Positions 1 through 64,000 of a stretch of DNA of 64,000 nt are shown in pieces. The first letter of the stretch is position 1. Each line of letters begins with the position of its first letter. The position numbers were made by a program, and so were the translations under genes. Source of the stretch: Geobacteraceae bacterium. GTDB lineage: Bacteria > Desulfobacterota > Desulfuromonadia > Geobacterales > Pseudopelobacteraceae. Location of the stretch: positions 1-64,000 of the forward strand of contig JAJTBI010000001.1 of the NCBI GenBank assembly GCA_021286935.1. The letters are read 5' to 3'. The notes beneath the pieces are model-generated. The model worked only from the letters and a program-made list of their open reading frames with translations. It ran no database searches and was not told the origin of the DNA.

Positions 1-300
1 AATCAGATCTGCCTGACCGTTTGTCACCAGCTGATCCACCTCATCCCACGCCTTGGCAAAGCGGTATTCAACGGTAAACCCACCATGGCGGGCCAGGGCA
101 TTGGTGATGTCAACGGCCAGTCCGGCAGGCTTGCCAGTGGCAGGGTCACGGAAATAATAGGGGGCAAGGTCAGGGGGGATGACGGCGATCAGTGGTTTGG
201 TGACCGGCGGTGCAGCAGTGGTGGTGGCTGTAAGGGCACCCCCCTGCAGACAGAAGATCAGGAACAGCAGAAGTCCTATGGTACTGATGCCACGTTTCAT
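1..300 (-). CDS. Periplasmic solute-binding domain protein (partial, 3' end outside window)
   Basis: The visible 100 residues start with a hydrophobic signal peptide (about residues 1-24, LLLFLIFCLQGG core) followed by PLIAVIPPDLAPYYFRDPATG and GLAVDITNALARHGGF, the typical opening of family 3 extracellular solute-binding proteins (amino-acid type). The ATG at 298-300 overlaps the TGA of the upstream cyclase gene (ATGA), so the two are translationally coupled and belong to one operon. In this context it may be the sensor of a larger signalling protein or a free periplasmic receptor for the cyclases; the missing C-terminus prevents a decision. The binding-domain call is from sequence pattern; the ligand is unknown. 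Confidence 0.7.
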   Translation of the reverse strand, partial: MKRGISTIGLLLFLIFCLQGGALTATTTAAPPVTKPLIAVIPPDLAPYYFRDPATGKPAGLAVDITNALARHGGFTVEYRFAKAWDEVDQLVTNGQADLI

Positions 301-2363
301 GAGGTGACCTCAATATGCGGTAGCCGTACAAATTCTTCTGTAGCACAGTTTTGGGATAAAACAACCGGTGCTGCTGCAATTTCCACCCGGTTTCTGCCGT
401 TACGCTTGGCCTGATAGAGGGCGCTATCGGCCCGACCTACAAAATCTTCCGGTTGCTCACCGGAACAGTACTGCGTTACCCCGAAGCTGACGGTTATTCT
501 CAGGCCATTGCCGAAGTCAAACAGCTCAATTGCCTCACGGAGGATTTCCGCCAGCTCTGTTGCTTTCAGCAGGTCATTTTTGGGGGCCATGATGACGAAC
601 TCTTCACCGCCCCAGCGGCTGAAGATATCATAATTTCTGATTCTGCCTGAAATCAGTTCTGCTATCTTTTGTAACACATGGTCTCCGGCAGCATGCCCCA
701 GGGTGTCGTTCACCTGTTTGAAGTAATCAATATCCATCATAATCAGTGACAGGGAAGAATTGTAGCGGCAGGAACGGGCGATTTCCGCATCCATCAGACC
801 ATCAAACATCCGGCGGTTGTAGATACCGGTCAGATAGTCAATCCGGGCGTGGTTAGCCAGCAGCTCATTGGCCTGTTTCAACTCTTCCTGTGACCGTCGG
901 CTGTCAATGATTTCCCAGGTGACATCAGCCAGATAGAGTACCTCTTCGCTGTCCTTCAAGGTGTAGTCGCTGCTCTTGTTCCCCACCCCCAGCACCGCCA
1001 CAATCCGTTCGTCGCGGATCACCGGCACCACCAGTTCCCGAACCACCGGCGCATGGCCGGTCGGGAATCCTTTTTTATGCGGCAGACCGGCATAGTCGTT
1101 ATGGATTGCCGGTGCACGGGTCTGGATGCAGTCGGCCCAGACACCGGCCTGTTCAACACCGTAGTGCATACCATGGCTTTCAGCCCTGCAGAACTCCTGT
1201 AGGGTGCGGGTTGACCATGCCTGCAGGGTCAGGGTCTGCTGGTCCGGGTCAACGAAGTGATAGAATCCGATCGGGCTATTGCTGATCCGGCAGACTTCAT
1301 CAAGGGCGTACTGCAGCAGTTCATCAGCCGTGTGCATGGTGGCGTATTCAAGCAATTCATACCGGATCTGCACCATTGCCTCTGCCCGTTGTGCCTGTTT
1401 TTCAAATTGAGACTGTCGCCGGTGCAGCAAAAACAGTCCGGCTATGCTGCCGATACAGGCCACCAGAAACAGCAGCCCCTGAAAGATTGCTTCATTTTTC
1501 CAGCTTTTCAGAATTGCATCAGGACTACGGCTGACGAGAATTACCAGCGGCTTGTCCACCTTAAGCTCTTTAGGCTGCAGAGTCAGCAGGGCGGCCATGC
1601 GGTATTCACCGGTGGCATAAGCGGTATCAGTGAAGATGTTTTCCGGTTTGCCGCTCTCCATGTGGCGGGTAAACAGTGAACCTGGTACAGCCAGATTTTT
1701 GCCAGCCTGCCCTTCAAGATACGGTACGGTCATGAATCGGAGGCCGTCGCCATGGTTGATGGTGTTACACATATCCGGGGCATAGCGGGTTGATTCCAGA
1801 ATTGTTGCAAAATAGTCGGGATCAACCTCGGCAGTGACAATACCGTTGAAGCGACCATCAGGACCGGAGATCGTTTTGGTGATATTAAAGACATACCCAT
1901 TTGATGCCAGTTTAAACGGAGGGGATATGTAGAGGGTATCAGGATTGTACTGTTGACGTGGTTCCGTAAAATAGTGCCTGTCGGCAATCTGTCTGCCGAT
2001 TAGAACTGGCCGGTTGGCAGCCAGAATGGTGCCTGTTGCATCAGTAACAAACAGGGTATGTATGCCGGGCATGGCATCGGCAAGTATGCTTAAACGCTTG
2101 TTGGCATGTGTGGGGTTTTGGGATGAATACAGTGTCGGCAGATCCTCAATAACCCCCTCCAGAGCCAGACTGGTTACCTCAAGTTGCCGTTCGATGTTTT
2201 TGTCGATTACCCTGGCCTGGACTGTCAGTCGTTGGTGTTCCTGGCTGATTAGCCGTTGACGCATGGAAACCAGGTTGTAGGCAACAATACTGCCAAGCAG
2301 GGCAAGGGCAACAAAGAGTGCCAGCCAGTGCTGATTGGTCCTGTAACGGGAAGAACTTGCCAT
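297..2363 (-). CDS. Membrane diguanylate cyclase, Cache-TM-GAF-GGDEF
   Basis: A 688-aa inner-membrane protein expected to make c-di-GMP from two GTP. TM1 is at about residues 13-33, then a periplasmic double-Cache-like domain to about residue 280 (DATGTILAANRPVLIGRQIADRHYF is typical), TM2 near 290-312, a cytosolic GAF domain (about 330-490) and a C-terminal GGDEF domain. The active-site motif is intact (GGEEF) and an RxxD inhibitory site lies exactly five residues before it (RNYD-IFSRW-GGEEF), so product inhibition is expected. The start ATG overlaps the stop of the upstream regulator gene (TAATG), and its own stop overlaps the next start. Signal sensed by the Cache and GAF domains is unknown. 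Confidence 0.9.
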   Translation of the reverse strand: MASSSRYRTNQHWLALFVALALLGSIVAYNLVSMRQRLISQEHQRLTVQARVIDKNIERQLEVTSLALEGVIEDLPTLYSSQNPTHANKRLSILADAMPGIHTLFVTDATGTILAANRPVLIGRQIADRHYFTEPRQQYNPDTLYISPPFKLASNGYVFNITKTISGPDGRFNGIVTAEVDPDYFATILESTRYAPDMCNTINHGDGLRFMTVPYLEGQAGKNLAVPGSLFTRHMESGKPENIFTDTAYATGEYRMAALLTLQPKELKVDKPLVILVSRSPDAILKSWKNEAIFQGLLFLVACIGSIAGLFLLHRRQSQFEKQAQRAEAMVQIRYELLEYATMHTADELLQYALDEVCRISNSPIGFYHFVDPDQQTLTLQAWSTRTLQEFCRAESHGMHYGVEQAGVWADCIQTRAPAIHNDYAGLPHKKGFPTGHAPVVRELVVPVIRDERIVAVLGVGNKSSDYTLKDSEEVLYLADVTWEIIDSRRSQEELKQANELLANHARIDYLTGIYNRRMFDGLMDAEIARSCRYNSSLSLIMMDIDYFKQVNDTLGHAAGDHVLQKIAELISGRIRNYDIFSRWGGEEFVIMAPKNDLLKATELAEILREAIELFDFGNGLRITVSFGVTQYCSGEQPEDFVGRADSALYQAKRNGRNRVEIAAAPVVLSQNCATEEFVRLPHIEVTS

Positions 2364-3847
2364 TACAACGCCAGTACCTCGCCAAAGCCGAAGCAGGCGT
2401 TTGTCAGCTGTTGGGCCTGAAAATTCTGAAGCAGCCCCTCACACTCCAGTACCAGTTGCTCCATGTTCTGGTGATGTGCAGCAAGAGCGGTGCCTCCAAT
2501 GCTCACCGTGCAGGTAAGCGTCCCTTCAGCCGCAGGAATAGCTATTTGCCCGGCTTTTTCCCGTATTCGTTCAGCTACCTGCAGTGCATCGGAAAGTGTC
2601 GACTCTGTCAGCAGGATGGCGAAAGAGTCTTTTCCGATCCGGCCGATCAGGTCTGTGGTACGCACCGAAGCACGGCAGATCTCGGCCAGTTGCTGCATGT
2701 ACTGGTTGCCGGCCGGATAACCGAAACGGTCATTAACCTCTTTAAAGTGGTCAATATCCACAATCAACAAGGTCATGGATCGCCCGTAACGCAGAGCTGC
2801 GGCAATGTCACGATTTCCCAGTTCCAGCAGAATTTTACGGTTATACAGACCGGTAATTCTATCATTTATGGCGTAGGCGTAGATCTCTTCTTCCAGCCTC
2901 TTTTGGCGGGAGATGTCTTCCATGACCCCTACATAACGGGAGATGCCGTTGTGGTGGTTGCGGATCGGTGCAATATGGAGGTGTTGCCAGTAGCACTCAC
3001 CGTCCTTTTTGCGGTTAAGCAGCTCGCCGCTCCAGGCATATCCCCGGCTGATGGTGCTCCAGATGCTGTGATACAGCTCAGGGGGGGTCTGGCCGGATTT
3101 GAGAATCCTGGGGTTGGCACCCACAAGTTCTTCGGCAGTATAGCCGGTCATCTCTTCCGCCCGTTCGCTGACATGCTCTATGGTGCCCTGGGTGTCAGTG
3201 ACCAGAATCAGGTTGGGTGATTGGTTCATGGCGGCAAAGAAACGGGCGACCTGTATCTCTTTATGCATGCGGGGCGAAAGATCCTGGGCCAGAAACACCA
3301 GATAGGTGCCTTTGTCCTGTTTCACCAGGGTCAGGTGGGCCTGTATCCAGCGTTCACGCTTGTCAATGGTCACGGTAATGTCGCGACGAATCTCCCGCCC
3401 TGTCTCAATCACCTCGTCTGCCATGGCAAGCAGACCAGAATCCCGCCACCAGTCAACCTGTCTGAAATTGCCCCTGCAGCCGTCCCAGTTTGGACAGCCC
3501 ATCAGACGGACCATGGCCATATTTTTATGGATACATTCGCCGGTGGTACGGAAGGTGGCAATGGCCACCCCGCTCATGTTGTTAATCGGATGTAGCGCAA
3601 ACGCCTCGTCACTGCCACCTGATTTGAGTTGGGACAGCCTGAAATTATTCAGAAAGCGGTAGCTTTTGTCTCCCTTGTCAAAGTAGATCGGATACCCGGC
3701 TGCCTGTAGGTGGTTCAGATAACGGTAGATGGTGCGTACCCCGACATGAAAATCCTGGGCCAGCTGCTCCGGGTTCAGTTGCTCTCCGGTATCAAGCCGT
3801 TTCAGTATGGCAGTGAGTGCATCGATTTTATTGGCATACTTGTACAT
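2363..3847 (-). CDS. HTH-PAS-GGDEF regulator with degenerate GGDEF
   Basis: A soluble 494-aa protein. The N-terminal ~70 residues form a winged-helix HTH of the HTH_11/DeoR type (LNPEQLAQDFHVGVRTIYRYL), so it probably binds DNA. Two PAS-like regions follow (about 75-190 and 200-315; the second carries EMTGYTAEELVGANPRILKSG) and then a GGDEF domain (about 325-490). The catalytic signature is GKDSF instead of GGDEF, so cyclase activity is doubtful; the domain may bind GTP or c-di-GMP as a sensor. It is first in a leftward overlapping operon and is divergent from the 4101 gene, with a perfect palindrome in between. Binding to that palindrome is inference. Confidence 0.8.
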   Translation of the reverse strand: MYKYANKIDALTAILKRLDTGEQLNPEQLAQDFHVGVRTIYRYLNHLQAAGYPIYFDKGDKSYRFLNNFRLSQLKSGGSDEAFALHPINNMSGVAIATFRTTGECIHKNMAMVRLMGCPNWDGCRGNFRQVDWWRDSGLLAMADEVIETGREIRRDITVTIDKRERWIQAHLTLVKQDKGTYLVFLAQDLSPRMHKEIQVARFFAAMNQSPNLILVTDTQGTIEHVSERAEEMTGYTAEELVGANPRILKSGQTPPELYHSIWSTISRGYAWSGELLNRKKDGECYWQHLHIAPIRNHHNGISRYVGVMEDISRQKRLEEEIYAYAINDRITGLYNRKILLELGNRDIAAALRYGRSMTLLIVDIDHFKEVNDRFGYPAGNQYMQQLAEICRASVRTTDLIGRIGKDSFAILLTESTLSDALQVAERIREKAGQIAIPAAEGTLTCTVSIGGTALAAHHQNMEQLVLECEGLLQNFQAQQLTNACFGFGEVLAL

Positions 3848-3938
3848 AAAAAGGGCGTTGTCCTTTGGAGGTGCAGACTTTTAGACGTAGCTGTAGGGGA
3901 GTTATCCTGATTTTAACGAATAGCTATAGCAGACTTCG

Positions 3939-3956
3939 GTGACAGGTGTCTGTCAC
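3939..3956. promoter_or_regulatory. Perfect 7-4-7 palindrome in a divergent promoter region
   Basis: GTGACAG-GTGT-CTGTCAC is a perfect inverted repeat in the 253-bp gap between the leftward regulator operon (start 3847) and the rightward operon at 4101. Its size and place fit an operator. The HTH regulator at 2363-3847 is an obvious candidate ligand, but this is unproved. The rest of the gap is AT-rich and shows no other gene. Confidence 0.5.
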
Positions 3957-4008
3957 TTTGAAATAGGTTGTTTAAAATAATCTTATCTGTTGTGGCGAAT
4001 GGTTGAAA

Positions 4009-4025
4009 ATTCACCAGATTGTCAC
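4009..4025 (+). promoter_or_regulatory. Weak Pho-box-like direct repeat
   Basis: ATTCAC-N5-TGTCAC has the 11-bp periodicity of PhoB boxes. The second half matches the TGTNAC half-sites seen upstream of pstS, the first only in TNAC. It lies 76-92 bp before the 4101 start, a distance similar to that at pstS. Confidence 0.3.
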
Positions 4026-4100
4026 CTGTTGCCAGCAGTTCCGACATACTGAAAGGGTACGGTTACCGCATGTCATCCTTTCAGAGTAGATGAGGCCCCC

Positions 4101-6551
4101 ATGCCGGAATTGTCACGCCCGTGGTTTACGACAATCAGCAGAGAACACAAGCATCAACAGACCGGTATAGCTCAGGCCCTTTCATTGGCCGGTGTCTGTC
4201 TGGACCGCCCGGAAACCATCACAGCCACGCTCCCTTTTTCTGTGGGGGATGTGACAGCCGGATCTGAAAGTGAACTGCAGGCGGTGGTGGCCGGAGACAA
4301 GCGACATGTTGACCTGCCGTTGATTATTGAGCAGTCAAACTACTTTGCCAATATGCTGAAGCGAGCCGCATCTGGCGAGACCTCCCAACGGGTGGTGGCT
4401 GATCTGGAACGATTTTTGGCAGATAACAGCAGCAATGTCTGGGAAAATAGCTGGGTTCGTTTTCCCCTTAAACGGCTTTCAGCCTATGCCCGCCAGGTGC
4501 TCGACCAGGATCTGCTGGCCGACAAACAGAACCCGGCCGCAGGGCAGCGGGCTGATTCGGCACGTTTCTTCTTTCATGCTGCAGATGGTACGGTCATGCT
4601 GCGTCTGCCGATCAGTTATCTGATCAAGCTGGCCCTGGCCGACCTGATCGGATCTCAGCAGATTCTGCCCGATCTGATCAGGCAGACCGGCATCCGTTTG
4701 CTGGGGCATTACCTGAATGACAATACCTCGCCGGAGACGTTTTCCTTCAATGTGGTCTCCCTGGCCCCGCAGAACGGCATGGGTGCGGCCATTGCCCGGG
4801 AAACCGCCATCCGCTTTCTGATGACCCAACTGTTGCTCCAGTATGCCAATCAGGCCTTTGGTCTTACCGAACATGGCCAGCAGGCCATGGCCTATTTTGC
4901 CCCCCATCCGCCGGTGCGTCAGAAGGAGCTGAACGACCATATCCCGGACAGTTTCTATCGTGAGCTGTTCATGAGCCCCTGTCTGTCCGGATGGGACAAG
5001 GGTGAGGACAAGTTCCGCTACATGCAGCTCTGCCATCAGGTCCTGTCCCGCAGTCAGCTGAATGCCGTGGCCAAGCTGAAGGATGCCGGGATCATCCTTA
5101 ACAACCTGGTGGTGCTGCCCAATGTATCCAATGTCAGCCTGGCCAACAACGGCACCCATATCAGCATCGGCAGCCGCAGGCTGACTGCGGCCCTGCAGGA
5201 CAGTGGATCAGGCTTCAAGGCGGTCCACGAAAAGCTGCTGGGTGATCTGACCATCAAGATCTGCGAGCATTTTCTGCCGCTGTTTGTCGGTTCCTACACC
5301 GCTGCCCCGTTCCGTCTGGCCTTCAGTGATTTCCACCCTGAAAAGGCGCTGGGATTCCTGCCCCACGAACTGGACTACACCCACCTGCGGATGTTGTGGC
5401 GGCGCTGGCGCAAGAAGGCAGATATCTCTATCTTTGGACAATCGGTCACACCGTTTGGTCCTCCGGCCCTGGATTCGTTCATCAGTCGGGCTTTTGGTCT
5501 GAAAGGGGATTTTGTGCCGGATTATCGTCTGGTGGATTATCTGGTCTGCCTGCTTTCAACCGATCGCAGTCCAGCCCTGAATGGCCAGCCGGGCAACACC
5601 GATCTGCTGCGGCGTGATCTGGCTGATATGGGGGTCTTTGATGAGCAGATGTCGGTCTACCTGCTCTACAAACAGCGTGAATTTGCCAAAATGGGATTTT
5701 CCGGCTTTGAAGGCCGTCACTACAGCCTGTTCCAGTCCTTTAGTGGTGATATGGGTCGGGCAGCAGACCTGCAGACCCTGATCACGGCTCTGGCCTACAA
5801 GTATATGGCACAAGGGGTTGATCACCGTAGCATACCGGATGATCCGTCTCTGGAGAGTGAGCGGCGTCAGATCTTCTTTGGGGCAGCCATCGGCCTGCCC
5901 ACCTTCTTTGTTCGCAAGGATACTGCCAACAGTTTTCTGCACCGGATCATCAGCAAAACCCAGGGGGTGCGTCCCAGCAAGCGCTATCCAGGCTATCTGC
6001 GGGTCCAGATCCATGAATACCGGCTGGCGCTGCTGCAAACTCTGCGAGAGGATGCTGCCGATCTGATCGAGCAGATGGGGCTGCAGGATACCATTGCAGA
6101 TCTTGCATGTCGGCTGAGAGAACCGGAGCAGTACGCTGCCAGCGGCCGACTGACGGGCGGCATTCTTAAACAGCTGGGCGGCAGATCCGCCCTGAACACT
6201 GAGGCCCGTGATTTTAACAGCGGTGCAGAAGAGTACTATCGTACTACCCTGCGTCGACAGCAAACCGCCGAGGCCTTTGACCTGCTGCAGGGGGAATGCT
6301 GTCTGCTTGATCAGCAGGCTGCAGAGTTGGATGAACCGCTGCGTAAGGCGTTGTTGCTGACCCTGCAGGGGCAGAGTGCTGATCAGTGTATGACGCAGAT
6401 CAGACAGGATATCCTGCAGGAACAGGCTGATATCCCGACCCTGCAACGGTTGATGAATCTGCTGCTGGTAAAAGTGCATCATGATCAGCAACAGTCAATG
6501 ACCAGAAGGAGCGAACAGGATGCTGCAGCACCAGTATATCGAGCGGGATAG
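4101..6551 (+). CDS. Conserved-looking protein of unknown family, 816 aa
   Basis: I do not recognise this family. The protein is soluble: no signal peptide, no clear membrane span and no P-loop, Cys cluster or HTH. It looks like a mixed alpha/beta enzyme or scaffold with a basic stretch near residue 430 (LRMLWRRWRKKADISIFG) and a Gln-rich helical C-terminus. It is the first gene of the rightward cluster; psd starts inside its last 32 bases, so the two proteins are probably needed together. A link to phospholipid or envelope metabolism is inferred from this coupling only. Base use matches the neighbours and the frame is open throughout, so it is a real gene. The start follows a weak ribosome-binding site (GATGAGGCCCCC). 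Confidence 0.75.
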   Translation: MPELSRPWFTTISREHKHQQTGIAQALSLAGVCLDRPETITATLPFSVGDVTAGSESELQAVVAGDKRHVDLPLIIEQSNYFANMLKRAASGETSQRVVADLERFLADNSSNVWENSWVRFPLKRLSAYARQVLDQDLLADKQNPAAGQRADSARFFFHAADGTVMLRLPISYLIKLALADLIGSQQILPDLIRQTGIRLLGHYLNDNTSPETFSFNVVSLAPQNGMGAAIARETAIRFLMTQLLLQYANQAFGLTEHGQQAMAYFAPHPPVRQKELNDHIPDSFYRELFMSPCLSGWDKGEDKFRYMQLCHQVLSRSQLNAVAKLKDAGIILNNLVVLPNVSNVSLANNGTHISIGSRRLTAALQDSGSGFKAVHEKLLGDLTIKICEHFLPLFVGSYTAAPFRLAFSDFHPEKALGFLPHELDYTHLRMLWRRWRKKADISIFGQSVTPFGPPALDSFISRAFGLKGDFVPDYRLVDYLVCLLSTDRSPALNGQPGNTDLLRRDLADMGVFDEQMSVYLLYKQREFAKMGFSGFEGRHYSLFQSFSGDMGRAADLQTLITALAYKYMAQGVDHRSIPDDPSLESERRQIFFGAAIGLPTFFVRKDTANSFLHRIISKTQGVRPSKRYPGYLRVQIHEYRLALLQTLREDAADLIEQMGLQDTIADLACRLREPEQYAASGRLTGGILKQLGGRSALNTEARDFNSGAEEYYRTTLRRQQTAEAFDLLQGECCLLDQQAAELDEPLRKALLLTLQGQSADQCMTQIRQDILQEQADIPTLQRLMNLLLVKVHHDQQQSMTRRSEQDAAAPVYRAG

Positions 6552-7509
6552 CGGTGCAGTGATGACCGAACAACTGCTGGGTGACCGGATGGTGCAGCTA
6601 CTCTACCATCAGGTCCGTGAAAACAGCAGTGGGCTGTTCCGTTTGCTGACCAGCAGCTGGTCATCCCGTATTCTCGGGGCGGTCAATTTTGATCGTCCGC
6701 TCTTGAATCGTCAGAGCTTTGCTGCCCGCTGCGGCATTGATCTGAGTGAATGCCTTGATCCGCCGGAACAGCTGGACACTGCCCGCAAGGTCTTTGAACG
6801 CAGGATCAGGTACGAACAGTGCCGCCCACTGCCCGATGATCCTGCTGCAGTGGTCTCTCCGGCTGATGCACGGGTGATTGTCGGATCGCTGCAGGAAACG
6901 GACCTGTTCTTTCTGAAAGATAAGTTTTTCAGCTTTGAAGAGCTGATCGGGCCTGAGCGCAGCTTTTGGCGCCATCGCTTTGTAAACGGTGATTTTGCCG
7001 TTTTTCGCCTGACCCCGGACAAGTACCACTACAACCATGCCCCGGTCAGCGGGCGGGTGGTTGACTTCTACAGCATTGACGGTGCCTACCACTGCTGCAA
7101 TCCCACTGCCGTGGTCAGCATGGTCACTCCCTATTCCAAGAACAAGCGGGTGGTAACCCTGATCGACACCGATGTTGAAGGTGGCAGTCAGGTCGGTTTG
7201 GTGGCGATGGTGGAGGTGGTGGCATTAATGATCGGTGATATCGTGCAGGCCTACAGCCACCAGGGCTACGATGAGCCCCGTCAGGTCACGGTCGGCATGT
7301 TTCTGGAAAAGGGACAGCCCAAGAGTCTCTACCGCCCCGGCAGCAGCACCGATATCCTGCTTTTCCAGCCCAACAGGGTCCGTTTTGCCGCAGACCTGCT
7401 GCAGAATCAGGGCCGCTGTGGTGTGGCCAGCCGTTTCAGCCAGGGCTTTACCAAACCGCTGGTGGAGACCGATATCAGGGTGCGCTCACTTTTAGCAACA
7501 AAGTGCTAA
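6520..7509 (+). CDS. psd: Phosphatidylserine decarboxylase
   Basis: Converts phosphatidylserine to phosphatidylethanolamine at the inner membrane, using a pyruvoyl group made by self-cleavage. All expected catalytic elements are visible in the 329-aa proenzyme: Asp116 in SPADARV, His173 in NHAPVSG, and the cleavage site Gly274-Ser275 in RPGSSTDILLF, giving a small alpha chain of about 55 residues. The length fits the longer type of family member rather than the short archaeal-like form. The ATG at 6520 has a good AGGAG site and overlaps the preceding gene by 32 bases; the next gene starts with a GTG inside its stop region. This overlap on both sides argues for a tightly coupled operon. Confidence 0.93.
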   Translation: MLQHQYIERDSGAVMTEQLLGDRMVQLLYHQVRENSSGLFRLLTSSWSSRILGAVNFDRPLLNRQSFAARCGIDLSECLDPPEQLDTARKVFERRIRYEQCRPLPDDPAAVVSPADARVIVGSLQETDLFFLKDKFFSFEELIGPERSFWRHRFVNGDFAVFRLTPDKYHYNHAPVSGRVVDFYSIDGAYHCCNPTAVVSMVTPYSKNKRVVTLIDTDVEGGSQVGLVAMVEVVALMIGDIVQAYSHQGYDEPRQVTVGMFLEKGQPKSLYRPGSSTDILLFQPNRVRFAADLLQNQGRCGVASRFSQGFTKPLVETDIRVRSLLATKC

Positions 7510-9701
7510 AAATACTGCTGAGAACGCTACGCAGTACTTACCACTCTGTCAGCCTGTCTGGTATATCCCGGTCGCTGTGTTCCGTTGTCCTGCATCTCTT
7601 GTTGCCATGCCTGCTGCTGTTTTTCAGTACAGCAGCAGGCGCTGCCTCCCGGCTGACCATCTCGATCCACGCATCGTCCCAACTGTTGGCCTCAGCACCT
7701 GCAAAAAACGCTGTGGATGATACGCTGCAACTGCTGCAGCGCGTATTTCCTCAGTCAGAAGTGACCCTAAATCGTGATGGCGCGGTGATCCTGCAGTTAC
7801 CTGACCGGATACCACCGGCGGCAGCGGGGAGCGTGCCGGATCAGTCCTATCACTGGCGTTCCAGCCGCAAGGGAACGCGGACTGTCCTGCTCCTGCACGC
7901 CACCAGCCCGGAAGGGGTCAGCGCCGGTCTCTACGGCCTGCTGCAGGAACAGCTTAAGATCAGGTTTGTACATCCGCGTCAGACTATTTTCCCGCGCTAC
8001 CGTACCTGGCCGCTGCCAGCGGTGTTCAGTTTTTCCGGGCAGCCACGTTTCCGGCATCAGGGCTTTCATCTGCATACCCTACACCCGATGGAGTTGACGG
8101 AACAACTGCATGATCCGCTGTATCCGGGCGGCTTTGAGGATGTTATCGCCTATCTTGACTGGCTGGCCCGCAATGGCCAGAACAGCTTTCAGTTCTTTCT
8201 GCTGCGGGAGGTAGACCGTACTGCCTGGCCTGCCCATGCCCGCCGGATCGTTGCCTATGCCCATGGCCGTGGCATCCATTGCGGGGTTGAGATTTCGCTG
8301 GCTATGCTGCAGCAACAGGCCTTTCAGGCAATAACCCTGTTGAAGCCGCTCCCCACCCATCGCCGTCAGGTTGAGCAGACCCTGGACTGGTTGTTCCAGG
8401 CACCTTGGGACTTTATCACGCTTGAATCGATGATGGGTGAGCACCTGCCTTTGATCAGCAGGCTGTTGCCCAGCGCCCAGCGACATCTTGAGCAGTTGGT
8501 GGAGCGGCAGTACGGACGCCCCCTGCTCTACGCCACCCACGTCATCAGAGGCAGGAAAGAGGAAAAGGTGCGGCGTCCCCTGCATCCGGCAAGCGGTATC
8601 CTGATCCATACGGTGATGTGCTACTCGGCATCGGAAGACAAGGCGCCGGTCTATGGTAATCGCAACCAGTGTTTCATGCTTGAGGCAGCCAAGGCGGAGG
8701 TGGCCGTGCGCCAGACCTGGTACTGGCCGGAATCCTCCTACTGGGTCGGCTTTGACAGTTCTGTGCCGCTGCTGCTGTTGCCGTATCTGGACAGCCGCTG
8801 GGATGATATCCGGGTGATGGAAAAGCTGGGCCTGCATGGACATCTGACGTTCAGTACCGGCTGGGAATGGGGCTACTGGCTGGTGGACTGGAGTATTGCC
8901 CGCTGGTCCTGGCAGTACCGCGACAACGGCCGGTTGCGGGGCACATCTCCGCTCTCCCGTCTGGCCGAACTGCTGCCGGATCGGGATCTGAACAGACAGT
9001 GGCAACGGGCGTTGCAGCTGCAGAACCGTTTTCTCAAACAGCAGGAACTGCTGCGGTATCTGGCGGCAGCCACCCCCTTTTCAGAGCTGCCCGCCCCCTT
9101 TGACCTGCCGTTTCAGCCTGCGCCGGAGTTTTCATACCGCTGGCTGCTGCACGATGCCGACGATACGGCATCTGTGGCGCTGCTCAACGGACCGGTGGCA
9201 GGTCTGAGGCGCTATGCCGAAGAGATGGAGGTGGTCACGAACAGCTTGACTGCCCGGATCAGCCTCCTGCGCCGGAACAACAGCATTTCCGAAGGACCGC
9301 TTGCGCTGGCGCAGGAACTTCGTGATGCCTTGCAGATGACCGCCTTGCGGGCACGTCACCGCAGCTTGACCCTGCAGGCTCTGACGGTAAAGCATCGAGA
9401 CGCGCTGGGGGGACAGCAGGAGTCAGACCGGCTGCTGTTGCAGGCCGGACTGGTGCGCCAGAATGCACTGCAGCAGGTGCGGCAGCGCGAGCTGCAGTAC
9501 CGCTATCCAGTGGAGCTGCTGGCCCGGCAACGGTCCAGCCTGACGGCCTATCCTTTTGGTTACCTGTACCCGGTAGCCGGGCTTTTCTTCTGGCAACGGG
9601 AAGAGGAACAGGTTCGCCATGAACGTTTTGATCCCCTGTTTATGAAGCTGTGGGATATTCGCCGGACCCTGGGGCTGGGAAGTGCGTTTACCCATACCTA
9701 A
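7503..9701 (+). CDS. Secreted glycoside-hydrolase-like protein
   Basis: A 732-aa exported protein starting with GTG inside the end of psd. A basic N-terminus and a hydrophobic run (about residues 27-46, LHLLLPCLLLFFSTAAGA) form a signal peptide. The next 110 residues end in SPEGVSAGLYGLLQEQLKIRFVHP-type sequence, the pattern of the N-terminal domain shared by GH67 alpha-glucuronidases, GH20 hexosaminidases and DUF4838 proteins. A barrel-like region follows (YLDWLARNGQNSFQFFLL; HGRGIHCGVEISL). Catalytic residues cannot be assigned with certainty. It probably acts on a glycan or glycolipid in the periplasm; the substrate is unknown. Its place between psd and a PHP-glycosyltransferase suggests an envelope role. 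Confidence 0.65.
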   Translation: MLKILLRTLRSTYHSVSLSGISRSLCSVVLHLLLPCLLLFFSTAAGAASRLTISIHASSQLLASAPAKNAVDDTLQLLQRVFPQSEVTLNRDGAVILQLPDRIPPAAAGSVPDQSYHWRSSRKGTRTVLLLHATSPEGVSAGLYGLLQEQLKIRFVHPRQTIFPRYRTWPLPAVFSFSGQPRFRHQGFHLHTLHPMELTEQLHDPLYPGGFEDVIAYLDWLARNGQNSFQFFLLREVDRTAWPAHARRIVAYAHGRGIHCGVEISLAMLQQQAFQAITLLKPLPTHRRQVEQTLDWLFQAPWDFITLESMMGEHLPLISRLLPSAQRHLEQLVERQYGRPLLYATHVIRGRKEEKVRRPLHPASGILIHTVMCYSASEDKAPVYGNRNQCFMLEAAKAEVAVRQTWYWPESSYWVGFDSSVPLLLLPYLDSRWDDIRVMEKLGLHGHLTFSTGWEWGYWLVDWSIARWSWQYRDNGRLRGTSPLSRLAELLPDRDLNRQWQRALQLQNRFLKQQELLRYLAAATPFSELPAPFDLPFQPAPEFSYRWLLHDADDTASVALLNGPVAGLRRYAEEMEVVTNSLTARISLLRRNNSISEGPLALAQELRDALQMTALRARHRSLTLQALTVKHRDALGGQQESDRLLLQAGLVRQNALQQVRQRELQYRYPVELLARQRSSLTAYPFGYLYPVAGLFFWQREEEQVRHERFDPLFMKLWDIRRTLGLGSAFTHT

Positions 9702-9731
9702 TCAGGATGCCATGCGATTATTGCACCACCT

Positions 9732-9748
9732 TAACCTGAACGTAACAG
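9732..9748 (-). promoter_or_regulatory. Pho-box-like direct repeat upstream of PHP-glycosyltransferase
   Basis: Read on the minus strand: TGTTAC-N5-GGTTAA, two half-sites 11 bp apart. The first half equals one of those at pstS. It lies 83-99 bp before the 9831 start. The palindrome TAACAG-TAGG-CTGTTA (9743-9758) overlaps it and could be an alternative operator. The remaining 128-bp gap shows no gene. Confidence 0.4.
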
Positions 9749-9830
9749 TAGGCTGTTAGGATGCGAATCAGCAGCACTGTGCTCTGTTCAGTCAAACCAT
9801 AGCCGTCGTAATCAGTGAGAGGCAACCGCC

Positions 9831-12284
9831 ATGAAGACCTATAAAGCAGACCTGCACGTCCATTCCAGCTATTCAAACAAGCCTACCTACTGGGCCATGC
9901 GTAAATTCAACTGCCCGGAGAGCTATACCTCGCCCCGGCAGCTCTATCAGACCGCCATGGCGCGGGGGATGGACTATGTCACCATTACGGACCACAACGC
10001 CATCGGCGGGGCGCTGGAGATCGCCCATCTGCCCAACACCTTTATCAGTGCTGAGATCACCACCCACTTTCCTGAAAATGATTGCAAGGCTCATGTGGTG
10101 GTGCTGCATATCTCCGAGGCTCAATTTGGCGAGATCATGCGTTTGCGCAAAAATGTCTATGAGCTGGTTGCCTATCTCAATCAGGAGCGGATCGCCCACT
10201 TTCTGGCTCATCCGCTTTATGCCCAGAACGACAAACTGACCATCGAGATCATTGAAAAAAGCCTGCTGCTCTTCACCACCTTTGAGATCCGGAATGGCTG
10301 TCGAGCCAGCCGGTTCAACAACTTTACCGCGACATTGGTGGGAAGCCTGACCCAGGCGTTGATCGAGCGGTTGGCCGATAAACACAATCTGACCCCGTTG
10401 GGTGACGAACCGCACCGTAAGGGGGTGGTGGGAGGCTCTGACGACCACGGAGGCCTGTTCATTGCCCGGGCCCATACCTGCAGTCACCACGGCGAGGATC
10501 TTGATGCCTTCCTTGATGCGGTCCGGGAAGGCAAAACCTGGGCAGAAGGGGAACATGGCGGGCCGCTGACCATGGCCCACAGCCTCTATGGTGTGGCCCA
10601 CAGCTTCTACCGAGAGCGCTTTGGTGAGCGCAGGCGGAGCGCCACCCCCTTTGTCAGCGCCCTGTTGGACCGTTTTTTCAATCTGGGCACGGACAAAGGT
10701 TCCTTTGTGGAAAAAATCAGGCTGTTCGTCCTGAAAAACCTGCCGGAAAAACGTTCAGCCCGGGAACTTAATTTTGAAGAGCTGCTGGACAGTGAGGCCC
10801 GGCAGTTGCTCAACGATGCCGACTTTCTGGAAGGTATCAAGGGGGCTGACCTGAACCGGAAGATCTTCATGGTTACCAGCCGGTTGGCAAACCGGATCCT
10901 GTATCAGTACACCAACCGCTTCATGTCGCTCTCCATGCAGGCCGGTTTTTTTGATTATCTCAACACCGCAGGCACCATCGGTCTGGTGCATCTGCTGATT
11001 TCTCCCTACTACCTGGCCTTTCACCATCAGCATAAAGGCAAGGAACTGATTCGCGAGATAGCGGAACGGCTGCCGGAGATCCCGTTTTCGCCTGCAGAGG
11101 AGAAGATCGCCCTGTTTACCGATACCCTGGATGAGATTAACGGCGTGGCCATGACGATCCGGCGTCTGATCAAGACTGCACAGGAACGGGGCATCAGCCT
11201 GACCGTGATTACCTCCGGCGATGACAGTCAGGCCGCACCTGCAGGGGTGAAACAGTTCCAGGCGGTGGGCGACTTTGTGCTGCCGGAATACCCTGAACTG
11301 AAGCTCAGCTTCCCGCCGATTCTGGATGTGCTGAATTACATCGAGAAAGAGGGAATTACCCGTATCCATGTCAGCACTCCCGGTACGGTTGGCCTGTTGG
11401 GGCTGTTGATTGCACGGCTGATGAATATTCCGGTTGCCGGCACCTATCATACTGAAATTCCTCAGTACGTGCGCAGCCTTACCGATGACGAATTCCTGGA
11501 ACAGGTTGCCTGGAACTATATGATCTGGTTCTACAACCAGATGGAAGAAGTCATGGTGCCTTCAGCCAGCACGCGGGAACAGCTGTTCTCCCACGGTCTG
11601 CCGCTGGAGAAGATGAAGCCGCTGCCGCGCTGGGTCGATACGGAACAGTTTTCGCCTGACAAACGGATTGAGCGTTTCTGGCTTGAGCGTGGCCTCAGCG
11701 GCAGGACCACCCTGCTCTATGTGGGGCGGGTCTCACGGGAAAAGGCTCTGGATCTGCTGGTTGAGAGCTTTTGCAGGCTGATTGATGAAGGGGCGGAGCT
11801 GTGTCTGGCAGTGGTTGGCGACGGTCCCTATCGCACAGAGATGGAGCAGTCCCTTGCCGGATATCCTGCTCTGTTCACCGGCTATTTGCAGGGCGAAGAG
11901 CTGCAGCAGGCCTATGCCTCGGCAGATCTGTTCGTCTTCCCCAGCGCCACCGACACCTTCGGCAACGTGGTACTGGAGGCCCAGGCTTCGGGGCTGCCGG
12001 TGATCGTCTCCGATGCCGGAGGTCCCCGTGAGTTGATGGTTGGTGGCGAGACCGGCATGGTGTTCAGTGCTGGCAACCAGGATGAACTGACCGGCGCAAT
12101 CCGCAGTATGACTACCAATCGCCTGATTCTTTCTCTGATGGGAGAGAATGCCCGGAGTTTTGTGCTGGCAAAGGCACCACACGCATCAGACACCTACAGC
12201 ACCATCCTGCAGCCCGGTCCCAGGACGGAGGCCGGTTATTCCACGTTTGGGGAGAATCCATGTCTGCAGCCCTGTTCCTGCTGA
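9831..12284 (+). CDS. PHP-domain phosphoesterase fused to GT4 glycosyltransferase
   Basis: An 817-aa fusion. Residues 1-250 form a PHP domain: DLHVHSS (metal ligands His9, His11), TDHN (54-56), Glu75, His88 and SDDHGG near 205-210, so a metal-dependent phosphoesterase is likely. A helical linker with TSRLANRILYQYTNRF follows. From about residue 425 (IALFTDTLDEINGVAMTI) to the end is a GT-B glycosyltransferase of family 4, with YVGRVSREKALDLLVESF and the donor-binding FPSATDTFGNVVLEAQASGLPVI. This half resembles enzymes that glycosylate diacylglycerol or phosphatidylinositol-type lipids. A bifunctional glycolipid enzyme is inferred. It overlaps the next gene by 25 bases, and a Pho-box-like repeat lies upstream. 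Confidence 0.85.
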   Translation: MKTYKADLHVHSSYSNKPTYWAMRKFNCPESYTSPRQLYQTAMARGMDYVTITDHNAIGGALEIAHLPNTFISAEITTHFPENDCKAHVVVLHISEAQFGEIMRLRKNVYELVAYLNQERIAHFLAHPLYAQNDKLTIEIIEKSLLLFTTFEIRNGCRASRFNNFTATLVGSLTQALIERLADKHNLTPLGDEPHRKGVVGGSDDHGGLFIARAHTCSHHGEDLDAFLDAVREGKTWAEGEHGGPLTMAHSLYGVAHSFYRERFGERRRSATPFVSALLDRFFNLGTDKGSFVEKIRLFVLKNLPEKRSARELNFEELLDSEARQLLNDADFLEGIKGADLNRKIFMVTSRLANRILYQYTNRFMSLSMQAGFFDYLNTAGTIGLVHLLISPYYLAFHHQHKGKELIREIAERLPEIPFSPAEEKIALFTDTLDEINGVAMTIRRLIKTAQERGISLTVITSGDDSQAAPAGVKQFQAVGDFVLPEYPELKLSFPPILDVLNYIEKEGITRIHVSTPGTVGLLGLLIARLMNIPVAGTYHTEIPQYVRSLTDDEFLEQVAWNYMIWFYNQMEEVMVPSASTREQLFSHGLPLEKMKPLPRWVDTEQFSPDKRIERFWLERGLSGRTTLLYVGRVSREKALDLLVESFCRLIDEGAELCLAVVGDGPYRTEMEQSLAGYPALFTGYLQGEELQQAYASADLFVFPSATDTFGNVVLEAQASGLPVIVSDAGGPRELMVGGETGMVFSAGNQDELTGAIRSMTTNRLILSLMGENARSFVLAKAPHASDTYSTILQPGPRTEAGYSTFGENPCLQPCSC

Positions 12285-13312
12285 TCGCAACATTCCTGCT
12301 TGCCGTCTATCTCTGGTGGGGTTTTCGTTTTTTACCGGCTGAACGCTGGCAGATCTTTGCAACTGTGCCGGAGCGTAAAAATGAGCTGGGAGGCTGGCAG
12401 GGGATCAACTTCACCTGGTACGGTCTTCTGACCGCCAACGCCTATCTGGTGGCTGTGGCGGTGCTGCTGGTGCTGCTGGGATCGGTGGGTGTGCCTCCCC
12501 TCACAACCGCCATCCTGGCAGTTGCCATGCTTTGCTGCTGTGTACCGGCCTCACGGCTGGTGGCGCGGATTGTAGAGAAAAAAGCTCACACCTTTACCGT
12601 TGGCGGAGCGGTTTTTGTGGGGATCATCATTACCCCGTTGCTGATCAGCCTGCTGAACCGACTGGTTGGTCCGCAGCTGGGCTTCCAGATTCCGGTCATG
12701 GCGGCCTATGCCGCCATTGCGATCGCCTATGCCTTTGGTGAGGGACTGGGGCGGCTGGCCTGCATCAGCTTTGGCTGCTGCTATGGTAGGCCGGTAGAGC
12801 CAGGGACTGGCTTGCTGTCACGCCTCTTTCGTGGTCGTGGTTTCATTTTTTTTGGCAGTACCAAGAAGGTTGTCTATGCGGGGGAGATGGAGGGGGTTGA
12901 GGTTATTCCGGTCCAGGCACTAACCGCTGTGCTCTATACCGCTTGCGGTCTGCTGGCTATGCTGCTGTTTCTCGCCTCCCACCATGCTGCGGCCTTCCTG
13001 CTGGCCACCACGGTTACCCAGGGCTGGCGCTCTTTTTCAGAGACGATGCGGGCTGACTATCGCGGCGCAGGCAGGATCTCCGCCTATCAGGTCATGGGGG
13101 TGATCGGTGTGCTGTATGCCTTTGCCATGGTCTGGCTGCTAGGGGGGGATGCAAGCGCACCAGCCCAGCTTACGACAGGCTTGAAAACACTCTGGAGTCC
13201 GGCCCTGATCCTGTTCCTGCAGGGGATCTGGTGCGTGATCTTCTATTACACTGGCCGCAGCACCGTTACCGGAGCCACCCTCAGTTTTCATATTCACCAT
13301 GACCGGATCTGA
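12260..13312 (+). CDS. Lgt-like (prolipoprotein diacylglyceryl transferase family) membrane protein
   Basis: A 350-aa protein with about seven hydrophobic segments (first at 2-20). The conserved block EGLGRLACISFGCCYGRPVEPG near residue 165-185 corresponds to the Lgt signature region around its essential Arg and Asn/Gly residues, but with the GCCYGR variant of divergent family members. Classic Lgt moves diacylglycerol from phosphatidylglycerol to lipobox cysteines; this variant is longer and may use another acceptor. It starts with ATG after GGGGAGAATCC inside the previous gene and overlaps the next gene by 14 bases. Its place in a run of lipid-related genes supports a role in lipid transfer. 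Whether the housekeeping Lgt lies elsewhere cannot be seen. Confidence 0.7.
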   Translation: MSAALFLLIATFLLAVYLWWGFRFLPAERWQIFATVPERKNELGGWQGINFTWYGLLTANAYLVAVAVLLVLLGSVGVPPLTTAILAVAMLCCCVPASRLVARIVEKKAHTFTVGGAVFVGIIITPLLISLLNRLVGPQLGFQIPVMAAYAAIAIAYAFGEGLGRLACISFGCCYGRPVEPGTGLLSRLFRGRGFIFFGSTKKVVYAGEMEGVEVIPVQALTAVLYTACGLLAMLLFLASHHAAAFLLATTVTQGWRSFSETMRADYRGAGRISAYQVMGVIGVLYAFAMVWLLGGDASAPAQLTTGLKTLWSPALILFLQGIWCVIFYYTGRSTVTGATLSFHIHHDRI

Positions 13313-13805
13313 TACGGAGCACAGGGTTCTGGTTCAACGGATATTCAAACAAATTACCCAACGCCTGAAGCTGATAGCTGGCAGTGGCCTTTCACCGCGG
13401 AGTATGGTGCTGACCGTTTGTATCGGTGGTGCCATGGGGCTGTTGCCGCTGATCTGGGGTACATCACTGCTCTGTCTGTGGCTGGGCCAGCGCTTCAGGC
13501 TCAATCATCTGGTGCTGCAGTCAATCAACTACCTGCTCTATCCGGTGCAGCTGGCGCTGCTGGTGCCGTTCTGTAAGCTTGGTATGCTGCTTATTCTCTG
13601 GGGGCCGAGCGTTGCACCTGATCAACTGCTAACCGTCCATCACGCAGGCGTTTTCAGTGCCTTATCATTGCTGCTCTGGTCGTCATTTAAGGCGTTGCTG
13701 GCCTGGTTGATCACGGTCCCGCCTGTGGCACTGCTGGTGTATCTGTTGCTGACAAGGATGGTCAAAAGGTTGGAATCAGGGTCTGCAGTTGTTGCCGGAT
13801 TGTGA
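13299..13805 (+). CDS. DUF2062-type membrane protein
   Basis: A 168-aa protein with two or three membrane spans (about 43-65, 75-105, 118-150). The stretch SGLSPRSMVLTVCIGGAMGLLPLIWG matches the DUF2062 pattern (Pro, then small residues, then P-x-x-G) found in proteins often placed next to glycosyltransferases and acyltransferases of envelope synthesis. The start ATG lies inside the Lgt-like gene and has only a weak ribosome site, so translational coupling is likely. Function unknown. Confidence 0.7.
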   Translation: MTGSDTEHRVLVQRIFKQITQRLKLIAGSGLSPRSMVLTVCIGGAMGLLPLIWGTSLLCLWLGQRFRLNHLVLQSINYLLYPVQLALLVPFCKLGMLLILWGPSVAPDQLLTVHHAGVFSALSLLLWSSFKALLAWLITVPPVALLVYLLLTRMVKRLESGSAVVAGL

Positions 13806-13862
13806 CACACAAAGGGTAAAATTGAGCCTATTCTGGCAGCTCAACACCATGAGGTTGCCATC

Positions 13863-14813
13863 ATGACACACCCCCCCAATCAGCTTTCCCCTGAAGAGGC
13901 GCAGGAACTGTTGAAGCAGTTGGTGCTGCTGGACGGGCCAGGTTCGACCAACCTGTCGCGGCTGCAGGTGATGCAACTGCTCTGTGCCCGTAAACGTGCC
14001 TTTGCCGCAGGAGACTCCACCTTTGATGCGCTGCTGTTTGAACTGGGTAAACAGCTGGATGAACAGATCCGGGACGGTGCCCCGGCAGTGGTTAAAAAAC
14101 GTTTCAACCTGCTGACAGATTACTTTCACCGGCTTGAACTGGCCACCGGTCACCTGAACCATCTGGCCTTTATGGGCAGTGCCCAGCTTACGTTTGAACT
14201 GCTGGTGGAGTTGAAGCATGACATGGAGTGGTTTGAAACAATTGAGGTCGGTCTGTTCAGCCGCCTGATGGTGGAAGACCTGCTCAAGAGTCCGCTGTTG
14301 GACAGCTATGGGCGCCGCAGAGTCAAGCTGCTGGTGGATGGCCTGGCCAAGATTCAGACCGTCAAAACTCAGAAAAATGATATGAAGTTTTTTGATCTGC
14401 AGGCAGTGCAGGGGATCATCACCCGGCTCCAACTGCTTGAAAAGGAAGAACGGTTGTTCATGGTACTGACTGAGATTGTTGCTGAACAGTCCAGGCTGAA
14501 TCAGGCCGCCATGAGCACGCCGCAAGGGCGGGAGGTGATCCGGCGGGTTACTACCATTGAACTGCGTCAGCGCCACGCTGTTGAGGGTGATATACCGGAT
14601 GAGCTGTTTCAGAAGGCCTTTGAACTGGTGAAGCTGGAAGCGATCTATTCCAACGCCATCCTGCCGCAGGTGGTGCGAGGCAATGGTATTCTGCGGCAGG
14701 ATTTTATCAAAAAATCAGGCTTGGATCTGTTTTATATAGAAGATCTTGAGGATCAGTATTGCAGTCGCAATGGGCTTTCGCCTGATCTGCTGGCGGCAAT
14801 TCGAACTGTCTGA
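13863..14813 (+). CDS. Hypothetical helical protein, 316 aa
   Basis: No recognised domain. The protein is predicted to be soluble and nearly all helical, with many Leu, Gln and charged residues (SPEEAQELLKQLVLLDG; FELLVELKHDMEWFETIEVGL) and no signal peptide. It starts at an ATG after GAGGTTGCCATC, 57 bases after the DUF2062 gene; the gap contains a small TTGAGC/GCTCAA inverted repeat. It ends 6 bases before the convergent FRG gene. It could be the last gene of the envelope cluster or a separate unit. No function is proposed. Confidence 0.7.
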   Translation: MTHPPNQLSPEEAQELLKQLVLLDGPGSTNLSRLQVMQLLCARKRAFAAGDSTFDALLFELGKQLDEQIRDGAPAVVKKRFNLLTDYFHRLELATGHLNHLAFMGSAQLTFELLVELKHDMEWFETIEVGLFSRLMVEDLLKSPLLDSYGRRRVKLLVDGLAKIQTVKTQKNDMKFFDLQAVQGIITRLQLLEKEERLFMVLTEIVAEQSRLNQAAMSTPQGREVIRRVTTIELRQRHAVEGDIPDELFQKAFELVKLEAIYSNAILPQVVRGNGILRQDFIKKSGLDLFYIEDLEDQYCSRNGLSPDLLAAIRTV

Positions 14814-14819
14814 GCGTAG

Positions 14820-15605
14820 TTACCGCGGACTGTAGTGGCGCTTAAGCCAGCGGCTGAGGCCGTCCAGGCCGGGAAACAACACCCTTTCTGTAACGTTGGC
14901 CTGGTCAAGCTTGTCGCGGATTTCCCACTTCAAAGCAGCCGGAATGATGATCTTGCGACCGGTGTCTGGATGTTGCTCCAGCCAGTCATCCAGTGCCATA
15001 CCGGGTGTGGTCATGACTGAGCAGAAGGCAAACTGGTTGACGATCCGGTCATCAATGGAGGGTGGTTCAAAAAATACGGCAACATCATCCTGGGTAATGG
15101 CATCCAGCTCAGGCAACGATTTAATCACTTCAGATAACATCTCTACCGTCAGTACGTTAGCCCCTTCCTGCTCAAGTTTATGACGTAATACGTCAGGCAA
15201 AAGCTGGTGCGCCTTGACGTAGTTGACGGCCCAGACCACCCCGTCAAGATCACTCTTTTCAATATTGGCCGTGGCAAAGTGCATGGCGATGAAGGGCGAA
15301 TAGGTCCAGTCCAGCAGGCGGGTGGGCAGGCCATAGTGCTGCGCCACTGATAACCAGTGCCAGATGGAGTCACGCTCTACCACCCGTTGGTGGGCGTATT
15401 TTTTGAAATTACGCATCAGGTGGTGTTCCAGCTCTGCGTATTGGCCGCCCAGCCGCATCAGGGTGGTTTCAAGGCGGTAGTCAACATCGGACAGCCCCCG
15501 AAAGGCAAAGCGGGAACGGTACCGGCCCAGCTCTTCGTTCCATGAATCGCTAAACAGGGCTTGCTGAAGTTCATCCCAGGAGTGGACGGTAATAGTTTCT
15601 ATCAT
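14820..15605 (-). CDS. FRG-domain protein
   Basis: A 261-aa soluble protein. Residues about 27-130 carry the FRG pattern: RFAFRGLSDVDYRLETTL and, later, AQHYGLPTRLLDWTYSPFIAMHFA. FRG domains occur in proteins of unknown biochemistry, some in phage-defence loci. The ATG at 15605 lies only 5 bases after the stop of mgsA, so both are in one transcript. The C-terminal 100 residues are not recognised. Pairing with a metabolic gene such as mgsA is unusual. Function unknown. Confidence 0.8.
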   Translation of the reverse strand: MIETITVHSWDELQQALFSDSWNEELGRYRSRFAFRGLSDVDYRLETTLMRLGGQYAELEHHLMRNFKKYAHQRVVERDSIWHWLSVAQHYGLPTRLLDWTYSPFIAMHFATANIEKSDLDGVVWAVNYVKAHQLLPDVLRHKLEQEGANVLTVEMLSEVIKSLPELDAITQDDVAVFFEPPSIDDRIVNQFAFCSVMTTPGMALDDWLEQHPDTGRKIIIPAALKWEIRDKLDQANVTERVLFPGLDGLSRWLKRHYSPR

Positions 15606-15610
15606 GGGTG

Positions 15611-16078
15611 TCAGGCCACATTCTTTAAACGTTGTTTGTACTCTTCATAGTCCTGCATCATCCGGTCGTAGGGATCATGCATCAGGGATGACGAGATCAT
15701 AAAGTCAGCCGTTGCGCGGTTACAGGCCACCGGAATATTCCAGACCACCGCTATCCTCAAGAGCGCTTTAACATCCGGGTCATGGGGCTGCGGCTCCAGC
15801 GGATCCCAGAAAAAGATCACAAAGTCAATCTCCCCCTGGGCGATCATGGCACCGATCTGCTGATCACCACCCAACGGTCCGCTCTGCAGCCGGGTGACCG
15901 GGAGGTCCAGTTTTTCGCAGAGTAGCGCACCGGTGGTGCCGGTGGCGTACAGCTCATGCTCCACCAGAATGGCCCGGTTAAAGCGGGCCCACTCCAGCAG
16001 GTCACGTTTTTTGTGGTCATGGGCCACCAGGGCGATCCGTTTGCGTGATCCCATTTCGATGATGTTGTAAGAAGGCAT
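15611..16078 (-). CDS. mgsA: Methylglyoxal synthase
   Basis: Makes methylglyoxal and phosphate from dihydroxyacetone phosphate, a bypass of lower glycolysis that releases phosphate. The 155-aa chain aligns along its length with E. coli MgsA: VAHDHKK (His20, Asp21), LYATGTTG, SGPLGGDQQIGAMI (catalytic Asp72), FFWDPLEPQPHDPDVKALLR (Asp92, His99) and VWNIPVACN. An in-frame extension upstream exists, but the ATG at 16078 follows GAGGAAAACAAC and matches the family start, so I use it. Downstream gene: FRG protein. Being phosphate-releasing, it fits the phosphate theme nearby, but that is speculation. Confidence 0.95.
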   Translation of the reverse strand: MPSYNIIEMGSRKRIALVAHDHKKRDLLEWARFNRAILVEHELYATGTTGALLCEKLDLPVTRLQSGPLGGDQQIGAMIAQGEIDFVIFFWDPLEPQPHDPDVKALLRIAVVWNIPVACNRATADFMISSSLMHDPYDRMMQDYEEYKQRLKNVA

Positions 16079-16181
16079 GTTGTTTTCCTCTTTACCAGAT
16101 GTTGTTTCCTGCAAAGAGTACACTGTTTGGCTCAGAGATTCCAGTGGATGCGACGATTTGGCAGGAAGATCGTTAAACCAG

Positions 16182-19100
16182 CTACTGATCTGCTGACAGT
16201 GCTCCAAGCATCACGCGGGGGGCCTCGTTAGTGTCCTTGATTACCACCGATGATCCCTTGACTTTTTTGGCGGTTTTTTTGACCTCGCTGGCCATGGAGG
16301 CCAGTTGCGCGTAGGAACCGATCTGCAGGTTGGCGGTGCTGATTGTCGCTACAGAAAGAGAAAGCAGGTTAAAGGTCTCCAGTTCTCCTTTGCGATTAAA
16401 AGAGGTGTAGCAACCTTTGGCATAGTCACTTGCGCCATGCAGCAGGGGCAGTCGGGCATCAAATTCCGCAATCATCTGCCGTGACAGGGCCACGGCATGG
16501 CCGGGACCGGTGATGATGATGAAGTCATCGCCGCCGATATGACCGCAGAAGTTTCTGGACTGTCGATCCTGCAGCAGGTCATCGGCGTACTGTTTCAGGA
16601 TATCACCCACCACCTGAATCACCATGTCGCCTCGCTCAAAACCGTAAAAGTCGTTGTACGGCTTGAAGTGGTCAATATCGATATAGGCGATGTCAAACGG
16701 CATGCCTGATTCCAGCCGTCGGGTGGTTTCCCGCTGGATACTCTCGTTACCCGGCAGACCGGTCAGCGGGTTGGCTCCCTTGGCCAGCTTCAGGTTCAGG
16801 GCGGTGATCGCCTCCACCAGGGTGCGGACATCCAGAATGCCTCGATAGACGCCACGTTTGGCAACGCAGATGTTCTCCAGCCGCATGGTGCTAAAGTTGC
16901 CGTGCAGCGCCTGGGCCGCTTCTTCAATGCTGGCGTCGGACTCAATCACCAGCGGCACCGGTTGCATCAGGTCACGCACCTTTTTGGAGTGGTTGATATG
17001 AAAGGCGTAGCCGATCCGCCCCACAATCTGTTCTTCAATGAACTCGGAGCGGTTCAGCACCCCGGCGACCCGGTGCTGGTCCACCACCGGCAGTACCTGC
17101 AACCGTTTATCGGTCTGAAACCGTTCCAGGGCAGTATTCAGGCGGTCTGCCGGTCTCAGTGGCTCGATATGCAGGGTGATATCCGCAACGGTCTGCAGTG
17201 AACGATCAACTTCTTCCGGTGCGGCAGCCAGGGGAGGGCTGGGATGCAGCTCCTGGGTTGTCTGATCTGCACTCACGTCGGTTGGATCACCAACAAGCAG
17301 TGGTGTGCCTTCCCGTAAAAAATCTTCAAAGGTTTCCCGTGGCATCGGTTTGCCAAAGTAGTAGCCCTGCATGGTGTCGCAGCCCAGCTCCTGTAACAGT
17401 TGGTGCTGGTGGGCGGTTTCCACCCCTTCTGCAGTAACCTTGAGGTGCAGTGAGCGGGCCATGGCGATGATGGCAACCACAATCGCCCGGTCATCGGGAT
17501 TGCTGTCCAGTTCCTTCACAAAGGAACGGTCAATCTTAAGGCGGTCCACCGGCAGATGTTTCAGATAGGTCAGGGACGAGTAACCGGTACCAAAGTCATC
17601 AATGGCCAGTTTAACCCCCAGCTCTTTCAGCCTGAAGATCTGCTCGGTATTTTCATTGGAATGTTCCATCAACAGCGATTCAGTCAGTTCGCAACAGAGT
17701 GCATCAGGTGGCAGCCCCACCATCTGCAGTTGACGGGTGACCCGCTCGGCAAACTGGCGGTCCTTCAGCTGGCGGGTCGAGACATTAACCGCCACAGTCA
17801 GATGGGGATAGCCCTGCTCTCGCCACTCTTTGCAGTTTTGTAGGGCCAGCTCCAGCATCCGGTCCCCCAGCTGCACAATGGCACCGTTATCCTCGGCCAC
17901 CGGGATAAACTTGTCCGGCCCCACCAGCCCCAGGGTGGGGTGCTGCCAGCGGGCCAACGCCTCCATGCCGACCAGTTTTTTACCATCCTGGCTGAACAGT
18001 GGCTGATAACAGGCAAAAAACTCCCCGGCCCGAATCCCCCGCAGGATGCTTGACTCTATCTGCATCTGCTCACTGACCGCCTGGTTCATCTCCTCTGAAT
18101 AAAACTTGAAGCCGCATTCCCCGCCAATCGACTTGGCCTGTGCCTGGGCCAGTGCCAGATGGGCATGCTGCAACAACACCTCACCGGTGCGGCCATCATT
18201 GGGAAAGATGGCGATACCGATATGGACGTTCAGTTGGAACTCTGCGTCATGCAGGTTGATCGGTTCATTGAGGGCATCAAGCAGTTTGGTGATGACCGGT
18301 AAAATATCCCGTTCACTCTCGGTCTTTGGCAGCAGGATGCCAAATTCACCCTTTTGCAGCACTGCCAGACTGTCGGTTTCGCGCAAAACACTCTGCAGAC
18401 GGTCTGCCACACAGCGCAGCAGCTCATCGCAATCATCATTGGCCCGGGCACTGATGGCGCCAGGACAACGCCCCAGGGCTAGTTTCAGCACGGACAGTGC
18501 CTGTTCTTCACGGTTGCTGATGGCCAGCAGCTGACTAAGCCGGTCATTGAGCAGTTTCTGGTTGGGCAGCCCGGTGATGGCGTCATAGCGGGTCAACTCT
18601 TCCACCTTGCGGGCCGCCTGTTTCAGCAGGGTGATATCTTCCAGAAAGATGATGGTGCAGGAATCTCCTTCAAACAGAATCCGGTGGGCAGAAACCGCAC
18701 CATTCAGCAGTGTCCCATCCTGTTTCCGCAGGGTGACCTCAAGCCCCTGCACAACACCGTTGTCACGGATCTGCCGGATCAGGTCCAGCCGTTCTGCGCT
18801 GTTTTCCCAAAGGTTAAGGTCGCTGTCGCTACGGCCAACAATGCTGGCAACCGTATAGCCGGTCATGCCGGCAAAGCGTTGGTTAACCAGCAGGATCTGG
18901 CGGTCATGATCCCGCACCACTGCAATGCCGTTGGGAGAGGCATGAAAGGCCCTGATGATTAGCTCATGGGATGAGGCGTTGTTTTTGGCAAAGCGGCGGA
19001 TCAGCAGATAGAGCGATATGGCGGTGATGATAAGCAGGCCGATACCGGTAGCAATATGCGGCAGGGTTGACAGGCTGAACTGCTGTTCAAGCAGCCCGGC

Positions 19101-19280
19101 TGCAACGGTCCAGGCGCAGCCGAACAGTAGAAATGCAATGGTTGTGTTGCGGGCTGTCAGCGCCATCGGTATGCCGAACAACATGATCTTTTCCTGTCGT
19201 CCCGGTATATCTGCCGGTTGTGTGGTCTTCTCTGAAGACCACAACCTGCCTGCTATCTGGTGCTGCGTAACGGTATGCAT
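16182..19280 (-). CDS. PAS-GGDEF-EAL-CBS-GGDEF c-di-GMP signalling protein
   Basis: About 1032 aa. Two membrane spans (about 47-62 and 75-94) are followed by a PAS domain (105-225), a degenerate GGDEF domain (KGEFGILLP in place of GGDEF), an EAL phosphodiesterase domain (VGMEALARWQHP; DDFGTGYSSLTYLKHLP), a CBS pair (THIEPLRPAD-like repeats, roughly 690-810) and a second GGDEF domain with a good GGDDF site (CGHIGGDDFIIITG). The last part is like proteins in which a CBS pair gates the terminal GGDEF. Net output could be synthesis or breakdown. ATG 19280 has GAGGAACCACCT before it; a TTG 21 bases upstream is less likely. It overlaps the upstream extension of mgsA only, not its real start. Confidence 0.88.
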   Translation of the reverse strand: MHTVTQHQIAGRLWSSEKTTQPADIPGRQEKIMLFGIPMALTARNTTIAFLLFGCAWTVAAGLLEQQFSLSTLPHIATGIGLLIITAISLYLLIRRFAKNNASSHELIIRAFHASPNGIAVVRDHDRQILLVNQRFAGMTGYTVASIVGRSDSDLNLWENSAERLDLIRQIRDNGVVQGLEVTLRKQDGTLLNGAVSAHRILFEGDSCTIIFLEDITLLKQAARKVEELTRYDAITGLPNQKLLNDRLSQLLAISNREEQALSVLKLALGRCPGAISARANDDCDELLRCVADRLQSVLRETDSLAVLQKGEFGILLPKTESERDILPVITKLLDALNEPINLHDAEFQLNVHIGIAIFPNDGRTGEVLLQHAHLALAQAQAKSIGGECGFKFYSEEMNQAVSEQMQIESSILRGIRAGEFFACYQPLFSQDGKKLVGMEALARWQHPTLGLVGPDKFIPVAEDNGAIVQLGDRMLELALQNCKEWREQGYPHLTVAVNVSTRQLKDRQFAERVTRQLQMVGLPPDALCCELTESLLMEHSNENTEQIFRLKELGVKLAIDDFGTGYSSLTYLKHLPVDRLKIDRSFVKELDSNPDDRAIVVAIIAMARSLHLKVTAEGVETAHQHQLLQELGCDTMQGYYFGKPMPRETFEDFLREGTPLLVGDPTDVSADQTTQELHPSPPLAAAPEEVDRSLQTVADITLHIEPLRPADRLNTALERFQTDKRLQVLPVVDQHRVAGVLNRSEFIEEQIVGRIGYAFHINHSKKVRDLMQPVPLVIESDASIEEAAQALHGNFSTMRLENICVAKRGVYRGILDVRTLVEAITALNLKLAKGANPLTGLPGNESIQRETTRRLESGMPFDIAYIDIDHFKPYNDFYGFERGDMVIQVVGDILKQYADDLLQDRQSRNFCGHIGGDDFIIITGPGHAVALSRQMIAEFDARLPLLHGASDYAKGCYTSFNRKGELETFNLLSLSVATISTANLQIGSYAQLASMASEVKKTAKKVKGSSVVIKDTNEAPRVMLGALSADQ

Positions 19281-19327
19281 AGGTGGTTCCTCTGTGAGCA
19301 AGGCTGACGGACAACGTTCAGTTGCGG

Positions 19328-21559
19328 CTACGCTGCTGCAGGGAGGTTGTTGAGCATGTTAAAAACAGGCGGCTGGTAGCGCTGCTGCGGTGGCGGTTCG
19401 GTGGTGAAAGCCGGTGGTTCGTCATATTGAAACTGATTCAGCTCGGCCTGTAGTTCCTGTGAGATGGCTGCCAGCCGGATTGATTCTTCCGATATTGCAC
19501 CGGTTGCCTGCAGGGTCCCGCGTAGCGAGGTGTCAATTGCCAGGATGTCATCACTGATCTGGCTGGAGGTGGCAGACAGTTCTTCCGTTGCGGTGGCGAT
19601 CTGCTGGGTCATCCCCTGCAGGCCGTCAACGCTCTCAACAATACTGGCAAGGGCAAAGCCCGCCTTTTCAGAGTAGCGAATCCCTTGATTAACCTGTGTC
19701 AGACTCTGCTGCATGGTCTCAACGGCCCTGCTGGTGTCACTCTGGATAGCGGTGAGCTTTTCGGCGATCTCGGTTGTAGCTTCCTCGGCACGGCGGGAGA
19801 GGTTGCGTACCTCATTGGCCACCACGGTAAAGCCAAGTCCGTGTTCTCCGGCCCGGGCCGCTTCAATGGCGGCATTCAACGCCAGTAAGCCGGTCTGGTC
19901 GGCAATGTCACGGATGGTTGCAAGGATCTCACCGATCTGTTGAGATCGTCCATGCAGGCTGGCAATGGTAGTTTGTGACTCCTCCACCGAATCGGCTATG
20001 GCCTGTACCTCTGCAATGGTTCGGTTCACCACCTCGGCACCGTCCTGGGCGGTCTGTCGGGCCATTCCGGCTGAATCAGCAATGCGTGCTGTGTGCTGCG
20101 CAACATCTGCCACGGTCTGGTACAACTCACTGCCTGCCGTGGCAACCTGGCTGACCCGCTCACTCTGTTCCTGTACCTGACAGGTGATCAGGCTTACCGT
20201 GCCTGAAAGTTCCTGTGAGGTGTTGGCCAGGGTTCCGGCGGTTCCGGCTATGGTGCCTACAATTCGCCTGAAGGAGCTGATCAAGCGGTTAAAGGCGTTG
20301 ATGGACTGACCGATTTCATCGTAGTTTTGGACCTCAATACTGCGGCGCAGGTCACGACTTTCTGCAATCTCGCCGATAGTCGTTTGCAGCAGAGCAAGGG
20401 GCTTGCGGATAATTCTGGCCACCAGCCAGTTAAGAGTCAGTACCAGTATGCCGATTGTCAGCGCACCACCCAGCATGATTCCAGTCCGTTTGCGTGAGGT
20501 GCTGGTCATCTCCTCAACAAACGTATGCTGCTCGCTGGTGGTGGCTGAGACCTGGGCTTCACTCTGGCGTGCCTGCTCCATGGTTACCTGTCTGACTTTG
20601 GCTACAGTTGCCTCAACCTGCCCCATGCTGGCCAGCACATTGCGCTGGGCCGTGGTAATCCGCCTGATTGCAGCGCCTGCCCGTCCTGTGCCGTTGCCGA
20701 TCTGCTCAATGGCATCTTTGACCACGCCACCGCTTTTGACCGACATAACTTCTGCTTCTGCCTGCTTTAGATGCTTACTGATTCTTGCTTGAACACCATT
20801 GATCTCTGCTACCAGCCTGTCCAATTCCGGGGCTGAACTGCTGAGCATTACCATCCGGGCCTTGGCATCCAGAAGACGCAGGTCAATATGAATGCTGTCC
20901 ACTGCTTCAACTGCAGTCATGACCCGCTTGTTAATCTCCATGTCGTTTTCAACACCATTACGATAGTTCTGAATCTTGTCCTGCAGGGTCGCGGTATCGT
21001 TCAAGCCGGTTACGGTTTCACCCTTCAGGGCGCGGTCAATATCCTTTGAATAGGCTGAGGCACGCCGTGCTGCCGTGCTGCGCAGTCCTGAGATAACGTC
21101 ACGAATCCCTTCAAGTGATTTTTCAGCAGCTTTAATGGAGCCGCTCAGATTGGTTGCCTCAGCCTTAAATATCTCCAGACTGGCGAACTTGTCGCGCAAC
21201 GCTGCAGCCACCTGTTGTTCAAGGGTTGCAAAGGCAGACACATCCAGTTGTACCCCCTTCAGCTCCTGTATCTCTTTATTCAGTTGATCAAGCCTTTTGC
21301 GGCGCTCTTCCATCACAGCGGTCTGCTTCTGCAGCTCTTGGGGATCTTCCAGCATGCCGGTTTGCAGCAGATCACCGGAGAGCCGCTCCACAGTTTGCTG
21401 GAACTGCAGCATTTTGACCTGAAGTGGGGTGGAGCGGGTGGTCAGCTCCCGTATGTTGGTCTGAAATCCGGCGATGGTGTAGTAGCCCAGCAGCACGACA
21501 GCAGCAAAACCGGCAAAGGTAATCAGGCTGTTGATCAGCAGTTTCAGGCGAATGGTCAT
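19328..21559 (-). CDS. Methyl-accepting chemotaxis protein with long helical sensor
   Basis: A 743-aa transmembrane chemoreceptor. TM1 at 7-29, a periplasmic helical domain of about 330 residues (30-358, rich in Gln, Glu and Lys heptads), TM2 at 360-383, HAMP (384-435) and the cytoplasmic signalling hairpin with the tip IRDIADQTGLLALNAAIEA and ARAGEHGLGFTVVANEVRNL. There is no CheR-docking pentapeptide at the C-terminus. Start chosen at ATG 21559 after GGGGGAAACGCC; the frame is open further upstream but lacks a signal. A Pho-box-like repeat lies 48 bp before the start. Long helical-bundle sensors occur in phosphate-taxis receptors such as CtpL of Pseudomonas, so a phosphate or phosphate-protein signal is a testable guess. 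Confidence 0.92.
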   Translation of the reverse strand: MTIRLKLLINSLITFAGFAAVVLLGYYTIAGFQTNIRELTTRSTPLQVKMLQFQQTVERLSGDLLQTGMLEDPQELQKQTAVMEERRKRLDQLNKEIQELKGVQLDVSAFATLEQQVAAALRDKFASLEIFKAEATNLSGSIKAAEKSLEGIRDVISGLRSTAARRASAYSKDIDRALKGETVTGLNDTATLQDKIQNYRNGVENDMEINKRVMTAVEAVDSIHIDLRLLDAKARMVMLSSSAPELDRLVAEINGVQARISKHLKQAEAEVMSVKSGGVVKDAIEQIGNGTGRAGAAIRRITTAQRNVLASMGQVEATVAKVRQVTMEQARQSEAQVSATTSEQHTFVEEMTSTSRKRTGIMLGGALTIGILVLTLNWLVARIIRKPLALLQTTIGEIAESRDLRRSIEVQNYDEIGQSINAFNRLISSFRRIVGTIAGTAGTLANTSQELSGTVSLITCQVQEQSERVSQVATAGSELYQTVADVAQHTARIADSAGMARQTAQDGAEVVNRTIAEVQAIADSVEESQTTIASLHGRSQQIGEILATIRDIADQTGLLALNAAIEAARAGEHGLGFTVVANEVRNLSRRAEEATTEIAEKLTAIQSDTSRAVETMQQSLTQVNQGIRYSEKAGFALASIVESVDGLQGMTQQIATATEELSATSSQISDDILAIDTSLRGTLQATGAISEESIRLAAISQELQAELNQFQYDEPPAFTTEPPPQQRYQPPVFNMLNNLPAAA

Positions 21560-21606
21560 GGCGTTTCCCCCTTTTTGATGCGTGAAACAGGACAGTAACA
21601 GGCCGC

Positions 21607-21623
21607 TGTTACAGCCCTGTGAC
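21607..21623 (+). promoter_or_regulatory. Pho-box-like direct repeat between chemoreceptor and small Cys protein
   Basis: TGTTAC-N5-TGTGAC, an 11-bp direct repeat with exactly the two half-sites found (in swapped order) upstream of pstS. The palindrome TAACAG-GCCG-CTGTTA (21596-21611) overlaps its left half. It is 48 bp before the chemoreceptor start and 160 bp before the 21784 gene. No other gene is seen in this 224-bp gap. Confidence 0.5.
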
Positions 21624-21783
21624 AATAGCGAAAAATGTCTGTGGCATGCCTGGCAGGGGCATTTTGTGGATCTTTCAGTTGTTGCAGACTCTTTGAAAAC
21701 CCGACACCCAAACGTCATGTTTAAACGGTATGGTCTGACAAACAAAAAAGGATGCCAATGAACGAGGCAGGAGGATGACTGCG

Positions 21784-21975
21784 ATGAGGACAAAGACCCT
21801 TGATGATTACTACAACTGGACCTGTGACTGGTGTGACAGCGAAAACCGGACCCTCTGGGTACGGGTGGCAAACGGTGATGTTGCCTGCGGCGCCTGCCAC
21901 CGCACCACCAGCTTTCCCACCTCAAGTATCGCGCTGGTTGGCGGACAGCGGCAGATGATGGCCGGACAGTGCTAA
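21784..21975 (+). CDS. Small zinc-ribbon-like protein, 63 aa
   Basis: The chain carries two paired-cysteine motifs, CDWC and CGAC, 20-odd residues apart, the layout of a small zinc ribbon. ATG 21784 is preceded by AGGAGG at proper spacing; an ATG nine bases earlier is too close to the site. Codon use is like the neighbours. No family recognised. Followed at 11 bases by a tiny open frame, possibly co-translated. Confidence 0.65.
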   Translation: MRTKTLDDYYNWTCDWCDSENRTLWVRVANGDVACGACHRTTSFPTSSIALVGGQRQMMAGQC

Positions 21976-21986
21976 CGAGGTGGAGC

Positions 21987-22082
21987 ATGTTTCTGATACG
22001 GATTTTGACGATGAAGCGGCAGCTTGATCTGATTGACCAGCAACTTGAGCGCCTGCGGCGCTTGACCGGCCGTAAGGCCTAA
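21987..22082 (+). CDS. Possible 31-aa small protein
   Basis: ATG at 21987 follows CGAGGTGGAGC, a good ribosome site. The 31 codons encode a basic amphipathic helix (MKRQLDLIDQQLERLRRL core). The stop coincides with the first base of a structured repeat. It may be a real microprotein or a chance frame; only the ribosome site and helix pattern support it. Confidence 0.35.
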   Translation: MFLIRILTMKRQLDLIDQQLERLRRLTGRKA

Positions 22083-22206
22083 TTCCAATCCCATTTCAAG
22101 GCGTTATCTTCGTTGGCTCGTATTCGGCTCCTCAACGTACTGCGTGTACGCCTACGTCGCCGAATTCCTCGCCGCCTTGATCTCATCCTTGAACTGGAAC
22201 CGGAAT
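22082..22206 (+). repeat. Structured intergenic repeat, family A, copy 1
   Basis: A 125-bp imperfect palindrome. Outer arms of 20 bp match 16/20 (ATTCCAATCCCATTTCAAGG against the reverse complement of the right end). Conserved core blocks CTTCGTTGGCTCGT, CTCCTCAACGTAC, GTGTACGCC and CTCGCCGCCTTG are shared with copies at 25011 (reverse), 39936 and 40441 (reverse). The inner stem here is TTCGGC/GCCGAA. Confidence 0.8.
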
Positions 22207-22225
22207 AAGATCGGGGAGATCAACC

Positions 22226-23308
22226 ATGAAGCAGTTGTTAAGCAGGCACCTGCAGCCATTAACTGAGCGTCACCCGGCGTTGATGACTATGGCCACCGCC
22301 ACTGCCGGATTTTTCCGCTCCATTGCGATCAAGCCCTACAAGCAGCGTCACCGTCCACGGGAGCTGGCGTTGTGGGAGCGTTATCACAGTCTGCATGCGG
22401 TGCGCTGCCAGGTTTATCGAGAGAAGTCTGCCGGGGGGCGTCCCACCATTGTGGTGGCCGGGTTTGTGCCGGATGCCACCGAAGTGGTGGAGTTTCAACG
22501 TCCGATCCTGCGTAGCCACGGCAGCGTCTACTATCTGAATTATCCCCGCAACGGTTTCAGTCAGGAACTGTTTGAGGCACAGCTGGCTGACCTGATTGAT
22601 GAATTGGCCTTGAAAGGACAACGGCCGGTGCTGATGGGGGTCAGTTTCGGGGCAGGTCTGGTGGTTGATTTTCTGCGCCGCGCCTCAGAGCAGCTGCATG
22701 ACCGTCTGCGCGGCCTGCTGCTGGTCAGCCCGGTGCTTTGCACTGCTGACCTGATCAGGCCTGATAACCAGCGCAGTGGCGGGGTGCGGATGCTGGAGTC
22801 AAACCTACGTAAAATATTAAAGGCCGATCCCAATGATGAGACTGATTTGAACCGCCAGCTGGAGCGGGCCCGCCGTTGTTTTCAGGCCCTGTTTGAGGCA
22901 GGGGCCGAAAACCGTAACCTGACCACCCGCCATCTGGCCATCCGGCAGCGGATCTTCGGGGTGCTGGAACATACCTCCAATCTGGGGGGCTATCAGCGGG
23001 TACTGGCCTTACGCAGCTTTGCCGAGCCAGCACCGGCCAGGACCATCTTCAGCGGGCCAACCCTGGTCATGCTGGCAGAGGATGAGCAAAGTATTCTGGT
23101 GCCCAGCTCACCCACCCTGCAGCTCTGTGCTGACCATGCTGCCCTGCGCTCTGTTTTGCCGGAGGGCAAGGCCTGTCTGATCGCCTCAAACAACGATGCT
23201 GACCCGGTGGCCCACGCCTCGCTGATCTTCCATCAGCACTGTTATAATCCTCGCATGGAACAGTGGTTGAACAAGCTGCATAATCAACCGCTCTTGGCGG
23301 TGGTGTGA
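22226..23308 (+). CDS. Alpha/beta-hydrolase family protein
   Basis: A 360-aa protein with the alpha/beta-hydrolase core: TIVVAGFVPDATEVVEF (strand and oxyanion region), YYLNYPRNGFS, and the nucleophile elbow GVSFGAG with Ser140. A later Asp/His (LAEDEQSILVPSS; DPVAHASLIF) could complete the triad. No signal peptide is clear, although residues 20-35 are weakly hydrophobic. ATG follows GGGGAGATCAACC. The next gene, a GH3-family acyl-adenylase, lies 142 bases on, separated by a palindromic element. The pair might hydrolyse and re-activate acyl or ester compounds; substrate unknown. Confidence 0.8.
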   Translation: MKQLLSRHLQPLTERHPALMTMATATAGFFRSIAIKPYKQRHRPRELALWERYHSLHAVRCQVYREKSAGGRPTIVVAGFVPDATEVVEFQRPILRSHGSVYYLNYPRNGFSQELFEAQLADLIDELALKGQRPVLMGVSFGAGLVVDFLRRASEQLHDRLRGLLLVSPVLCTADLIRPDNQRSGGVRMLESNLRKILKADPNDETDLNRQLERARRCFQALFEAGAENRNLTTRHLAIRQRIFGVLEHTSNLGGYQRVLALRSFAEPAPARTIFSGPTLVMLAEDEQSILVPSSPTLQLCADHAALRSVLPEGKACLIASNNDADPVAHASLIFHQHCYNPRMEQWLNKLHNQPLLAVV

Positions 23309-23428
23309 AAACGATTGCGGAGGCCGTCTACGGCGTTGCGCGGTGCTCACTCCCTCGCCTACCTGCGTGGTATGTCTCGGTCGCTGCGCGCCGTGCGCCT
23401 GGTATACGGCCTTCCTCATACGTTTTCA
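23306..23428. repeat. Structured intergenic palindrome, type B
   Basis: A 123-bp element with imperfect terminal arms of about 26 bp (TGAAAACG...GGCCGT at the left, complementary to ACGGCC...CGTTTTCA at the right). The left arm contains the stop codon of the hydrolase gene. The core has a small TACC/GGTA hairpin and is GC-rich. It is built like family A but the core sequence differs. Confidence 0.65.
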
Positions 23429-23450
23429 GTTTTAACCAAAAGGAGCACCA

Positions 23451-25010
23451 TTGAAGTTTCCTGTTTCCCTGTTGTCACTGCCGCTGCGTGCCGCTGCTGA
23501 TATCCGCGCCCGGCAGTTCTTGCGTAAAGACCCACTGGAAAGCCAGCGTGAACTGCTGCCTCGCCTGCTGCGCAAGGCCGCTGCCACCCACTTTGGTGTT
23601 ACCTATGGTTTTGCCGGTTTGGCCGGTCTGCCGTTTGATACCTGTTATCGCCGTTTTCAACAACAGGTGCCGATCCGCACCTATCGCCAGTTCTGGGATG
23701 ACTGGTTTGCATCCAGCCTGACAACCACATCGCAAGGGCAGCAGTTGTGCTTGCAGGATCAAACTTGGCCCGGTCTGGTCCCCTGGCTGTGTGAAACCTC
23801 CGGCACCACTGCGCCAACCAAGTTCATTCCCTTTACCCATGAGATGTTCAAAATGAACCAGCGGGCAGCCCTGGATATGCTTTGCTGCTATCTGACTGCC
23901 AAGCCGGGCAGCAGCATTCCAACGGGTAAGATCCTCTATATGGCTGGCAGTACCCAGCTCAAGCAGATGGGGGAAGGGGTGCTGGCCGGTGACATGAGCG
24001 CCATTACCCTGCAGCAGCGCCCCTCCTGGCTGAATCCGTTTGTGGAACCGCAGGAACCGCTGACCTCAGCCCCCTGGGATCAGCGACTGGAGGGGATGGC
24101 CCGTTTGCTGTTGGAAGACCAGAAGATCCATATTATTTCCGGGGTACCGCCCTGGATCCTGCTGCTGCTGAAGCAGGTAGAGGCCCTATCAGGCCGCTCT
24201 GTGCCTGAGGCATTGCCCAATCTGGAGCTGATTATCCACGGTGGTACCAGCAAGGCCCCCTATGCTGCCGAATATCAGCGCCTGCTTCCTGCAGGCGGTC
24301 CTGATTTTCTGGAGCTGCTTCCCTCGTCTGAAGCGTTTATGGGCTTTCAGGTGCAGGGTGAAGCAACCATGCGGTTGACCCCGTTTTATGGTGCTTTTTT
24401 TGAGTTTGTGCCGATTGAGCAGCTGGATGAGACCGGTGCGCCGTTGTCGGATGCCCGAGCCGTACCCTTGGCCGAGGTGGTGACCGGGCAGCGCTATGCG
24501 GTGATCCTTTCCACCTGTGCCGGGCTCTGGCGCTACCACATCGGTGACACCCTGCGTTTTCTGGATACCGACCGCTTCCATTTTGAGTTCACCGGTCGGG
24601 ATAAATTTCTGGATCGTTTTGAAGAAAAGGTGACCCAGAGTGAAGTAGAGCAGGCGGTTGCCCTGTTGAATAGCCAGCATGATGGTGTTGTGCGGGAGTT
24701 CATGGTGGGGGCTGATATTGCCGGGCGTTGCCACCACTGGGTGCTGGCCTGTCGAGGTTGTGGGCTAGCGTCGGATCAGGCCGCTAGCCTGCTGGATGCG
24801 CAGCTTAGAAGCTCCAATGCCGATTACGACACCTTTCGCCAGCAAGGCAGAATCAACCGCCCCCACGTGCTGTTGGTATCGGAACAACAGATTTACGACT
24901 GGTCTGCCCAGGTACGTGGCAAACTTGGTGGACAGAGCAAGATCCCTCATATAGACCCGACCCTGACCGGAGAGCTGGTCAAAAGTCTCTCCACCTATAC
25001 CTGCAGTTAA
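23451..25010 (+). CDS. GH3 auxin-responsive-like family acyl-adenylating protein
   Basis: A 519-aa protein of the GH3 family, best known in plants as amino-acid conjugases of jasmonate and auxin and also found in bacteria with unknown substrates. Visible are the ATP-binding motif LCETSGTTAPTKFIPFT (about 113-129), the LELIIHGGTSKAPY region, PSSEAFMGFQ, and LWRYHIGDTLRF with FTGRDKFLDRFEEKV, the adenylate-forming motif set. The start is TTG at 23451 after AGGAGCACCA. It probably forms an acyl-adenylate and passes it to an amine or thiol. Pairing with an alpha/beta hydrolase is the only context clue. Confidence 0.88.
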   Translation: MKFPVSLLSLPLRAAADIRARQFLRKDPLESQRELLPRLLRKAAATHFGVTYGFAGLAGLPFDTCYRRFQQQVPIRTYRQFWDDWFASSLTTTSQGQQLCLQDQTWPGLVPWLCETSGTTAPTKFIPFTHEMFKMNQRAALDMLCCYLTAKPGSSIPTGKILYMAGSTQLKQMGEGVLAGDMSAITLQQRPSWLNPFVEPQEPLTSAPWDQRLEGMARLLLEDQKIHIISGVPPWILLLLKQVEALSGRSVPEALPNLELIIHGGTSKAPYAAEYQRLLPAGGPDFLELLPSSEAFMGFQVQGEATMRLTPFYGAFFEFVPIEQLDETGAPLSDARAVPLAEVVTGQRYAVILSTCAGLWRYHIGDTLRFLDTDRFHFEFTGRDKFLDRFEEKVTQSEVEQAVALLNSQHDGVVREFMVGADIAGRCHHWVLACRGCGLASDQAASLLDAQLRSSNADYDTFRQQGRINRPHVLLVSEQQIYDWSAQVRGKLGGQSKIPHIDPTLTGELVKSLSTYTCS

Positions 25011-25126
25011 GGTCACAGTTTAAGGATGATAGCAAGGCGGCGAGGAATTCGGCGACGCAGGCGTACACGACAGTACGTCGAGGAGCCGAAGACGAGCCAA
25101 CGAAGCTAGCGCCTTAAAATGTAACC
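25011..25126 (-). repeat. Structured intergenic repeat, family A, copy 2 (reverse orientation)
   Basis: A 116-bp element directly after the GH3 stop codon. Outer arms: GGTCACAGTTTAAGG at the left, reverse complement of the right end GGTTACATTTTAAGG (13/15). Inner stem TTCGGC/GCCGAA and hairpin CGTAC/GTACG. It opposes copy 1, so the two bracket the hydrolase-GH3 pair as inverted copies. Confidence 0.8.
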
Positions 25127-25160
25127 TTAATAACAATAGTTTCCAATCTTTTGCCTCCCC

Positions 25161-25177
25161 GTAACATGCCTGTCACA
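25161..25177 (-). promoter_or_regulatory. Pho box upstream of pstS
   Basis: On the minus strand TGTGAC-N5-TGTTAC, an 11-bp direct repeat, 72-88 bp before the pstS start. A further TGTGTA lies one period downstream on the plus strand. Phosphate-regulated pst operons normally carry PhoB sites here; PhoB itself is not in the window. Confidence 0.6.
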
Positions 25178-25248
25178 AAAGCTGTGTAAGGTGGCAATCA
25201 AGCTACACACAACCTGAAAACACGAACAATACCAAGGAGGATGTACCA

Positions 25249-26214
25249 ATGTTGAAAAAGAGCGTTCTGGCGCTGTGCGCCACCTTCTGTATCGCCACTG
25301 CGGCCCATGCAGAAAAAGTACATGTTGATGCCAAGCTGCCAACCTACAAGGCAACGTCCGGTGTATCCGGCAACCTGAGCAGCATCGGTTCCGATACCCT
25401 GAACAACCTGATGACCTACTGGGCAGAAGGGTTCAAGAAGAAGTACCCCAACGTGAACATTCAGATCGAAGGCAAAGGCTCTTCAACCGCTCCCCCTGCG
25501 CTGATCGCCGGCACTGCCCAGCTGGGTCCCATGTCTCGCGAGATGAAGGGCAAGGAGATTGAGGATTTTGAGAAGAAGTATGGCTACAAGCCGACCAAGA
25601 TCGGGGTGGCCCTGGATTCACTGGCAGTGTTTGTACATAAGGACAATCCGGTTAAGTCTCTCTCCCTTGATGAGGTTGATGCCATCTTCTCCAAGACCCG
25701 CAAGCGTGGTCTGGCTGAAATCACCACCTGGGGTCAGGCTGGTGTAAGCGGTTCACTGGCAGCCAAGCCGATCTCGATGTTTGGCCGTAACTCCGCCTCC
25801 GGTACCTATGGTTACTTTAAAGAGCACACCTTGAAGAATGGTGACTATAAAAATACTGTAAAAGAGCAGCCCGGTTCCGCTTCGGTTGTTGAGGGTGTTG
25901 CCAAGGATATTAGCGCCATCGGCTATTCCGGTATCGGCTACGCCACTTCAGGGGTTAAGGCAGTGCCGCTGTCTGACAAAAAAGGTGGTACCGTGTATGA
26001 GGCTAACAACGCCAACGTACTGTCCGGCAAATACCCGCTTTCTCGTATGCTGTATGTTTATGTAGCGAAGAAGCCGGGCCAGCCTGTGCCTAAGGTTGTG
26101 GAAGAATTTCTGAAATTTGCCCTTTCCAAGGAAGGTCAGCAGATTGTGGTTAAGGATGGTTTTGATCCGCTGCCTGCTGGGGTTGCTGCCAACCAGTTGA
26201 AGGCGCTGAAGTAG
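25249..26214 (+). CDS. pstS: Phosphate ABC transporter, periplasmic binding protein
   Basis: Binds phosphate in the periplasm and delivers it to PstCA. The 321-aa precursor begins with a clear signal peptide (cleavage after about residue 21, AAHA-EK). Phosphate-binding motifs are present: SGNLSSIGSDTLNNLM, GKGSSTAPPALIAGTAQLGPMSRE, and GRNSASGTYGYFKEH. It is longer at neither end than typical PstS. AAGGAGGATGTACCAATG gives a strong start. First gene of the pst operon, behind a Pho box; a palindromic element separates it from pstC, which may help raise pstS above the permease genes. Confidence 0.96.
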   Translation: MLKKSVLALCATFCIATAAHAEKVHVDAKLPTYKATSGVSGNLSSIGSDTLNNLMTYWAEGFKKKYPNVNIQIEGKGSSTAPPALIAGTAQLGPMSREMKGKEIEDFEKKYGYKPTKIGVALDSLAVFVHKDNPVKSLSLDEVDAIFSKTRKRGLAEITTWGQAGVSGSLAAKPISMFGRNSASGTYGYFKEHTLKNGDYKNTVKEQPGSASVVEGVAKDISAIGYSGIGYATSGVKAVPLSDKKGGTVYEANNANVLSGKYPLSRMLYVYVAKKPGQPVPKVVEEFLKFALSKEGQQIVVKDGFDPLPAGVAANQLKALK

Positions 26215-26228
26215 AAATATCAATAATG

Positions 26229-26329
26229 GCACGCGGATGACACGGATAATGCGGATTTTCGCGGATAGATCACCAGATGTTGTCGGTTAAAATCTGCGTA
26301 GATCCGCCCAATCAGCGTTATCCGCGTGC
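26229..26329. repeat. Intergenic palindrome between pstS and pstC
   Basis: A 101-bp imperfect inverted repeat ending in GCACGCGGAT and its complement ATCCGCGTGC, with internal GCGGATTTTCGCGGAT and GATCCGC repeats. It occupies nearly the whole gap. A strong hairpin here could stabilise pstS mRNA or reduce read-through. Confidence 0.65.
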
Positions 26330-26370
26330 TATCAATTTTGACTTTTTCTTTCTGTTTTTCAGGATTTTCC

Positions 26371-28293
26371 ATGGCCTCCACAATTGTAGATAAATCCCGC
26401 CGTAATGACCGTCTGGCTGCCTGGCTGATCAAGGCTGGTGGTCTGTTCGTGATTGTTGCGGTTATCGGCATTCTGCTGCTGATCGCCAATGTTGCCCTGC
26501 CACTGTTTTACTCACCCTCTGCAGAAAAACTGGCCGAGGTTCCGGCTGAACTGCAAAGCCTGGTTGCAAGTGACGGCAGTGGCACACACCAGACCCGTGA
26601 ACTTGGCGAAAAAGGCAACATTTCAGTGCGACTTTTGCCGGATAACCGGATTGACGTGCAGCGGAAGATGGTTGAAAAAGATCTGCTGGGTAACGAAAAA
26701 GTCAGCCAGCAGAGCTATCAGCTGAGTGACAGCCTGCCCGGTGCCATCTCTGCCGTCTGGTTGGGGCGTAAAGGCCAGAATCTCTATGCTGCCACAGCCA
26801 ACGGCTGGCTGGTCCGCTGGGATCTGTCCGATGAAGGTCAGGGGCGGCTGGTGGAGACGGTTGAGGCGTTTAAGGATCACCGTAAGATTACGGCGCTGAC
26901 CACCCTGCTGGGAGATACCTCTTTGGCAGTGGGTGATGCAAAGGGGCAGATCACCACCTGGATGCCGGTAAGCAAACCGGGGAGTGGTGAAGATAAGCAG
27001 TTGACCCTGATTCACCATCTGCCCGGCTTCATGCAGCCGGTCCAACGATTAGTGGCCTCCCCCCGCGACAAGTCTCTGGCTGCCTTTGATGCCAGCGGGA
27101 CGATCAAACTGCTGCATATGACCAGTGAACGCCTGCTGCTGGAACTGAAGGCCGGTTCCGGGGTGGCAGCAGCAGCCTTTGCTGACAACGGCAGAAAACT
27201 GGTGGTGGCTGGCTCTGATGGCAAGGCAGCAGCCTGGAAGTTGTCCATCCCTCACCCTGAGGTTTCGTTCTCTACCCTGTTTGGCAAGGTCTGGTATGAA
27301 GGGTATGACAAGCCTGAGTATGTCTGGCAATCCTCTGCTGCCACCGATGATTTTGAAGCTAAAATATCGTTGATGCCGCTGATCTTCGGCACCTTTAAGG
27401 CCACCCTGTTTGCCATGCTGTTTGCGGTGCCGCTGGCGCTGTTGGGGGCGCTCTACACCAGCCAGTTCATGTCTTCAACCCTGAAGGGGCGGATTAAACC
27501 GGCGGTGGAGATTATGGCGGCAGTGCCATCGGTGGTGATCGGTTTTCTGGCTGGTCTCTGGTTGGCACCGATGATGGACAAGAACCTGTTGATGCTGTTT
27601 CTTGCGGTGGTAATCGTGCCAGCCATGCTGTTAATAGCGGTCTTCAGCTGGAAGGCGGTTGCAGACACCGCTGTCGGGCGCCGACTGAAGGGGTATGAGT
27701 TTGTCTGCATGCTGCCGGTGGTGCTGCTGGGGATCTGGCTTTCCGGGCTGATCGCGGTGCCGCTGGAAGCAACTGCCTTTGGTGCTGATCTGAAACAGTG
27801 GCTCTACTCTAGCCTTGGGGTGCGCTATGACCAGCGTAACAGCATCATTATTGCCATTGCCCTGGGCTTTGCCGTGATCCCGATTATCTTTACCATTGCC
27901 GAGGATGCCCTTTCCAACGTACCCCGCAACCTGGCTGCCGCTTCACTGGCCCTGGGCGCCAGCCGCTGGCAGACCGCCTGGCGGGTGATCTTGCCCTCGG
28001 CCCTGCCTGGTGTTTTTTCTGCCATTATGATCGGCTTTGGCCGGGCAGTGGGGGAGACCATGATCGTGCTGATGGCCACCGGTAATACGCCAATTATGAG
28101 CTGGTCCTTGTTCAATGGCTTGCGGTCGCTTTCAGCCAACATCGCGGTGGAGATCCCTGAGGCCCCTCTGTTCGGCACGCTGTACCGGACCCTGTTTCTC
28201 TCGGCAGTGCTGCTGTTTGTGCTGACCTTTGTCATCAACACCGCTGCAGAACTGCTGCGGCAACGATTCCGTAAGAAGTACGGACGATATTGA
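26371..28293 (+). CDS. pstC: Phosphate ABC transporter permease PstC, long form
   Basis: A 640-aa inner-membrane permease, twice the length of E. coli PstC. TM1 at about 15-42 is followed by a periplasmic insert (about 45-310) with beta-propeller-like repeats (LYAATANGWLVRWDLSD; TSLAVGDAKGQITTWMPV; KSLAAFDASGTIKLLHM; RKLVVAGSDGKAAAWKL), then the usual permease domain with about six spans and the coupling-loop sequence NVPRNLAAASLALGASRWQTAWRVILPSALPG. Similar long PstC proteins exist in pseudomonads. The ATG at 26371 follows CAGGATTTTCC; a GTG 45 bases upstream lies within the palindrome and is less likely. Confidence 0.93.
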   Translation: MASTIVDKSRRNDRLAAWLIKAGGLFVIVAVIGILLLIANVALPLFYSPSAEKLAEVPAELQSLVASDGSGTHQTRELGEKGNISVRLLPDNRIDVQRKMVEKDLLGNEKVSQQSYQLSDSLPGAISAVWLGRKGQNLYAATANGWLVRWDLSDEGQGRLVETVEAFKDHRKITALTTLLGDTSLAVGDAKGQITTWMPVSKPGSGEDKQLTLIHHLPGFMQPVQRLVASPRDKSLAAFDASGTIKLLHMTSERLLLELKAGSGVAAAAFADNGRKLVVAGSDGKAAAWKLSIPHPEVSFSTLFGKVWYEGYDKPEYVWQSSAATDDFEAKISLMPLIFGTFKATLFAMLFAVPLALLGALYTSQFMSSTLKGRIKPAVEIMAAVPSVVIGFLAGLWLAPMMDKNLLMLFLAVVIVPAMLLIAVFSWKAVADTAVGRRLKGYEFVCMLPVVLLGIWLSGLIAVPLEATAFGADLKQWLYSSLGVRYDQRNSIIIAIALGFAVIPIIFTIAEDALSNVPRNLAAASLALGASRWQTAWRVILPSALPGVFSAIMIGFGRAVGETMIVLMATGNTPIMSWSLFNGLRSLSANIAVEIPEAPLFGTLYRTLFLSAVLLFVLTFVINTAAELLRQRFRKKYGRY

Positions 28294-28302
28294 GAAGCGT
28301 GA

Positions 28303-28456
28303 GCCACAGAGTTCACAGAGAACTCAGAGGAATACTTAGAAAAACAAACAAAAATATGCTGGCAATACAGAAAGGTTTGGTTTTGATTTGTTTTAACCAC
28401 AAAAAAACCGGCCTTAAGCTGTTGATGCTCTCTGTGAACTCTGTGTCCTCTGTGGC
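28303..28456. repeat. Intergenic palindrome between pstC and pstA (CACAGAG type)
   Basis: A 154-bp element. The left arm GCCACAGAGTTCACAGAGAA and the right arm, whose reverse complement starts GCCACAGAGGACACAGAG, are made of CACAGAG-like units. This kind of sequence is met in many bacterial genomes. It ends six bases before the AAGGA ribosome site of pstA. Confidence 0.7.
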
Positions 28457-28472
28457 AAAAGGAATCTGATTC

Positions 28473-30065
28473 GTGAAAAACTACTGGAAACGTGGCGAAC
28501 CAATGGTGCTGACTGCCGGGGCAACCCTGGCAGTGATCCTGTTTATGACCCTAACCCTGATTGCGGTGATCCTGGGCAACAGTCTGGGCTATTTCTGGGT
28601 CAAGGGGCTGGTGCGGTTTAAGCTGCATGACGGCTCATACGTGATGGGGCAGTTGACGGCTGCTGAGTCCCACGCCCTGACCAAGGCCAGGCGGTTGCAG
28701 TTGAAGGTGGGTAACCGTGACCTGTACAGCCAGGATTTCAGGTGGGTGGATGAAAGTGAGATCAGCAGTAAGGATATCCCCAAGGACGCCTATCTGTTGG
28801 AACGGTTTGAACATGGCAATTTCTTCGGCTTTTTAAAAGAGCTGAAAAAGGCAGATGGCAGTACCGTTGCTGCTGATGCTGCGGCTTTGCAGCAAGCCCA
28901 CAGCGAAATTATGAAAAAGCAAAAAGGACTGAAACAGATCAAGGGTCAGATGTCGGATCTGAACCAAAGCTCTGAAACGTTGCGGCTTAAGATCCAGAAA
29001 CTGGAATACCGTGGCGCAGAGGCCAACAGCGCAGCCATCAGCACTCTGAACGAAGAACGGGCCAAGCTGACAGCAACCTTTGATGGGTTGAACGAAAAGC
29101 TGAACCAGCAGCAGGCGGAACTGGCCAAGGTAACAGCAGTTTTCACCGATGCCGCAGGTACGGAAAAAGAACTGCCGTTGCTGGAGATTGTCCGCTTTTA
29201 CCAGCCTAACAGCATGTCGATAGTTGCCAAGGCTGGTGCCTATCTGGTCAAGATTAACGAGTTGCTGTTTGATGACCCCCGGGAATCAAACACCGAGGGC
29301 GGCTTGTTTCCCGCCATCTTCGGTACGGTGATGATGGTGCTGCTGATGTCGGTCTTTTCACTGCCGTTCGGCGTGATTGCAGCCATCTATCTGAGGGAAT
29401 ACGCCAAAGAAGGCAAGTTGGTGCAGTTAGTGCGGATTGCGGTCAATAACCTGGCCGGTGTGCCATCAATTGTCTATGGGGTGTTCGGCCTGGGTTTCTT
29501 TGTCTACGGTATCGGCGGAGCACTGGATAAGCTGTTCTTCCCTGAACGGTTGCCTACTCCGGTTTTTGGCACCGGCGGCATCCTCTGGTCATCCCTGACC
29601 CTGGCGCTGTTAACCGTGCCGGTGGTGATCGTGGCTACTGAAGAGTCGTTGGCCTCAATCCCCAAAGGAATCCGCGAAGGATCGTTGGCACTGGGGGCTA
29701 CCAAGTTCCAGACCCTGACCAAGGTGTTGCTGCCAATGGCCACGCCAGGGATCATGACCGGCCTGGTACTTTCCATGGCCCGCGCCGTGGGTGAGGTGGC
29801 GCCGCTGATGATGGTGGGGGTGGTCAAGCTGGCCCCGACCCTGCCGTTTGACACCCAGTTTCCGTTCTTTCACATGGATCGCAAGTTCATGCACCTGGGC
29901 TTCCATATCTTTGACGTTGGCTTCCAGTCCCCCAACGTGGAGGCAGCCAAGCCGATGGTCTATGTCACCACCCTGTTGCTCCTGTTGATCGTGATTGCAG
30001 CCAGTAGTCTGGCGATCCGTTTCCGTAACCAGATGCGGCGCAGATACACCACATCTCATTTTTAA
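28473..30065 (+). CDS. pstA: Phosphate ABC transporter permease PstA, long form
   Basis: A 530-aa permease with GTG start after AAAGGAATCTGATTC. TM1 at about 13-40 is followed by a 230-residue extracytoplasmic insert whose middle (about 115-225) is a strong coiled coil (IMKKQKGLKQIKGQMSDLNQ; LNEERAKLTATFDGLNEKLN). The permease domain (about 275-525) has the coupling loop SIPKGIREGSLALGATKFQTL and the conserved RAVGEVAPLMMVG. E. coli PstA has 296 residues and lacks the insert. Both permease subunits of this operon carry extra domains on the same side of the membrane, so these may dock with each other or with PstS. Confidence 0.94.
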   Translation: MKNYWKRGEPMVLTAGATLAVILFMTLTLIAVILGNSLGYFWVKGLVRFKLHDGSYVMGQLTAAESHALTKARRLQLKVGNRDLYSQDFRWVDESEISSKDIPKDAYLLERFEHGNFFGFLKELKKADGSTVAADAAALQQAHSEIMKKQKGLKQIKGQMSDLNQSSETLRLKIQKLEYRGAEANSAAISTLNEERAKLTATFDGLNEKLNQQQAELAKVTAVFTDAAGTEKELPLLEIVRFYQPNSMSIVAKAGAYLVKINELLFDDPRESNTEGGLFPAIFGTVMMVLLMSVFSLPFGVIAAIYLREYAKEGKLVQLVRIAVNNLAGVPSIVYGVFGLGFFVYGIGGALDKLFFPERLPTPVFGTGGILWSSLTLALLTVPVVIVATEESLASIPKGIREGSLALGATKFQTLTKVLLPMATPGIMTGLVLSMARAVGEVAPLMMVGVVKLAPTLPFDTQFPFFHMDRKFMHLGFHIFDVGFQSPNVEAAKPMVYVTTLLLLLIVIAASSLAIRFRNQMRRRYTTSHF

Positions 30066-30086
30066 TTGCCCAAAGGATACTGACTG

Positions 30087-30872
30087 ATGAGTCCTGAACC
30101 TGTTGACCTGAGTAAACACCCACCCCTGATTGAGGTGGAGAAGCTGCATCTGTACTATGGCGTCTCCCACGCCCTGAAGGATATTTCGCTGACCATGCGT
30201 AAGAACCAGGTGACCGCCTTTATCGGCCCCTCCGGCTGCGGCAAGTCAACTCTGTTGCGTTGCCTGAACCGGATGAACGATCTGATCGATTCCGTGCGGA
30301 TTGAAGGCAGTATCCGGCTGGATAAGGATGAGATTACCGCTAGATCCACCGATGTGATCTCGCTGCGTCGGCGGGTGGGGATGGTGTTTCAACAGTCGAA
30401 CCCGTTTCCCAAGTCAATCTATGAAAACATCGTCTATGGTCTGCGGATTGCCGGGATTAACGATAAAGCAACCCTGGATGAAACGGTGGAGCGGAGCTTG
30501 AAGGGCGCGGCAATCTGGAACGAGGTCAAGGATCGTCTGCATGACTCAGCCTTGGGGCTGTCCGGCGGTCAGGCCCAGCGGATCTGTATTGCCCGGGCGA
30601 TTGCCACCAACCCGGAAGTGATCCTGATGGATGAGCCCTGCTCGGCCCTTGACCCACTTTCAACGCTGAAGATCGAGGAACTGATTGACGAACTGAAGGA
30701 ACAGTATACGATTGTGATTGTAACCCACAACATGCAGCAGGCAGCACGGGTCTCCGACGCAACCGCCTTCTTTTATCTGGGGGAGCTGATTGAGATGGGT
30801 GACACCAAGAAGATCTTCACCAACCCGGAGAAGCAGCAGACAGAAGATTATATCACCGGGAGGTTTGGCTAA
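30087..30872 (+). CDS. pstB: Phosphate ABC transporter ATPase
   Basis: The 261-aa ATPase of the PstSCAB importer. Walker [10 protein letters not shown] (47-55), Q-loop FQQSNPFP, signature LSGGQ (158-162), Walker B ILMDEP (179-184) followed by CSALDP, and the switch histidine in [27 protein letters not shown] precedes the start. The stop overlaps the phoU start (TAATG), coupling transporter and regulator synthesis. Confidence 0.97.
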
Positions 30873-31540
30873 TGAGTGGACATCTGGTGGCATCCTACGA
30901 TGCCGAACTGAAAGAGCTGAAACAGCGTATTCTGACCATGGGTGGGCTGGTGGAAAAGATGATCACCGACGCCATCAAGGCATTGGTTGATCGTGATACT
31001 GAGCTGGCTGAGAAGATTATCGCCATGGATCATGAAGTTAACGGCCATGAGGTTGCCATTGATGAAAAGTGCTTGGAGTTACTGGCGTTGCGGCAGCCAA
31101 CCGGGCGTGACCTGCGTTTTATTACCCTGGCCCTGAAGATTGTGACTGATCTGGAGCGGATCGGTGACAAGTGCGCCAACATGGCCAAGCGGGCCCGGCA
31201 GTTGAATCAGGAGCCGCCACTGAAGCCGTATGTGGATATCCCTCGTATGGCCCACTGGGTTGAACAGATGATTAAAGAGGCGCTGGATGCCTTTGTGCGG
31301 GGCGATGCAGAGCTGGCGGTGAAGGTCTGCAAGGATGACCAGATGGTGGATGACCTGAATCAACAGGTGCAGCGTGAACTGTACACCTATATGCTGGAAG
31401 ATCCGGCCACCATCAGCCGGGCCATGCGTCTGACCTACATCTCAAAATCATTGGAACGGATTGCCGACCATGCCACCAACATTGCCGAGATGGTAATCTT
31501 TATGGTCAAGGGTAAGGATATCCGCCATACCACACCATGA
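30872..31540 (+). CDS. phoU: Phosphate signalling protein PhoU
   Basis: A 222-aa all-helical metal-binding protein that links PstB to the PhoR kinase and damps the Pho response. The two PhoU repeats are visible (KIIAMDHEVNGHEVAIDEKCLEL and KVCKDDQMVDDLNQQVQREL) with LKIVTDLERIGDKCANMAKRA and LTYISKSLERIADHATNIAEM, the conserved E-R-I-G/A-D metal motifs. Last gene of the operon, followed by a terminator. phoR and phoB are not in the window. Confidence 0.96.
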   Translation: MSGHLVASYDAELKELKQRILTMGGLVEKMITDAIKALVDRDTELAEKIIAMDHEVNGHEVAIDEKCLELLALRQPTGRDLRFITLALKIVTDLERIGDKCANMAKRARQLNQEPPLKPYVDIPRMAHWVEQMIKEALDAFVRGDAELAVKVCKDDQMVDDLNQQVQRELYTYMLEDPATISRAMRLTYISKSLERIADHATNIAEMVIFMVKGKDIRHTTP

Positions 31541-31571
31541 TTGTTGAGTATTCAACCGGCAGGACAAAACA

Positions 31572-31603
31572 AAAGCGGCGGCCTTTGGGAAGGTCGCCGC
31601 TTT
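31572..31603. terminator. Bidirectional intrinsic terminator after phoU
   Basis: AAAGCGGCGGCCT-TTGGGA-AGGTCGCCGCTTT, a 13-bp stem with one G-U type mismatch, followed by TCAGTTTTAG on the plus strand and preceded by an A-run serving the convergent gene. Confidence 0.85.
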
Positions 31604-31631
31604 CAGTTTTAGCTCATCAGGTAAACCGTAC

Positions 31632-32084
31632 TTACCAGCCACCCACCTTCTGTGCTGCGAGGAGCGCGTAGATCTGCTCAAACAGTTCCTGCTCAAAGTG
31701 GGCCTCACCAGATACGGTAAAGCTGCAATCCGGTTTTCCCTGTCTGGCAACCGTCAACCTGCGGTAGGATGTTGGGGCGGTCTGGCCATGCTGTGGTTGT
31801 TGCTCATTGGGCAGCAGATCAGCAGCCTGCTGCATCAGGTTTGACAACTGTACCAGTTGATCCGCTGGCATCCGGCCTTCATTACGGTAGATGCGGGGTG
31901 GCATGCCGTCTGACATGTGGCCGCCTGACATGCTGCCATCGGCTGTTACGGTTTTGTTGGCTCGTCCATCCCTGCCAACAGATTCAATGGTAATAGAGCT
32001 AAAAGTCATTTCTGTTGCCCGGGAAATGGAAGATATGCAGACCAGGGACACCGTGAGGAACAGGAATAAAAGGATACGTGACAT
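31632..32084 (-). CDS. Exported protein of unknown function, 150 aa
   Basis: A signal peptide is clear (RILLFLFLTVSLVCISS, cleavage near residue 23 after SRA). The mature part has a Gly/Met/Ser segment (GSMSGGHMSDGMPP) that might bind metal, and one Cys near the C-terminus. No known domain. It lies 12 bases downstream of the CoA-binding protein gene, so it may be co-transcribed. Conserved function cannot be stated. Confidence 0.6.
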   Translation of the reverse strand: MSRILLFLFLTVSLVCISSISRATEMTFSSITIESVGRDGRANKTVTADGSMSGGHMSDGMPPRIYRNEGRMPADQLVQLSNLMQQAADLLPNEQQPQHGQTAPTSYRRLTVARQGKPDCSFTVSGEAHFEQELFEQIYALLAAQKVGGW

Positions 32085-32096
32085 CGCGGCGTCCGA

Positions 32097-32495
32097 TCAG
32101 TGCTCGTGGTAGCCCAGTACCACCAGAACACAGCTATGGTCGGCAATGACATTGACCCCGGCAGCTTTACAGCGCTCAATGGCGGCATCGCTCTCGGCCC
32201 CTGGCTGCATCCAGATGTTGGTAATACCGCGTGCAATGGCTGCCTCAACCACCTTTTCGGTCACTGCTGGTGGGGTGATCACTGAGATGCTCTTGACGTT
32301 ATCAGGCAGGTCGCTCACCGTGGCAACGGTGGCAATCCCCTCAACTGACGCCACTTTGGGATTAACCGGAATGGCTGTTTTCTTGTTCTGCAGATAGCAG
32401 CGCAGCACCTTGTTACCATATTTGCTGCGGTCTTCCGACGCCCCCACCACACCAAACGCCTCTGACTTCAAAAAGGTCTCAATCGCATCAGTCAT
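32097..32495 (-). CDS. CoA-binding (YccU-like) protein
   Basis: A 132-aa single Rossmann domain of the CoA_binding_2 family: FGVVGASEDRSKYGNKVLR, VNPKVASVEGI, SVITPPAVTEKVVEAAI and IWMQPGAES, the pattern shared with the N-terminal domain of succinyl-CoA synthetase alpha. It likely binds CoA or a nucleotide; its role is unknown. ATG 32495 lies 7 bases after AAGGAG; a GTG immediately before it is an alternative. Confidence 0.9.
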   Translation of the reverse strand: MTDAIETFLKSEAFGVVGASEDRSKYGNKVLRCYLQNKKTAIPVNPKVASVEGIATVATVSDLPDNVKSISVITPPAVTEKVVEAAIARGITNIWMQPGAESDAAIERCKAAGVNVIADHSCVLVVLGYHEH

Positions 32496-32552
32496 CACAT
32501 TTCTCCTTATCTTGGTATTGCGCCGTTTTTTTAGTTGCCGTATGCTGTCGGC

Positions 32553-33632
32553 ATGACAACATTAGCCACTATTAAAGAAAAAGTCCATGCCGGAGAGCGT
32601 CTCTCTGAAGACGATGCGCTGGCCCTGTATGCCTCCAACGACCTGCTGGCCATTGGTGAGCTGGCAGCCTGGGTAAACCGGCAAAAAAACGGCACCAACG
32701 TCTATTTCAACGTCAACCGCCATATCAACCCCACCAATGTCTGTGTCAACCGCTGTGCCTTCTGCGCCTTTTCCCGTACTGCTGATGCTGATGATGCCTA
32801 CACCCTGGCCCTGGACCAGATGGTGGGCCGAGCGGTGGAGGCGGTTGGACAGGGGGCTACCGAGGTGCATCTGGTGGGGGGGCTGCATCCTGACCTGCCC
32901 TTTGCGTTTTATCTTGAACTGCTGCGGGATATCCGCACAGCAGCTCCTTCCCTGCATATCAAGGCCTTCACTGCGGTGGAGATTGATTACTTTGCCCAGA
33001 TCAGCAACCAGACCGTGGAACAGGTGCTGGCGCAACTGATTGAGGCCGGCTTGGGCTCCATGCCTGGTGGTGGGGCAGAGATCCTGGTGGAAGAGGTGCG
33101 TCAGAAGATCTGCCCGGAAAAGATCAGCGGTCAGCGCTGGCTGGATATTCACCGGCTGGCCCATCAGGCCGGCCTGAAGACCAATACCACCATGCTGTAT
33201 GGTCATGTTGAGACCGCTGCTGACCGGGTACGTCATATGGCGCTGCTGCGGGATCTACAGGATCAGACCGGCGGGTTCCAGGTCTTTATCCCCCTGGCCT
33301 GGCAGCCGGAAAACTCACCGCTGAAGCTGGATACCAAAGGGACCTCCGGTCTGGATGACCTGAAGACCCTGGCCATTGCCCGGCTGTTTTTGGATAATTT
33401 TCAGCATATCAAGGCCTACTGGATCATGCTGGGGGAAAAAATCGCCCAGGTGGCGCTGGCCTTTGGGGTGGATGATCTGGATGGCACCGTGGTGGAGGAA
33501 AAGATCGGCCATGACGCCGGGGCTGCCTCTCCCCAATCCCTCACCCTGGAACGGCTGATCCGGTTGATCAAGATTGCCGGAAAAACCCCGGTTGAGCGTG
33601 ACACGCTCTACAACCCGATCAGAAGTTTCTGA
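32553..33632 (+). CDS. mqnE: Aminofutalosine synthase (radical SAM)
   Basis: Acts in the futalosine route to menaquinone, joining the MqnA product to S-adenosylmethionine. The 359-aa protein has the radical-SAM cluster Cys64-x3-Cys68-x2-Cys71 (TNVCVNRCAFCAFSR), preceded by YFNVNRHINP, which distinguishes MqnE from its relative MqnC. EVHLVGGLHPDLPFAFYLELL and MLYGHVETAADRVRHM also fit. I start at ATG 32553, where homology begins (MTTLATIKEK); an ATG 18 bases upstream is possible and neither has a strong ribosome site. mqnD is at 58744 in this window; other mqn genes are elsewhere. Confidence 0.9.
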   Translation: MTTLATIKEKVHAGERLSEDDALALYASNDLLAIGELAAWVNRQKNGTNVYFNVNRHINPTNVCVNRCAFCAFSRTADADDAYTLALDQMVGRAVEAVGQGATEVHLVGGLHPDLPFAFYLELLRDIRTAAPSLHIKAFTAVEIDYFAQISNQTVEQVLAQLIEAGLGSMPGGGAEILVEEVRQKICPEKISGQRWLDIHRLAHQAGLKTNTTMLYGHVETAADRVRHMALLRDLQDQTGGFQVFIPLAWQPENSPLKLDTKGTSGLDDLKTLAIARLFLDNFQHIKAYWIMLGEKIAQVALAFGVDDLDGTVVEEKIGHDAGAASPQSLTLERLIRLIKIAGKTPVERDTLYNPIRSF

Positions 33633-33640
33633 TCGGGTTG
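33611..33640 (+). terminator. Intrinsic terminator overlapping the end of mqnE
   Basis: A perfect inverted repeat, CAACCCGATCAGAA-GT-TTCTGATCGGGTTG, whose left arm encodes the last codons of mqnE. It is followed by TGCTCCTCTTTTG, a moderate U-tract. Confidence 0.75.
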
Positions 33641-33732
33641 TGCTCCTCTTTTGATGCCACCTGTAAAACTGATCTCGTTAAAATAGTAAACATTCATCTT
33701 ACAAACTGCACCTGGTCTTCAATAACTACGGC

Positions 33733-33867
33733 CTAACCTTGACTCGCTTGTGCCAGCTGGCGGGTGGCGTCATTATCCGAAATCTGGATCTTCAGCTCAT
33801 ATCCCCGTTTAGCCGCCTCCTCACGCAGGTACCTGATGCCCCGAATCCAGCCCTCCTCCCGCAGGGA
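33733..33867 (-). pseudogene. Fragment of a sugar-binding periplasmic protein
   Basis: The frame reads LREEGWIRGIRYLREEAAKR and continues to ELKIQISDNDATRQLAQASQG before a stop. This is the pattern of the N-terminal lobe of xylose/ribose-type periplasmic binding proteins (E-E-R-W ... Q-x-S-D-N-D-x-x-R-Q). No signal peptide precedes it and no rest of the gene follows, so it is a remnant. Only about 45 codons are recognisable. Confidence 0.45.
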
Positions 33868-34096
33868 GGGGAAGGCGTAACTGCATCGCATCGATTGACA
33901 CGCTGTTCTGTTGCAGTAGTCTGGTTCGCATGCCGGTGGTTGCATGGAAACTATATGACAGTTTCAAGGCTTTTTAAGGGTGGGCAGGATATACGGTTTT
34001 GTTGTTGTCTGGTGTTCTGGACGAATATTGACAGGTGGCAGCACTGTGGTAGGTTTTGTATACCTGAACTCAGGATCAGTCTGGAGAAAGGGGACA
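33868..34096. other. Intergenic region before the secreted deiminase gene
   Basis: Between the binding-protein fragment and the 34097 start. It holds a short inverted repeat (CCTCCTCCCGCAGGGAGGGG near 33855-33875) and AT-rich sequence that may contain the promoter. No gene is seen. Confidence 0.4.
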
Positions 34097-35464
34097 ATGA
34101 TGAAAAAAATATGTGCCTGTTTAATAGTGGTATGTTTGGGCTTACATGGAGCTGGCCTGCCAGCCTTTGCCGCATCAGCAGGGTGCCAGACACCGGTCAG
34201 CCAGGAAATGCTGGACAAAGGATACGGTCAGGTTGGCAGCGCTGCTGAATGGCAGCAGGCAAAGACAGTGGTGGTGCACACACCGGGGGACGAGATCTTT
34301 TTTGGTCTGGCCCATCCGGCAGCAGCATTGTACGAGCGCCCCTTTTCTCTTGAAGGTGCCCGCAGGGAGCATCAGGCGTTTATCTGTCTGATGAAGGAAC
34401 GTGGGGTGCAGGTGCTACGCCTGACTGATATCCTGCTGGCCGGAACCCTGGATGCGTCCGATAAACCGCTGGCCGGAAAGCATCTGAAGCAGCTGCAGAC
34501 ACTGGCCCTTGATGCACTGCGCTACCAGACGACAAAACTGCCCAAAAAACTGGCCGCAGGGCAGGCTGCCTACAAAAAACAGGTGATTGCCGCCCTGCAT
34601 CCCCGTGAGCTGGTTGCCATCATCCTGCAGCAGCCTACCGTAACCCTGCAGTCTACCGCAGGGCACAACACCGGCCTGAAGGCCGGCTATTCGGCACAGC
34701 CGGTCATGAACCTGTATTTCATGCGGGATCAGGTGATCACTACCGCAAAAGGGCTGGTGGTTGGTCACTTCAATGCCCCGCAGCGCGAGCTTGAGACGAA
34801 AATCGTCCACTTTGCTTACGAAAAGCTGGGGATCACCCCAGTCTATGCTGTAACCGGCACGGCACGGCTTGAGGGGGGAGATTTCATTCCGGCGGGTGAC
34901 ACTGCCCTGATCGGTCAGGGACTGCGTACCAACCCTGAAGCGATCCGGCAGCTGCTTCAGCACAAGGTCTTCGGCAGCCCAAGAGTGGCGGTGGTGAAGG
35001 ACAGCTGGAAGAACCAGGACCAGATGCACCTGGATACCTATTTCAACATCATTGACAAAGACCTGGCCGTGATCGTGGAAGAACGGATTGACCAGCGCGA
35101 TGCAACCGGCAGGATTGTTAAACCGGCAGACCCGGCCAAGCGTTCTCTGGTTGATCTGTATGAACTGAAGAATGGCAGCTATGTCAAGACCGCCTCAAAC
35201 ATCCCGTTCCAGCATTTTGTCGAACAGGATCTGAAGATACGGCTGATTCCGGTCAGTAACGCTGACCAGCTCAAGTATGGCATCAATTTCCTGGCAACCA
35301 GCGGTCGTAAAATATTGGCCATTGACGGCGTCAGTGCCGCATACAAGAAGCGGCTCGCCGATGCCGGGGTGGATGCATTCTGGATGGACTTTCACAACCT
35401 GACCGGCGGCTATGGGGCAGCACACTGCACCACCCAGGCAATCCAGAGAAGTGCCGCGCACTAA
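34097..35464 (+). CDS. Exported arginine-deiminase-like protein
   Basis: A 455-aa protein with a signal peptide (MMKKICACLIVVCLGLHG, cleavage after PAFA). The mature part has the pentein fold of amidinotransferases/arginine deiminases: NLYFMRDQVITT, ARLEGGDFIPAG (the E-G-G-D motif), HLDTYFNII (catalytic His region) and the C-terminal nucleophile Cys444 in GGYGAAHCTTQ. Arginine deiminase turns arginine into citrulline and ammonia; the family is normally cytosolic, so export is unusual. ATG follows AAAGGGGACA. The next gene, 27 bases on, encodes a second exported pentein enzyme, suggesting sequential periplasmic action. Confidence 0.82.
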   Translation: MMKKICACLIVVCLGLHGAGLPAFAASAGCQTPVSQEMLDKGYGQVGSAAEWQQAKTVVVHTPGDEIFFGLAHPAAALYERPFSLEGARREHQAFICLMKERGVQVLRLTDILLAGTLDASDKPLAGKHLKQLQTLALDALRYQTTKLPKKLAAGQAAYKKQVIAALHPRELVAIILQQPTVTLQSTAGHNTGLKAGYSAQPVMNLYFMRDQVITTAKGLVVGHFNAPQRELETKIVHFAYEKLGITPVYAVTGTARLEGGDFIPAGDTALIGQGLRTNPEAIRQLLQHKVFGSPRVAVVKDSWKNQDQMHLDTYFNIIDKDLAVIVEERIDQRDATGRIVKPADPAKRSLVDLYELKNGSYVKTASNIPFQHFVEQDLKIRLIPVSNADQLKYGINFLATSGRKILAIDGVSAAYKKRLADAGVDAFWMDFHNLTGGYGAAHCTTQAIQRSAAH

Positions 35465-35491
35465 CTGTAACGAATAATGCGGAGGTGACCT

Positions 35492-36532
35492 TTGTTGCAG
35501 ATTATTCCACGAAAACTGCCGATTGCGCTGTTAAGCCTGCTGCTGTGCGTCCTGCCGCTTTTTACCGGCCTTGCATCGGAAGCCCAGGCCGCCGCGCAGA
35601 ATGTTTGGCATGAACAACAGATAACCTCTACCGTGCTGATGGTCTCACCTGACGATTTTGGTTTTAACGCGGAAACTGCAGGAAGCAACCTGTTTCAGCA
35701 TCGCGTTGCTGACACGGGCAATGTGCAGAAGCAGGCGCTGCAGGAGTTTGATGGCATGGTGGCTCAACTGCGCAGCGCTGGCATCAGGGTAATCCGCCTG
35801 CCCAGCAGGATGGATGTAAAAACGCCTGATGCGGTCTTTCCCAACAACTGGTTTTCACTGCATCTGCTGAGCCCCAGCGAACGGGTGCTGGTTGGCTATC
35901 CAATGCTGGCACCCAACCGCCGCGCCGAGCGGCGTCTTGGAGAGCTTGGACGCCGCCTGGCTGCCGATGGCCTGCCGGTGGGTCGGGCGATTGATCTTAG
36001 TTCCTCTGAGCAGCAGGGGAAATTTCTGGAAGGCACCGGCAGCATGGTGCTTGATCGGGCCCACCGCATTACCTATGCCGCACTCTCACCTCGCACCGAA
36101 TCTTCCGTGCTGCAGGACTTTGCGCAGAAGTTGCAGTACCGGCCGGTCAGTTTTCGCAGCTATGACCGTGGCGGTGTTCCCGTGTATCACACCAACGTCA
36201 TGATGAGCGTGGGCAAACGGTTTGCTGTGATCTGTGCAGACTCCATCCGTGATCAGGCAGAGCGGGATGCAGTGTTGGGTGAGCTGCGTCGCACCGGCAA
36301 GCATATTATCCCGATCACCCTTGAGCAGATGGGCACGATGTGCGGGAATATCCTTGAACTGCGCTCACCAAAGGGTCCGTTGATCGTAATGTCCCAGACC
36401 GCATACGATCATTTCAGCCCGCAACAGCGGAAAGAGTTGCAGCGCTTCGGAAAGCTGATGCCGGTGCAGATTCCGACCATTGAGGCCATTGGTGGCGGCA
36501 GCGCCCGTTGTATGCTGGGAGAGGTTTTTTAG
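35492..36532 (+). CDS. Exported amidinotransferase-family hydrolase, CtlX-like
   Basis: A 346-aa protein starting with TTG six bases after GGAGGTGACCT-type ribosome site. A signal peptide covers about residues 10-34 (LSLLLCVLPLFTGLASEAQA). Pentein motifs fit the citrulline-hydrolase (CtlX) branch: TPDAVFPNNWFS, LEGTGSMVLDR, VYHTNVMMSVG and GGGSARCMLGE with nucleophile Cys340. If the family activity holds it would convert citrulline to ornithine, carbon dioxide and ammonia. With the upstream deiminase it could mobilise nitrogen from arginine outside the cytoplasm. Substrate is inferred. Confidence 0.8.
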   Translation: MLQIIPRKLPIALLSLLLCVLPLFTGLASEAQAAAQNVWHEQQITSTVLMVSPDDFGFNAETAGSNLFQHRVADTGNVQKQALQEFDGMVAQLRSAGIRVIRLPSRMDVKTPDAVFPNNWFSLHLLSPSERVLVGYPMLAPNRRAERRLGELGRRLAADGLPVGRAIDLSSSEQQGKFLEGTGSMVLDRAHRITYAALSPRTESSVLQDFAQKLQYRPVSFRSYDRGGVPVYHTNVMMSVGKRFAVICADSIRDQAERDAVLGELRRTGKHIIPITLEQMGTMCGNILELRSPKGPLIVMSQTAYDHFSPQQRKELQRFGKLMPVQIPTIEAIGGGSARCMLGEVF

Positions 36533-36656
36533 ACAACGGGAGGTAGTTCGCATTTTATACGGTTCTTAACAGCTACAGATGGCTTGTTGCTGGCATTTTT
36601 GAAGACCAGGGCTGTATAGCCACCTTTATTGAAAGAGACTGAACACAGAATCTACG

Positions 36657-38135
36657 ATGACGCAGAAACCTGAAAAAATACCATTGCAAGAACACACAGC
36701 CGCCCTGCAGCAGGAAAAGGCGGTGCGGCTGAACCTGCTTCTGGATCTGGGCCTGTTTGTACCGGTGCTGACGGTTGCCGTACTGGCCAACTCGATGCTG
36801 CTGCTGACCGATTTCTTTGAGTACGCCAAGTGGATTCTCGGCTCGCTTGTGTCGTTGCTGATCCTGCGGCGTATCCGTAAGGGGCATACCGAGGAGTACG
36901 AGTACGGGCCGGAGAAGATCGAGGTGCTGGGTGGCGCCTTTGTGGCCTGCCTGATGCTGGTGGGGATGGTGGTGATGACCGGCGTGATCATCGTGCGGAT
37001 CATCAAGCCGGAAGAGGTGGTGCCCGGTTTCGGTCTGGTGGGGATGCTGGTGCATCTGGCCGGTACCGGTATGAACGGCTGGCTCTGGTTCCGCAACAAA
37101 CGGATTGCCGAAGAGAGCGGTGGCCCGATCCTGGAGGCCACCTGGCGGGCCCACCGCGCCGACACCTTTGTGAGTGTCGGTATTATCGTATCGTTAGGGC
37201 TGACCCTCTCCCTGCGACAGCATCACTGGTCCGTCTATATCGATCCGATCTGCGCCCTGGCAGCTCTGCTCTACCCGGCCGGGGCCTTTGTCGCCATGTT
37301 GCGTAGGTCGTTGGATGAGCTGACCGACAAGACCCTGGAGGAGACGGTTCAACTGCAGATCATGAAACGTCTGGCCGAATGTTTTGACGGCTATGAGAGC
37401 TTCCACGGCATCAAGACACGCCGGGCAGGGCGGCGCTCGTTTGTAGAGATCAGGCTGGGGTTCCACACCGACCGTTCGGTAGGGGAGATGATGGACACGG
37501 TGCATCATCTGAAGACCGGTCTTGAAACCGACATCCCCGGGGTTGAGGTGACCGTGGTGCCGGTTCAGGCTGACCGGCTGTTTGAGGGGCATGCACCAAA
37601 GACCCATATCAAAATCGTTCCGCTTTCGTCAGCAACCCTCAAGTCGGCTCTGGCACTGATAACCACTACCTTCAGTCTGACTCCGGATGAGGTTCCGAAA
37701 CTTGAACTGGAAGAGGCCGTGGAGCCGGGGCGCCACACTGCGGCCCTGGCTGAAAAGGGGATCAGCGATCCCCGCTACTGGGTAGCCCTTTACCACGGCC
37801 ATATAGCGGGAGTCACCGGCATCTACTACACCCCCCTCGATCGCCACGAGGCGGTCTGGGGTGGCTGGACCGCCTACGATCCGAAACTTCGTTCATCCGT
37901 CTCCCGAGCCAAGATGCTGATGCTGGAAAAGATGCTGATTGAAGCCAGAGCCACCGGTCGTCGCCTGTTGCGTTTGTATACCTCAACACTGCCTACTGAG
38001 GCTGCAGCAAACCGGCTGTACGACAGGGTGGGCCTTAAGGTCTACCGGACCGAACCGCTTCCGGACGGCTCTGGCACAGTGCTGTACCGCCAGGCAGAGG
38101 TCGCGTCACTGTGTGAACAGACAGGTGTTGCTTGA
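36657..38135 (+). CDS. Cation diffusion facilitator fused to a GNAT acetyltransferase domain
   Basis: A 492-aa fusion. Residues 20-215 are a CDF-type membrane domain of about six spans (LLLDLGLFVPVLTVAVLANS; LTDFFEYAKW with Asp; EYEYGPEKIEVLGG; WRAHRADTFVSVG with His/Asp ligand positions). Residues 225-305 are the cytoplasmic dimer domain (SFHGIKTRRAGRRSFVEI). From about 320 to 485 is a GNAT domain (YWVALYHGHIAGVTGIYYTP; EKMLIEARATGRRLLRLYTS; NRLYDRVGLKVYRT). Such a fusion is uncommon. The transported ion (Zn, Fe, Mn) and the acetyl acceptor are unknown. No strong ribosome site precedes the ATG. Confidence 0.85.
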   Translation: MTQKPEKIPLQEHTAALQQEKAVRLNLLLDLGLFVPVLTVAVLANSMLLLTDFFEYAKWILGSLVSLLILRRIRKGHTEEYEYGPEKIEVLGGAFVACLMLVGMVVMTGVIIVRIIKPEEVVPGFGLVGMLVHLAGTGMNGWLWFRNKRIAEESGGPILEATWRAHRADTFVSVGIIVSLGLTLSLRQHHWSVYIDPICALAALLYPAGAFVAMLRRSLDELTDKTLEETVQLQIMKRLAECFDGYESFHGIKTRRAGRRSFVEIRLGFHTDRSVGEMMDTVHHLKTGLETDIPGVEVTVVPVQADRLFEGHAPKTHIKIVPLSSATLKSALALITTTFSLTPDEVPKLELEEAVEPGRHTAALAEKGISDPRYWVALYHGHIAGVTGIYYTPLDRHEAVWGGWTAYDPKLRSSVSRAKMLMLEKMLIEARATGRRLLRLYTSTLPTEAAANRLYDRVGLKVYRTEPLPDGSGTVLYRQAEVASLCEQTGVA

Positions 38136-38165
38136 CAGCCGATCTACTGGAGATATTTCCCGGAT

Positions 38166-39170
38166 ATGGGTAGCTTTCACATTATCAGAACGGTTGACCG
38201 GCAGCCACTGCACTCGCTTCTGCACAGGATGCGGCAGCGGTTCAGTCTCTATGCCGCCACGTCGCCTGAACCGTTGCCGGCGCCGGGACTGATCATCACC
38301 CCTGCAATCCGCTACCAGTCAGAGCTGTACCTGCCAATAGGATCTGTACGCTGCTTGTTCTATCACCTGTATCGGCAGGTCTTGAACCATCCTCCTGTTT
38401 TCACCAGTACATCATTTCACACCGCACTGAGCTGGGCCGACTGCTATGCCACTTTTCCCTGCTGGCTGCAGCTTTCTCCCAACCCGGCCCGCCTGGTTGA
38501 ATTACTCCTGGACAACCACGACCTGATGACCCGTTTCATCTTTCACTCATTCCTGCCGGATCGCTTCAACGGAGCCGGATTCGGCCGCTATCCTGCGCAG
38601 CTGCACTGGATCAGGCAGCAGCTAAACGGCCGGGACAGGTCTCTACGGCTACTTGATGCTGCCTGTGGCAGCGGGGAAGGAACCTGGGAACTGGCTGGCA
38701 TGCTCCATGAGCTGGGCTATAAACCTGCTATGGTCGGTATTGAGGGATGGACGCTTGATCCGCTGGAGATATGGGCCGCCGAAAACTGCTGTCTGCCCCA
38801 TCTGCCGGAGCGGAGCAGAAACTACCAGCAGTATACCGATCCACTGTGTTCGGCAGGATGGTACAAACGGATCTGCTTCAGAACCGTTGATCTGCTCGGA
38901 GAGATTTTGCCAGAGGGCCTGTTTGACCTGATCCTCTGTAACGGCCTGCTGGGCGGACCGATCATCCACAAACCTGTGCAGCTACAGAAGGTAGTCCTTC
39001 GTTTGTCAGCACTACTTGCACAGGACGGCGTATTGCTGATTGCCGATCATTTCCATGGTGGCTGGAAGAAGCAGATGCCAGAATCCCTTTTCATCAAACT
39101 ACTGGAAGCTTCAGGGCTGCAGATTCAGCAGGCTGGAGAGGGGTTGGCAGGTGTCAGACGGTACACATGA
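38166..39170 (+). CDS. SAM-dependent methyltransferase (CheR-like fold)
   Basis: A 334-aa protein. The N-terminal 150 residues are not recognised. Motif I of class I methyltransferases is LLDAACGSGEGTWELAGML near residue 160, followed by MVGIEGWTLDPLEIWAAENC and FDLILCNGLLGG (motif IV), a pattern close to CheR-type enzymes. It follows the CDF-GNAT gene by 30 bases and is probably in its transcript. Its end overlaps the end of the convergent draT by 17 bases. Target unknown. Confidence 0.75.
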   Translation: MGSFHIIRTVDRQPLHSLLHRMRQRFSLYAATSPEPLPAPGLIITPAIRYQSELYLPIGSVRCLFYHLYRQVLNHPPVFTSTSFHTALSWADCYATFPCWLQLSPNPARLVELLLDNHDLMTRFIFHSFLPDRFNGAGFGRYPAQLHWIRQQLNGRDRSLRLLDAACGSGEGTWELAGMLHELGYKPAMVGIEGWTLDPLEIWAAENCCLPHLPERSRNYQQYTDPLCSAGWYKRICFRTVDLLGEILPEGLFDLILCNGLLGGPIIHKPVQLQKVVLRLSALLAQDGVLLIADHFHGGWKKQMPESLFIKLLEASGLQIQQAGEGLAGVRRYT

Positions 39171-39945
39171 TCCGTTTAACCAGATAGTCACCACCAATTA
39201 CCAGAAACTCACCTTCGCCTTTCAGCAGACTGGTGGGAAGCAGTTCATCGAAAAAGAAGATCTTTGAGGTGGGTACCTGCACTCGCCAGACGATTGAGCC
39301 GAACTCCCAGGCACGTTCCTCTTCATCGGTAAAGGAAACCAGGTTGTTCAGACGGACGATCTGCTCCCGTTTGCCAACCTGTTCCAGGATCTGATCTTCA
39401 GTCGCGCCGTTGGTGCCGCGAAACAGGGTCAGGCAGGCCAGTTCACCATGGCTGCGCTGCAGTTCGTACTGGCAGTATTCGTACAACAGATCAAGCTGGG
39501 CATTGATGGCGTTGGTGCGCTTGCTGCCGCGGGTCCGGTCAATGATATATCCGTAGTGTGCCTCTGAATCATTACCGTTGATTCTATCTTTATGAAAAGT
39601 AGGGGCAATGCCCATCCGGCTTTCCACCCAGCTTTTCAGCACCGCCCCTTCCACTGAGTTACTATCCATCATCCATCCCTTCAGGAAGCGTAGATAGCTG
39701 TTACGCAGTGCCTTGCGGGCGGAATCAGTATGGCCATCCTCATGGTGGAGCTGAAATTTGACCGAGAGGTAGTCGCTGAAGACCTGCCCCCGTTCGTCGC
39801 GGTTTTCGAGTGTGTCAAGTTTGTTGAACAGAAAGCGGTTGGCATCCCGCACCCCCTGCAGAAACAGCGGTTGCGGATGTTCATTGAAGTGACGCGAGGC
39901 GATCACCCAAGGGGGCAGATTGCAGAGATTGAAGGCCGATTCCAT
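39154..39945 (-). CDS. draT: Dinitrogenase reductase ADP-ribosyltransferase
   Basis: Switches nitrogenase off by ADP-ribosylating an arginine of NifH with NAD+. The 263-aa protein has the family motifs LTLFRGTNGATEDQIL, IVRLNNLVSFTDEEERAWEFG (the E-F-G block), FFFDELLPTSLLKGEGE and FLVIGGDYLVK. The NifH encoded here carries the target arginine (Arg99 in GCAGRG). The ATG lies inside the outer arm of a family A repeat and has no good ribosome site, so expression may be affected by the element. The partner draG, which removes the group, is not in the window. Confidence 0.9.
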   Translation of the reverse strand: MESAFNLCNLPPWVIASRHFNEHPQPLFLQGVRDANRFLFNKLDTLENRDERGQVFSDYLSVKFQLHHEDGHTDSARKALRNSYLRFLKGWMMDSNSVEGAVLKSWVESRMGIAPTFHKDRINGNDSEAHYGYIIDRTRGSKRTNAINAQLDLLYEYCQYELQRSHGELACLTLFRGTNGATEDQILEQVGKREQIVRLNNLVSFTDEEERAWEFGSIVWRVQVPTSKIFFFDELLPTSLLKGEGEFLVIGGDYLVKRIMCTV

Positions 39946-40055
39946 ATCAAGGCGCTCTCTTCGTTGGCTCGTTGTCAGCTCCTCGACGTACTATCGTGTA
40001 CGCCTGCGTCGCTGAACGCCTCGCCGCCTTGAGATCATCCTTGATCTGAAACCGG
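39936..40055 (+). repeat. Structured intergenic repeat, family A, copy 3
   Basis: A 120-bp element. Outer arms CCGATTCCATATCAAGG and reverse complement of right end CCGGTTTCAGATCAAGG (14/17). The inner stem is GTCAGC/GCTGAAC, a paired change relative to TTCGGC/GCCGAA in copies 1 and 2. The start codon of draT lies in the left arm. Confidence 0.8.
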
Positions 40056-40078
40056 TTTGTCATAAAGTGCCCTTTCAG

Positions 40079-40411
40079 TCAGTACAGCTTGATGACTTCT
40101 TTCAATACATCAGCAACCGGCCCGGAGATACTGATAATATCTACCCCCAGTCGCTCCATCTCCTCTTTTGGGGATTCGCCGATCATGGCCGTAACTACCA
40201 CGCGACAGGCGCCTAATCCGGTGGCAATGGCAGCCAGCTTATCCTGCATCAGGTCATGTCCAGGTCCGGTCCCGCCGCAGTACCGGGGAGCCTGCACCTC
40301 ATACAACAATGCAGGCTCTCCTGTACCGACTTCATAAACCAGAAAACGATCTGCCTTGCCGAAATGGGTATCAATATGTTTGCCATCGGATGACGTTACG
40401 GCAATCAACAT
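40079..40411 (-). CDS. NifX/NifB-C-terminal family protein
   Basis: A 110-aa single domain of the dinitrogenase iron-molybdenum cofactor biosynthesis family: MLIAVTSSDGKHIDTHFGKADRFLVYE, CGGTGPGHDLMQDKLAAI and VVVTAMIGESPKEEMERLGV. Such proteins bind FeMo-co precursors or carry them. ATG 40411 follows AGGAAAGGATCAGTT; a longer frame lacks a site. The gene is flanked on both sides by family A repeats in opposite orientation. It is in line with nifEN-nifX-fdxB upstream and draT downstream. Confidence 0.88.
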   Translation of the reverse strand: MLIAVTSSDGKHIDTHFGKADRFLVYEVGTGEPALLYEVQAPRYCGGTGPGHDLMQDKLAAIATGLGACRVVVTAMIGESPKEEMERLGVDIISISGPVADVLKEVIKLY

Positions 40412-40440
40412 AACTGATCCTTTCCTGCTCAACCGTTCGG

Positions 40441-40560
40441 TACGCGTTCAGAAATGCCCGGATGCTAGGCGGCGAGGAGGTTGCGACACAGGCGTATGGA
40501 TTACTACGTCGAGGAGCAACCGACAAGCCAACGAAGCAGATGGGCGTTTATCAACGCGTA
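40441..40560 (-). repeat. Structured intergenic repeat, family A, copy 4 (reverse orientation)
   Basis: A 120-bp element. Outer arms TACGCGTTCAGAAATGCCCG and reverse complement of the right end TACGCGTTGATAAACGCCCA (16/20). The inner stem is GGTTGC/GCAACC, again a compensatory change. The core keeps GGCGGCGAGGAGG, CGTCGAGGAGC and AGCCAACGAAG. Confidence 0.8.
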
Positions 40561-40561
40561 G

Positions 40562-40825
40562 CTAGGCTACTACCGGTGCAAATGTAAAGCACTTCTTCGA
40601 GCAGGTCTTGCCACATGCCTCGCAGCCGATACAGTTGCCGGCATTGGCCACCCGCATGAACATCTTGGCTGAATCATCTTCGTCCAGTTCTTCAAATGCC
40701 AGCACGTCGTGACTGCAGACCTTGAAGCAGCGGCCGCAGCCGATGCAGGTCTCTTCGTCAATTGAAACAATAAACTGCGGGGTCCACTCTTTTCCGTCTT
40801 TGGTTAATCCGGTGATGTAGGCCAT
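40562..40825 (-). CDS. fdxB: Nif-specific ferredoxin III, 2[4Fe-4S]
   Basis: An 87-aa ferredoxin. The two cluster motifs are CIGCGRCFKVCSHDVL and, after an insert with DEDDSAKMFMRVANAGN, CIGCEACGKTCSKKC. The N-terminal TKDGKEWTPQFIVSID and the spacing fit the nif-specific ferredoxin III type. AAAGGAGGAGACGAAA precedes the ATG. It lies 30 bases after nifX and is likely an electron donor in FeMo-co assembly or to nitrogenase. Confidence 0.93.
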   Translation of the reverse strand: MAYITGLTKDGKEWTPQFIVSIDEETCIGCGRCFKVCSHDVLAFEELDEDDSAKMFMRVANAGNCIGCEACGKTCSKKCFTFAPVVA

Positions 40826-40855
40826 TTTCGTCTCCTCCTTTGTTTGGTATGAATG

Positions 40856-41245
40856 CTATTCTTCATCTTCAAAAGATGTTACCTGCCCTTTATTCATCGC
40901 CTTGCGTAGCCATGGCGGTGGATTGCCTTTTAACACCTCCTGGAGTCGCGCAATGGTGTCTGACAGGCTAACCTCAGTATTGGTCTTCATCGGATGAATC
41001 TTTAAAGCGATCAATTTCGCTGCTGCCGGACCACCGATCTGCATGGTGTAGACAATGGCACACTCAGCAAGAATTTTAGCTCGTGCCGCAATACGGTCCT
41101 CTTCATCAGAGCCGTGGGCCTCTGTTGTCACAGATTCGAGAAATGATGCTTGGTCAGGACCGATTTCCCAGATCTGGAAGCTCTCACACTGGCCAAAGTG
41201 CTGATCGATCATGTTGCCGTTGGATGTTGTGAATGCAATTTTCAT
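40856..41245 (-). CDS. nifX: Nitrogenase cofactor carrier NifX
   Basis: A 129-aa protein of the NifX family (MKIAFTTSNGNMIDQHFGQCESFQIWEIG; IVYTMQIGGPAAAKLIALKIHPMK). The C-terminal NPPPWLRKAMNK segment is typical of NifX and separates it from the shorter relative at 40079. NifX binds the NifB cofactor and VK-cluster during FeMo-co assembly on NifEN. It starts 9 bases after nifEN. Confidence 0.93.
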   Translation of the reverse strand: MKIAFTTSNGNMIDQHFGQCESFQIWEIGPDQASFLESVTTEAHGSDEEDRIAARAKILAECAIVYTMQIGGPAAAKLIALKIHPMKTNTEVSLSDTIARLQEVLKGNPPPWLRKAMNKGQVTSFEDEE

Positions 41246-41254
41246 GGTTTCCCC

Positions 41255-44002
41255 CTAATTATGTGCCAGCTTCTGGGCTTCCTTTGCATTGGCCTGGAAC
41301 AGGTTTGCCACTTCAAACACCAGATTCAGGGTGCCACGATAGCCGACCCACATCTTCTGGTGAGCCCCTAACCGGTCAAACACCGGAAGACCTGTCCGTA
41401 GGTGGGCGCCGATCTTCAGCTTGGCTGCTGCCTGCCTGCCGTTGCTGTTGGCCACCAGCAGGTCTGCGCCAACCGCTGCTGTTTCCAGATCCTCAAGGTC
41501 TCCCACAAAGACGTTGTTACAGGGCAGACTGTCCAGGCCGCGGGTGCGGGTGGCTGCCAGAGCAGCCTGAATGTTACAGCCCATGCCTGCCAGAAAACGG
41601 GTCATCCCTTTTAGATGGTCTGCCTCAAGGGCGATGGCAACGTTTTTGTTGCCAAACTGGTAGTGGCTGTCAACCAGTGCATCAGCCAACCTGGATCTCC
41701 AGCGCTGGTGTTTCTCCGGAATGGCCCTGCCACTGATGGCTGACAGCACCGCCATGAAGCGGTCGGTCTCGGCCATGCCGGTCAGGGAGGTGAAACCGTA
41801 GGCCGGTATGCCCAGCCGATCTTCCAGTTGACTGGCAGCCTTGGCCAGTGAATCACCCACATAGAGGGTGGCGATACTGCGGCCAGCCTGTTTGATCTTG
41901 TCAACGCTGATCCCGCCGGTTGAAAGGGGTGAAACATCGGCATCAATATGGCCATCCAAGGCATTGGCTATATCCGGGACACAGAGCACCGTCAGGCCAA
42001 AGGATTCGATCAACTCTTTCAGCTCTTCTACATCCGCCGGGGTAAGCTGGGCTCCGGGCACCAGGTTGACCTGTCCAGGGATGGCCTCACCAGCTTCCGG
42101 TAGGGTGGCTAGGATCGCCTCTACCGTGTTGGCATAGCCTTCCTGCAGTGATCCGCAGTAGTCCGGGGTGGAGGCCCAGATAATCGGCACTCCGTCATGT
42201 TCTGGATGTTCCACACGGAACTGGTGGATGGCAGAGCGGACATCATCCCCCATGGTCTCGGTCAGGCCGGAGGTCATCACCCCCACCACCTTGGGACCAA
42301 ACTTCTCAATCACCCGGCCGATCCCCTTTTTCAGGTTTTCCCAGCCACCAAAGATGGCGCTGTCTTCGCTCATGGCGGTGGCGTTCAGGGCGATGGACTC
42401 CTTGAAGTGCCGCGACAACTGCAACCTGATAAAGGTGGAACAACCCTGTGCGCCATGTAGCAGCCCCAGCATCTGATCGATCCCCAGATAGGCCAGGGTT
42501 GCACCCAGGGCGGGTGAGTTTTTCTGCGGGTTGACCGTGGCAGCCTTTTTCGGCACTGCCACCCGTGAGGCGGCCAGATCCTCGGCCAGATAGGTACTCG
42601 CATGGTTACGGGCAGCCTCCACCAGTGGCGCTGTGTTGGTCTCCCACGGTTCAGGACTGTTCAGCAGCGGCCAGATCGGGTTGTTGACAGTCAGGTCAAG
42701 CTGTTTGGCAAAGGTGACCATCCCTTCGTATCCGGCATAGGGGTGGGAACGGCCGTGGTTGATGTCAAGGAACGGGGTCTTGGTCTTGAGAGCCAGGAAC
42801 TTGGTCTTGCCGCCGGCCACGATCAGGTCCGGCATCTTCTCTTTCATCACCCCCAGCAGACCGGCCGTGGAGGTGTCTTCAATGATCTTGGCATCCTTGT
42901 GCATCAAGGCCTTCATCCGATAGAAGTCTTCCAGGGTGGAGTTCTGAGTCCCGGCAGCCAGGATCTCTACCCCCAGCTCACGCAGGGCATTGACCATGGA
43001 CCAGGTCTTGACCCCGCCGGTGAACAGCACAGCCCGTTTGCCTTCCAGCCGGGCGCGGTAGGGGGCCAGCCGTTCACGGCATTTGGCCTCTTCCTCTTCC
43101 AGTAATTTTTCTACCCGGTCCTGCATGATCCGCTTTTCAAGGCCATTGACCGCGTCATCTAGGGCGATGGCAATGTTGCGCAGTGCCTTGGCAATGTCAG
43201 TCAGACCGTAGAACGACTCCTCCAGGTACGGCATGCCGTAGGTCTTCTGCATCTTCTTAGCCAGGTTGGTCAGGCTCTTGGAACAGATGATGATGTTCAG
43301 CTTGGCCCGGTGGGCGTAGCGCAACTCCTCAAACTTGGCATCGCCCGAAAAGCAGGAGAGGATCTGGATTCCTAATCTGTCAAAGAGCGGCAGCATCCCC
43401 CACAGGTCACCGGCGATGTTGTATTCGCCGATCAGGTTGATCGGATACTCACCCAGCACCGGCGGCTCTGCTGTACCGATCACCTGTTTGAACAGGATCT
43501 CACCAGCCAGGCGGTTGCCGATGTTCTTGTCACCGATAAAGCCGGGGGTATTAACCGGCACCAGCGGGATGCTGACCTTTTCCTGGGCAGCCTTGCAGAC
43601 CGACTCAATATCATCGCCGGTCATGGCGGTGACGCAGGTGGCGTAGACAAACATCCCCTTGGCCTCAGGATAGCGGGTGGCCAAGTCAATGATCGCCTTG
43701 TACAGCTTCTTTTCGCCACCGAAGATCACATCGTTTTCCAGCATCTCGGTGGTGAAGCCACGGCGGTACAGTTGTGAGTCTGATGAACGGGCCCCCCGGT
43801 TATCCCAGGAGTTGCCGGCGCAGGCGATCGGGCCATGCACCAGATGGATTGCGTCGGTCACCGGCATCAGGACGACCCGGGCACCGTCATAGGCACAGGA
43901 ACGTTCAGTTCCTTCACCAGGTTCAGACTTTTTACAGAACTTTGGCGCACCCTTATCATGGGTCTCACAATTGTCAGTATCGTACCAATCAGGTTTTGCC
44001 AT
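41255..44002 (-). CDS. nifEN: Fused FeMo-cofactor scaffold NifE-NifN
   Basis: A 915-aa fusion of both subunits of the cofactor scaffold. Residues 1-~460 are NifE (CAYDGARVVLMPVTDAIHLVHGPIACAGNSWDNRG; TCVTAMTGDDIESVC; GGVKTWSM), and from about 480 NifN follows (LGIDQMLGLLHGAQGCSTFIR; AILATLPEAGEAI; FAMLNK-like region absent). The join is a short linker (EDLAASRVAVPKKAATVN). Fused nifEN genes are known in Geobacter. ATG 44002 has GAGGTTACT before it; the frame extends 66 bases further without a site. A sigma-54 promoter lies 47-62 bp upstream. Confidence 0.94.
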   Translation of the reverse strand: MAKPDWYDTDNCETHDKGAPKFCKKSEPGEGTERSCAYDGARVVLMPVTDAIHLVHGPIACAGNSWDNRGARSSDSQLYRRGFTTEMLENDVIFGGEKKLYKAIIDLATRYPEAKGMFVYATCVTAMTGDDIESVCKAAQEKVSIPLVPVNTPGFIGDKNIGNRLAGEILFKQVIGTAEPPVLGEYPINLIGEYNIAGDLWGMLPLFDRLGIQILSCFSGDAKFEELRYAHRAKLNIIICSKSLTNLAKKMQKTYGMPYLEESFYGLTDIAKALRNIAIALDDAVNGLEKRIMQDRVEKLLEEEEAKCRERLAPYRARLEGKRAVLFTGGVKTWSMVNALRELGVEILAAGTQNSTLEDFYRMKALMHKDAKIIEDTSTAGLLGVMKEKMPDLIVAGGKTKFLALKTKTPFLDINHGRSHPYAGYEGMVTFAKQLDLTVNNPIWPLLNSPEPWETNTAPLVEAARNHASTYLAEDLAASRVAVPKKAATVNPQKNSPALGATLAYLGIDQMLGLLHGAQGCSTFIRLQLSRHFKESIALNATAMSEDSAIFGGWENLKKGIGRVIEKFGPKVVGVMTSGLTETMGDDVRSAIHQFRVEHPEHDGVPIIWASTPDYCGSLQEGYANTVEAILATLPEAGEAIPGQVNLVPGAQLTPADVEELKELIESFGLTVLCVPDIANALDGHIDADVSPLSTGGISVDKIKQAGRSIATLYVGDSLAKAASQLEDRLGIPAYGFTSLTGMAETDRFMAVLSAISGRAIPEKHQRWRSRLADALVDSHYQFGNKNVAIALEADHLKGMTRFLAGMGCNIQAALAATRTRGLDSLPCNNVFVGDLEDLETAAVGADLLVANSNGRQAAAKLKIGAHLRTGLPVFDRLGAHQKMWVGYRGTLNLVFEVANLFQANAKEAQKLAHN

Positions 44003-44048
44003 AGTAACCTCGCAACAGGCGGCATCGTTGCTGCCCGTGACCTGACTT

Positions 44049-44064
44049 TGCACTGGGCGTGCCA
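44049..44064 (-). promoter_or_regulatory. Sigma-54 (-24/-12) promoter of nifEN
   Basis: On the minus strand TTGGCAC-GCCCA-GTGCA: the -24 TGGCAC is perfect and the -12 differs from TTGCA by one base. The 283-bp gap to the divergent gene at 44295 shows no other gene; no clear enhancer palindrome was seen. Confidence 0.8.
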
Positions 44065-44294
44065 ACAACGTAATTTACTGTTTTTGCTTGTTATGGTGCC
44101 ATTTGTAGCCGCATGGTCTGTTTGTCTCTGCTATCGGCTGCTGATGAAATACACAGTTTATTGGTCTACTGCAAAAAAGCTGGGCGTAGTAGTTGCTTCA
44201 AATACTCTGGTGTCTTCAATAACCCCCTTGATTTACTTGTACAAAGAGCATAGGATAATAGCTAAGAACATACTGAATTCTGTGGGTGAGTGCC

Positions 44295-44801
44295 ATGGTA
44301 ACCCCGGTAACCACAAACATAACGCCTTCAATGCCTGATCTGCCCGCTGTTCCTGTCAAGAGCGAGGCTCCCTCTACACAGCCGACCCCGTCTGCACCGT
44401 CCACCAAACCGTCAACGAGCAGCAACACCAGTCAGGCGTCGTCTCAGGATTCTGTAACCCTGTCTAGTACTGCTTTGGATATGAGCAAGGCTCTGATTCA
44501 GCAGCACGAACAAAAGTCTGAAATCAAGCAGGAAGCGGTGAAGCAAGAGGCTGTAAAGCAGCAGGCGGCAACGGAGGCAGAAGAAAAAAAAACGTATAAG
44601 GCAGCCAGCAAGAGCTATCCGCCCTATATGGGCAACAGTGAAGAATTAAAGCTGCTGAAGGAGAGTTCACCGGCATTGTATCGTGAGATATTACGAATGA
44701 TCATTCCGACACCATTAAATATCTCATACGCTGACAAGCAGAGTTTACAAAGTTCACAAAGTATGAGTAGCAGTACACAAACCGTATCAACAACCGCTTA
44801 A
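44295..44801 (+). CDS. Low-complexity protein with DSVTLSxxAL motif
   Basis: A 168-aa hydrophilic protein, no signal peptide. The N-terminal third is rich in Ser, Thr and Pro; the motif DSVTLSSTALDM (about 56-67) is followed by a helical Gln/Glu/Lys repeat region (EIKQEAVKQEAVKQQAATEA) and a C-terminal part. No known family. The next gene, 17 bases on, encodes a smaller protein sharing the same motif (DTVTISQQALQM). GTG at 44286 is an alternative start. Location next to nifEN may be incidental. Confidence 0.55.
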   Translation: MVTPVTTNITPSMPDLPAVPVKSEAPSTQPTPSAPSTKPSTSSNTSQASSQDSVTLSSTALDMSKALIQQHEQKSEIKQEAVKQEAVKQQAATEAEEKKTYKAASKSYPPYMGNSEELKLLKESSPALYREILRMIIPTPLNISYADKQSLQSSQSMSSSTQTVSTTA

Positions 44802-44817
44802 GAAGGAGGTGGTTATC

Positions 44818-45120
44818 ATGTCAATCAGTCAGATATCGCCCAACAGTTTAGCAACCAACAGCCCGTATGTTAACCCGTCTGCAAAGACAACAGAGACACA
44901 GTCCGGGGCAATCCAGCAAGGTAATCAGGATGCCCAGAAACCGGCCAAGGCCGCTCAGACCGATACGGTGACCATCTCGCAGCAGGCGCTGCAGATGACC
45001 GGCGGTACAAATAACAGCAAGCCTGAGGACACCCAAAGCAGCACAAGTAATAACAAGGGTGACACCTCAAATCCTAACCCCAATCTTCGTCAGCCGGGTA
45101 GCTTCAGCGCTCAAGCATAG
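44818..45120 (+). CDS. Low-complexity protein with DTVTISxxAL motif
   Basis: A 100-aa hydrophilic protein rich in Gln, Asn, Ser and Thr, likely disordered. It shares DTVTISQQALQM with the preceding protein (D-S/T-V-T-L/I-S-x-x-A-L-x-M). ATG 44818 follows a strong AAGGAGGTGGTTATC site. A terminator follows at 45142. Function unknown; motifs of this kind also occur in N-termini of some secreted or flagellar regulators, but this is weak. Confidence 0.6.
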   Translation: MSISQISPNSLATNSPYVNPSAKTTETQSGAIQQGNQDAQKPAKAAQTDTVTISQQALQMTGGTNNSKPEDTQSSTSNNKGDTSNPNPNLRQPGSFSAQA

Positions 45121-45141
45121 TAACCTGAATAGTATGTAAGC

Positions 45142-45178
45142 AGAACAGGCGCTCTGGAAAAATCAGGGCGCCTGTTCT
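45142..45178. terminator. Bidirectional intrinsic terminator
   Basis: AGAACAGGCGCTCTG-GAAAAAT-CAGGGCGCCTGTTCT, 15-bp stem with one mismatch, between the rightward small genes and the leftward operon ending at 45206. Confidence 0.85.
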
Positions 45179-45205
45179 GTCTCAATATGTTGCCAATTTC
45201 AGTGG

Positions 45206-46150
45206 CTATGGTTTTGGGTTGATCCTCAACAGGAGATCTCCCTCAAACAGCAGCGGATGGCGGCGGATGCCGGTCAAAAGGCCGCTGGCCGGTGCCTCTA
45301 CTTTTTCAATCACGTTGCCACTGAAGCTGTCGTAGATGTAGCCAAGTTCTTTGCCTTTACTCACCCAGCGCCCAACGTGGCTATCCGAAACAAAGGTGCC
45401 GGCCTTGCCTGCATAGAGCCGTTTTGAGCCACCCTGCTGAAAATGGCAGATTTCCTCATCCTCCTCAGCCAGAGATACCCCTTCAAGGATACCAACCCTT
45501 CCCAGAAATGAGACCAGTCCGCGGAACACCTGCTGGCAATGACCCAGCTGTACGGTGCCGCCCTGACCGACCCGTAGCAGGAAGCTCTGGCCGGGCCAGA
45601 CCTGCCAGGCATGCATCAGTGTGGTGGTGAAAACCGGCGATATGCTGCGCTCCATGATCGCCGGAAGACCAAAGAAACGGGCTGCCTCCCGTTGTCCATC
45701 ACTGGGGCTGTAAAGCCGCACCTGGGGCAGCTCTTCAAAGTCAGTTCCGGCAGTGTGCAGGTCGACACGGTATTCGGCATGTTTGGTGGCATTCAGCACC
45801 GCCAGGGCGATCCGCTGGGTGGTTTCGCCGCTGACATTGCCGGGAAACATCCGGTTCATGTCGCTTCTGTCAAAGGGCCAGGTGCGGCAACGCAGGTTGA
45901 CCCCCAGTACGTTGACCGCCGGAATGATCAGCACCTTCTTCCGTAGCTTCAGACCGGGATGTTTGCCGGCTTCCACGCCGCTCAGAAAGTCTGCCAGGCG
46001 AGAAAGAATGAAGATGCCGTTTAGTTCGTCCCCATGCAGACCAGCTACAAAGGCAGCTGCCGGATGAGCGGCCTTGGGACCGATCTCATGGCAGGGGATA
46101 TCAAAACTGTCCCGTACCGGTGCGGTCATCAACAGCAGATCGCGTTTCAT
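45206..46150 (-). CDS. Succinylglutamate desuccinylase/aspartoacylase family protein, second paralogue
   Basis: A 314-aa M14-type zinc carboxypeptidase-fold protein. Zinc ligands are visible: AGLHGDELNG (His39, Glu42) and VDLHTAGTDFEELPQVR (His132). At the place of the catalytic Glu (VVEMGVG in the neighbour, Glu194) this protein has LLRVGQG with Arg193, so it may be inactive or altered. The C-terminal half has a lipoyl-like beta fold (GKAGTFVSDSHVGRWVSKGKELGYI). The start overlaps the stop of the upstream paralogue (ATGA). Last gene of the five-gene sigma-54 operon. Confidence 0.85.
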   Translation of the reverse strand: MKRDLLLMTAPVRDSFDIPCHEIGPKAAHPAAAFVAGLHGDELNGIFILSRLADFLSGVEAGKHPGLKLRKKVLIIPAVNVLGVNLRCRTWPFDRSDMNRMFPGNVSGETTQRIALAVLNATKHAEYRVDLHTAGTDFEELPQVRLYSPSDGQREAARFFGLPAIMERSISPVFTTTLMHAWQVWPGQSFLLRVGQGGTVQLGHCQQVFRGLVSFLGRVGILEGVSLAEEDEEICHFQQGGSKRLYAGKAGTFVSDSHVGRWVSKGKELGYIYDSFSGNVIEKVEAPASGLLTGIRRHPLLFEGDLLLRINPKP

Positions 46151-47109
46151 CGGGCACCTCCCTTGCGGGCCATGACCCGGGCCATCAGTGAGCCTTCGTA
46201 GACCAGTGGATATTCCCGCAGGGTAAACAGGATGCCATCCACCGGCGAGCGTACTTCAGACAGCACCGTACCATGGAACGGCGAGATAATCGTGCCCAGC
46301 AGTTCGCCCCGGTGGACATCGGTCCAGTGGGCGGTCGCCGGTACAAACAGGCCGGAGGTCTGGGCATTCAGGTAGTGTACGTTGCTGTCATCCGCCACCA
46401 GCGGGTGATGGGTCAGCGGCGGCAGCGCCACTTCCGGTGCCAGCACTCCCAACTCCTGCCAGAGATGCAGCAGACCAACCGTCAATTGTTCGCAGTAGTC
46501 CGGCGTCAGACGCATCCCCACCCCCATTTCCACCACCAGGCAGGGGACATTGCGGCTGTTAAGACTGTGGGCGATGGTGGCCTCCAGCACGGTGGCAGCA
46601 CCGTGGATCCAGATCAGGTCCAGGTTGGCCTGTTCAGCCAGCGGCACCAGGATGTCGCTGAATTCGCTGTTGATCCGCACCTGGGGGATCTCCCGCAGGT
46701 AGATGTTGCTGGCATGGATATCAACCACCAGGCTGGCGCCGTCCAGTGCGGTCATGACTGCCGCTGCCAGACGTTTAGGCAGATCACCCTGTTGACTGCC
46801 GGGAAAGGAGCGGTTCAGGTCGCTGTCAAAGACCGGCACCGAGCGAGTCAGGGTATCCAGTCCCAGTGGATTGAGGGCCGGGTACAGCTCTACCTGCCCC
46901 AGCAGATGCTGTGGACTGGTGCGCTGCAGTTTATCCAGCCAGGCAGCCAGACGATGACAGACGTAGAGCCCCTCCAGTTCATCGCCGTGGATGCCGGCGG
47001 TGACCGCGACACGGGGGCCGTTGCCGCCTTTATACACGGTGCGGCGGATATCAAGGGTCTCCCGGTACGGCATGGCCAGGGAGAAGATGGTTTCAGTGAT
47101 TTGGGTCAT
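46147..47109 (-). CDS. Succinylglutamate desuccinylase/aspartoacylase family protein, first paralogue
   Basis: A 320-aa M14-type enzyme expected to cleave an N-acyl or terminal amide bond using zinc. Ligands: TAGIHGDELEGLYV (His41, Glu44) and VDIHASNIYLREIPQVR (His132); catalytic Glu194 in CLVVEMGVGM is present. A C-terminal beta-barrel segment (FVPATAHWTDVHRGELLGTI) follows. It starts 8 bases after the transglutaminase gene and is coupled to the next paralogue. In this operon it may release residues from the product of the ATP-grasp ligase. Confidence 0.88.
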   Translation of the reverse strand: MTQITETIFSLAMPYRETLDIRRTVYKGGNGPRVAVTAGIHGDELEGLYVCHRLAAWLDKLQRTSPQHLLGQVELYPALNPLGLDTLTRSVPVFDSDLNRSFPGSQQGDLPKRLAAAVMTALDGASLVVDIHASNIYLREIPQVRINSEFSDILVPLAEQANLDLIWIHGAATVLEATIAHSLNSRNVPCLVVEMGVGMRLTPDYCEQLTVGLLHLWQELGVLAPEVALPPLTHHPLVADDSNVHYLNAQTSGLFVPATAHWTDVHRGELLGTIISPFHGTVLSEVRSPVDGILFTLREYPLVYEGSLMARVMARKGGAR

Positions 47110-47116
47110 GGTCTAC

Positions 47117-47983
47117 TCATTGGTTAGTAATCGTCAGGTTGACCTGTGGCTGGGTAGCGGCATCGCCCCCCTTGAAACTGCCCCGCTGGGGAGCTGCATC
47201 GTAGGAGTCACGCCCAACGGCAACCGCTACATAGCGATCATTGGCCAGCAGGTTGTGCACCGGATCAAAGCCGATCCAGCCGCCTCCCGGTACCAGCACC
47301 TCGGCCCAGGCGTGGGTGGCGATCATCTCCCCTTCGGCCAGGATGCCGGGATCCATGTAGCCCATTACATAGCGGCTCGGCAGATGCCAGGAACGGGCAA
47401 CGGTGATGAAGAGATGGGCGAAATCCTGACAGACACCGGTCCGGTGACGAACCGCATCAAGCAGGTCATTATGCACGGCGGTTGATCCGGCCCCATAGGA
47501 CAACACCTGTGGCACCCAGGCCATCAGTTCCAGCAGGCTGTTGAGGGGTACCTGCTCTGCTTCGTAACGCGGCACGGCGCAGTCCAGCTCAGCCGCCAGC
47601 TTCATGATTGCCGGTGTCAGGCTGCTGCGGTGCAGCAGGTAATCGTACAACGCCGGGGTTTGGCGCAGTTCCTGAGCATACCACTCCTTCTGCTGATAGA
47701 CGGGTACCGGCTCAAAGTCAAAGGGGTTTTCCCGCAGGGTTTCCACCTCGGCCGTCAGACGGGTGGTCAGGCAGGTGTGGGGAGCAGTGACGCAAAAGTA
47801 ATCAACTCCATTGCCGAAGTAATCCTGATAACTATGGCGCTCTGCCGCCGGCTCCAGCTCGATCCGGTGTGAGATCAGACGCTGCCCCGTATCCTGACGG
47901 GGGGTCAGGCGCAGCTCAAGGTGGTGTTCTCTGACTGCTGCCGGATAGTCCAGTATGGTTTCGTGTTCGATCAAATAACGCAT
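47117..47983 (-). CDS. Transglutaminase-like cysteine protease/transferase
   Basis: A 288-aa protein with an N-terminal beta domain (YLIEHETILDYPAAVREHHLELRLTPR, typical of the bacterial transglutaminase N domain) and a transglutaminase core with the catalytic triad Cys185 (RTGVCQDFAH), His224 (ATHAWAEV) and Asp240 (WIGFDPVH). No signal peptide. Family members of this type sit with alpha-E and circularly permuted ATP-grasp proteins in many bacteria and may cleave or transfer peptides. Starts 12 bases after the alpha-E gene. Confidence 0.92.
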   Translation of the reverse strand: MRYLIEHETILDYPAAVREHHLELRLTPRQDTGQRLISHRIELEPAAERHSYQDYFGNGVDYFCVTAPHTCLTTRLTAEVETLRENPFDFEPVPVYQQKEWYAQELRQTPALYDYLLHRSSLTPAIMKLAAELDCAVPRYEAEQVPLNSLLELMAWVPQVLSYGAGSTAVHNDLLDAVRHRTGVCQDFAHLFITVARSWHLPSRYVMGYMDPGILAEGEMIATHAWAEVLVPGGGWIGFDPVHNLLANDRYVAVAVGRDSYDAAPQRGSFKGGDAATQPQVNLTITNQ

Positions 47984-47995
47984 CAGGTAAACTCC

Positions 47996-48937
47996 TTACT
48001 GAAAGAACTCTTCTGCCAGCGCAGTATGGAACCCGGCCAGCAGCCCCAGTACCTGTTCCAGGAACTCATGCAGGCCGCTGGTGAAGACTGTTTCACCGTT
48101 GGAGGAGGCCAGCAGTGACTGCAGGCCGTCAAATGCCGCGGCGGTCTTTTCCTTGCCCTCCAACCCGATGTTGGCCAGGGCGGCTCCGGCACGGTCAACG
48201 GAAAAGGCCAGTGAGCGGGGGAAGTCATGTTCAAAGACGGCAAAGTCAACCACCGCCTTGGGCTCGAAGCCACTCTGATTGGTGCGCCGGAACGCCTCAA
48301 AGCCGGACAGTGATTTGAGCAGGGCAGCCCATTGGTAGTAGTCAAGTGCGGAGCCAACCAGATGGATGTCCGGCAGAATGATATGGTATTTGACATCCAG
48401 AATCCGGGCGATCATGTCGGCCCGCTCCACGCAGCCACCCAGTTGACAGAAGGCATAGGCTTCACCCCGCATCATGGTGGCAGCCAGCAGGCCATTGAAG
48501 CGGGCCACCTGATTGCGCAGCTCCACAAAGAGGTTGCTGGCTTTTTCCAGGGTAATGTTGCCCCGCAACCGTTCATTGTAGGTCATCCAGATATCGTTGA
48601 CCGCCTCCCACATCTCTTTGGAGATCCGGTCCCGGGCTACCCGGGCGTTTTCGCGGAACAGCCGCAGACAGGTGCGGATTGAGTTGTTGTTGGTGCGGCC
48701 GCCACAGACAAACTGCAGGACCCGCTGCGTGGTGATGGCATCATCGCCATACAGCTCCACATACTGGGGCAGGGCAGCCGTAATCTCCAGAATGGGGCGC
48801 CATTTGTCCGCTTCACCCATATCCTCTTCCGCCTCCACCAGATAGAGCAGGTTGATCTCCATCAAACGGGCGGTTTCGCCGGCTCTTTCCAGATATCTGG
48901 CCATCCAGTACATTGAATCAGCTATGCGGCTTAACAT
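47996..48937 (-). CDS. Alpha-E domain protein
   Basis: A 313-aa all-helical protein of the alpha-E (DUF403) family. It opens MLSRIADSMYWMARYLERAGETARLMEIN, the conserved start of the family, and has CGGRTNNNSIRTCLRLFRENARVARDRIS and YAFCQLGGCVERADMIARILD. Its biochemical role is unknown; it nearly always accompanies the circularly permuted ATP-grasp ligase and the transglutaminase. Separated from the ATP-grasp gene by a structured repeat. Confidence 0.93.
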   Translation of the reverse strand: MLSRIADSMYWMARYLERAGETARLMEINLLYLVEAEEDMGEADKWRPILEITAALPQYVELYGDDAITTQRVLQFVCGGRTNNNSIRTCLRLFRENARVARDRISKEMWEAVNDIWMTYNERLRGNITLEKASNLFVELRNQVARFNGLLAATMMRGEAYAFCQLGGCVERADMIARILDVKYHIILPDIHLVGSALDYYQWAALLKSLSGFEAFRRTNQSGFEPKAVVDFAVFEHDFPRSLAFSVDRAGAALANIGLEGKEKTAAAFDGLQSLLASSNGETVFTSGLHEFLEQVLGLLAGFHTALAEEFFQ

Positions 48938-48974
48938 ATCAGTAACCTCTTAAAACGTTATAACTACACGATAA

Positions 48975-49093
48975 GGAAACGAAGTTTTTTCGTCAGGTCG
49001 GTGACGCCGAGGAAAAGCGCGGAGGCGTAGCCGTACTACGCCGCACAAGCGATGACGAAGGTAACGCCGAGATGGCGAAAAAGGCGAGTTTCC
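48975..49093. repeat. Structured palindrome between ATP-grasp and alpha-E genes
   Basis: A 119-bp element with imperfect 23-bp arms (GGAAACGAAGTTTTTTCG at left, complementary to CGAAAAAGGCGAGTTTCC at right) and a central perfect hairpin GGCGTAG-CCGTA-CTACGCC. CCGAGGAAAAGCGCGGAGGCGTA resembles part of the family A core. It lies inside an operon and could set relative gene expression. Confidence 0.65.
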
Positions 49094-49094
49094 A

Positions 49095-50543
49095 TCACTC
49101 CGCCAGGACCCAGGTATCCTTACTCCCCCCACCCTGTGATGAGTTGACGACTAACGAGCCTTTGCGCAGTGCCACCCGGGTCAGTCCGCCCGGTACCACC
49201 TGAATATCTTCGCCGTAGATCACAAACGGACGCAGATCCAGATGGCGTGCCTCCAGCTCACCGTCCATGTAGCAGATATGCCGTGAGAGGTAGACCACCG
49301 GCTGGGCGATGTAGTTGCGGGGATTTTCCAACACCCGGTCCATGAATTCCTTGCGTAGGGCAGTGGTGGAGGAGGGCCCCATCAGCATGCCGTACCCGCC
49401 GGATTCACTGACCGCCTTGACCACCATCCGCTCCATGTTGTCAAAGACATACTCCCGGTCGGTCACATTGGTCATCTGGTAGGTGGGGACGTTCTTGAGG
49501 ATCGGCTGCTGCCCCAGGTAGTAGCGGATGATATCCGGCACAAAGGGGTAGACCGCCTTGTCATCGGCAATACCGCTGCCGGGCGCATTCACGATGGCCA
49601 CATTGCCGGCCCGCCAGGCATTGATCACCCCGGCAATCCCCAGTGATGAGTCAGAGCGGAAGATCAGCGGATCAAGATAATCGTCATCAATCCGGCGGTA
49701 GATCACGTCCACCCGCTTCAGTCCTTTGGTGGTCTTGAGATAGACGATATCGTTGATGACCACCATGTCGCGGCCTTCAGCCAGCTCGATCCCCATCTCT
49801 TTGGCCAGGAAGGTGTGTTCAAAATAGGCAGAGTTGTAGATGCCGGGAGTCAGTAGCACAATTTCAGCCGTACCTTTGCCGCGGGGGGACAGGCAGCGCA
49901 GGGCATCCAACAGCAGTGACGGGTAGTGCTCAACCCGACGTACCCGGTATTTATTGAAGAACTCTGGCAGGATACGGCGTTCAATGATCCGGTTCTCAAT
50001 CATATAGGAGACGCCGGAGGGGGTGCGCAGGTTGTCTTCCAGGATCAGGAAATCGCCCTGTTCATCGCGGATAATATCGATACCGCTGATATGGGTGTAG
50101 ATGCCGCGCGGCGGGACAATGCCGACGATCTCACGCCGGAAGTCCTTGCCCTGGTAGATCAGTTCCGGCGGGATCACGCCATCCTTGATGATCTTCTGTT
50201 CGCCGTAGAGATCTTCCAGAAACAGGTTGAGCGCCCTGACCCGCTGCTTGAGGCCGGATTCTATCCGTACCCATTCCGCTGCAGTGATGATGCGGGGGAT
50301 CAGGTCAAAGGGCCAGATCCGTTCGATCCCCTCTTCGCTCTCGCCGTAGACCGTAAAGGTGACCCCTTCGGTCTGCAGTGCCAGCTGGGATTCATGATCC
50401 TTGGTTTCCAGGGCATTGTTGCCGGTGGCGCGGATATGATCCCAGAGCAGACGGTAATGATCGCGGGGACTGAAGTCGTCAGCATAGAATTCGTGGTAGG
50501 ACGTCTTGGGTCCGGAACTGGCCGGGCTGGAAAGTGGCGGCAT
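49095..50543 (-). CDS. Circularly permuted ATP-grasp ligase (COG2308 type)
   Basis: A 482-aa protein of the DUF404/DUF407 family, the circularly permuted type 2 ATP-grasp fold, predicted to join carboxylates to amines with ATP. Typical segments: LRTPSGVSYMIENR, LILEDNLR, VNAPGSGIADDKAVYPFVPDIIRYYLGQQPIL, YVFDNMERMVVKAVSESGGYGMLMG (the ATP-binding Lys and Gly loop) and YIAQPVVYLSRH. ATG 50543 follows AGGAGGTTCC; an upstream in-frame ATG lacks a site. First gene of a five-gene operon with a sigma-54 promoter 38-52 bp before the start. Product peptide unknown. Confidence 0.93.
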   Translation of the reverse strand: MPPLSSPASSGPKTSYHEFYADDFSPRDHYRLLWDHIRATGNNALETKDHESQLALQTEGVTFTVYGESEEGIERIWPFDLIPRIITAAEWVRIESGLKQRVRALNLFLEDLYGEQKIIKDGVIPPELIYQGKDFRREIVGIVPPRGIYTHISGIDIIRDEQGDFLILEDNLRTPSGVSYMIENRIIERRILPEFFNKYRVRRVEHYPSLLLDALRCLSPRGKGTAEIVLLTPGIYNSAYFEHTFLAKEMGIELAEGRDMVVINDIVYLKTTKGLKRVDVIYRRIDDDYLDPLIFRSDSSLGIAGVINAWRAGNVAIVNAPGSGIADDKAVYPFVPDIIRYYLGQQPILKNVPTYQMTNVTDREYVFDNMERMVVKAVSESGGYGMLMGPSSTTALRKEFMDRVLENPRNYIAQPVVYLSRHICYMDGELEARHLDLRPFVIYGEDIQVVPGGLTRVALRKGSLVVNSSQGGGSKDTWVLAE

Positions 50544-50580
50544 GGAACCTCCTTTATACAGATACACTACTGTACCTGAA

Positions 50581-50595
50581 GCATAGGGTGTGCCA
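50581..50595 (-). promoter_or_regulatory. Sigma-54 promoter of the ATP-grasp operon
   Basis: On the minus strand TTGGCAC-ACCCT-ATGCTT. The stretch from -24 to -12 differs from the nifH promoter (TTGGCAC-GCCCT-ATGCTT) at one base. This implies nitrogen-dependent control with the nif genes. Confidence 0.8.
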
Positions 50596-50712
50596 AGGTG
50601 GGAATGGCTGAAATTGCTTAGAAAATATGCGGTTTGTCAGAAGGTGTGACCAGCCTGCTGCTCGCTTGCTGCCCACAGTGGTGGGGTGGTGCGTATAAAA
50701 TAAACAGAGAGA

Positions 50713-50738
50713 GCGGCTGCCCAATACAGGGCAGCCGC
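50713..50738 (-). terminator. Terminator after nifK
   Basis: Perfect 10-bp stem GCGGCTGCCC-aataca-GGGCAGCCGC, followed on the minus strand by TCTCTCTGTTTATTTTAT. It separates nifHDK from the sigma-54 promoter of the next operon. The rest of the 50596-50771 gap shows no gene. Confidence 0.75.
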
Positions 50739-50771
50739 CGGGTCCGGCAGAATGGAAGAGAACGATTCCTG

Positions 50772-52241
50772 TTACCGCATCAACTCGAAATCACGATCTT
50801 CGCAGGTCTCATCTTTGATATCAATGAACTTGTTGCAGATCTCGGTCAGCATGTTGACAGCGCCCTGATAGCCAATGATCGGGTAGCGATGCTTGTTAAC
50901 CCGGTCAAAAACCGGGAAGCCGAAACGGAACAGCGGGATCTTGGCGTCACGGGCGGCAAACTTGCCGTGGCTGTCGCCGATAATGCCATCAACCGGATCG
51001 GTCATCAGCAGTGAACGAAGATGCCAGAGGTCTTTGTTCATATAGATCTTGCAGCCTTTGCCAAACTCAGAGCTGTCAAGAAGTGCCTGCAGCTCTTTTT
51101 CAAGCTTCTTGGAACCACGGCTGCAGAGGATGTGGTACGGATGAGCCCCTACTTCCAGGAGGAATGAGACATAGCCCAGCAGGTAGTCCGGATCACCGTA
51201 GACGGCAAACTTTTTACCATGAATGTACTGATGTGCGTCAGTCAGGGCATCCACGGCGCGGCCACGCTCGTTTTTCAGTGAGGCAGGCACTTCCTTGCCG
51301 AACAGCTCAGCCACCTTCATGATAAAGGCATCGGTCTTTTCAATACCCATCGGCATCGGCATGGAAACATGTTTGCCGGAGTAGTTGTCCTTGATAAAGC
51401 TGAAGGTCTTGGGAGTTGCATAGGCTCCCAGTGTCATGGTGGCCTTACCGTTGATGGAATCTGCTGCATCCTCCAACTTGGTGCCGCCTGCGTAGATATG
51501 GTAGTGGCCATCGCAAGGCGAATCAAAGCTTTCGCTGATATCTGCCAGAACCGTATGGGGGATGCCGAACTCAGTCAGGATCCGCTTGTATTCACGGTAG
51601 TCACCGGTGTTGAAGTCGCAGCCGGCGATAAGGTTCAGCTTGCCGGTGCAGCGGCCTTCAATCTGCTTGCCTTCGGTCATTGTCTGCAGGATCGACACCA
51701 GCATTGAGTCATAGCCGTGGATATGGGTGCCGTTGAAGCTGGGGGTGTTGGCATAAGGCACCGGCATATCTTTGGGTACAAAACCCTTTTGGCGGGCGTT
51801 TTTGATGAAAGCGGTCAAGTCGTCACCGATAACCTCAGGCATGCAGGAGGTAAAGACGGCAATCATCTTGGGCTTGTACAGGGCAACGGCGTTTTCCAGA
51901 CCTTCGTGCAGGTTGTTCTGGCCGCCGAACACTGCACCGTCTTCGGTCATGGCATCTGATACTGCCGGTGCCGGTTCACGGAAGTGACGGTTAAGGGTTG
52001 AGCGGTAGTAAGAAGCACAACCTTGTGAACCATGCACAAACGGCAGGGTGCCTTCAAAACCGTGGGCTGCCAGTTGAGCGCCCAGAGGCTGGCAGGCATG
52101 GGCAGGGTTGATTACCAGTGCCTGACGGGCAAAGTTCTTCTCCCGGTATTCTTCAGTGTTGATCCAGTTCTGAACCCGGTCTATCTCTTCGGGTGTGGTC
52201 TCGACTATCTTCTTTACTTCGAGTCCTAGTAAGTTTGACAT
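50772..52241 (-). CDS. nifK: Nitrogenase MoFe protein beta chain
   Basis: A 489-aa subunit of dinitrogenase. P-cluster ligands are Cys50 (NPAHACQPLGA), Cys75 (HGSQGCASYYRSTLNRHF) and Cys133 (TSCMPEVIGDD). It lacks the N-terminal extension of Azotobacter NifK (523 aa). CAAAGGAGATATACC gives a strong start 75 bases after nifD. Confidence 0.97.
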   Translation of the reverse strand: MSNLLGLEVKKIVETTPEEIDRVQNWINTEEYREKNFARQALVINPAHACQPLGAQLAAHGFEGTLPFVHGSQGCASYYRSTLNRHFREPAPAVSDAMTEDGAVFGGQNNLHEGLENAVALYKPKMIAVFTSCMPEVIGDDLTAFIKNARQKGFVPKDMPVPYANTPSFNGTHIHGYDSMLVSILQTMTEGKQIEGRCTGKLNLIAGCDFNTGDYREYKRILTEFGIPHTVLADISESFDSPCDGHYHIYAGGTKLEDAADSINGKATMTLGAYATPKTFSFIKDNYSGKHVSMPMPMGIEKTDAFIMKVAELFGKEVPASLKNERGRAVDALTDAHQYIHGKKFAVYGDPDYLLGYVSFLLEVGAHPYHILCSRGSKKLEKELQALLDSSEFGKGCKIYMNKDLWHLRSLLMTDPVDGIIGDSHGKFAARDAKIPLFRFGFPVFDRVNKHRYPIIGYQGAVNMLTEICNKFIDIKDETCEDRDFELMR

Positions 52242-52316
52242 GGTATATCTCCTTTGGCGGGAAACTCATCCGTAACACCGCCATTGTAGGTAGTTATCGT
52301 ACGTGTTCTGGCAGCG

Positions 52317-53762
52317 TTAGAATGGTGACTGCACCAGTTTCCAGGTCGGGCTGTTGATTGCCATATCCACGTCACGGGCAAATACCTCAAAGCCTTTATA
52401 GCCGTGGTAGGGGCCGGAGTAGTCCCAACTGTGCATCTGACGGAACGGAATGCCCATCTTTTGGAAAACATATTTTTCCTTGATACCGGAGCCGATCAGG
52501 TCAGGTTTCAGGGCATCGGCAAACTTTTCAAACTCGTACTCGGATGGGTCGTCGTATACCACCGTAGCATCAGGCATTTCCGGTGCGGTACGGTCATAGT
52601 CGTCGGTGTGGGCGAATTCGTAACCAGAGCCGATGCAGTCCATGCCGAGATCTTCATAGGCGCCAATGGTATGGCGTGGACGGAGACCACCTACCAGCAG
52701 CATGACCTTTTTACCATCCAGGCGTGGCTTGTAACGCTCGATAACCTCCTGCATGATCGGATCGTATTTGGCGATGACCGCCTCCACTTTTTCCTTGATG
52801 GTGTCGTCGAACAGCGCAGCCAGCTTGCGCAGGCTCTCCCTGATCTTGGTCGGACCGAAGAAGTTCAGCTCAATCCAGGGGATACCGAATTTTTCTTCCA
52901 TCACCTTGCACATATAGTTCATGGAACGGTAGCAGTGAATCACGTTGAGCTTTACGGTGTGGGTGGCGGCAATCTTTTCCAGTTCGCCATCGCCGGTCCA
53001 GACCGCTTTGACGTTGAAACCGCACTCTTCCAGAAGCGGCTTGGTCGACCAGGCGTCGCCACCGATGTTATATTCACCGATCAGGGCGATATCATAGGGG
53101 GATTCCGGTTCAGCATACTCACGGGTGCCGATGATGTAGTCACGGATGGTGTCGTTACTGATGTGGTGGCCAAGTGATTGGGAAACACCACGGAAACCTT
53201 CACAGTTACAGGGGATAATCGGCAGATCCAGCTCTTTGGCAGAAGTTTTTGCCACGGAGTTGATGTCGTCACCGATCAGACCAACCGGGCATTCGGACAG
53301 AACCGAGATCCCTTTGGCCAGCGGAAACAGGTCATGGGCCTCTTCCAGCAGGGTCTTCAGCTTTTTGTCGCCGCCATAGACGATATCCTTTTCCTGGAAG
53401 TCAGAGGTGAACTGCATCGGAAAGCTGGTAACACCGACAATACCGCTTACCATGTTGCGCCGGGTACCCCAGGAATACCAGCCGCAGCCTACCGGGCCGT
53501 GGGATACGTGTACCATATCGCGGATTGGGCCCCAGACCACCCCTTTGGCACCTGCATAGGCGCAACCACGAGCCGACATGACGCCTGGAACGGTCTTCTT
53601 GTTGGACTTGACGCAGGCTGAACCAGATCCCTGGTCATTGGCACCGATATGTGGCGCACGCTTCTTTTTGGCTTTTTCCGGATACACCGACAGGGTCTCA
53701 GCGATCAGCGCTTCGGTGGATTCCTTGGTGATGCCCTCTATTTTACGTATATTTTCTGACAT
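52317..53762 (-). CDS. nifD: Nitrogenase MoFe protein alpha chain
   Basis: A 481-aa subunit holding FeMo-co. P-cluster ligands Cys67 (SARGCAYAG), Cys93 ([14 protein letters not shown]), Cys158 ([13 protein letters not shown]); FeMo-co ligands Cys277 ([10 protein letters not shown]) and His444 ([14 protein letters not shown]); VSQSLGHH carries the active-site histidine. The residues around the cofactor identify a molybdenum, not vanadium or iron-only, enzyme. It is 207 bases after nifH, with a large palindrome between. Confidence 0.97.
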
Positions 53763-53787
53763 GGTGAATTCTCCTTGAAATGTTCAG

Positions 53788-53969
53788 AGAAACGAGGAAT
53801 TTTTGCAAGGCCAAGGCGGGTGAGGATTCGGGCGGCGGCGTTCAACTCACCGCCGCACAATTTTGTTTGCGAATTTTGACCACGAAAGCGCCCCGAAGGG
53901 GACAGCCGCAAGGCCGAGTCACAACCGAATATAAAACCCAACGCCGTGATTGCGAAAAAAGATCGTTTC

Positions 53970-53970
<1 letters not shown>
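53788..53970 (-). promoter_or_regulatory. Large structured element between nifH and nifD
   Basis: A 183-bp imperfect palindrome filling the gap. Outer arms AGAAACGAGGAATTTTTGCA and the complement of TCGCAATCACGGCG...TCGTTTCT; inside are GCGGCG/CGCCGC and GCGCCCC/GGGGAC-type stems. The last base of the right arm is in the nifH stop codon. A stem here can terminate or protect the upstream message and give more NifH than NifDK. Confidence 0.65.
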
Positions 53971-54857
<887 letters not shown>

Positions 54858-54888
54858 TCATCTGTGGGTCCCTTGGGATGTTGGTCGG

Positions 54889-54945
54889 GGCAACGCAAAA
54901 CGGCGCCCCAATTGTGTGAACTTAAAATTGGAAGGCGCCGTTGCC
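54889..54945 (-). promoter_or_regulatory. Attenuator-like hairpin in the nifH leader
   Basis: In the transcript, GGCAAC and CGGCGCC pair with GGCGCCG and GTTGCC, and CCAATT with AATTGG; GGCGCCG is followed by UUUUGCGUU, the form of an intrinsic terminator, about 50 nt after the expected start of transcription and before nifH. A second small hairpin (ACCCAC-AGATGA-GTGGGT, 54852-54869) lies just before the ribosome site. Confidence 0.6.
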
Positions 54946-54993
54946 TTGTCTTCAGTGTTCCGGTTGTTTCAAAGATGCGATGTCTTGGCATAA

Positions 54994-55008
54994 GCATAGG
55001 GCGTGCCA
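54994..55008 (-). promoter_or_regulatory. Sigma-54 promoter of nifHDK
   Basis: On the minus strand TTGGCAC-GCCCT-ATGCTT; -24 perfect, -12 one mismatch to TTGC. Upstream, CTGTATACAATTT (55070-55082) contains the palindrome TGTATACA and is a possible activator site. The 54837-55159 gap shows no gene. Confidence 0.82.
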
Positions 55009-55159
55009 AAACTTTTTATTTGTAAAATATCAAGTGATAACAATGTGATGGCTGTTTGTGGTGTGGATGCTGTATACAATTTTTTGTGGATCTGCTGCGT
55101 GGGGGTCAGGCGGAGATGCTAAAAAAGAGGGCAGAAAAATTAACCTCAAGAGGTGGACG

Positions 55160-55882
55160 TTAAATACTGCTGCGTGTCTGCCAGCTTTTCCAGAGCAGCC
55201 AGCAACCCCAGAGCATGGCGGTCAGCATCAGCAGGCTACCGATGCTGAAAGAAAATCGGGCAAAGAGATGATCATACTGCATCAAATTCAGTTTGGTCAG
55301 CAGTACTTCCCAATCATGATAATCCTCAACCTCGCTGCCGGTGACGCCACCCAGCAGCATTAACTGGCCGGCACGGGCATCGTTGATATACGGGGATATG
55401 TCCAGAAAACTTTCTCCCAGCCACCAGACGCCGACTGCAGCGCCAAAGGTGTCACGCTGCCAGAGGAAAGTGCCGATGACTATGGCGGGGACGATTAGTT
55501 GCCCCAGAGTTCCTCCCAGTACATGCAGGAAGCGGCCGAAAGGGCTGAAAAAGACGTGGCCGGCCTCATGAAAGACCAGGTTGACGGCATGCAGCAGCCA
55601 GCTTGTGTCAGGAAAATTAAGTATCGGCGTGAAGATCAGTTTTAATCCATACGCCACCAGGACCATCAGTAGAATCGCCCTGATACTGATTACAACGCCA
55701 TGTTCGCCCGGCTTTGCATATAAGAACAGTTGCCGGAATACACCATCTTCAGTGGGGCTGGCAGCCTGTTTTTTACGCTGTTCCGCCTGGGCCAGCTTGG
55801 CAAAAATTACCCCGCAGTGGGGGCAACTGCTGGCTGGTGCTGAGAGGATGTGAGAACATTTTGGGCAGATATCCAATTGCAT
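55160..55882 (-). CDS. Membrane HEAGH-motif protein with N-terminal zinc ribbon
   Basis: A 240-aa protein. Residues 4-24 hold CPKC...CPHC, a zinc ribbon. Several spans follow (about 63-82, 110-140, 145-165, 205-230). NLVFHEAGHVFFSPFG carries the HExxH zinc-peptidase motif near a membrane segment, as in site-2-type or M50-like proteins. A second possible ligand is Asp in FLDISPYI. ATG 55882 follows GAGGTAATCGGC; the longer frame has no site. Substrate unknown; it might be an inactive relative. Confidence 0.75.
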   Translation of the reverse strand: MQLDICPKCSHILSAPASSCPHCGVIFAKLAQAEQRKKQAASPTEDGVFRQLFLYAKPGEHGVVISIRAILLMVLVAYGLKLIFTPILNFPDTSWLLHAVNLVFHEAGHVFFSPFGRFLHVLGGTLGQLIVPAIVIGTFLWQRDTFGAAVGVWWLGESFLDISPYINDARAGQLMLLGGVTGSEVEDYHDWEVLLTKLNLMQYDHLFARFSFSIGSLLMLTAMLWGCWLLWKSWQTRSSI

Positions 55883-55892
55883 GCCGATTACC

Positions 55893-56369
55893 TCAAGGGT
55901 AGACTCTGATGACCTGTTCAGCAACACAGGCAGGTTTGTCGTTGCCCTCGATCTCGATAGTCAACAGGTAGATAATCTCAACCCCGTTTCCTGCCATGGC
56001 AGCATCCTGTACCGTAGTATGCGCTCTCAGACGGTCCCCCGGCTTGACCGGGGCCGGGAAGCGGACCTTGTTCAGGCCGTAGTTGACCCGCAGTCGCATG
56101 CCGGGATAGTTCTTCTCAAACTGCCCCGACGCGTTGGCCTGGGTCAGCATTGGTAGCAACGACAGTGTCAGAAAACCGTGGGCAATGGTGCTTTTATACG
56201 GTGATTCAACAGCGGCCCGTTGTGGATCAATGTGAATCCACTGCAGGTCGCCGGTGGCCTGGGCAAAGGCGTCAATCCTGGCCTGATCGATCAACAGCCA
56301 TTCTCCCACCGCAATCTCTAGGCCCTTCTGTTGTTGATAGGATGCCAGAAGCTGTTCTGCTGCAGACAT
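55893..56369 (-). CDS. MaoC-like (R)-specific enoyl-CoA hydratase
   Basis: A 158-aa hot-dog fold protein. The hydratase motif is DLQWIHIDPQRAAVESPYKSTIAHGFLTLSLLP, with Asp, His and the TIAHG turn. Family members hydrate trans-2-enoyl-CoA or act on related thioesters. ATG 56369 follows AAGGAGAAGCC. It lies 10 bases upstream of the HEAGH gene and is probably co-transcribed with it. Confidence 0.92.
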   Translation of the reverse strand: MSAAEQLLASYQQQKGLEIAVGEWLLIDQARIDAFAQATGDLQWIHIDPQRAAVESPYKSTIAHGFLTLSLLPMLTQANASGQFEKNYPGMRLRVNYGLNKVRFPAPVKPGDRLRAHTTVQDAAMAGNGVEIIYLLTIEIEGNDKPACVAEQVIRVYP

Positions 56370-56450
56370 GGCTTCTCCTTCCAAATCCTGTGAAATAGAT
56401 GTATAGAAACAATTCTACTCAAGGGAAGCAGCTTTGCAAGGGAGGAATCG

Positions 56451-56885
56451 ATGGAACTGCATGAAGGATTAAAGACACTGGGAGAAGGAAAGGCTACCAC
56501 CTATAGTTATGATGCGCCTGATGCCGGGCTGTTGGAGTGGTTTCCCTCGCCATACGCCAACCCGGAACTGAACCCCTGCGGTTGCACCGGGACGCTGCAT
56601 ATCAGCTGCCCTGAGTTTACCTGCCTCTGCCCCATGACCGGCCAGCCTGATTTCGGTACGATCATTATTGATTACCAACCGGATCAGCGCTGCGTGGAGA
56701 GTAAGAGTCTGAAGCTCTATCTGGGATCATTCCGGATGCATGGCGAGTTCCATGAGGCCGGTGTCAACCGGATCTGCAATGATCTGGTCAAGCTGATGGA
56801 TCCGGTCTGGCTACGGGTAAAGGGAGAGTTTACGCCACGGGGCGGGATTCCGTTCTGGCCAACGGCAGAGTACCGGAAGGCGTAA
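56451..56885 (+). CDS. queF: NADPH-dependent 7-cyano-7-deazaguanine reductase
   Basis: Reduces preQ0 to preQ1 in queuosine synthesis. The 144-aa length is that of the short, type I QueF. Catalytic Cys60 and Asp67 are in [28 protein letters not shown] and [13 protein letters not shown] complete the signature. ATG follows GGGAGGAATCG. No preQ1 riboswitch was recognised in the short leader. A terminator follows at 56903. Confidence 0.96.
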
Positions 56886-56902
56886 GCCTAGTATGAGAAA
56901 AG

Positions 56903-56932
56903 AAAAGGGCGACTCAAACAGTCGCCCTTTTT
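56903..56932. terminator. Intrinsic terminator after queF
   Basis: AAAAGGGCGACT-CAAAC-AGTCGCCCTTTTT, a perfect 12-bp stem with A and T runs on both sides, serving queF and the convergent DUF4337 gene. Confidence 0.92.
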
Positions 56933-56938
56933 GCATTT

Positions 56939-57484
56939 TCAATAAAACAGCAGCCACCCATCCAGAAAAAAGAAGATCCAGCCCAGGTTGGCCAGTAGTG
57001 CTATGTACCAGAGGTACTTCTTCTTGGTCAGGCTGGAGAGTGATGACAGCATGATAGCGATCTGCAGAAAGATCAGGGCATAGGCAAAGTTGCCACCCAT
57101 ATCCTGGGCTGTATGTTTCCCTTTAGCGATCCCTTCGGCCTTGGCCTTGATCTCTTTCTTCTCACCATCATAGCGCTTGATCTCATCAGCATAGTTCTTA
57201 ATGGTTTTTTCGTAATCTGCGGCGACCTCAGGTGTTAATCCCTTTTGTGAACGGTACTGCAGTTCAAGAGCCTGCCTGCTGATCTCAAAGGTATGTCCTT
57301 TGATACTTTTGGCCTGATAATGGGCCCACTGGTCGCTCTCCAACCCCTGGGCCATGATGGCCCGTGATGAAAACTTGCCCATGTACAGGGTGGTCAGGGC
57401 TGCTAATACCGCCATGATAGCGGTGGACAGGGCCAGCCAATTTTGCCAACGCTCTTTCTCTGCGGCCGTTTCCTTATGAGACAT
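56939..57484 (-). CDS. DUF4337-type membrane protein
   Basis: A 181-aa protein with TM1 at about 17-36, a charged helical middle (EKTIKNYADEIKRYDGEKKE) and two C-terminal spans (about 131-150 and 157-179). The layout and SRAIMAQGLESDQWAHYQAKSIKGH fit DUF4337. Function unknown. It starts 18 bases after terC and is in its operon. Confidence 0.8.
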   Translation of the reverse strand: MSHKETAAEKERWQNWLALSTAIMAVLAALTTLYMGKFSSRAIMAQGLESDQWAHYQAKSIKGHTFEISRQALELQYRSQKGLTPEVAADYEKTIKNYADEIKRYDGEKKEIKAKAEGIAKGKHTAQDMGGNFAYALIFLQIAIMLSSLSSLTKKKYLWYIALLANLGWIFFFLDGWLLFY

Positions 57485-57502
57485 CTTCTGTCATCCTCCT
57501 GT

Positions 57503-58264
57503 TTAATCCAGTTCGTCTATTTCACCTACCAACTGCTGCCGTAGCTTAACCGGTTTTTCAGCTGTCTTGCGCACCCTGATATTGATCATCTCCACAAAGA
57601 CCGAGAAGGCCATGGCAAAATAAATATACCCTTTGGGGATATGGAATGAGAGCCCATCAGCCACCAGAGCCAGGCCGATCATCAGCAGGAATGACAGCGC
57701 CAAGACCTTGATGGTGGGATGCCGGTCAACAAATTTCCCCACCGCCCCGGCAAAGAACATCATGATCCCCACCGAGATAATCACGGCAGTTACCATTACC
57801 CCTAACTGGCTGGCCATCCCCACTGCCGTGATAACCGAATCCAGTGAAAAGATGATGTCCAGAAACATGATCTGGATCAGGATGCCGTTGAAGGAAGCAG
57901 CTCCCTTGCTCCCATCTGCCTGGTGTTCTTCCCCTTCAAGCTTGTCATGGATCTCCATGGTGCTTTTAGAAAGCAGAAATAGGCCGCCCACGATCAGGAT
58001 AATGTCTCGCCCTGATATGCCGTGCCCCAGAATATGGAAAAACGGGCTGGTCAGTTTCATAATCCAGCTTAGGGAAAAGAGCAGCATCAGGCGGGTGATC
58101 ATGGCCAGGGAAAGCCCCATTTTCTGAGCCTTACCACGTTGCTGTTCCGGCAGTTTGCCAGTCAGGATGCTGATAAAGATGATATTGTCGATGCCCAGTA
58201 CGATCTCAAGGGCGGTCAGGGTCAAGAGGGCCAGCCAGGCCTGGGGATCGGTCAGCCAATCCAT
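57503..58264 (-). CDS. TerC family membrane protein
   Basis: A 253-aa protein of about seven spans. The family motif LTALEIVLGIDNIIFISIL (13-31) and its internal repeat FLDIIFSLDSVITAVGM (about 134-150) carry the conserved Glu/Asp residues. TerC relatives export manganese or act in tellurite resistance. It lies between ykgJ-like and DUF4337 genes, all leftward. Confidence 0.9.
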   Translation of the reverse strand: MDWLTDPQAWLALLTLTALEIVLGIDNIIFISILTGKLPEQQRGKAQKMGLSLAMITRLMLLFSLSWIMKLTSPFFHILGHGISGRDIILIVGGLFLLSKSTMEIHDKLEGEEHQADGSKGAASFNGILIQIMFLDIIFSLDSVITAVGMASQLGVMVTAVIISVGIMMFFAGAVGKFVDRHPTIKVLALSFLLMIGLALVADGLSFHIPKGYIYFAMAFSVFVEMINIRVRKTAEKPVKLRQQLVGEIDELD

Positions 58265-58282
58265 GGATTAGTCCTTTCAGGG

Positions 58283-58582
58283 TTATTCGGTGCAGGTGAA
58301 GCGACGGCAGATTATCGGACGGTGGTGGTAAATGCCGCAGCGGTTGCCGACCAAAAATTCACAGCCCAGTTCAATCATCAGATAATAGTGGCCATTCAGG
58401 GTAAATTCAAGCCGCTTTGCCCCTAACTGGTGCAAGGTGGCATACTCTTCGGCAGTCAGTTCAACGCTGGGAAAGCCTTGGCAACAGGAGGCATCGCAGC
58501 AGGCGCAGCGTTCATTGCCATCTTGCGGATGGTCAAGCAGGATGCCGTGCAGCTTTTTTCGATTACGCTGAAAAAGGGCCAT
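58283..58582 (-). CDS. YkgJ-type cysteine-cluster protein
   Basis: A 99-aa protein with the zinc- or iron-sulphur-binding pattern CACCDASCCQGFPSVELT and a second group CEFLVGNRCGIYHHRPIICRRF, as in the YkgJ/UPF0153 family. ATG 58582 follows AAGGAGCACGTAT; a longer frame runs into the upstream palindrome. First gene of a leftward operon with terC. Function unknown. Confidence 0.85.
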   Translation of the reverse strand: MALFQRNRKKLHGILLDHPQDGNERCACCDASCCQGFPSVELTAEEYATLHQLGAKRLEFTLNGHYYLMIELGCEFLVGNRCGIYHHRPIICRRFTCTE

Positions 58583-58612
58583 ATACGTGCTCCTTTTAAA
58601 TACAGCTAAAAC

Positions 58613-58742
58613 GGCAGTTGCGCACGCGGAGCCGCGGGGCTCGCGGAGAAAACAGAAAATAACCCAGCAGGTGAAGCTATAATCCAGGTGTGCCAAGTTT
58701 ATTTTACTCTTCGCGTCTCCTCATCTCCGCGTGAGTTGCTTT
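58613..58742. repeat. Intergenic palindrome between mqnD and the ykgJ-like gene
   Basis: A 130-bp imperfect inverted repeat. Left arm GCAGTTGCGCACGCGGAG, right arm reverse complement AAGCAACTCACGCGGAG, plus GCCGCGGGGCTCGCGG near the left end. It has the CGCGGAG units common to the element at 26229. Confidence 0.6.
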
Positions 58743-58743
58743 T

Positions 58744-59577
58744 CTAGATAAATAGAGACTTATCTGAGGTCGGCACGATTCCGGCTTGTTCAGCCCGGCG
58801 CAGCAGCTCGGTAATGGCTTGCTCTCCCTCCGCACCCAACTGCTGCGAGAAGTCATTGACATACAGCCCGATATGGGCGGCGCAGACCTGTTCGTTCATC
58901 TCCTGGGCGTGTTCACGGATATAGCGGGTCGCTGCCGCAGGGTTGCTGCGGGCATACTCTACCCCGGCAGCCAGGGCCTGTTCAATGGTGCGGATGGTGT
59001 CAGCCCCCAGGCTGCGCTTGGCCACAATGCCGCCCAGCGGGATCGGCAGGCCGGTCTCGTTTTCCCACCACTCACCCAGATCCACCAGCTGATGCAGGCC
59101 AAAGCCCTGATAGGTAAAGCGGGATTCGTGGATGATCACCCCGGCGTCGGCCCTGCCGGTCATAACCGCATCCATGATCTCATGGAACGGCATCTCCAGA
59201 AAAGTGGTCAGGCCGGGGTTGTAGAGCCGCATCAACAGGTGAGCGGTGGTGTAGCGGCCCGGAATGGCAATGGTCCTTCCCTGCAGCGCAGCAGGATCAA
59301 GCTGCTCCTTGGCCACCAGCAGCGGTCCGCAGCCCCGCCCTAGGGCACTGCCTGCCCGCAGCAGGGCATACTGTTCGCGGAAATGTCCCAGGGCGGCGTA
59401 GGATACCTTGGTTACATCCAGCACGCCCTTGACAGCCAGCTTGTTCAGGGTCTCCACATCCTCCAGCCGCTCGTTGAAGCTGTAGCCGCCGGTATCCACC
59501 AGCCCATGCACCAACGGGTAGAACATGAAGGTGTCGTTGGGACAGGGGGAGAATCCAAGTGTTAAGGGGTTTTTCAT
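58744..59577 (-). CDS. mqnD: 1,4-dihydroxy-6-naphthoate synthase
   Basis: Forms dihydroxynaphthoate in the futalosine route to menaquinone. The 277-aa protein has the family start LGFSPCPNDTFMFYPLVHG, DVTKVSYAALGHF, IAIPGRYTTAHLLMRL (active-site His region), ADAGVIIHESRFTYQ and GLPIPLGGIVAKR. The fold is that of periplasmic binding proteins but it is cytosolic. Partners mqnA, mqnB and mqnC are not here; mqnE is at 32553. Confidence 0.94.
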   Translation of the reverse strand: MKNPLTLGFSPCPNDTFMFYPLVHGLVDTGGYSFNERLEDVETLNKLAVKGVLDVTKVSYAALGHFREQYALLRAGSALGRGCGPLLVAKEQLDPAALQGRTIAIPGRYTTAHLLMRLYNPGLTTFLEMPFHEIMDAVMTGRADAGVIIHESRFTYQGFGLHQLVDLGEWWENETGLPIPLGGIVAKRSLGADTIRTIEQALAAGVEYARSNPAAATRYIREHAQEMNEQVCAAHIGLYVNDFSQQLGAEGEQAITELLRRAEQAGIVPTSDKSLFI

Positions 59578-59612
59578 AGCTGCTCCACTGTTTTGGTCTG
59601 GGGGTGATGCCG

Positions 59613-60456
59613 TTAATATTCACAGGTTGCTTTTAATTGTTCGGGAAAATCTTTTGTGAAATGTATGGTTATTTCATTGCTGTCGTTAGGCGCTGCCGGA
59701 TTTTTCGCAAAGGGGATTTCTGTGAAATACCCCCCGTTTCTCCCCTGATAGCCGGTGTCATTTGTTACCTGTTTGGATCGGCCATACAGATGGAACGTAT
59801 AATCACTACCGAACAGGTGCTTGCTCCAGCCTGAATCATCCTTGAAGGTAATCCGTATATCCATGGTGAATGCATCGTCAAGCTTCCATTCACGCAGTGG
59901 CGAAAGGTCGTATGAAAAAGCACTGAGTGAAGTAGCTTGTGATGAAAAAGGGGTATATCCCACCTGTTCTTTCATGGACACTCATTGGTTGCGAATAGTT
60001 GACGTTTAGTGTGTTTATCCCTTTTTTTAGATGTCCTGAGAATGAAACCCTGTAGCTACTGTCAATAGTGTCGCCAAAGTTACGTCTGGGTTTTGGCTTG
60101 TTGATTTCTATCGGTGTACTTACCGTGGAGGCAATGCCGTTTATGGAGGCCTTTGCCGGTTGATTCACCGTAAGAATAAAGTCAAAATTCGCATCAGTCT
60201 CGGTGGTGGAAAATACCTGGTAGGTTGCTGACGTCTGAACTTCCCTTGTTTGATGGAGTACTTCATTCAGGCTTCCACGGTAGGGGAAGTCGCATGCAAA
60301 TAGAAGCTCTTCTTTCATAACGGTAAGGTTTGGGATTGATGTGCGGATCTCGGTTGATCCTTTGAATTCGTTTCTGTAGGGAGCCCGCATATTTGCCGTA
60401 GCAATGCTTGAAATCACGATTATGAGTGCAAAGGTAAGTAGAACTGTTTTGATCAT
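59613..60456 (-). pseudogene. Exported protein gene split by a frameshift
   Basis: Two overlapping frames form one protein. The first (start 60456) has a signal peptide (TVLLTFALIIVISSIATA) and runs to NTLNVNYSQPMSVHE near 59970, then breaks into unrelated residues. The second frame carries on with EQVGYTPFSSQATSLSAFSY, then DLSPLREWKLDD and SDYTFHLYGRS, to a stop at 59613. Removing one A in GAAAGAACAG (about 59966-59972) joins them into a chain of about 280 residues. No family is recognised. It may be a true pseudogene, a phase-variable gene or a sequencing slip. Confidence 0.6.
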
Positions 60457-60612
60457 CTAGCACGACCTGCTTTCATTGCAGTAGAGGCCTTTGTTTTTGG
60501 GTAACGGGGTGTCCGGTCCATCAGTTTCGTCAGGCCGGTTTTCCGGACGGGGCGGCGTGCAACCGGCTGGTTGAGAATGTCACAGTTTCTCTTCCGATTT
60601 TAATCGCTGCGC

Positions 60613-61356
60613 TTAATGCTTTTTTGTCCCGACAAGCTCTGTCTTCAGGTTAATAATTGCCTTACGACGGTCGTCTCGGAGTGCTGGAACGACATAAAGT
60701 TCGTGGAGAACCTCCGACAACGCAGCGAGGATGATGCGGAGATGTTTAGCACTCCACCCGTCATAAGAATTTTCATGGACCTTTGAGCTTGTCACCTGCT
60801 GAATGGTGAGGAGAGTGTCAAAGAACTCTGCCTCGATTTCTGGGTGCTTGCCCTTCAGTGACTTGATTCTCTCATCGTAGCTCTCTCCATCAGCCTTCTC
60901 GAGAATCGCGAGTTCATAAACGATCTTGCGGGCGCATGCGGACGCACCAGTAAGAAAATTGCTCTTCAAACTTCCTTCTGCTTCTGTAAGAAGTTCCCGC
61001 AGAACCTTAGGTATACGCTCATCGAGGACAAAGAAAGACGTGGGTACGGAATAGAAAAATGCATTGTCCAAGAACTCACCAGCGTCAATATCGTCATCGA
61101 CGGCAAAGCGCCATCGGTGACCTCCGCTGATAGTCCCAATGTGATTCGTTGGTATCTCATCGAAGGCCAAATGCATCGAGTCATTGCTGCAAGAATGACA
61201 TCTAACAAAATATGCATAACAACGCTTCTTGTCAGTCCAATCGAACTGGATTTTCGCATTAATTGAGTAGGAGACGTGCCGTCTGTTACAGAATGGACAA
61301 TTATAAATTGTCTGGTCTACAAAGTACCGTTGATCTAAGTGCGATTGATCTGCCAT
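60613..61356 (-). CDS. DUF4145-like protein with N-terminal zinc ribbon
   Basis: A 247-aa protein. CPFCNRRHVSYSI and CHSCSN (about residues 20-60) form a zinc ribbon. The middle, VPKVLRELLTEAEGSL followed by GASACARKIVYELAIL, is the DUF4145 helical pattern, found alone or attached to restriction and defence proteins. AAAGGAAAATAA precedes the ATG. Codon use looks less GC-biased than the neighbours, which hints at transfer. The 156-bp gap before 60456 holds a GTCCGG/CCGGAC inverted repeat (60511-60548), perhaps a terminator. Confidence 0.7.
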   Translation of the reverse strand: MADQSHLDQRYFVDQTIYNCPFCNRRHVSYSINAKIQFDWTDKKRCYAYFVRCHSCSNDSMHLAFDEIPTNHIGTISGGHRWRFAVDDDIDAGEFLDNAFFYSVPTSFFVLDERIPKVLRELLTEAEGSLKSNFLTGASACARKIVYELAILEKADGESYDERIKSLKGKHPEIEAEFFDTLLTIQQVTSSKVHENSYDGWSAKHLRIILAALSEVLHELYVVPALRDDRRKAIINLKTELVGTKKH

Positions 61357-61394
61357 TTATTTTCCTTTCTGTCTTTGATGCTCAACTCGTTATT

Positions 61395-61422
61395 GGGCGG
61401 TTCACGCGCGCGTGAACCGCCC
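61395..61422. repeat. Perfect 28-bp palindrome
   Basis: GGGCGGTTCACGCG followed at once by its reverse complement CGCGTGAACCGCCC. It lies between the convergent-side end of the UPF0178 gene and the start of the DUF4145-like gene. It could be a terminator stem without a U-run or a binding site. Confidence 0.6.
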
Positions 61423-61441
61423 ATCCCACCAAACGGAGCCG

Positions 61442-61915
61442 TTATCCCGTGGTCTTAGGCTTCGTCTCCCGCACCATCCGGGTCAGCACCCGATCCAGTG
61501 ATGAGGCAAAGCGCTGGCGGTCGGTCATGCCGAACTGGGCCGGGCCGCCCTGTACCAGTCCTTCGGTCCGCAGGGATTGCATCAGGTCACGCATGGAGAG
61601 CCGTTCTCCCACATTGTCTTCAATGTATAACTCACCCCGCGGGTCAATCCCGGTTGCCCCTTTGGCCACAATCCTGGCTGCCAGCGGGATATCAGCGGTA
61701 ATCACCAAATCCTGGGCAGTTGCCTGCTCTGCAATATAGTCATCAGCAACATCAGGCCCGGCATCAACCACCACCGAGCTGACCAGGCGGGAGTGGTGCT
61801 TGGAGAGCGGCTTGTTGGCCACCAGCATGACCGGTAGGTTCAATCGTTCCGAGGCCCGGAAGACGATCTCTTTGATCACCCGCGGGCAGGCATCGGCATC
61901 AATCCAGATCGTCAT
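61442..61915 (-). CDS. UPF0178 (YaiI/YqxD) family protein
   Basis: A 157-aa protein of the NYN/PIN-like DUF188 family. [20 protein letters not shown], the family signature, holds the acidic residues expected of a nuclease-like site; [20 protein letters not shown] is the second motif. The start overlaps the stop of the aminopeptidase gene (ATGA). RNA processing is sometimes proposed for the family; function is not settled. Confidence 0.93.
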
Positions 61916-63042
61916 AGTTGCAGTTGCCCGTTATCAATGATGATCTCCTGGCTGCCGTCCGGCATGATCAGGGTCAGGGTGGGCTGGTAAAAGACATAGT
62001 CCTCATGGAACGGCGCTGCCACGGTGCCGCCGAAGCCGGTATTGTCACCCAGGGCCAGATGGATGGTGCCCAGGATCTTTTCCGCCTCCAGGACATTGTC
62101 CGGTCGGCTGGCCTTATCATTGGTGCCGATCCCCAGCTCTGCCAGGTTGCGGCAGTTGGGGTTTTCAGCAAACTTGGCCTCCAGGCGCTGCCGCAGCGGG
62201 TCGTCCCCCTCAATCCGTACTACCTTGCCATCGCTGATAGTCAAGGTCAGCGGGCTTTGCAGTTTGGCGGTCGGTCCCCATTCAATCACCATGGTGCCGT
62301 GACTTTCTCCTTCCAGTGGTGCCAGATAGGCCTCGCCAGCCGGCAGGTTGCCAAAGGCGCCGTCAGCGGTCAGCAGGCCGTCATCCCCTTCAGCATGGCG
62401 GCCTTTTTTACAGATATGCATGGCCGTGCCGTTGGGACATTCCAGATGCACCCACTCGGCCCGGTTGACCGCCTCCACCAGGCGATTGGTCCGTGCAGCC
62501 AGGGCATGCCAGTCTACGGTCATGGAGGTGGCGAACATATCTGGATCAAAATGGGGCAGGGAGGCAAAGCGTGCCCCGGCATGGCAGGCCAGCTTGCGGA
62601 AGTTAGTGTGGCTGGTGGAGTTGTTGGACAGGGCGATGATGATATCGGCCACGGCATCTTTAGCGGCCGCTACAATGGTGCGAGCCCGCTCCAGTCCAGC
62701 AGGGTCAATGCTCTTTTCAAGCAAAGGCCCCATCAGGCCGGTGGTCTCAAACTGTTCGATGATGGTCTCACCAAACACGGCAGACCAGAGTGCCAGGGGA
62801 GGCTCTGCACCGGATGCCGGGGTGGCGGGGAAATCCACAAAGGATGCGTTGCTATACTGCTGTCCGGCAAAAGCAGCCAGTTCCCGGGCTGTGGCATGCA
62901 GCCGGGTGCGACGGTTACGGTCATCCTCGCTGATGCTTTCGTTGCTGCGGATCAGGTCGCTGAAGACCAGAATCCGTTCGCCTGGGCGGTAGCCCATGTT
63001 GATGGAAAAGAGTGCTATGAATGAGGGGTGATAGGTCTGCAT
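61912..63042 (-). CDS. M29-like aminopeptidase
   Basis: A 376-aa protein similar to family M29 (aminopeptidase T/AmpS type, two-metal enzymes). Candidate ligand segments: [14 protein letters not shown] (Glu), [12 protein letters not shown] (His) and [10 protein letters not shown] (His, Asp). The N-terminal [14 protein letters not shown] corresponds to the usual V-x-x-G-E-x-V start. ATG 63042 lies after AAAGGAGCCAACG; an upstream extension has no site. Metal and substrate are inferred from family. Confidence 0.82.
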
Positions 63043-63260
63043 CGTTGGCTCCTTTAAGAAAGTAACCGGTACTGTAGCATAAATTTTGCCGTGTGGAGTC
63101 GCTGACAGTCTGAAGGTTAAAATATTTTTTCCCTTGATTTCAGCGGAATGTCTATGGTAATCAGGCATACTGTATACAATTTGCGGACGGCATTTTGTCT
63201 GTCAAAATAACTACTTAACGTATCGAAAATATTGGGTTTTGTCGTAAACCGGAGGTGGCT

Positions 63261-64000
63261 GTGGCACAGGTGGTTTTTTCAACTTGGGGTGGAACTGTCG
63301 TTGATAACAGAACAGTAAGCGGTGAGCCTGTAGCAGCAAGCTACCGCCTGCCGGTGGCTTTTGACGGCCAGCAGCCGTTGCGGGCCATGATGGGCTGGGA
63401 CGGCATTATCGTTTTTGACAAGGACGTGGATGTCCCTGCCATGGCAGCTGAATATATGCAGCGGGTACAGACCCTGTTCTGCTGTGGTAAATGTACGCCT
63501 GGTAAAAAGGGTACCAAGGTGTTGGCTGATCTGCTGCAAAAGGTGCTGAAAGGCGAAGCCAAGCCCGGTGATCTTGATCAGGTGGCTGATCTGAATGCCC
63601 TGCTGCAGAACTGCAAGTGTACCCTCTGTCCAAGCTCAACCAAGCCGGTGCTGGATGCCGTAACCCACTATCGTGCCGACTTCGAGGCGCTCTGTGACGG
63701 CAGCCGTCAGCCAAAGAATGAAAAGTACCTGCATAAAATTACCGCTCCCTGTATGGACAAATGTCCGGCTCACATTGATATCCCCAAGTATGTAGAAGAG
63801 ATCAAAAATTATCAGTACAGCGATGCCCTGGCTACGATTCGGGAAAATATGCCGTTGCCGGCTGTTTGTGGCCGGGTCTGTCCGCACCCCTGCGAGACTG
63901 CCTGCCGTCGCAAGAATGTAGATGATTCAGTCAATATCATGGTGCTGAAGCGGACCGCTTCAGATTATGAGTGGATGCATAAGCTGCAGCATCCGGCCAA
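63261..64000 (+). CDS. SfrB/GltD-like iron-sulphur flavoprotein (partial)
   Basis: The visible 246 residues start with GTG at 63261 after GGAGGTGGCT. The first ~140 residues resemble the NuoF iron-sulphur end region (FCCGKCTPGKKGTKVL and NCKCTLCPSS). Then follows the N-terminal ferredoxin-like domain of the glutamate-synthase small subunit family (APCMDKCPAHIDIPKYVEEI; PAVCGRVCPHPCETACRR). This order is that of the Geobacter SfrB NADPH-linked oxidoreductase subunit; FAD and NADPH domains should follow beyond the window. A TGTATACA palindrome lies 83-90 bp upstream. Confidence 0.7.
   Translation, partial: MAQVVFSTWGGTVVDNRTVSGEPVAASYRLPVAFDGQQPLRAMMGWDGIIVFDKDVDVPAMAAEYMQRVQTLFCCGKCTPGKKGTKVLADLLQKVLKGEAKPGDLDQVADLNALLQNCKCTLCPSSTKPVLDAVTHYRADFEALCDGSRQPKNEKYLHKITAPCMDKCPAHIDIPKYVEEIKNYQYSDALATIRENMPLPAVCGRVCPHPCETACRRKNVDDSVNIMVLKRTASDYEWMHKLQHPA

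Follow-up and report, generated by a model that had tools for sequence, protein, structure and literature searches.

A conserved three-gene operon of Desulfobacterota suggests an undescribed pathway for an amide-bearing membrane lipid

Results and discussion

A three-gene operon conserved across Desulfobacterota

We found that three genes form a conserved operon across the Desulfobacterota, encoding an 816-aa protein (working name U816), a pyruvoyl decarboxylase of the phosphatidylserine decarboxylase (Psd) type, and an Lgt-like membrane protein, and this trio suggests a bacterial route, so far undescribed, to a membrane lipid that carries an amide. A family that has neither a Pfam nor an NCBIfam model is now placed, by its predicted structure, in a catalytic superfamily and linked to two lipid enzymes, and the trio provides lipid chemists with concrete candidate genes for polar lipids of anoxic settings that have yet to be assigned. 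Searches of the open-access literature found no account of these three genes together.

The window, i.e., the whole 64-kb stretch of Geobacteraceae DNA that was analyzed, carries the trio among six genes on the + strand. U816 (4101–6551) comes first, followed by the genes for the Psd-type protein (6520–7509), a secreted 732-aa protein (7503–9701), a PHP domain fused to a GT4 glycosyltransferase (PHP-GT4; 9831–12284), the Lgt-like protein (12260–13312), which is the third member of the trio, and a DUF2062 protein (13299–13805). The ORF coordinates agreed exactly with the gene order and with the overlaps of 32 (U816 and Psd-type), 7, 25, and 14 bases reported in the first-pass annotation of this DNA; the fifth junction instead has a gap of 129 bases (9701 to 9831), and the array consists of two overlapping blocks. 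A good ribosome-binding site, AAGGAG, precedes the Psd-type start at 6520 by 8 bases. Pfam searches also upheld the labels psd (PF02666, 2e-40), PHP-GT4, and LGT (PF01790, 1.1e-10), as well as DUF2062, with a match (9e-5) that lies below the cut-off.

The earlier proposal that these genes are conserved together held for U816, psd, and the Lgt-like gene, and not for six genes as one system, because the Psd-type and Lgt-like genes adjoin directly in most genomes. In the loci read, U816 and the Psd-type gene were on the same strand in 80/80 cases, with their ORFs overlapping in 71 of the 80, and the full trio with the Lgt-like gene was on one strand in 75/75. The trio genes were gained or lost jointly in the 76 genomes of the family (Fisher, 1e-20 for the Lgt-like gene). 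Across the phylum, the trio was found in 46 of 395 genomes, representing 39 genera, with two of these detections being weak partial matches; no plasmid-borne copies were found.

U816 is predicted to be a new family of carboxylate-amine ligase fold

The first reading of U816 as an unrecognized protein was borne out, as searches with its sequence returned no match to any Pfam, NCBIfam, PHROG, PADLOC, or PDB profile. None of 25 U816 members had a Pfam match to GCS1 or GCS2 even at E 10, and hhalign comparisons of U816 with GshA and GCS2 were not significant (E 0.13–0.42). The family itself is very strongly conserved, with identities of 63–95% within Geobacterales and about 44–60% across the phylum, and eight residues are invariant in 61 homologues (G54, E56, E58, E212, H353, R526, E537, and R539; alignment A2). 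Selenocysteine had been suggested by in-frame TGA/TAG codons in some homologues, and this idea was dropped as both stops that could be located were at the variable C-terminus.

A confident AlphaFold2 model of U816 (pLDDT 90.8, pTM 0.91) points to the fold of the carboxylate-amine/ammonia ligase superfamily (glutamine synthetase fold). The highest VIA scores were obtained for GshA (1v4g; Z 17.1, with U816 residues 36–794 and 416 aligned) and YbdK (1r8g; Z 16.0, residues 49–719 and 332 aligned), followed by PafA and Dop, the Pup ligase and deamidase (Z 13.9 and 13.7). Ranks 1–18 were all occupied by superfamily members (Z 17.1 to 6.0), 17 carboxylate-amine ligase entries reached a Z of at least 10, and the first unrelated chain scored 4.5. 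Foldseek alone gave only E 0.03–0.14 against GshA. An earlier model, for which 25 close homologues were used, was of poor quality (pLDDT 65.6), and with it Foldseek returned nothing meaningful, while VIA already placed Dop and GshA first.

The first-strand motif of U816 is consistent with this placement. A GxExE motif on core strand 1 (GhExE, Ex[EH]) is the signature of the superfamily (PMC2588565), and in U816 its G54, E56, and E58 are invariant in the 61 sequences and lie on the strand 51–58, with Ser at the h position in the window's protein. Beyond GxExE, the candidate catalytic equivalences follow order along the sequence rather than superposition, and two positions deviate. The invariant E212, on the model strand 212–214, is likewise a candidate placed by order. 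H353-x-S355 on strand 352–358 would correspond to the [HDQ]x[NH] motif of core strand 4, with an invariant His and a Ser in the second position, and the best hhalign segment, itself non-significant, pairs the H353 region with GLHVHIG of GCS2. Similarly, R526, a candidate for the Arg of core strand 5, and E537-x-R539-x2-S542 parallel in their order R225 and E234-x-R236-x2-D239 of GCS2; R526, E537, and R539 are invariant, and the Asp of the core-strand-6 motif Ex[RK]x2D is Ser (S542).

We compared U816 with the known ligases of this fold. U816 shares with GshA and YbdK the GxExE first strand and a similar order of later motifs, but differs from them in having only 12–13% identity with no significant sequence match, about 300 additional residues, Ser for N/H in the strand-4 motif and for D in the strand-6 motif, and another gene context. 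PafA is a carboxylate-amine ligase for a large substrate, like the fold class predicted for U816, whereas the partners of PafA and Dop are proteasome genes and those of U816 are lipid enzymes. Judged from the model, U816 is a new family with the carboxylate-amine ligase (GS/GCS/PafA) fold.

The decarboxylase and the Lgt-like protein

By its motifs and profile matches, the second trio protein belongs to the phosphatidylserine decarboxylase family, with phosphatidylserine as putative substrate. It matched PF02666 with 139 bits (cut-off 22) and the PDB Psd 6l06 at 5e-19, and it conserves the catalytic Asp (SPAD), YHxxH, and GSST motifs, of which the Asp and His motifs align with E. coli Psd. It differs from known Psd in its cleavage motif (GSST instead of LGST) and in scoring below the NCBIfam equivalog cut-offs for Psd, and it is the second Psd of this genome.

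The Lgt-like protein keeps the donor-side residues of Lgt and loses the acceptor-side ones. Y54, R165, R257, E261, and R264, all invariant in alignment A5, are the equivalents of Y26, R143, R239, E243, and R246, so that R143 and its network in the central cavity are retained, and G154 of Lgt also has an equivalent. Where Lgt has GRLGNFINGELWG, however, the Lgt-like protein carries GRLACxSFGCCYG. H103 (of HGGL), N146, and E151 are replaced in all 25 homologues, H103 by non-His residues and N146 and E151 by Cys (Cys173 for E151), and Cys168, Cys173, and Cys174 are conserved. E. coli Lgt mutants at H103, E151, R143, and Y26 are inactive (PMC4728403). Lacking H103, N146, and E151, the Lgt-like protein is therefore probably not a lipoprotein Lgt; a separate canonical Lgt is encoded elsewhere in the source genome and in 48 of 50 trio genomes.

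Linkage to phosphate uptake genes

In the window, a pstSCAB-phoU operon (25249–31540, + strand) lies 12 kb downstream of the trio locus, and genomic linkage of the trio to phosphate uptake genes is above chance. A pstC gene was present within 20 kb of the trio in 13 of 50 genomes, from 11 families (expected 0.9), compared with 2 of 61 canonical Lgt genes used as a control, and within 10 kb the counts were 9/50 and 0/61. The remaining 37 of the 50 trio genomes had no pst gene within 20 kb, many of the contigs being short. The low-phosphate idea of the first-pass annotation gained independent support from the nearness to pst genes. An early Pho-box score upstream of U816 looked enriched and failed against permuted-motif controls: 4 of 82 upstream regions scored at least 12, and 11 of 60 permuted motifs equaled that.

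According to the available part of one report, Desulfovibrio alaskensis under phosphate limitation uses Agt and OlsF to replace phospholipids with phosphorus-free glyco- and aminolipids (PMC5193443). The two systems have in common the wider bacterial group and a pst-linked physiology, but the Agt/OlsF enzymes differ from the trio, and that part of the report makes no mention of U816, the Psd-type, or the Lgt-like protein (PMC5193443).

A candidate pathway and its alternatives

The joint conservation of U816, psd, and the Lgt-like gene points to lipid head-group chemistry, as had been suggested earlier. A glycolipid product, also part of that suggestion, was not supported; given a carboxylate-amine ligase fold, an amide-bearing lipid becomes the likely product in place of a glycolipid. 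Whether the trio constitutes a single pathway for making or altering the head group of a membrane lipid, likely for remodeling when phosphate is scarce, we regard as an evenly balanced question. Another observation in favor of it is a Zn-dependent phospholipase C gene close to the trio, seen in 18 loci of Geobacterales.

In the pathway that we infer, along with its step order, substrates, product, and response to phosphate, the Lgt-like protein would take diacylglyceryl from phosphatidylglycerol, releasing glycerol phosphate, and place it on a small non-lipobox acceptor, which may be a thiol resembling cysteine, so that a phosphate-free lipid similar to phosphatidylserine would result. Decarboxylation of the free amino-acid head by the Psd-type enzyme would then leave an amine. 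U816 may activate a carboxylate with ATP and link it through an amide bond to an amine, whether that of the decarboxylated lipid or, at an earlier stage, one on the acceptor. We more doubtfully envisage a previously unknown class of phosphorus-free lipids, made across the Desulfobacterota under phosphate shortage, in which a diacylglycerol (thio)ether, formed from phosphatidylglycerol so that glycerol phosphate is recovered, carries a decarboxylated amino-acid head and an ATP-dependent amide. In the operon, the ligase gene comes before those for the decarboxylase and the transferase, an order other than that of the proposed steps, and this counts against the pathway.

Several other explanations draw on the same evidence. 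U816 might be a divergent glutamate-cysteine ligase whose small peptide is used by the Psd-type and Lgt-like proteins for redox or stress functions rather than bulk lipid, as its top structural match is gamma-glutamylcysteine synthetase, the Lgt family moves diacylglyceryl to thiols, and three Cys are conserved in the Lgt-like protein. We consider this unlikely, since U816 does not match GCS1 or GCS2 significantly in sequence, a pyruvoyl decarboxylase requires a free alpha-amine and in gamma-Glu-Cys only the Glu provides one, and the pst neighborhood would be left unexplained. It is also quite unlikely that a PafA-like U816 joins the carboxylate of a peptide or small protein to the amine of PE from the adjacent Psd, as a membrane anchor comparable to Atg8-PE: PafA and Dop rank among the nearest structural matches, and Psd, here an extra paralogue adjoining the ligase, yields an amine acceptor, but no Pup-like small gene, i.e., no conserved small ORF flanking the trio genes on either side or lying between them, was found, the amino-acid joiners GshA and YbdK score higher, and the Lgt-like protein would have no role. 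A second lipoprotein-maturation route, in which the Lgt-like protein lipidates special proteins, Psd provides the PE that serves as acyl donor, and the protein is modified by U816, would agree with PF01790 membership and the retained R143 and R239 equivalents; the replacement of H103 and E151, essential in E. coli Lgt (PMC4728403), and the canonical Lgt in nearly all trio genomes make it highly improbable.

A further alternative, which we consider very unlikely, is that all six window genes work as a single system that makes and exports a glycolipid. The 25- and 14-base overlaps joining PHP-GT4, Lgt-like, and DUF2062 genes favor it, as does PHP-GT4 being present in 27 of 33 trio-bearing genomes versus 16 of 43 without the trio (p 1.5e-4), with a GT part nearest to a phosphatidylglycerol glycosyltransferase model (GlcN-PG synthase NF053787; 119.5 bits, cut-off 480). 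However, in most loci the trio has no PHP-GT4 or secreted gene next to it, and no export component was identified.

The other three genes (secreted, PHP-GT4, and DUF2062) are more loosely associated with the trio, as neighbors local to particular lineages. Secreted and/or PHP-GT4 genes lie between the Psd-type and Lgt-like genes only in Trichlorobacter-like genomes, and homologues of the secreted protein were near the trio in 8 loci. This protein is without a recognized family: the GH67/DUF4838 label given to it initially found no Pfam match in it or in six homologues even at E 10, and a PDB sequence search with it returned no match. In most Geobacterales loci, the Lgt-like gene is followed by the DUF2062 gene.

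A three-gene unit within the array

The six forward-strand genes that the first-pass annotation had read as a single envelope-lipid cluster, encoding U816 (an 816-aa protein, 4101-6551), a Psd-type protein (6520-7509), a secreted 732-aa protein (7503-9701), a PHP-GT4 protein (9831-12284), an Lgt-like protein (12260-13312), and a DUF2062 protein (13299-13805), were reproduced exactly when ORFs were re-called in the window, as were their overlaps of 32, 7, 25, and 14 bases. A Shine-Dalgarno sequence gives good support to the psd start. Because a 129-base gap separates the secreted-protein and PHP-GT4 genes, the array consists of two overlapping blocks. A perfect palindrome (GTGACAG-GTGT-CTGTCAC, ~3939-3956), about 145-160 bases upstream of U816, is a possible regulator site.

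Homologues were searched for within Desulfobacterota, with loci drawn from genome collections, and the conserved unit is the trio of U816, Psd-type, and Lgt-like genes. Within the family, 32 of 76 genomes had a U816 homologue; a phylum-wide sample of 395 genomes gave 46, two of these being very weak partial matches. The window genome is Trichlorobacter-like (Geobacterales), and its closest named relative is T. thiogenes (U816 identity 95%). In the fetched loci U816 came before Psd and Lgt-like; U816 and Psd shared a strand in all 80 loci (overlapping in 71), as did Lgt-like in all 75 where it was found. Within the family, the Lgt-like protein and the close Psd each had the same distribution across genomes as U816, apart from one additional, incomplete MAG. 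The single-cluster reading is supported for these three co-occurring genes and not for the secreted and PHP-GT4 genes: Psd and Lgt-like are directly adjacent in most genomes, and one or both of the other two intervene only in Trichlorobacter-like genomes. PHP-GT4 is separable from the trio, though associated with it (27/33 trio-bearing vs 16/43 other genomes; p 1.5e-4, uncorrected for relatedness). A DUF2062 gene follows the trio at most loci of Geobacterales and at a single locus outside that order. At two loci (L061, L054), U816 and/or Psd homologues were split into several pieces by what look like frameshifts, sequencing error, or decay, and at three (L101, L102, L103) a DksA-like zinc-finger gene lay near or inside a 420-base Psd/Lgt-like gap.

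Predicted functions of the trio proteins

U816 had no match in Pfam, NCBIfam, PHROGs, or PDB sequences. A model built from an alignment of 61 phylum-wide homologues (pLDDT 90.8, pTM 0.91) retrieved GshA chains as best Foldseek hits (E 0.03-0.14; PafA 0.57), which taken alone is only suggestive. By VIA-align, the model falls clearly within the carboxylate-amine ligase superfamily: E. coli GshA (Z 17.1, rmsd 4.2, 416 aligned), YbdK (16.0), PafA (13.9), Dop (13.7), and plant (12.1) and yeast (10.0) glutamate-cysteine ligases preceded glutamine synthetase III (6.0) and the first unrelated chain (4.5). A lower-quality model from fewer sequences indicated the same superfamily (Z 11). The superfamily signature GhExE (PMC2588565) is present in the first core strand as G54-S-E56-x-E58, with G, E, and E invariant. 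Further along, E212 fits by sequence order, and, matched likewise by order, H353-x-S355 followed by FLPLFVGTYSAAP may correspond to GLHVHIG followed by YLPHFLALSSNSP in GCS2, and R526 and E537-x-R539-x2-S542 to R225 and E234-x-R236-x2-D239; two positions differ in these putative equivalences.

The Psd-type protein, the second Psd in its genome, matched PF02666 (2e-40) and E. coli Psd in the PDB (5e-19), and its homologues keep the SPAD Asp, YHxxH, and GSST motifs. The Lgt-like protein matched PF01790 (1.1e-10); of 50 trio genomes, 48 encode a canonical Lgt as well. In an alignment with the E. coli enzyme and the canonical Lgt of this genome, the Lgt-like protein retains equivalents of Y26, R143, G154, R239, E243, and R246, but has lost His103 of the HGGL motif and carries Cys168 and Cys173, as do all homologues, in place of N146 and E151. 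E. coli mutants in H103, R143, Y26, or E151 are inactive, with HGGL suggested as the binding site for the lipobox peptide and E151 as that for the first PG (PMC4728403). Given these kept and lost residues and the mutant data, donor-side chemistry is plausibly partly kept and the acceptor changed.

A candidate lipid pathway and its link to phosphate

Gene linkage gives good support to the view that the trio proteins work together in a single pathway. Carboxylate-amine ligases form amides at the expense of ATP, pyruvoyl decarboxylases require a free alpha-amino acid, and Lgt-type enzymes move diacylglyceryl off PG. The simplest joint product would be a glycerolipid whose head group combines a decarboxylated amino acid with an amide; we infer the step order, substrates, and product from these enzyme classes, and consider a lipid head-group pathway about evenly balanced between right and wrong.

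A phosphorus-free version of this lipid appears rather unlikely. In favor of a phosphate link, pst genes recur in trio flanks. Among the PstC (TIGR02138) matches listed across 50 trio genomes, at least 13 genomes had pstC no more than 20 kb away from the trio, against 0.9 expected from random placement and 2/61 for canonical Lgt genes; related genomes are not independent samples, yet the linkage covers 11 families. Within 10 kb, the counts were at least 9/50 and 0/61. A Zn-dependent phospholipase C gene lay near the trio at 18 Geobacterales loci. Against a phosphate link, Pho-box searches found none above controls. The sulfate reducer Desulfovibrio alaskensis is known to replace phospholipids with phosphorus-free lipids at low phosphate, through enzymes other than those of the trio (PMC5193443).

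Neighboring genes

The window carries pstSCAB-phoU at 25249-31540, where PstC (655 aa) and PstA (530 aa), at 26326-30065 (+), are unusually large, with weak beta-propeller (WD40-like) matches in the former and a coiled-coil-like insert in the latter. Directly upstream of pstS lies a GH3-family adenylate-forming amide synthetase gene (23451-25010, +), with homologues near the trio at L048, L050, L052, and L053. At another locus (L129, 3925-6641, -), phnC-phnD-phnE-like phosphonate/phosphate transporter genes follow immediately after the trio, in the same orientation. Directly 3' of DUF2062 is a TIGR04442 family gene (13863-14813, +; above cut-off, matching the C-terminal half of the model only), followed by an FRG-domain gene (14820-15605, -) that strongly matches the candidate defence family PDC-S15 (2e-45) and adjoins an MGS-like (methylglyoxal synthase) gene (15611-16207).
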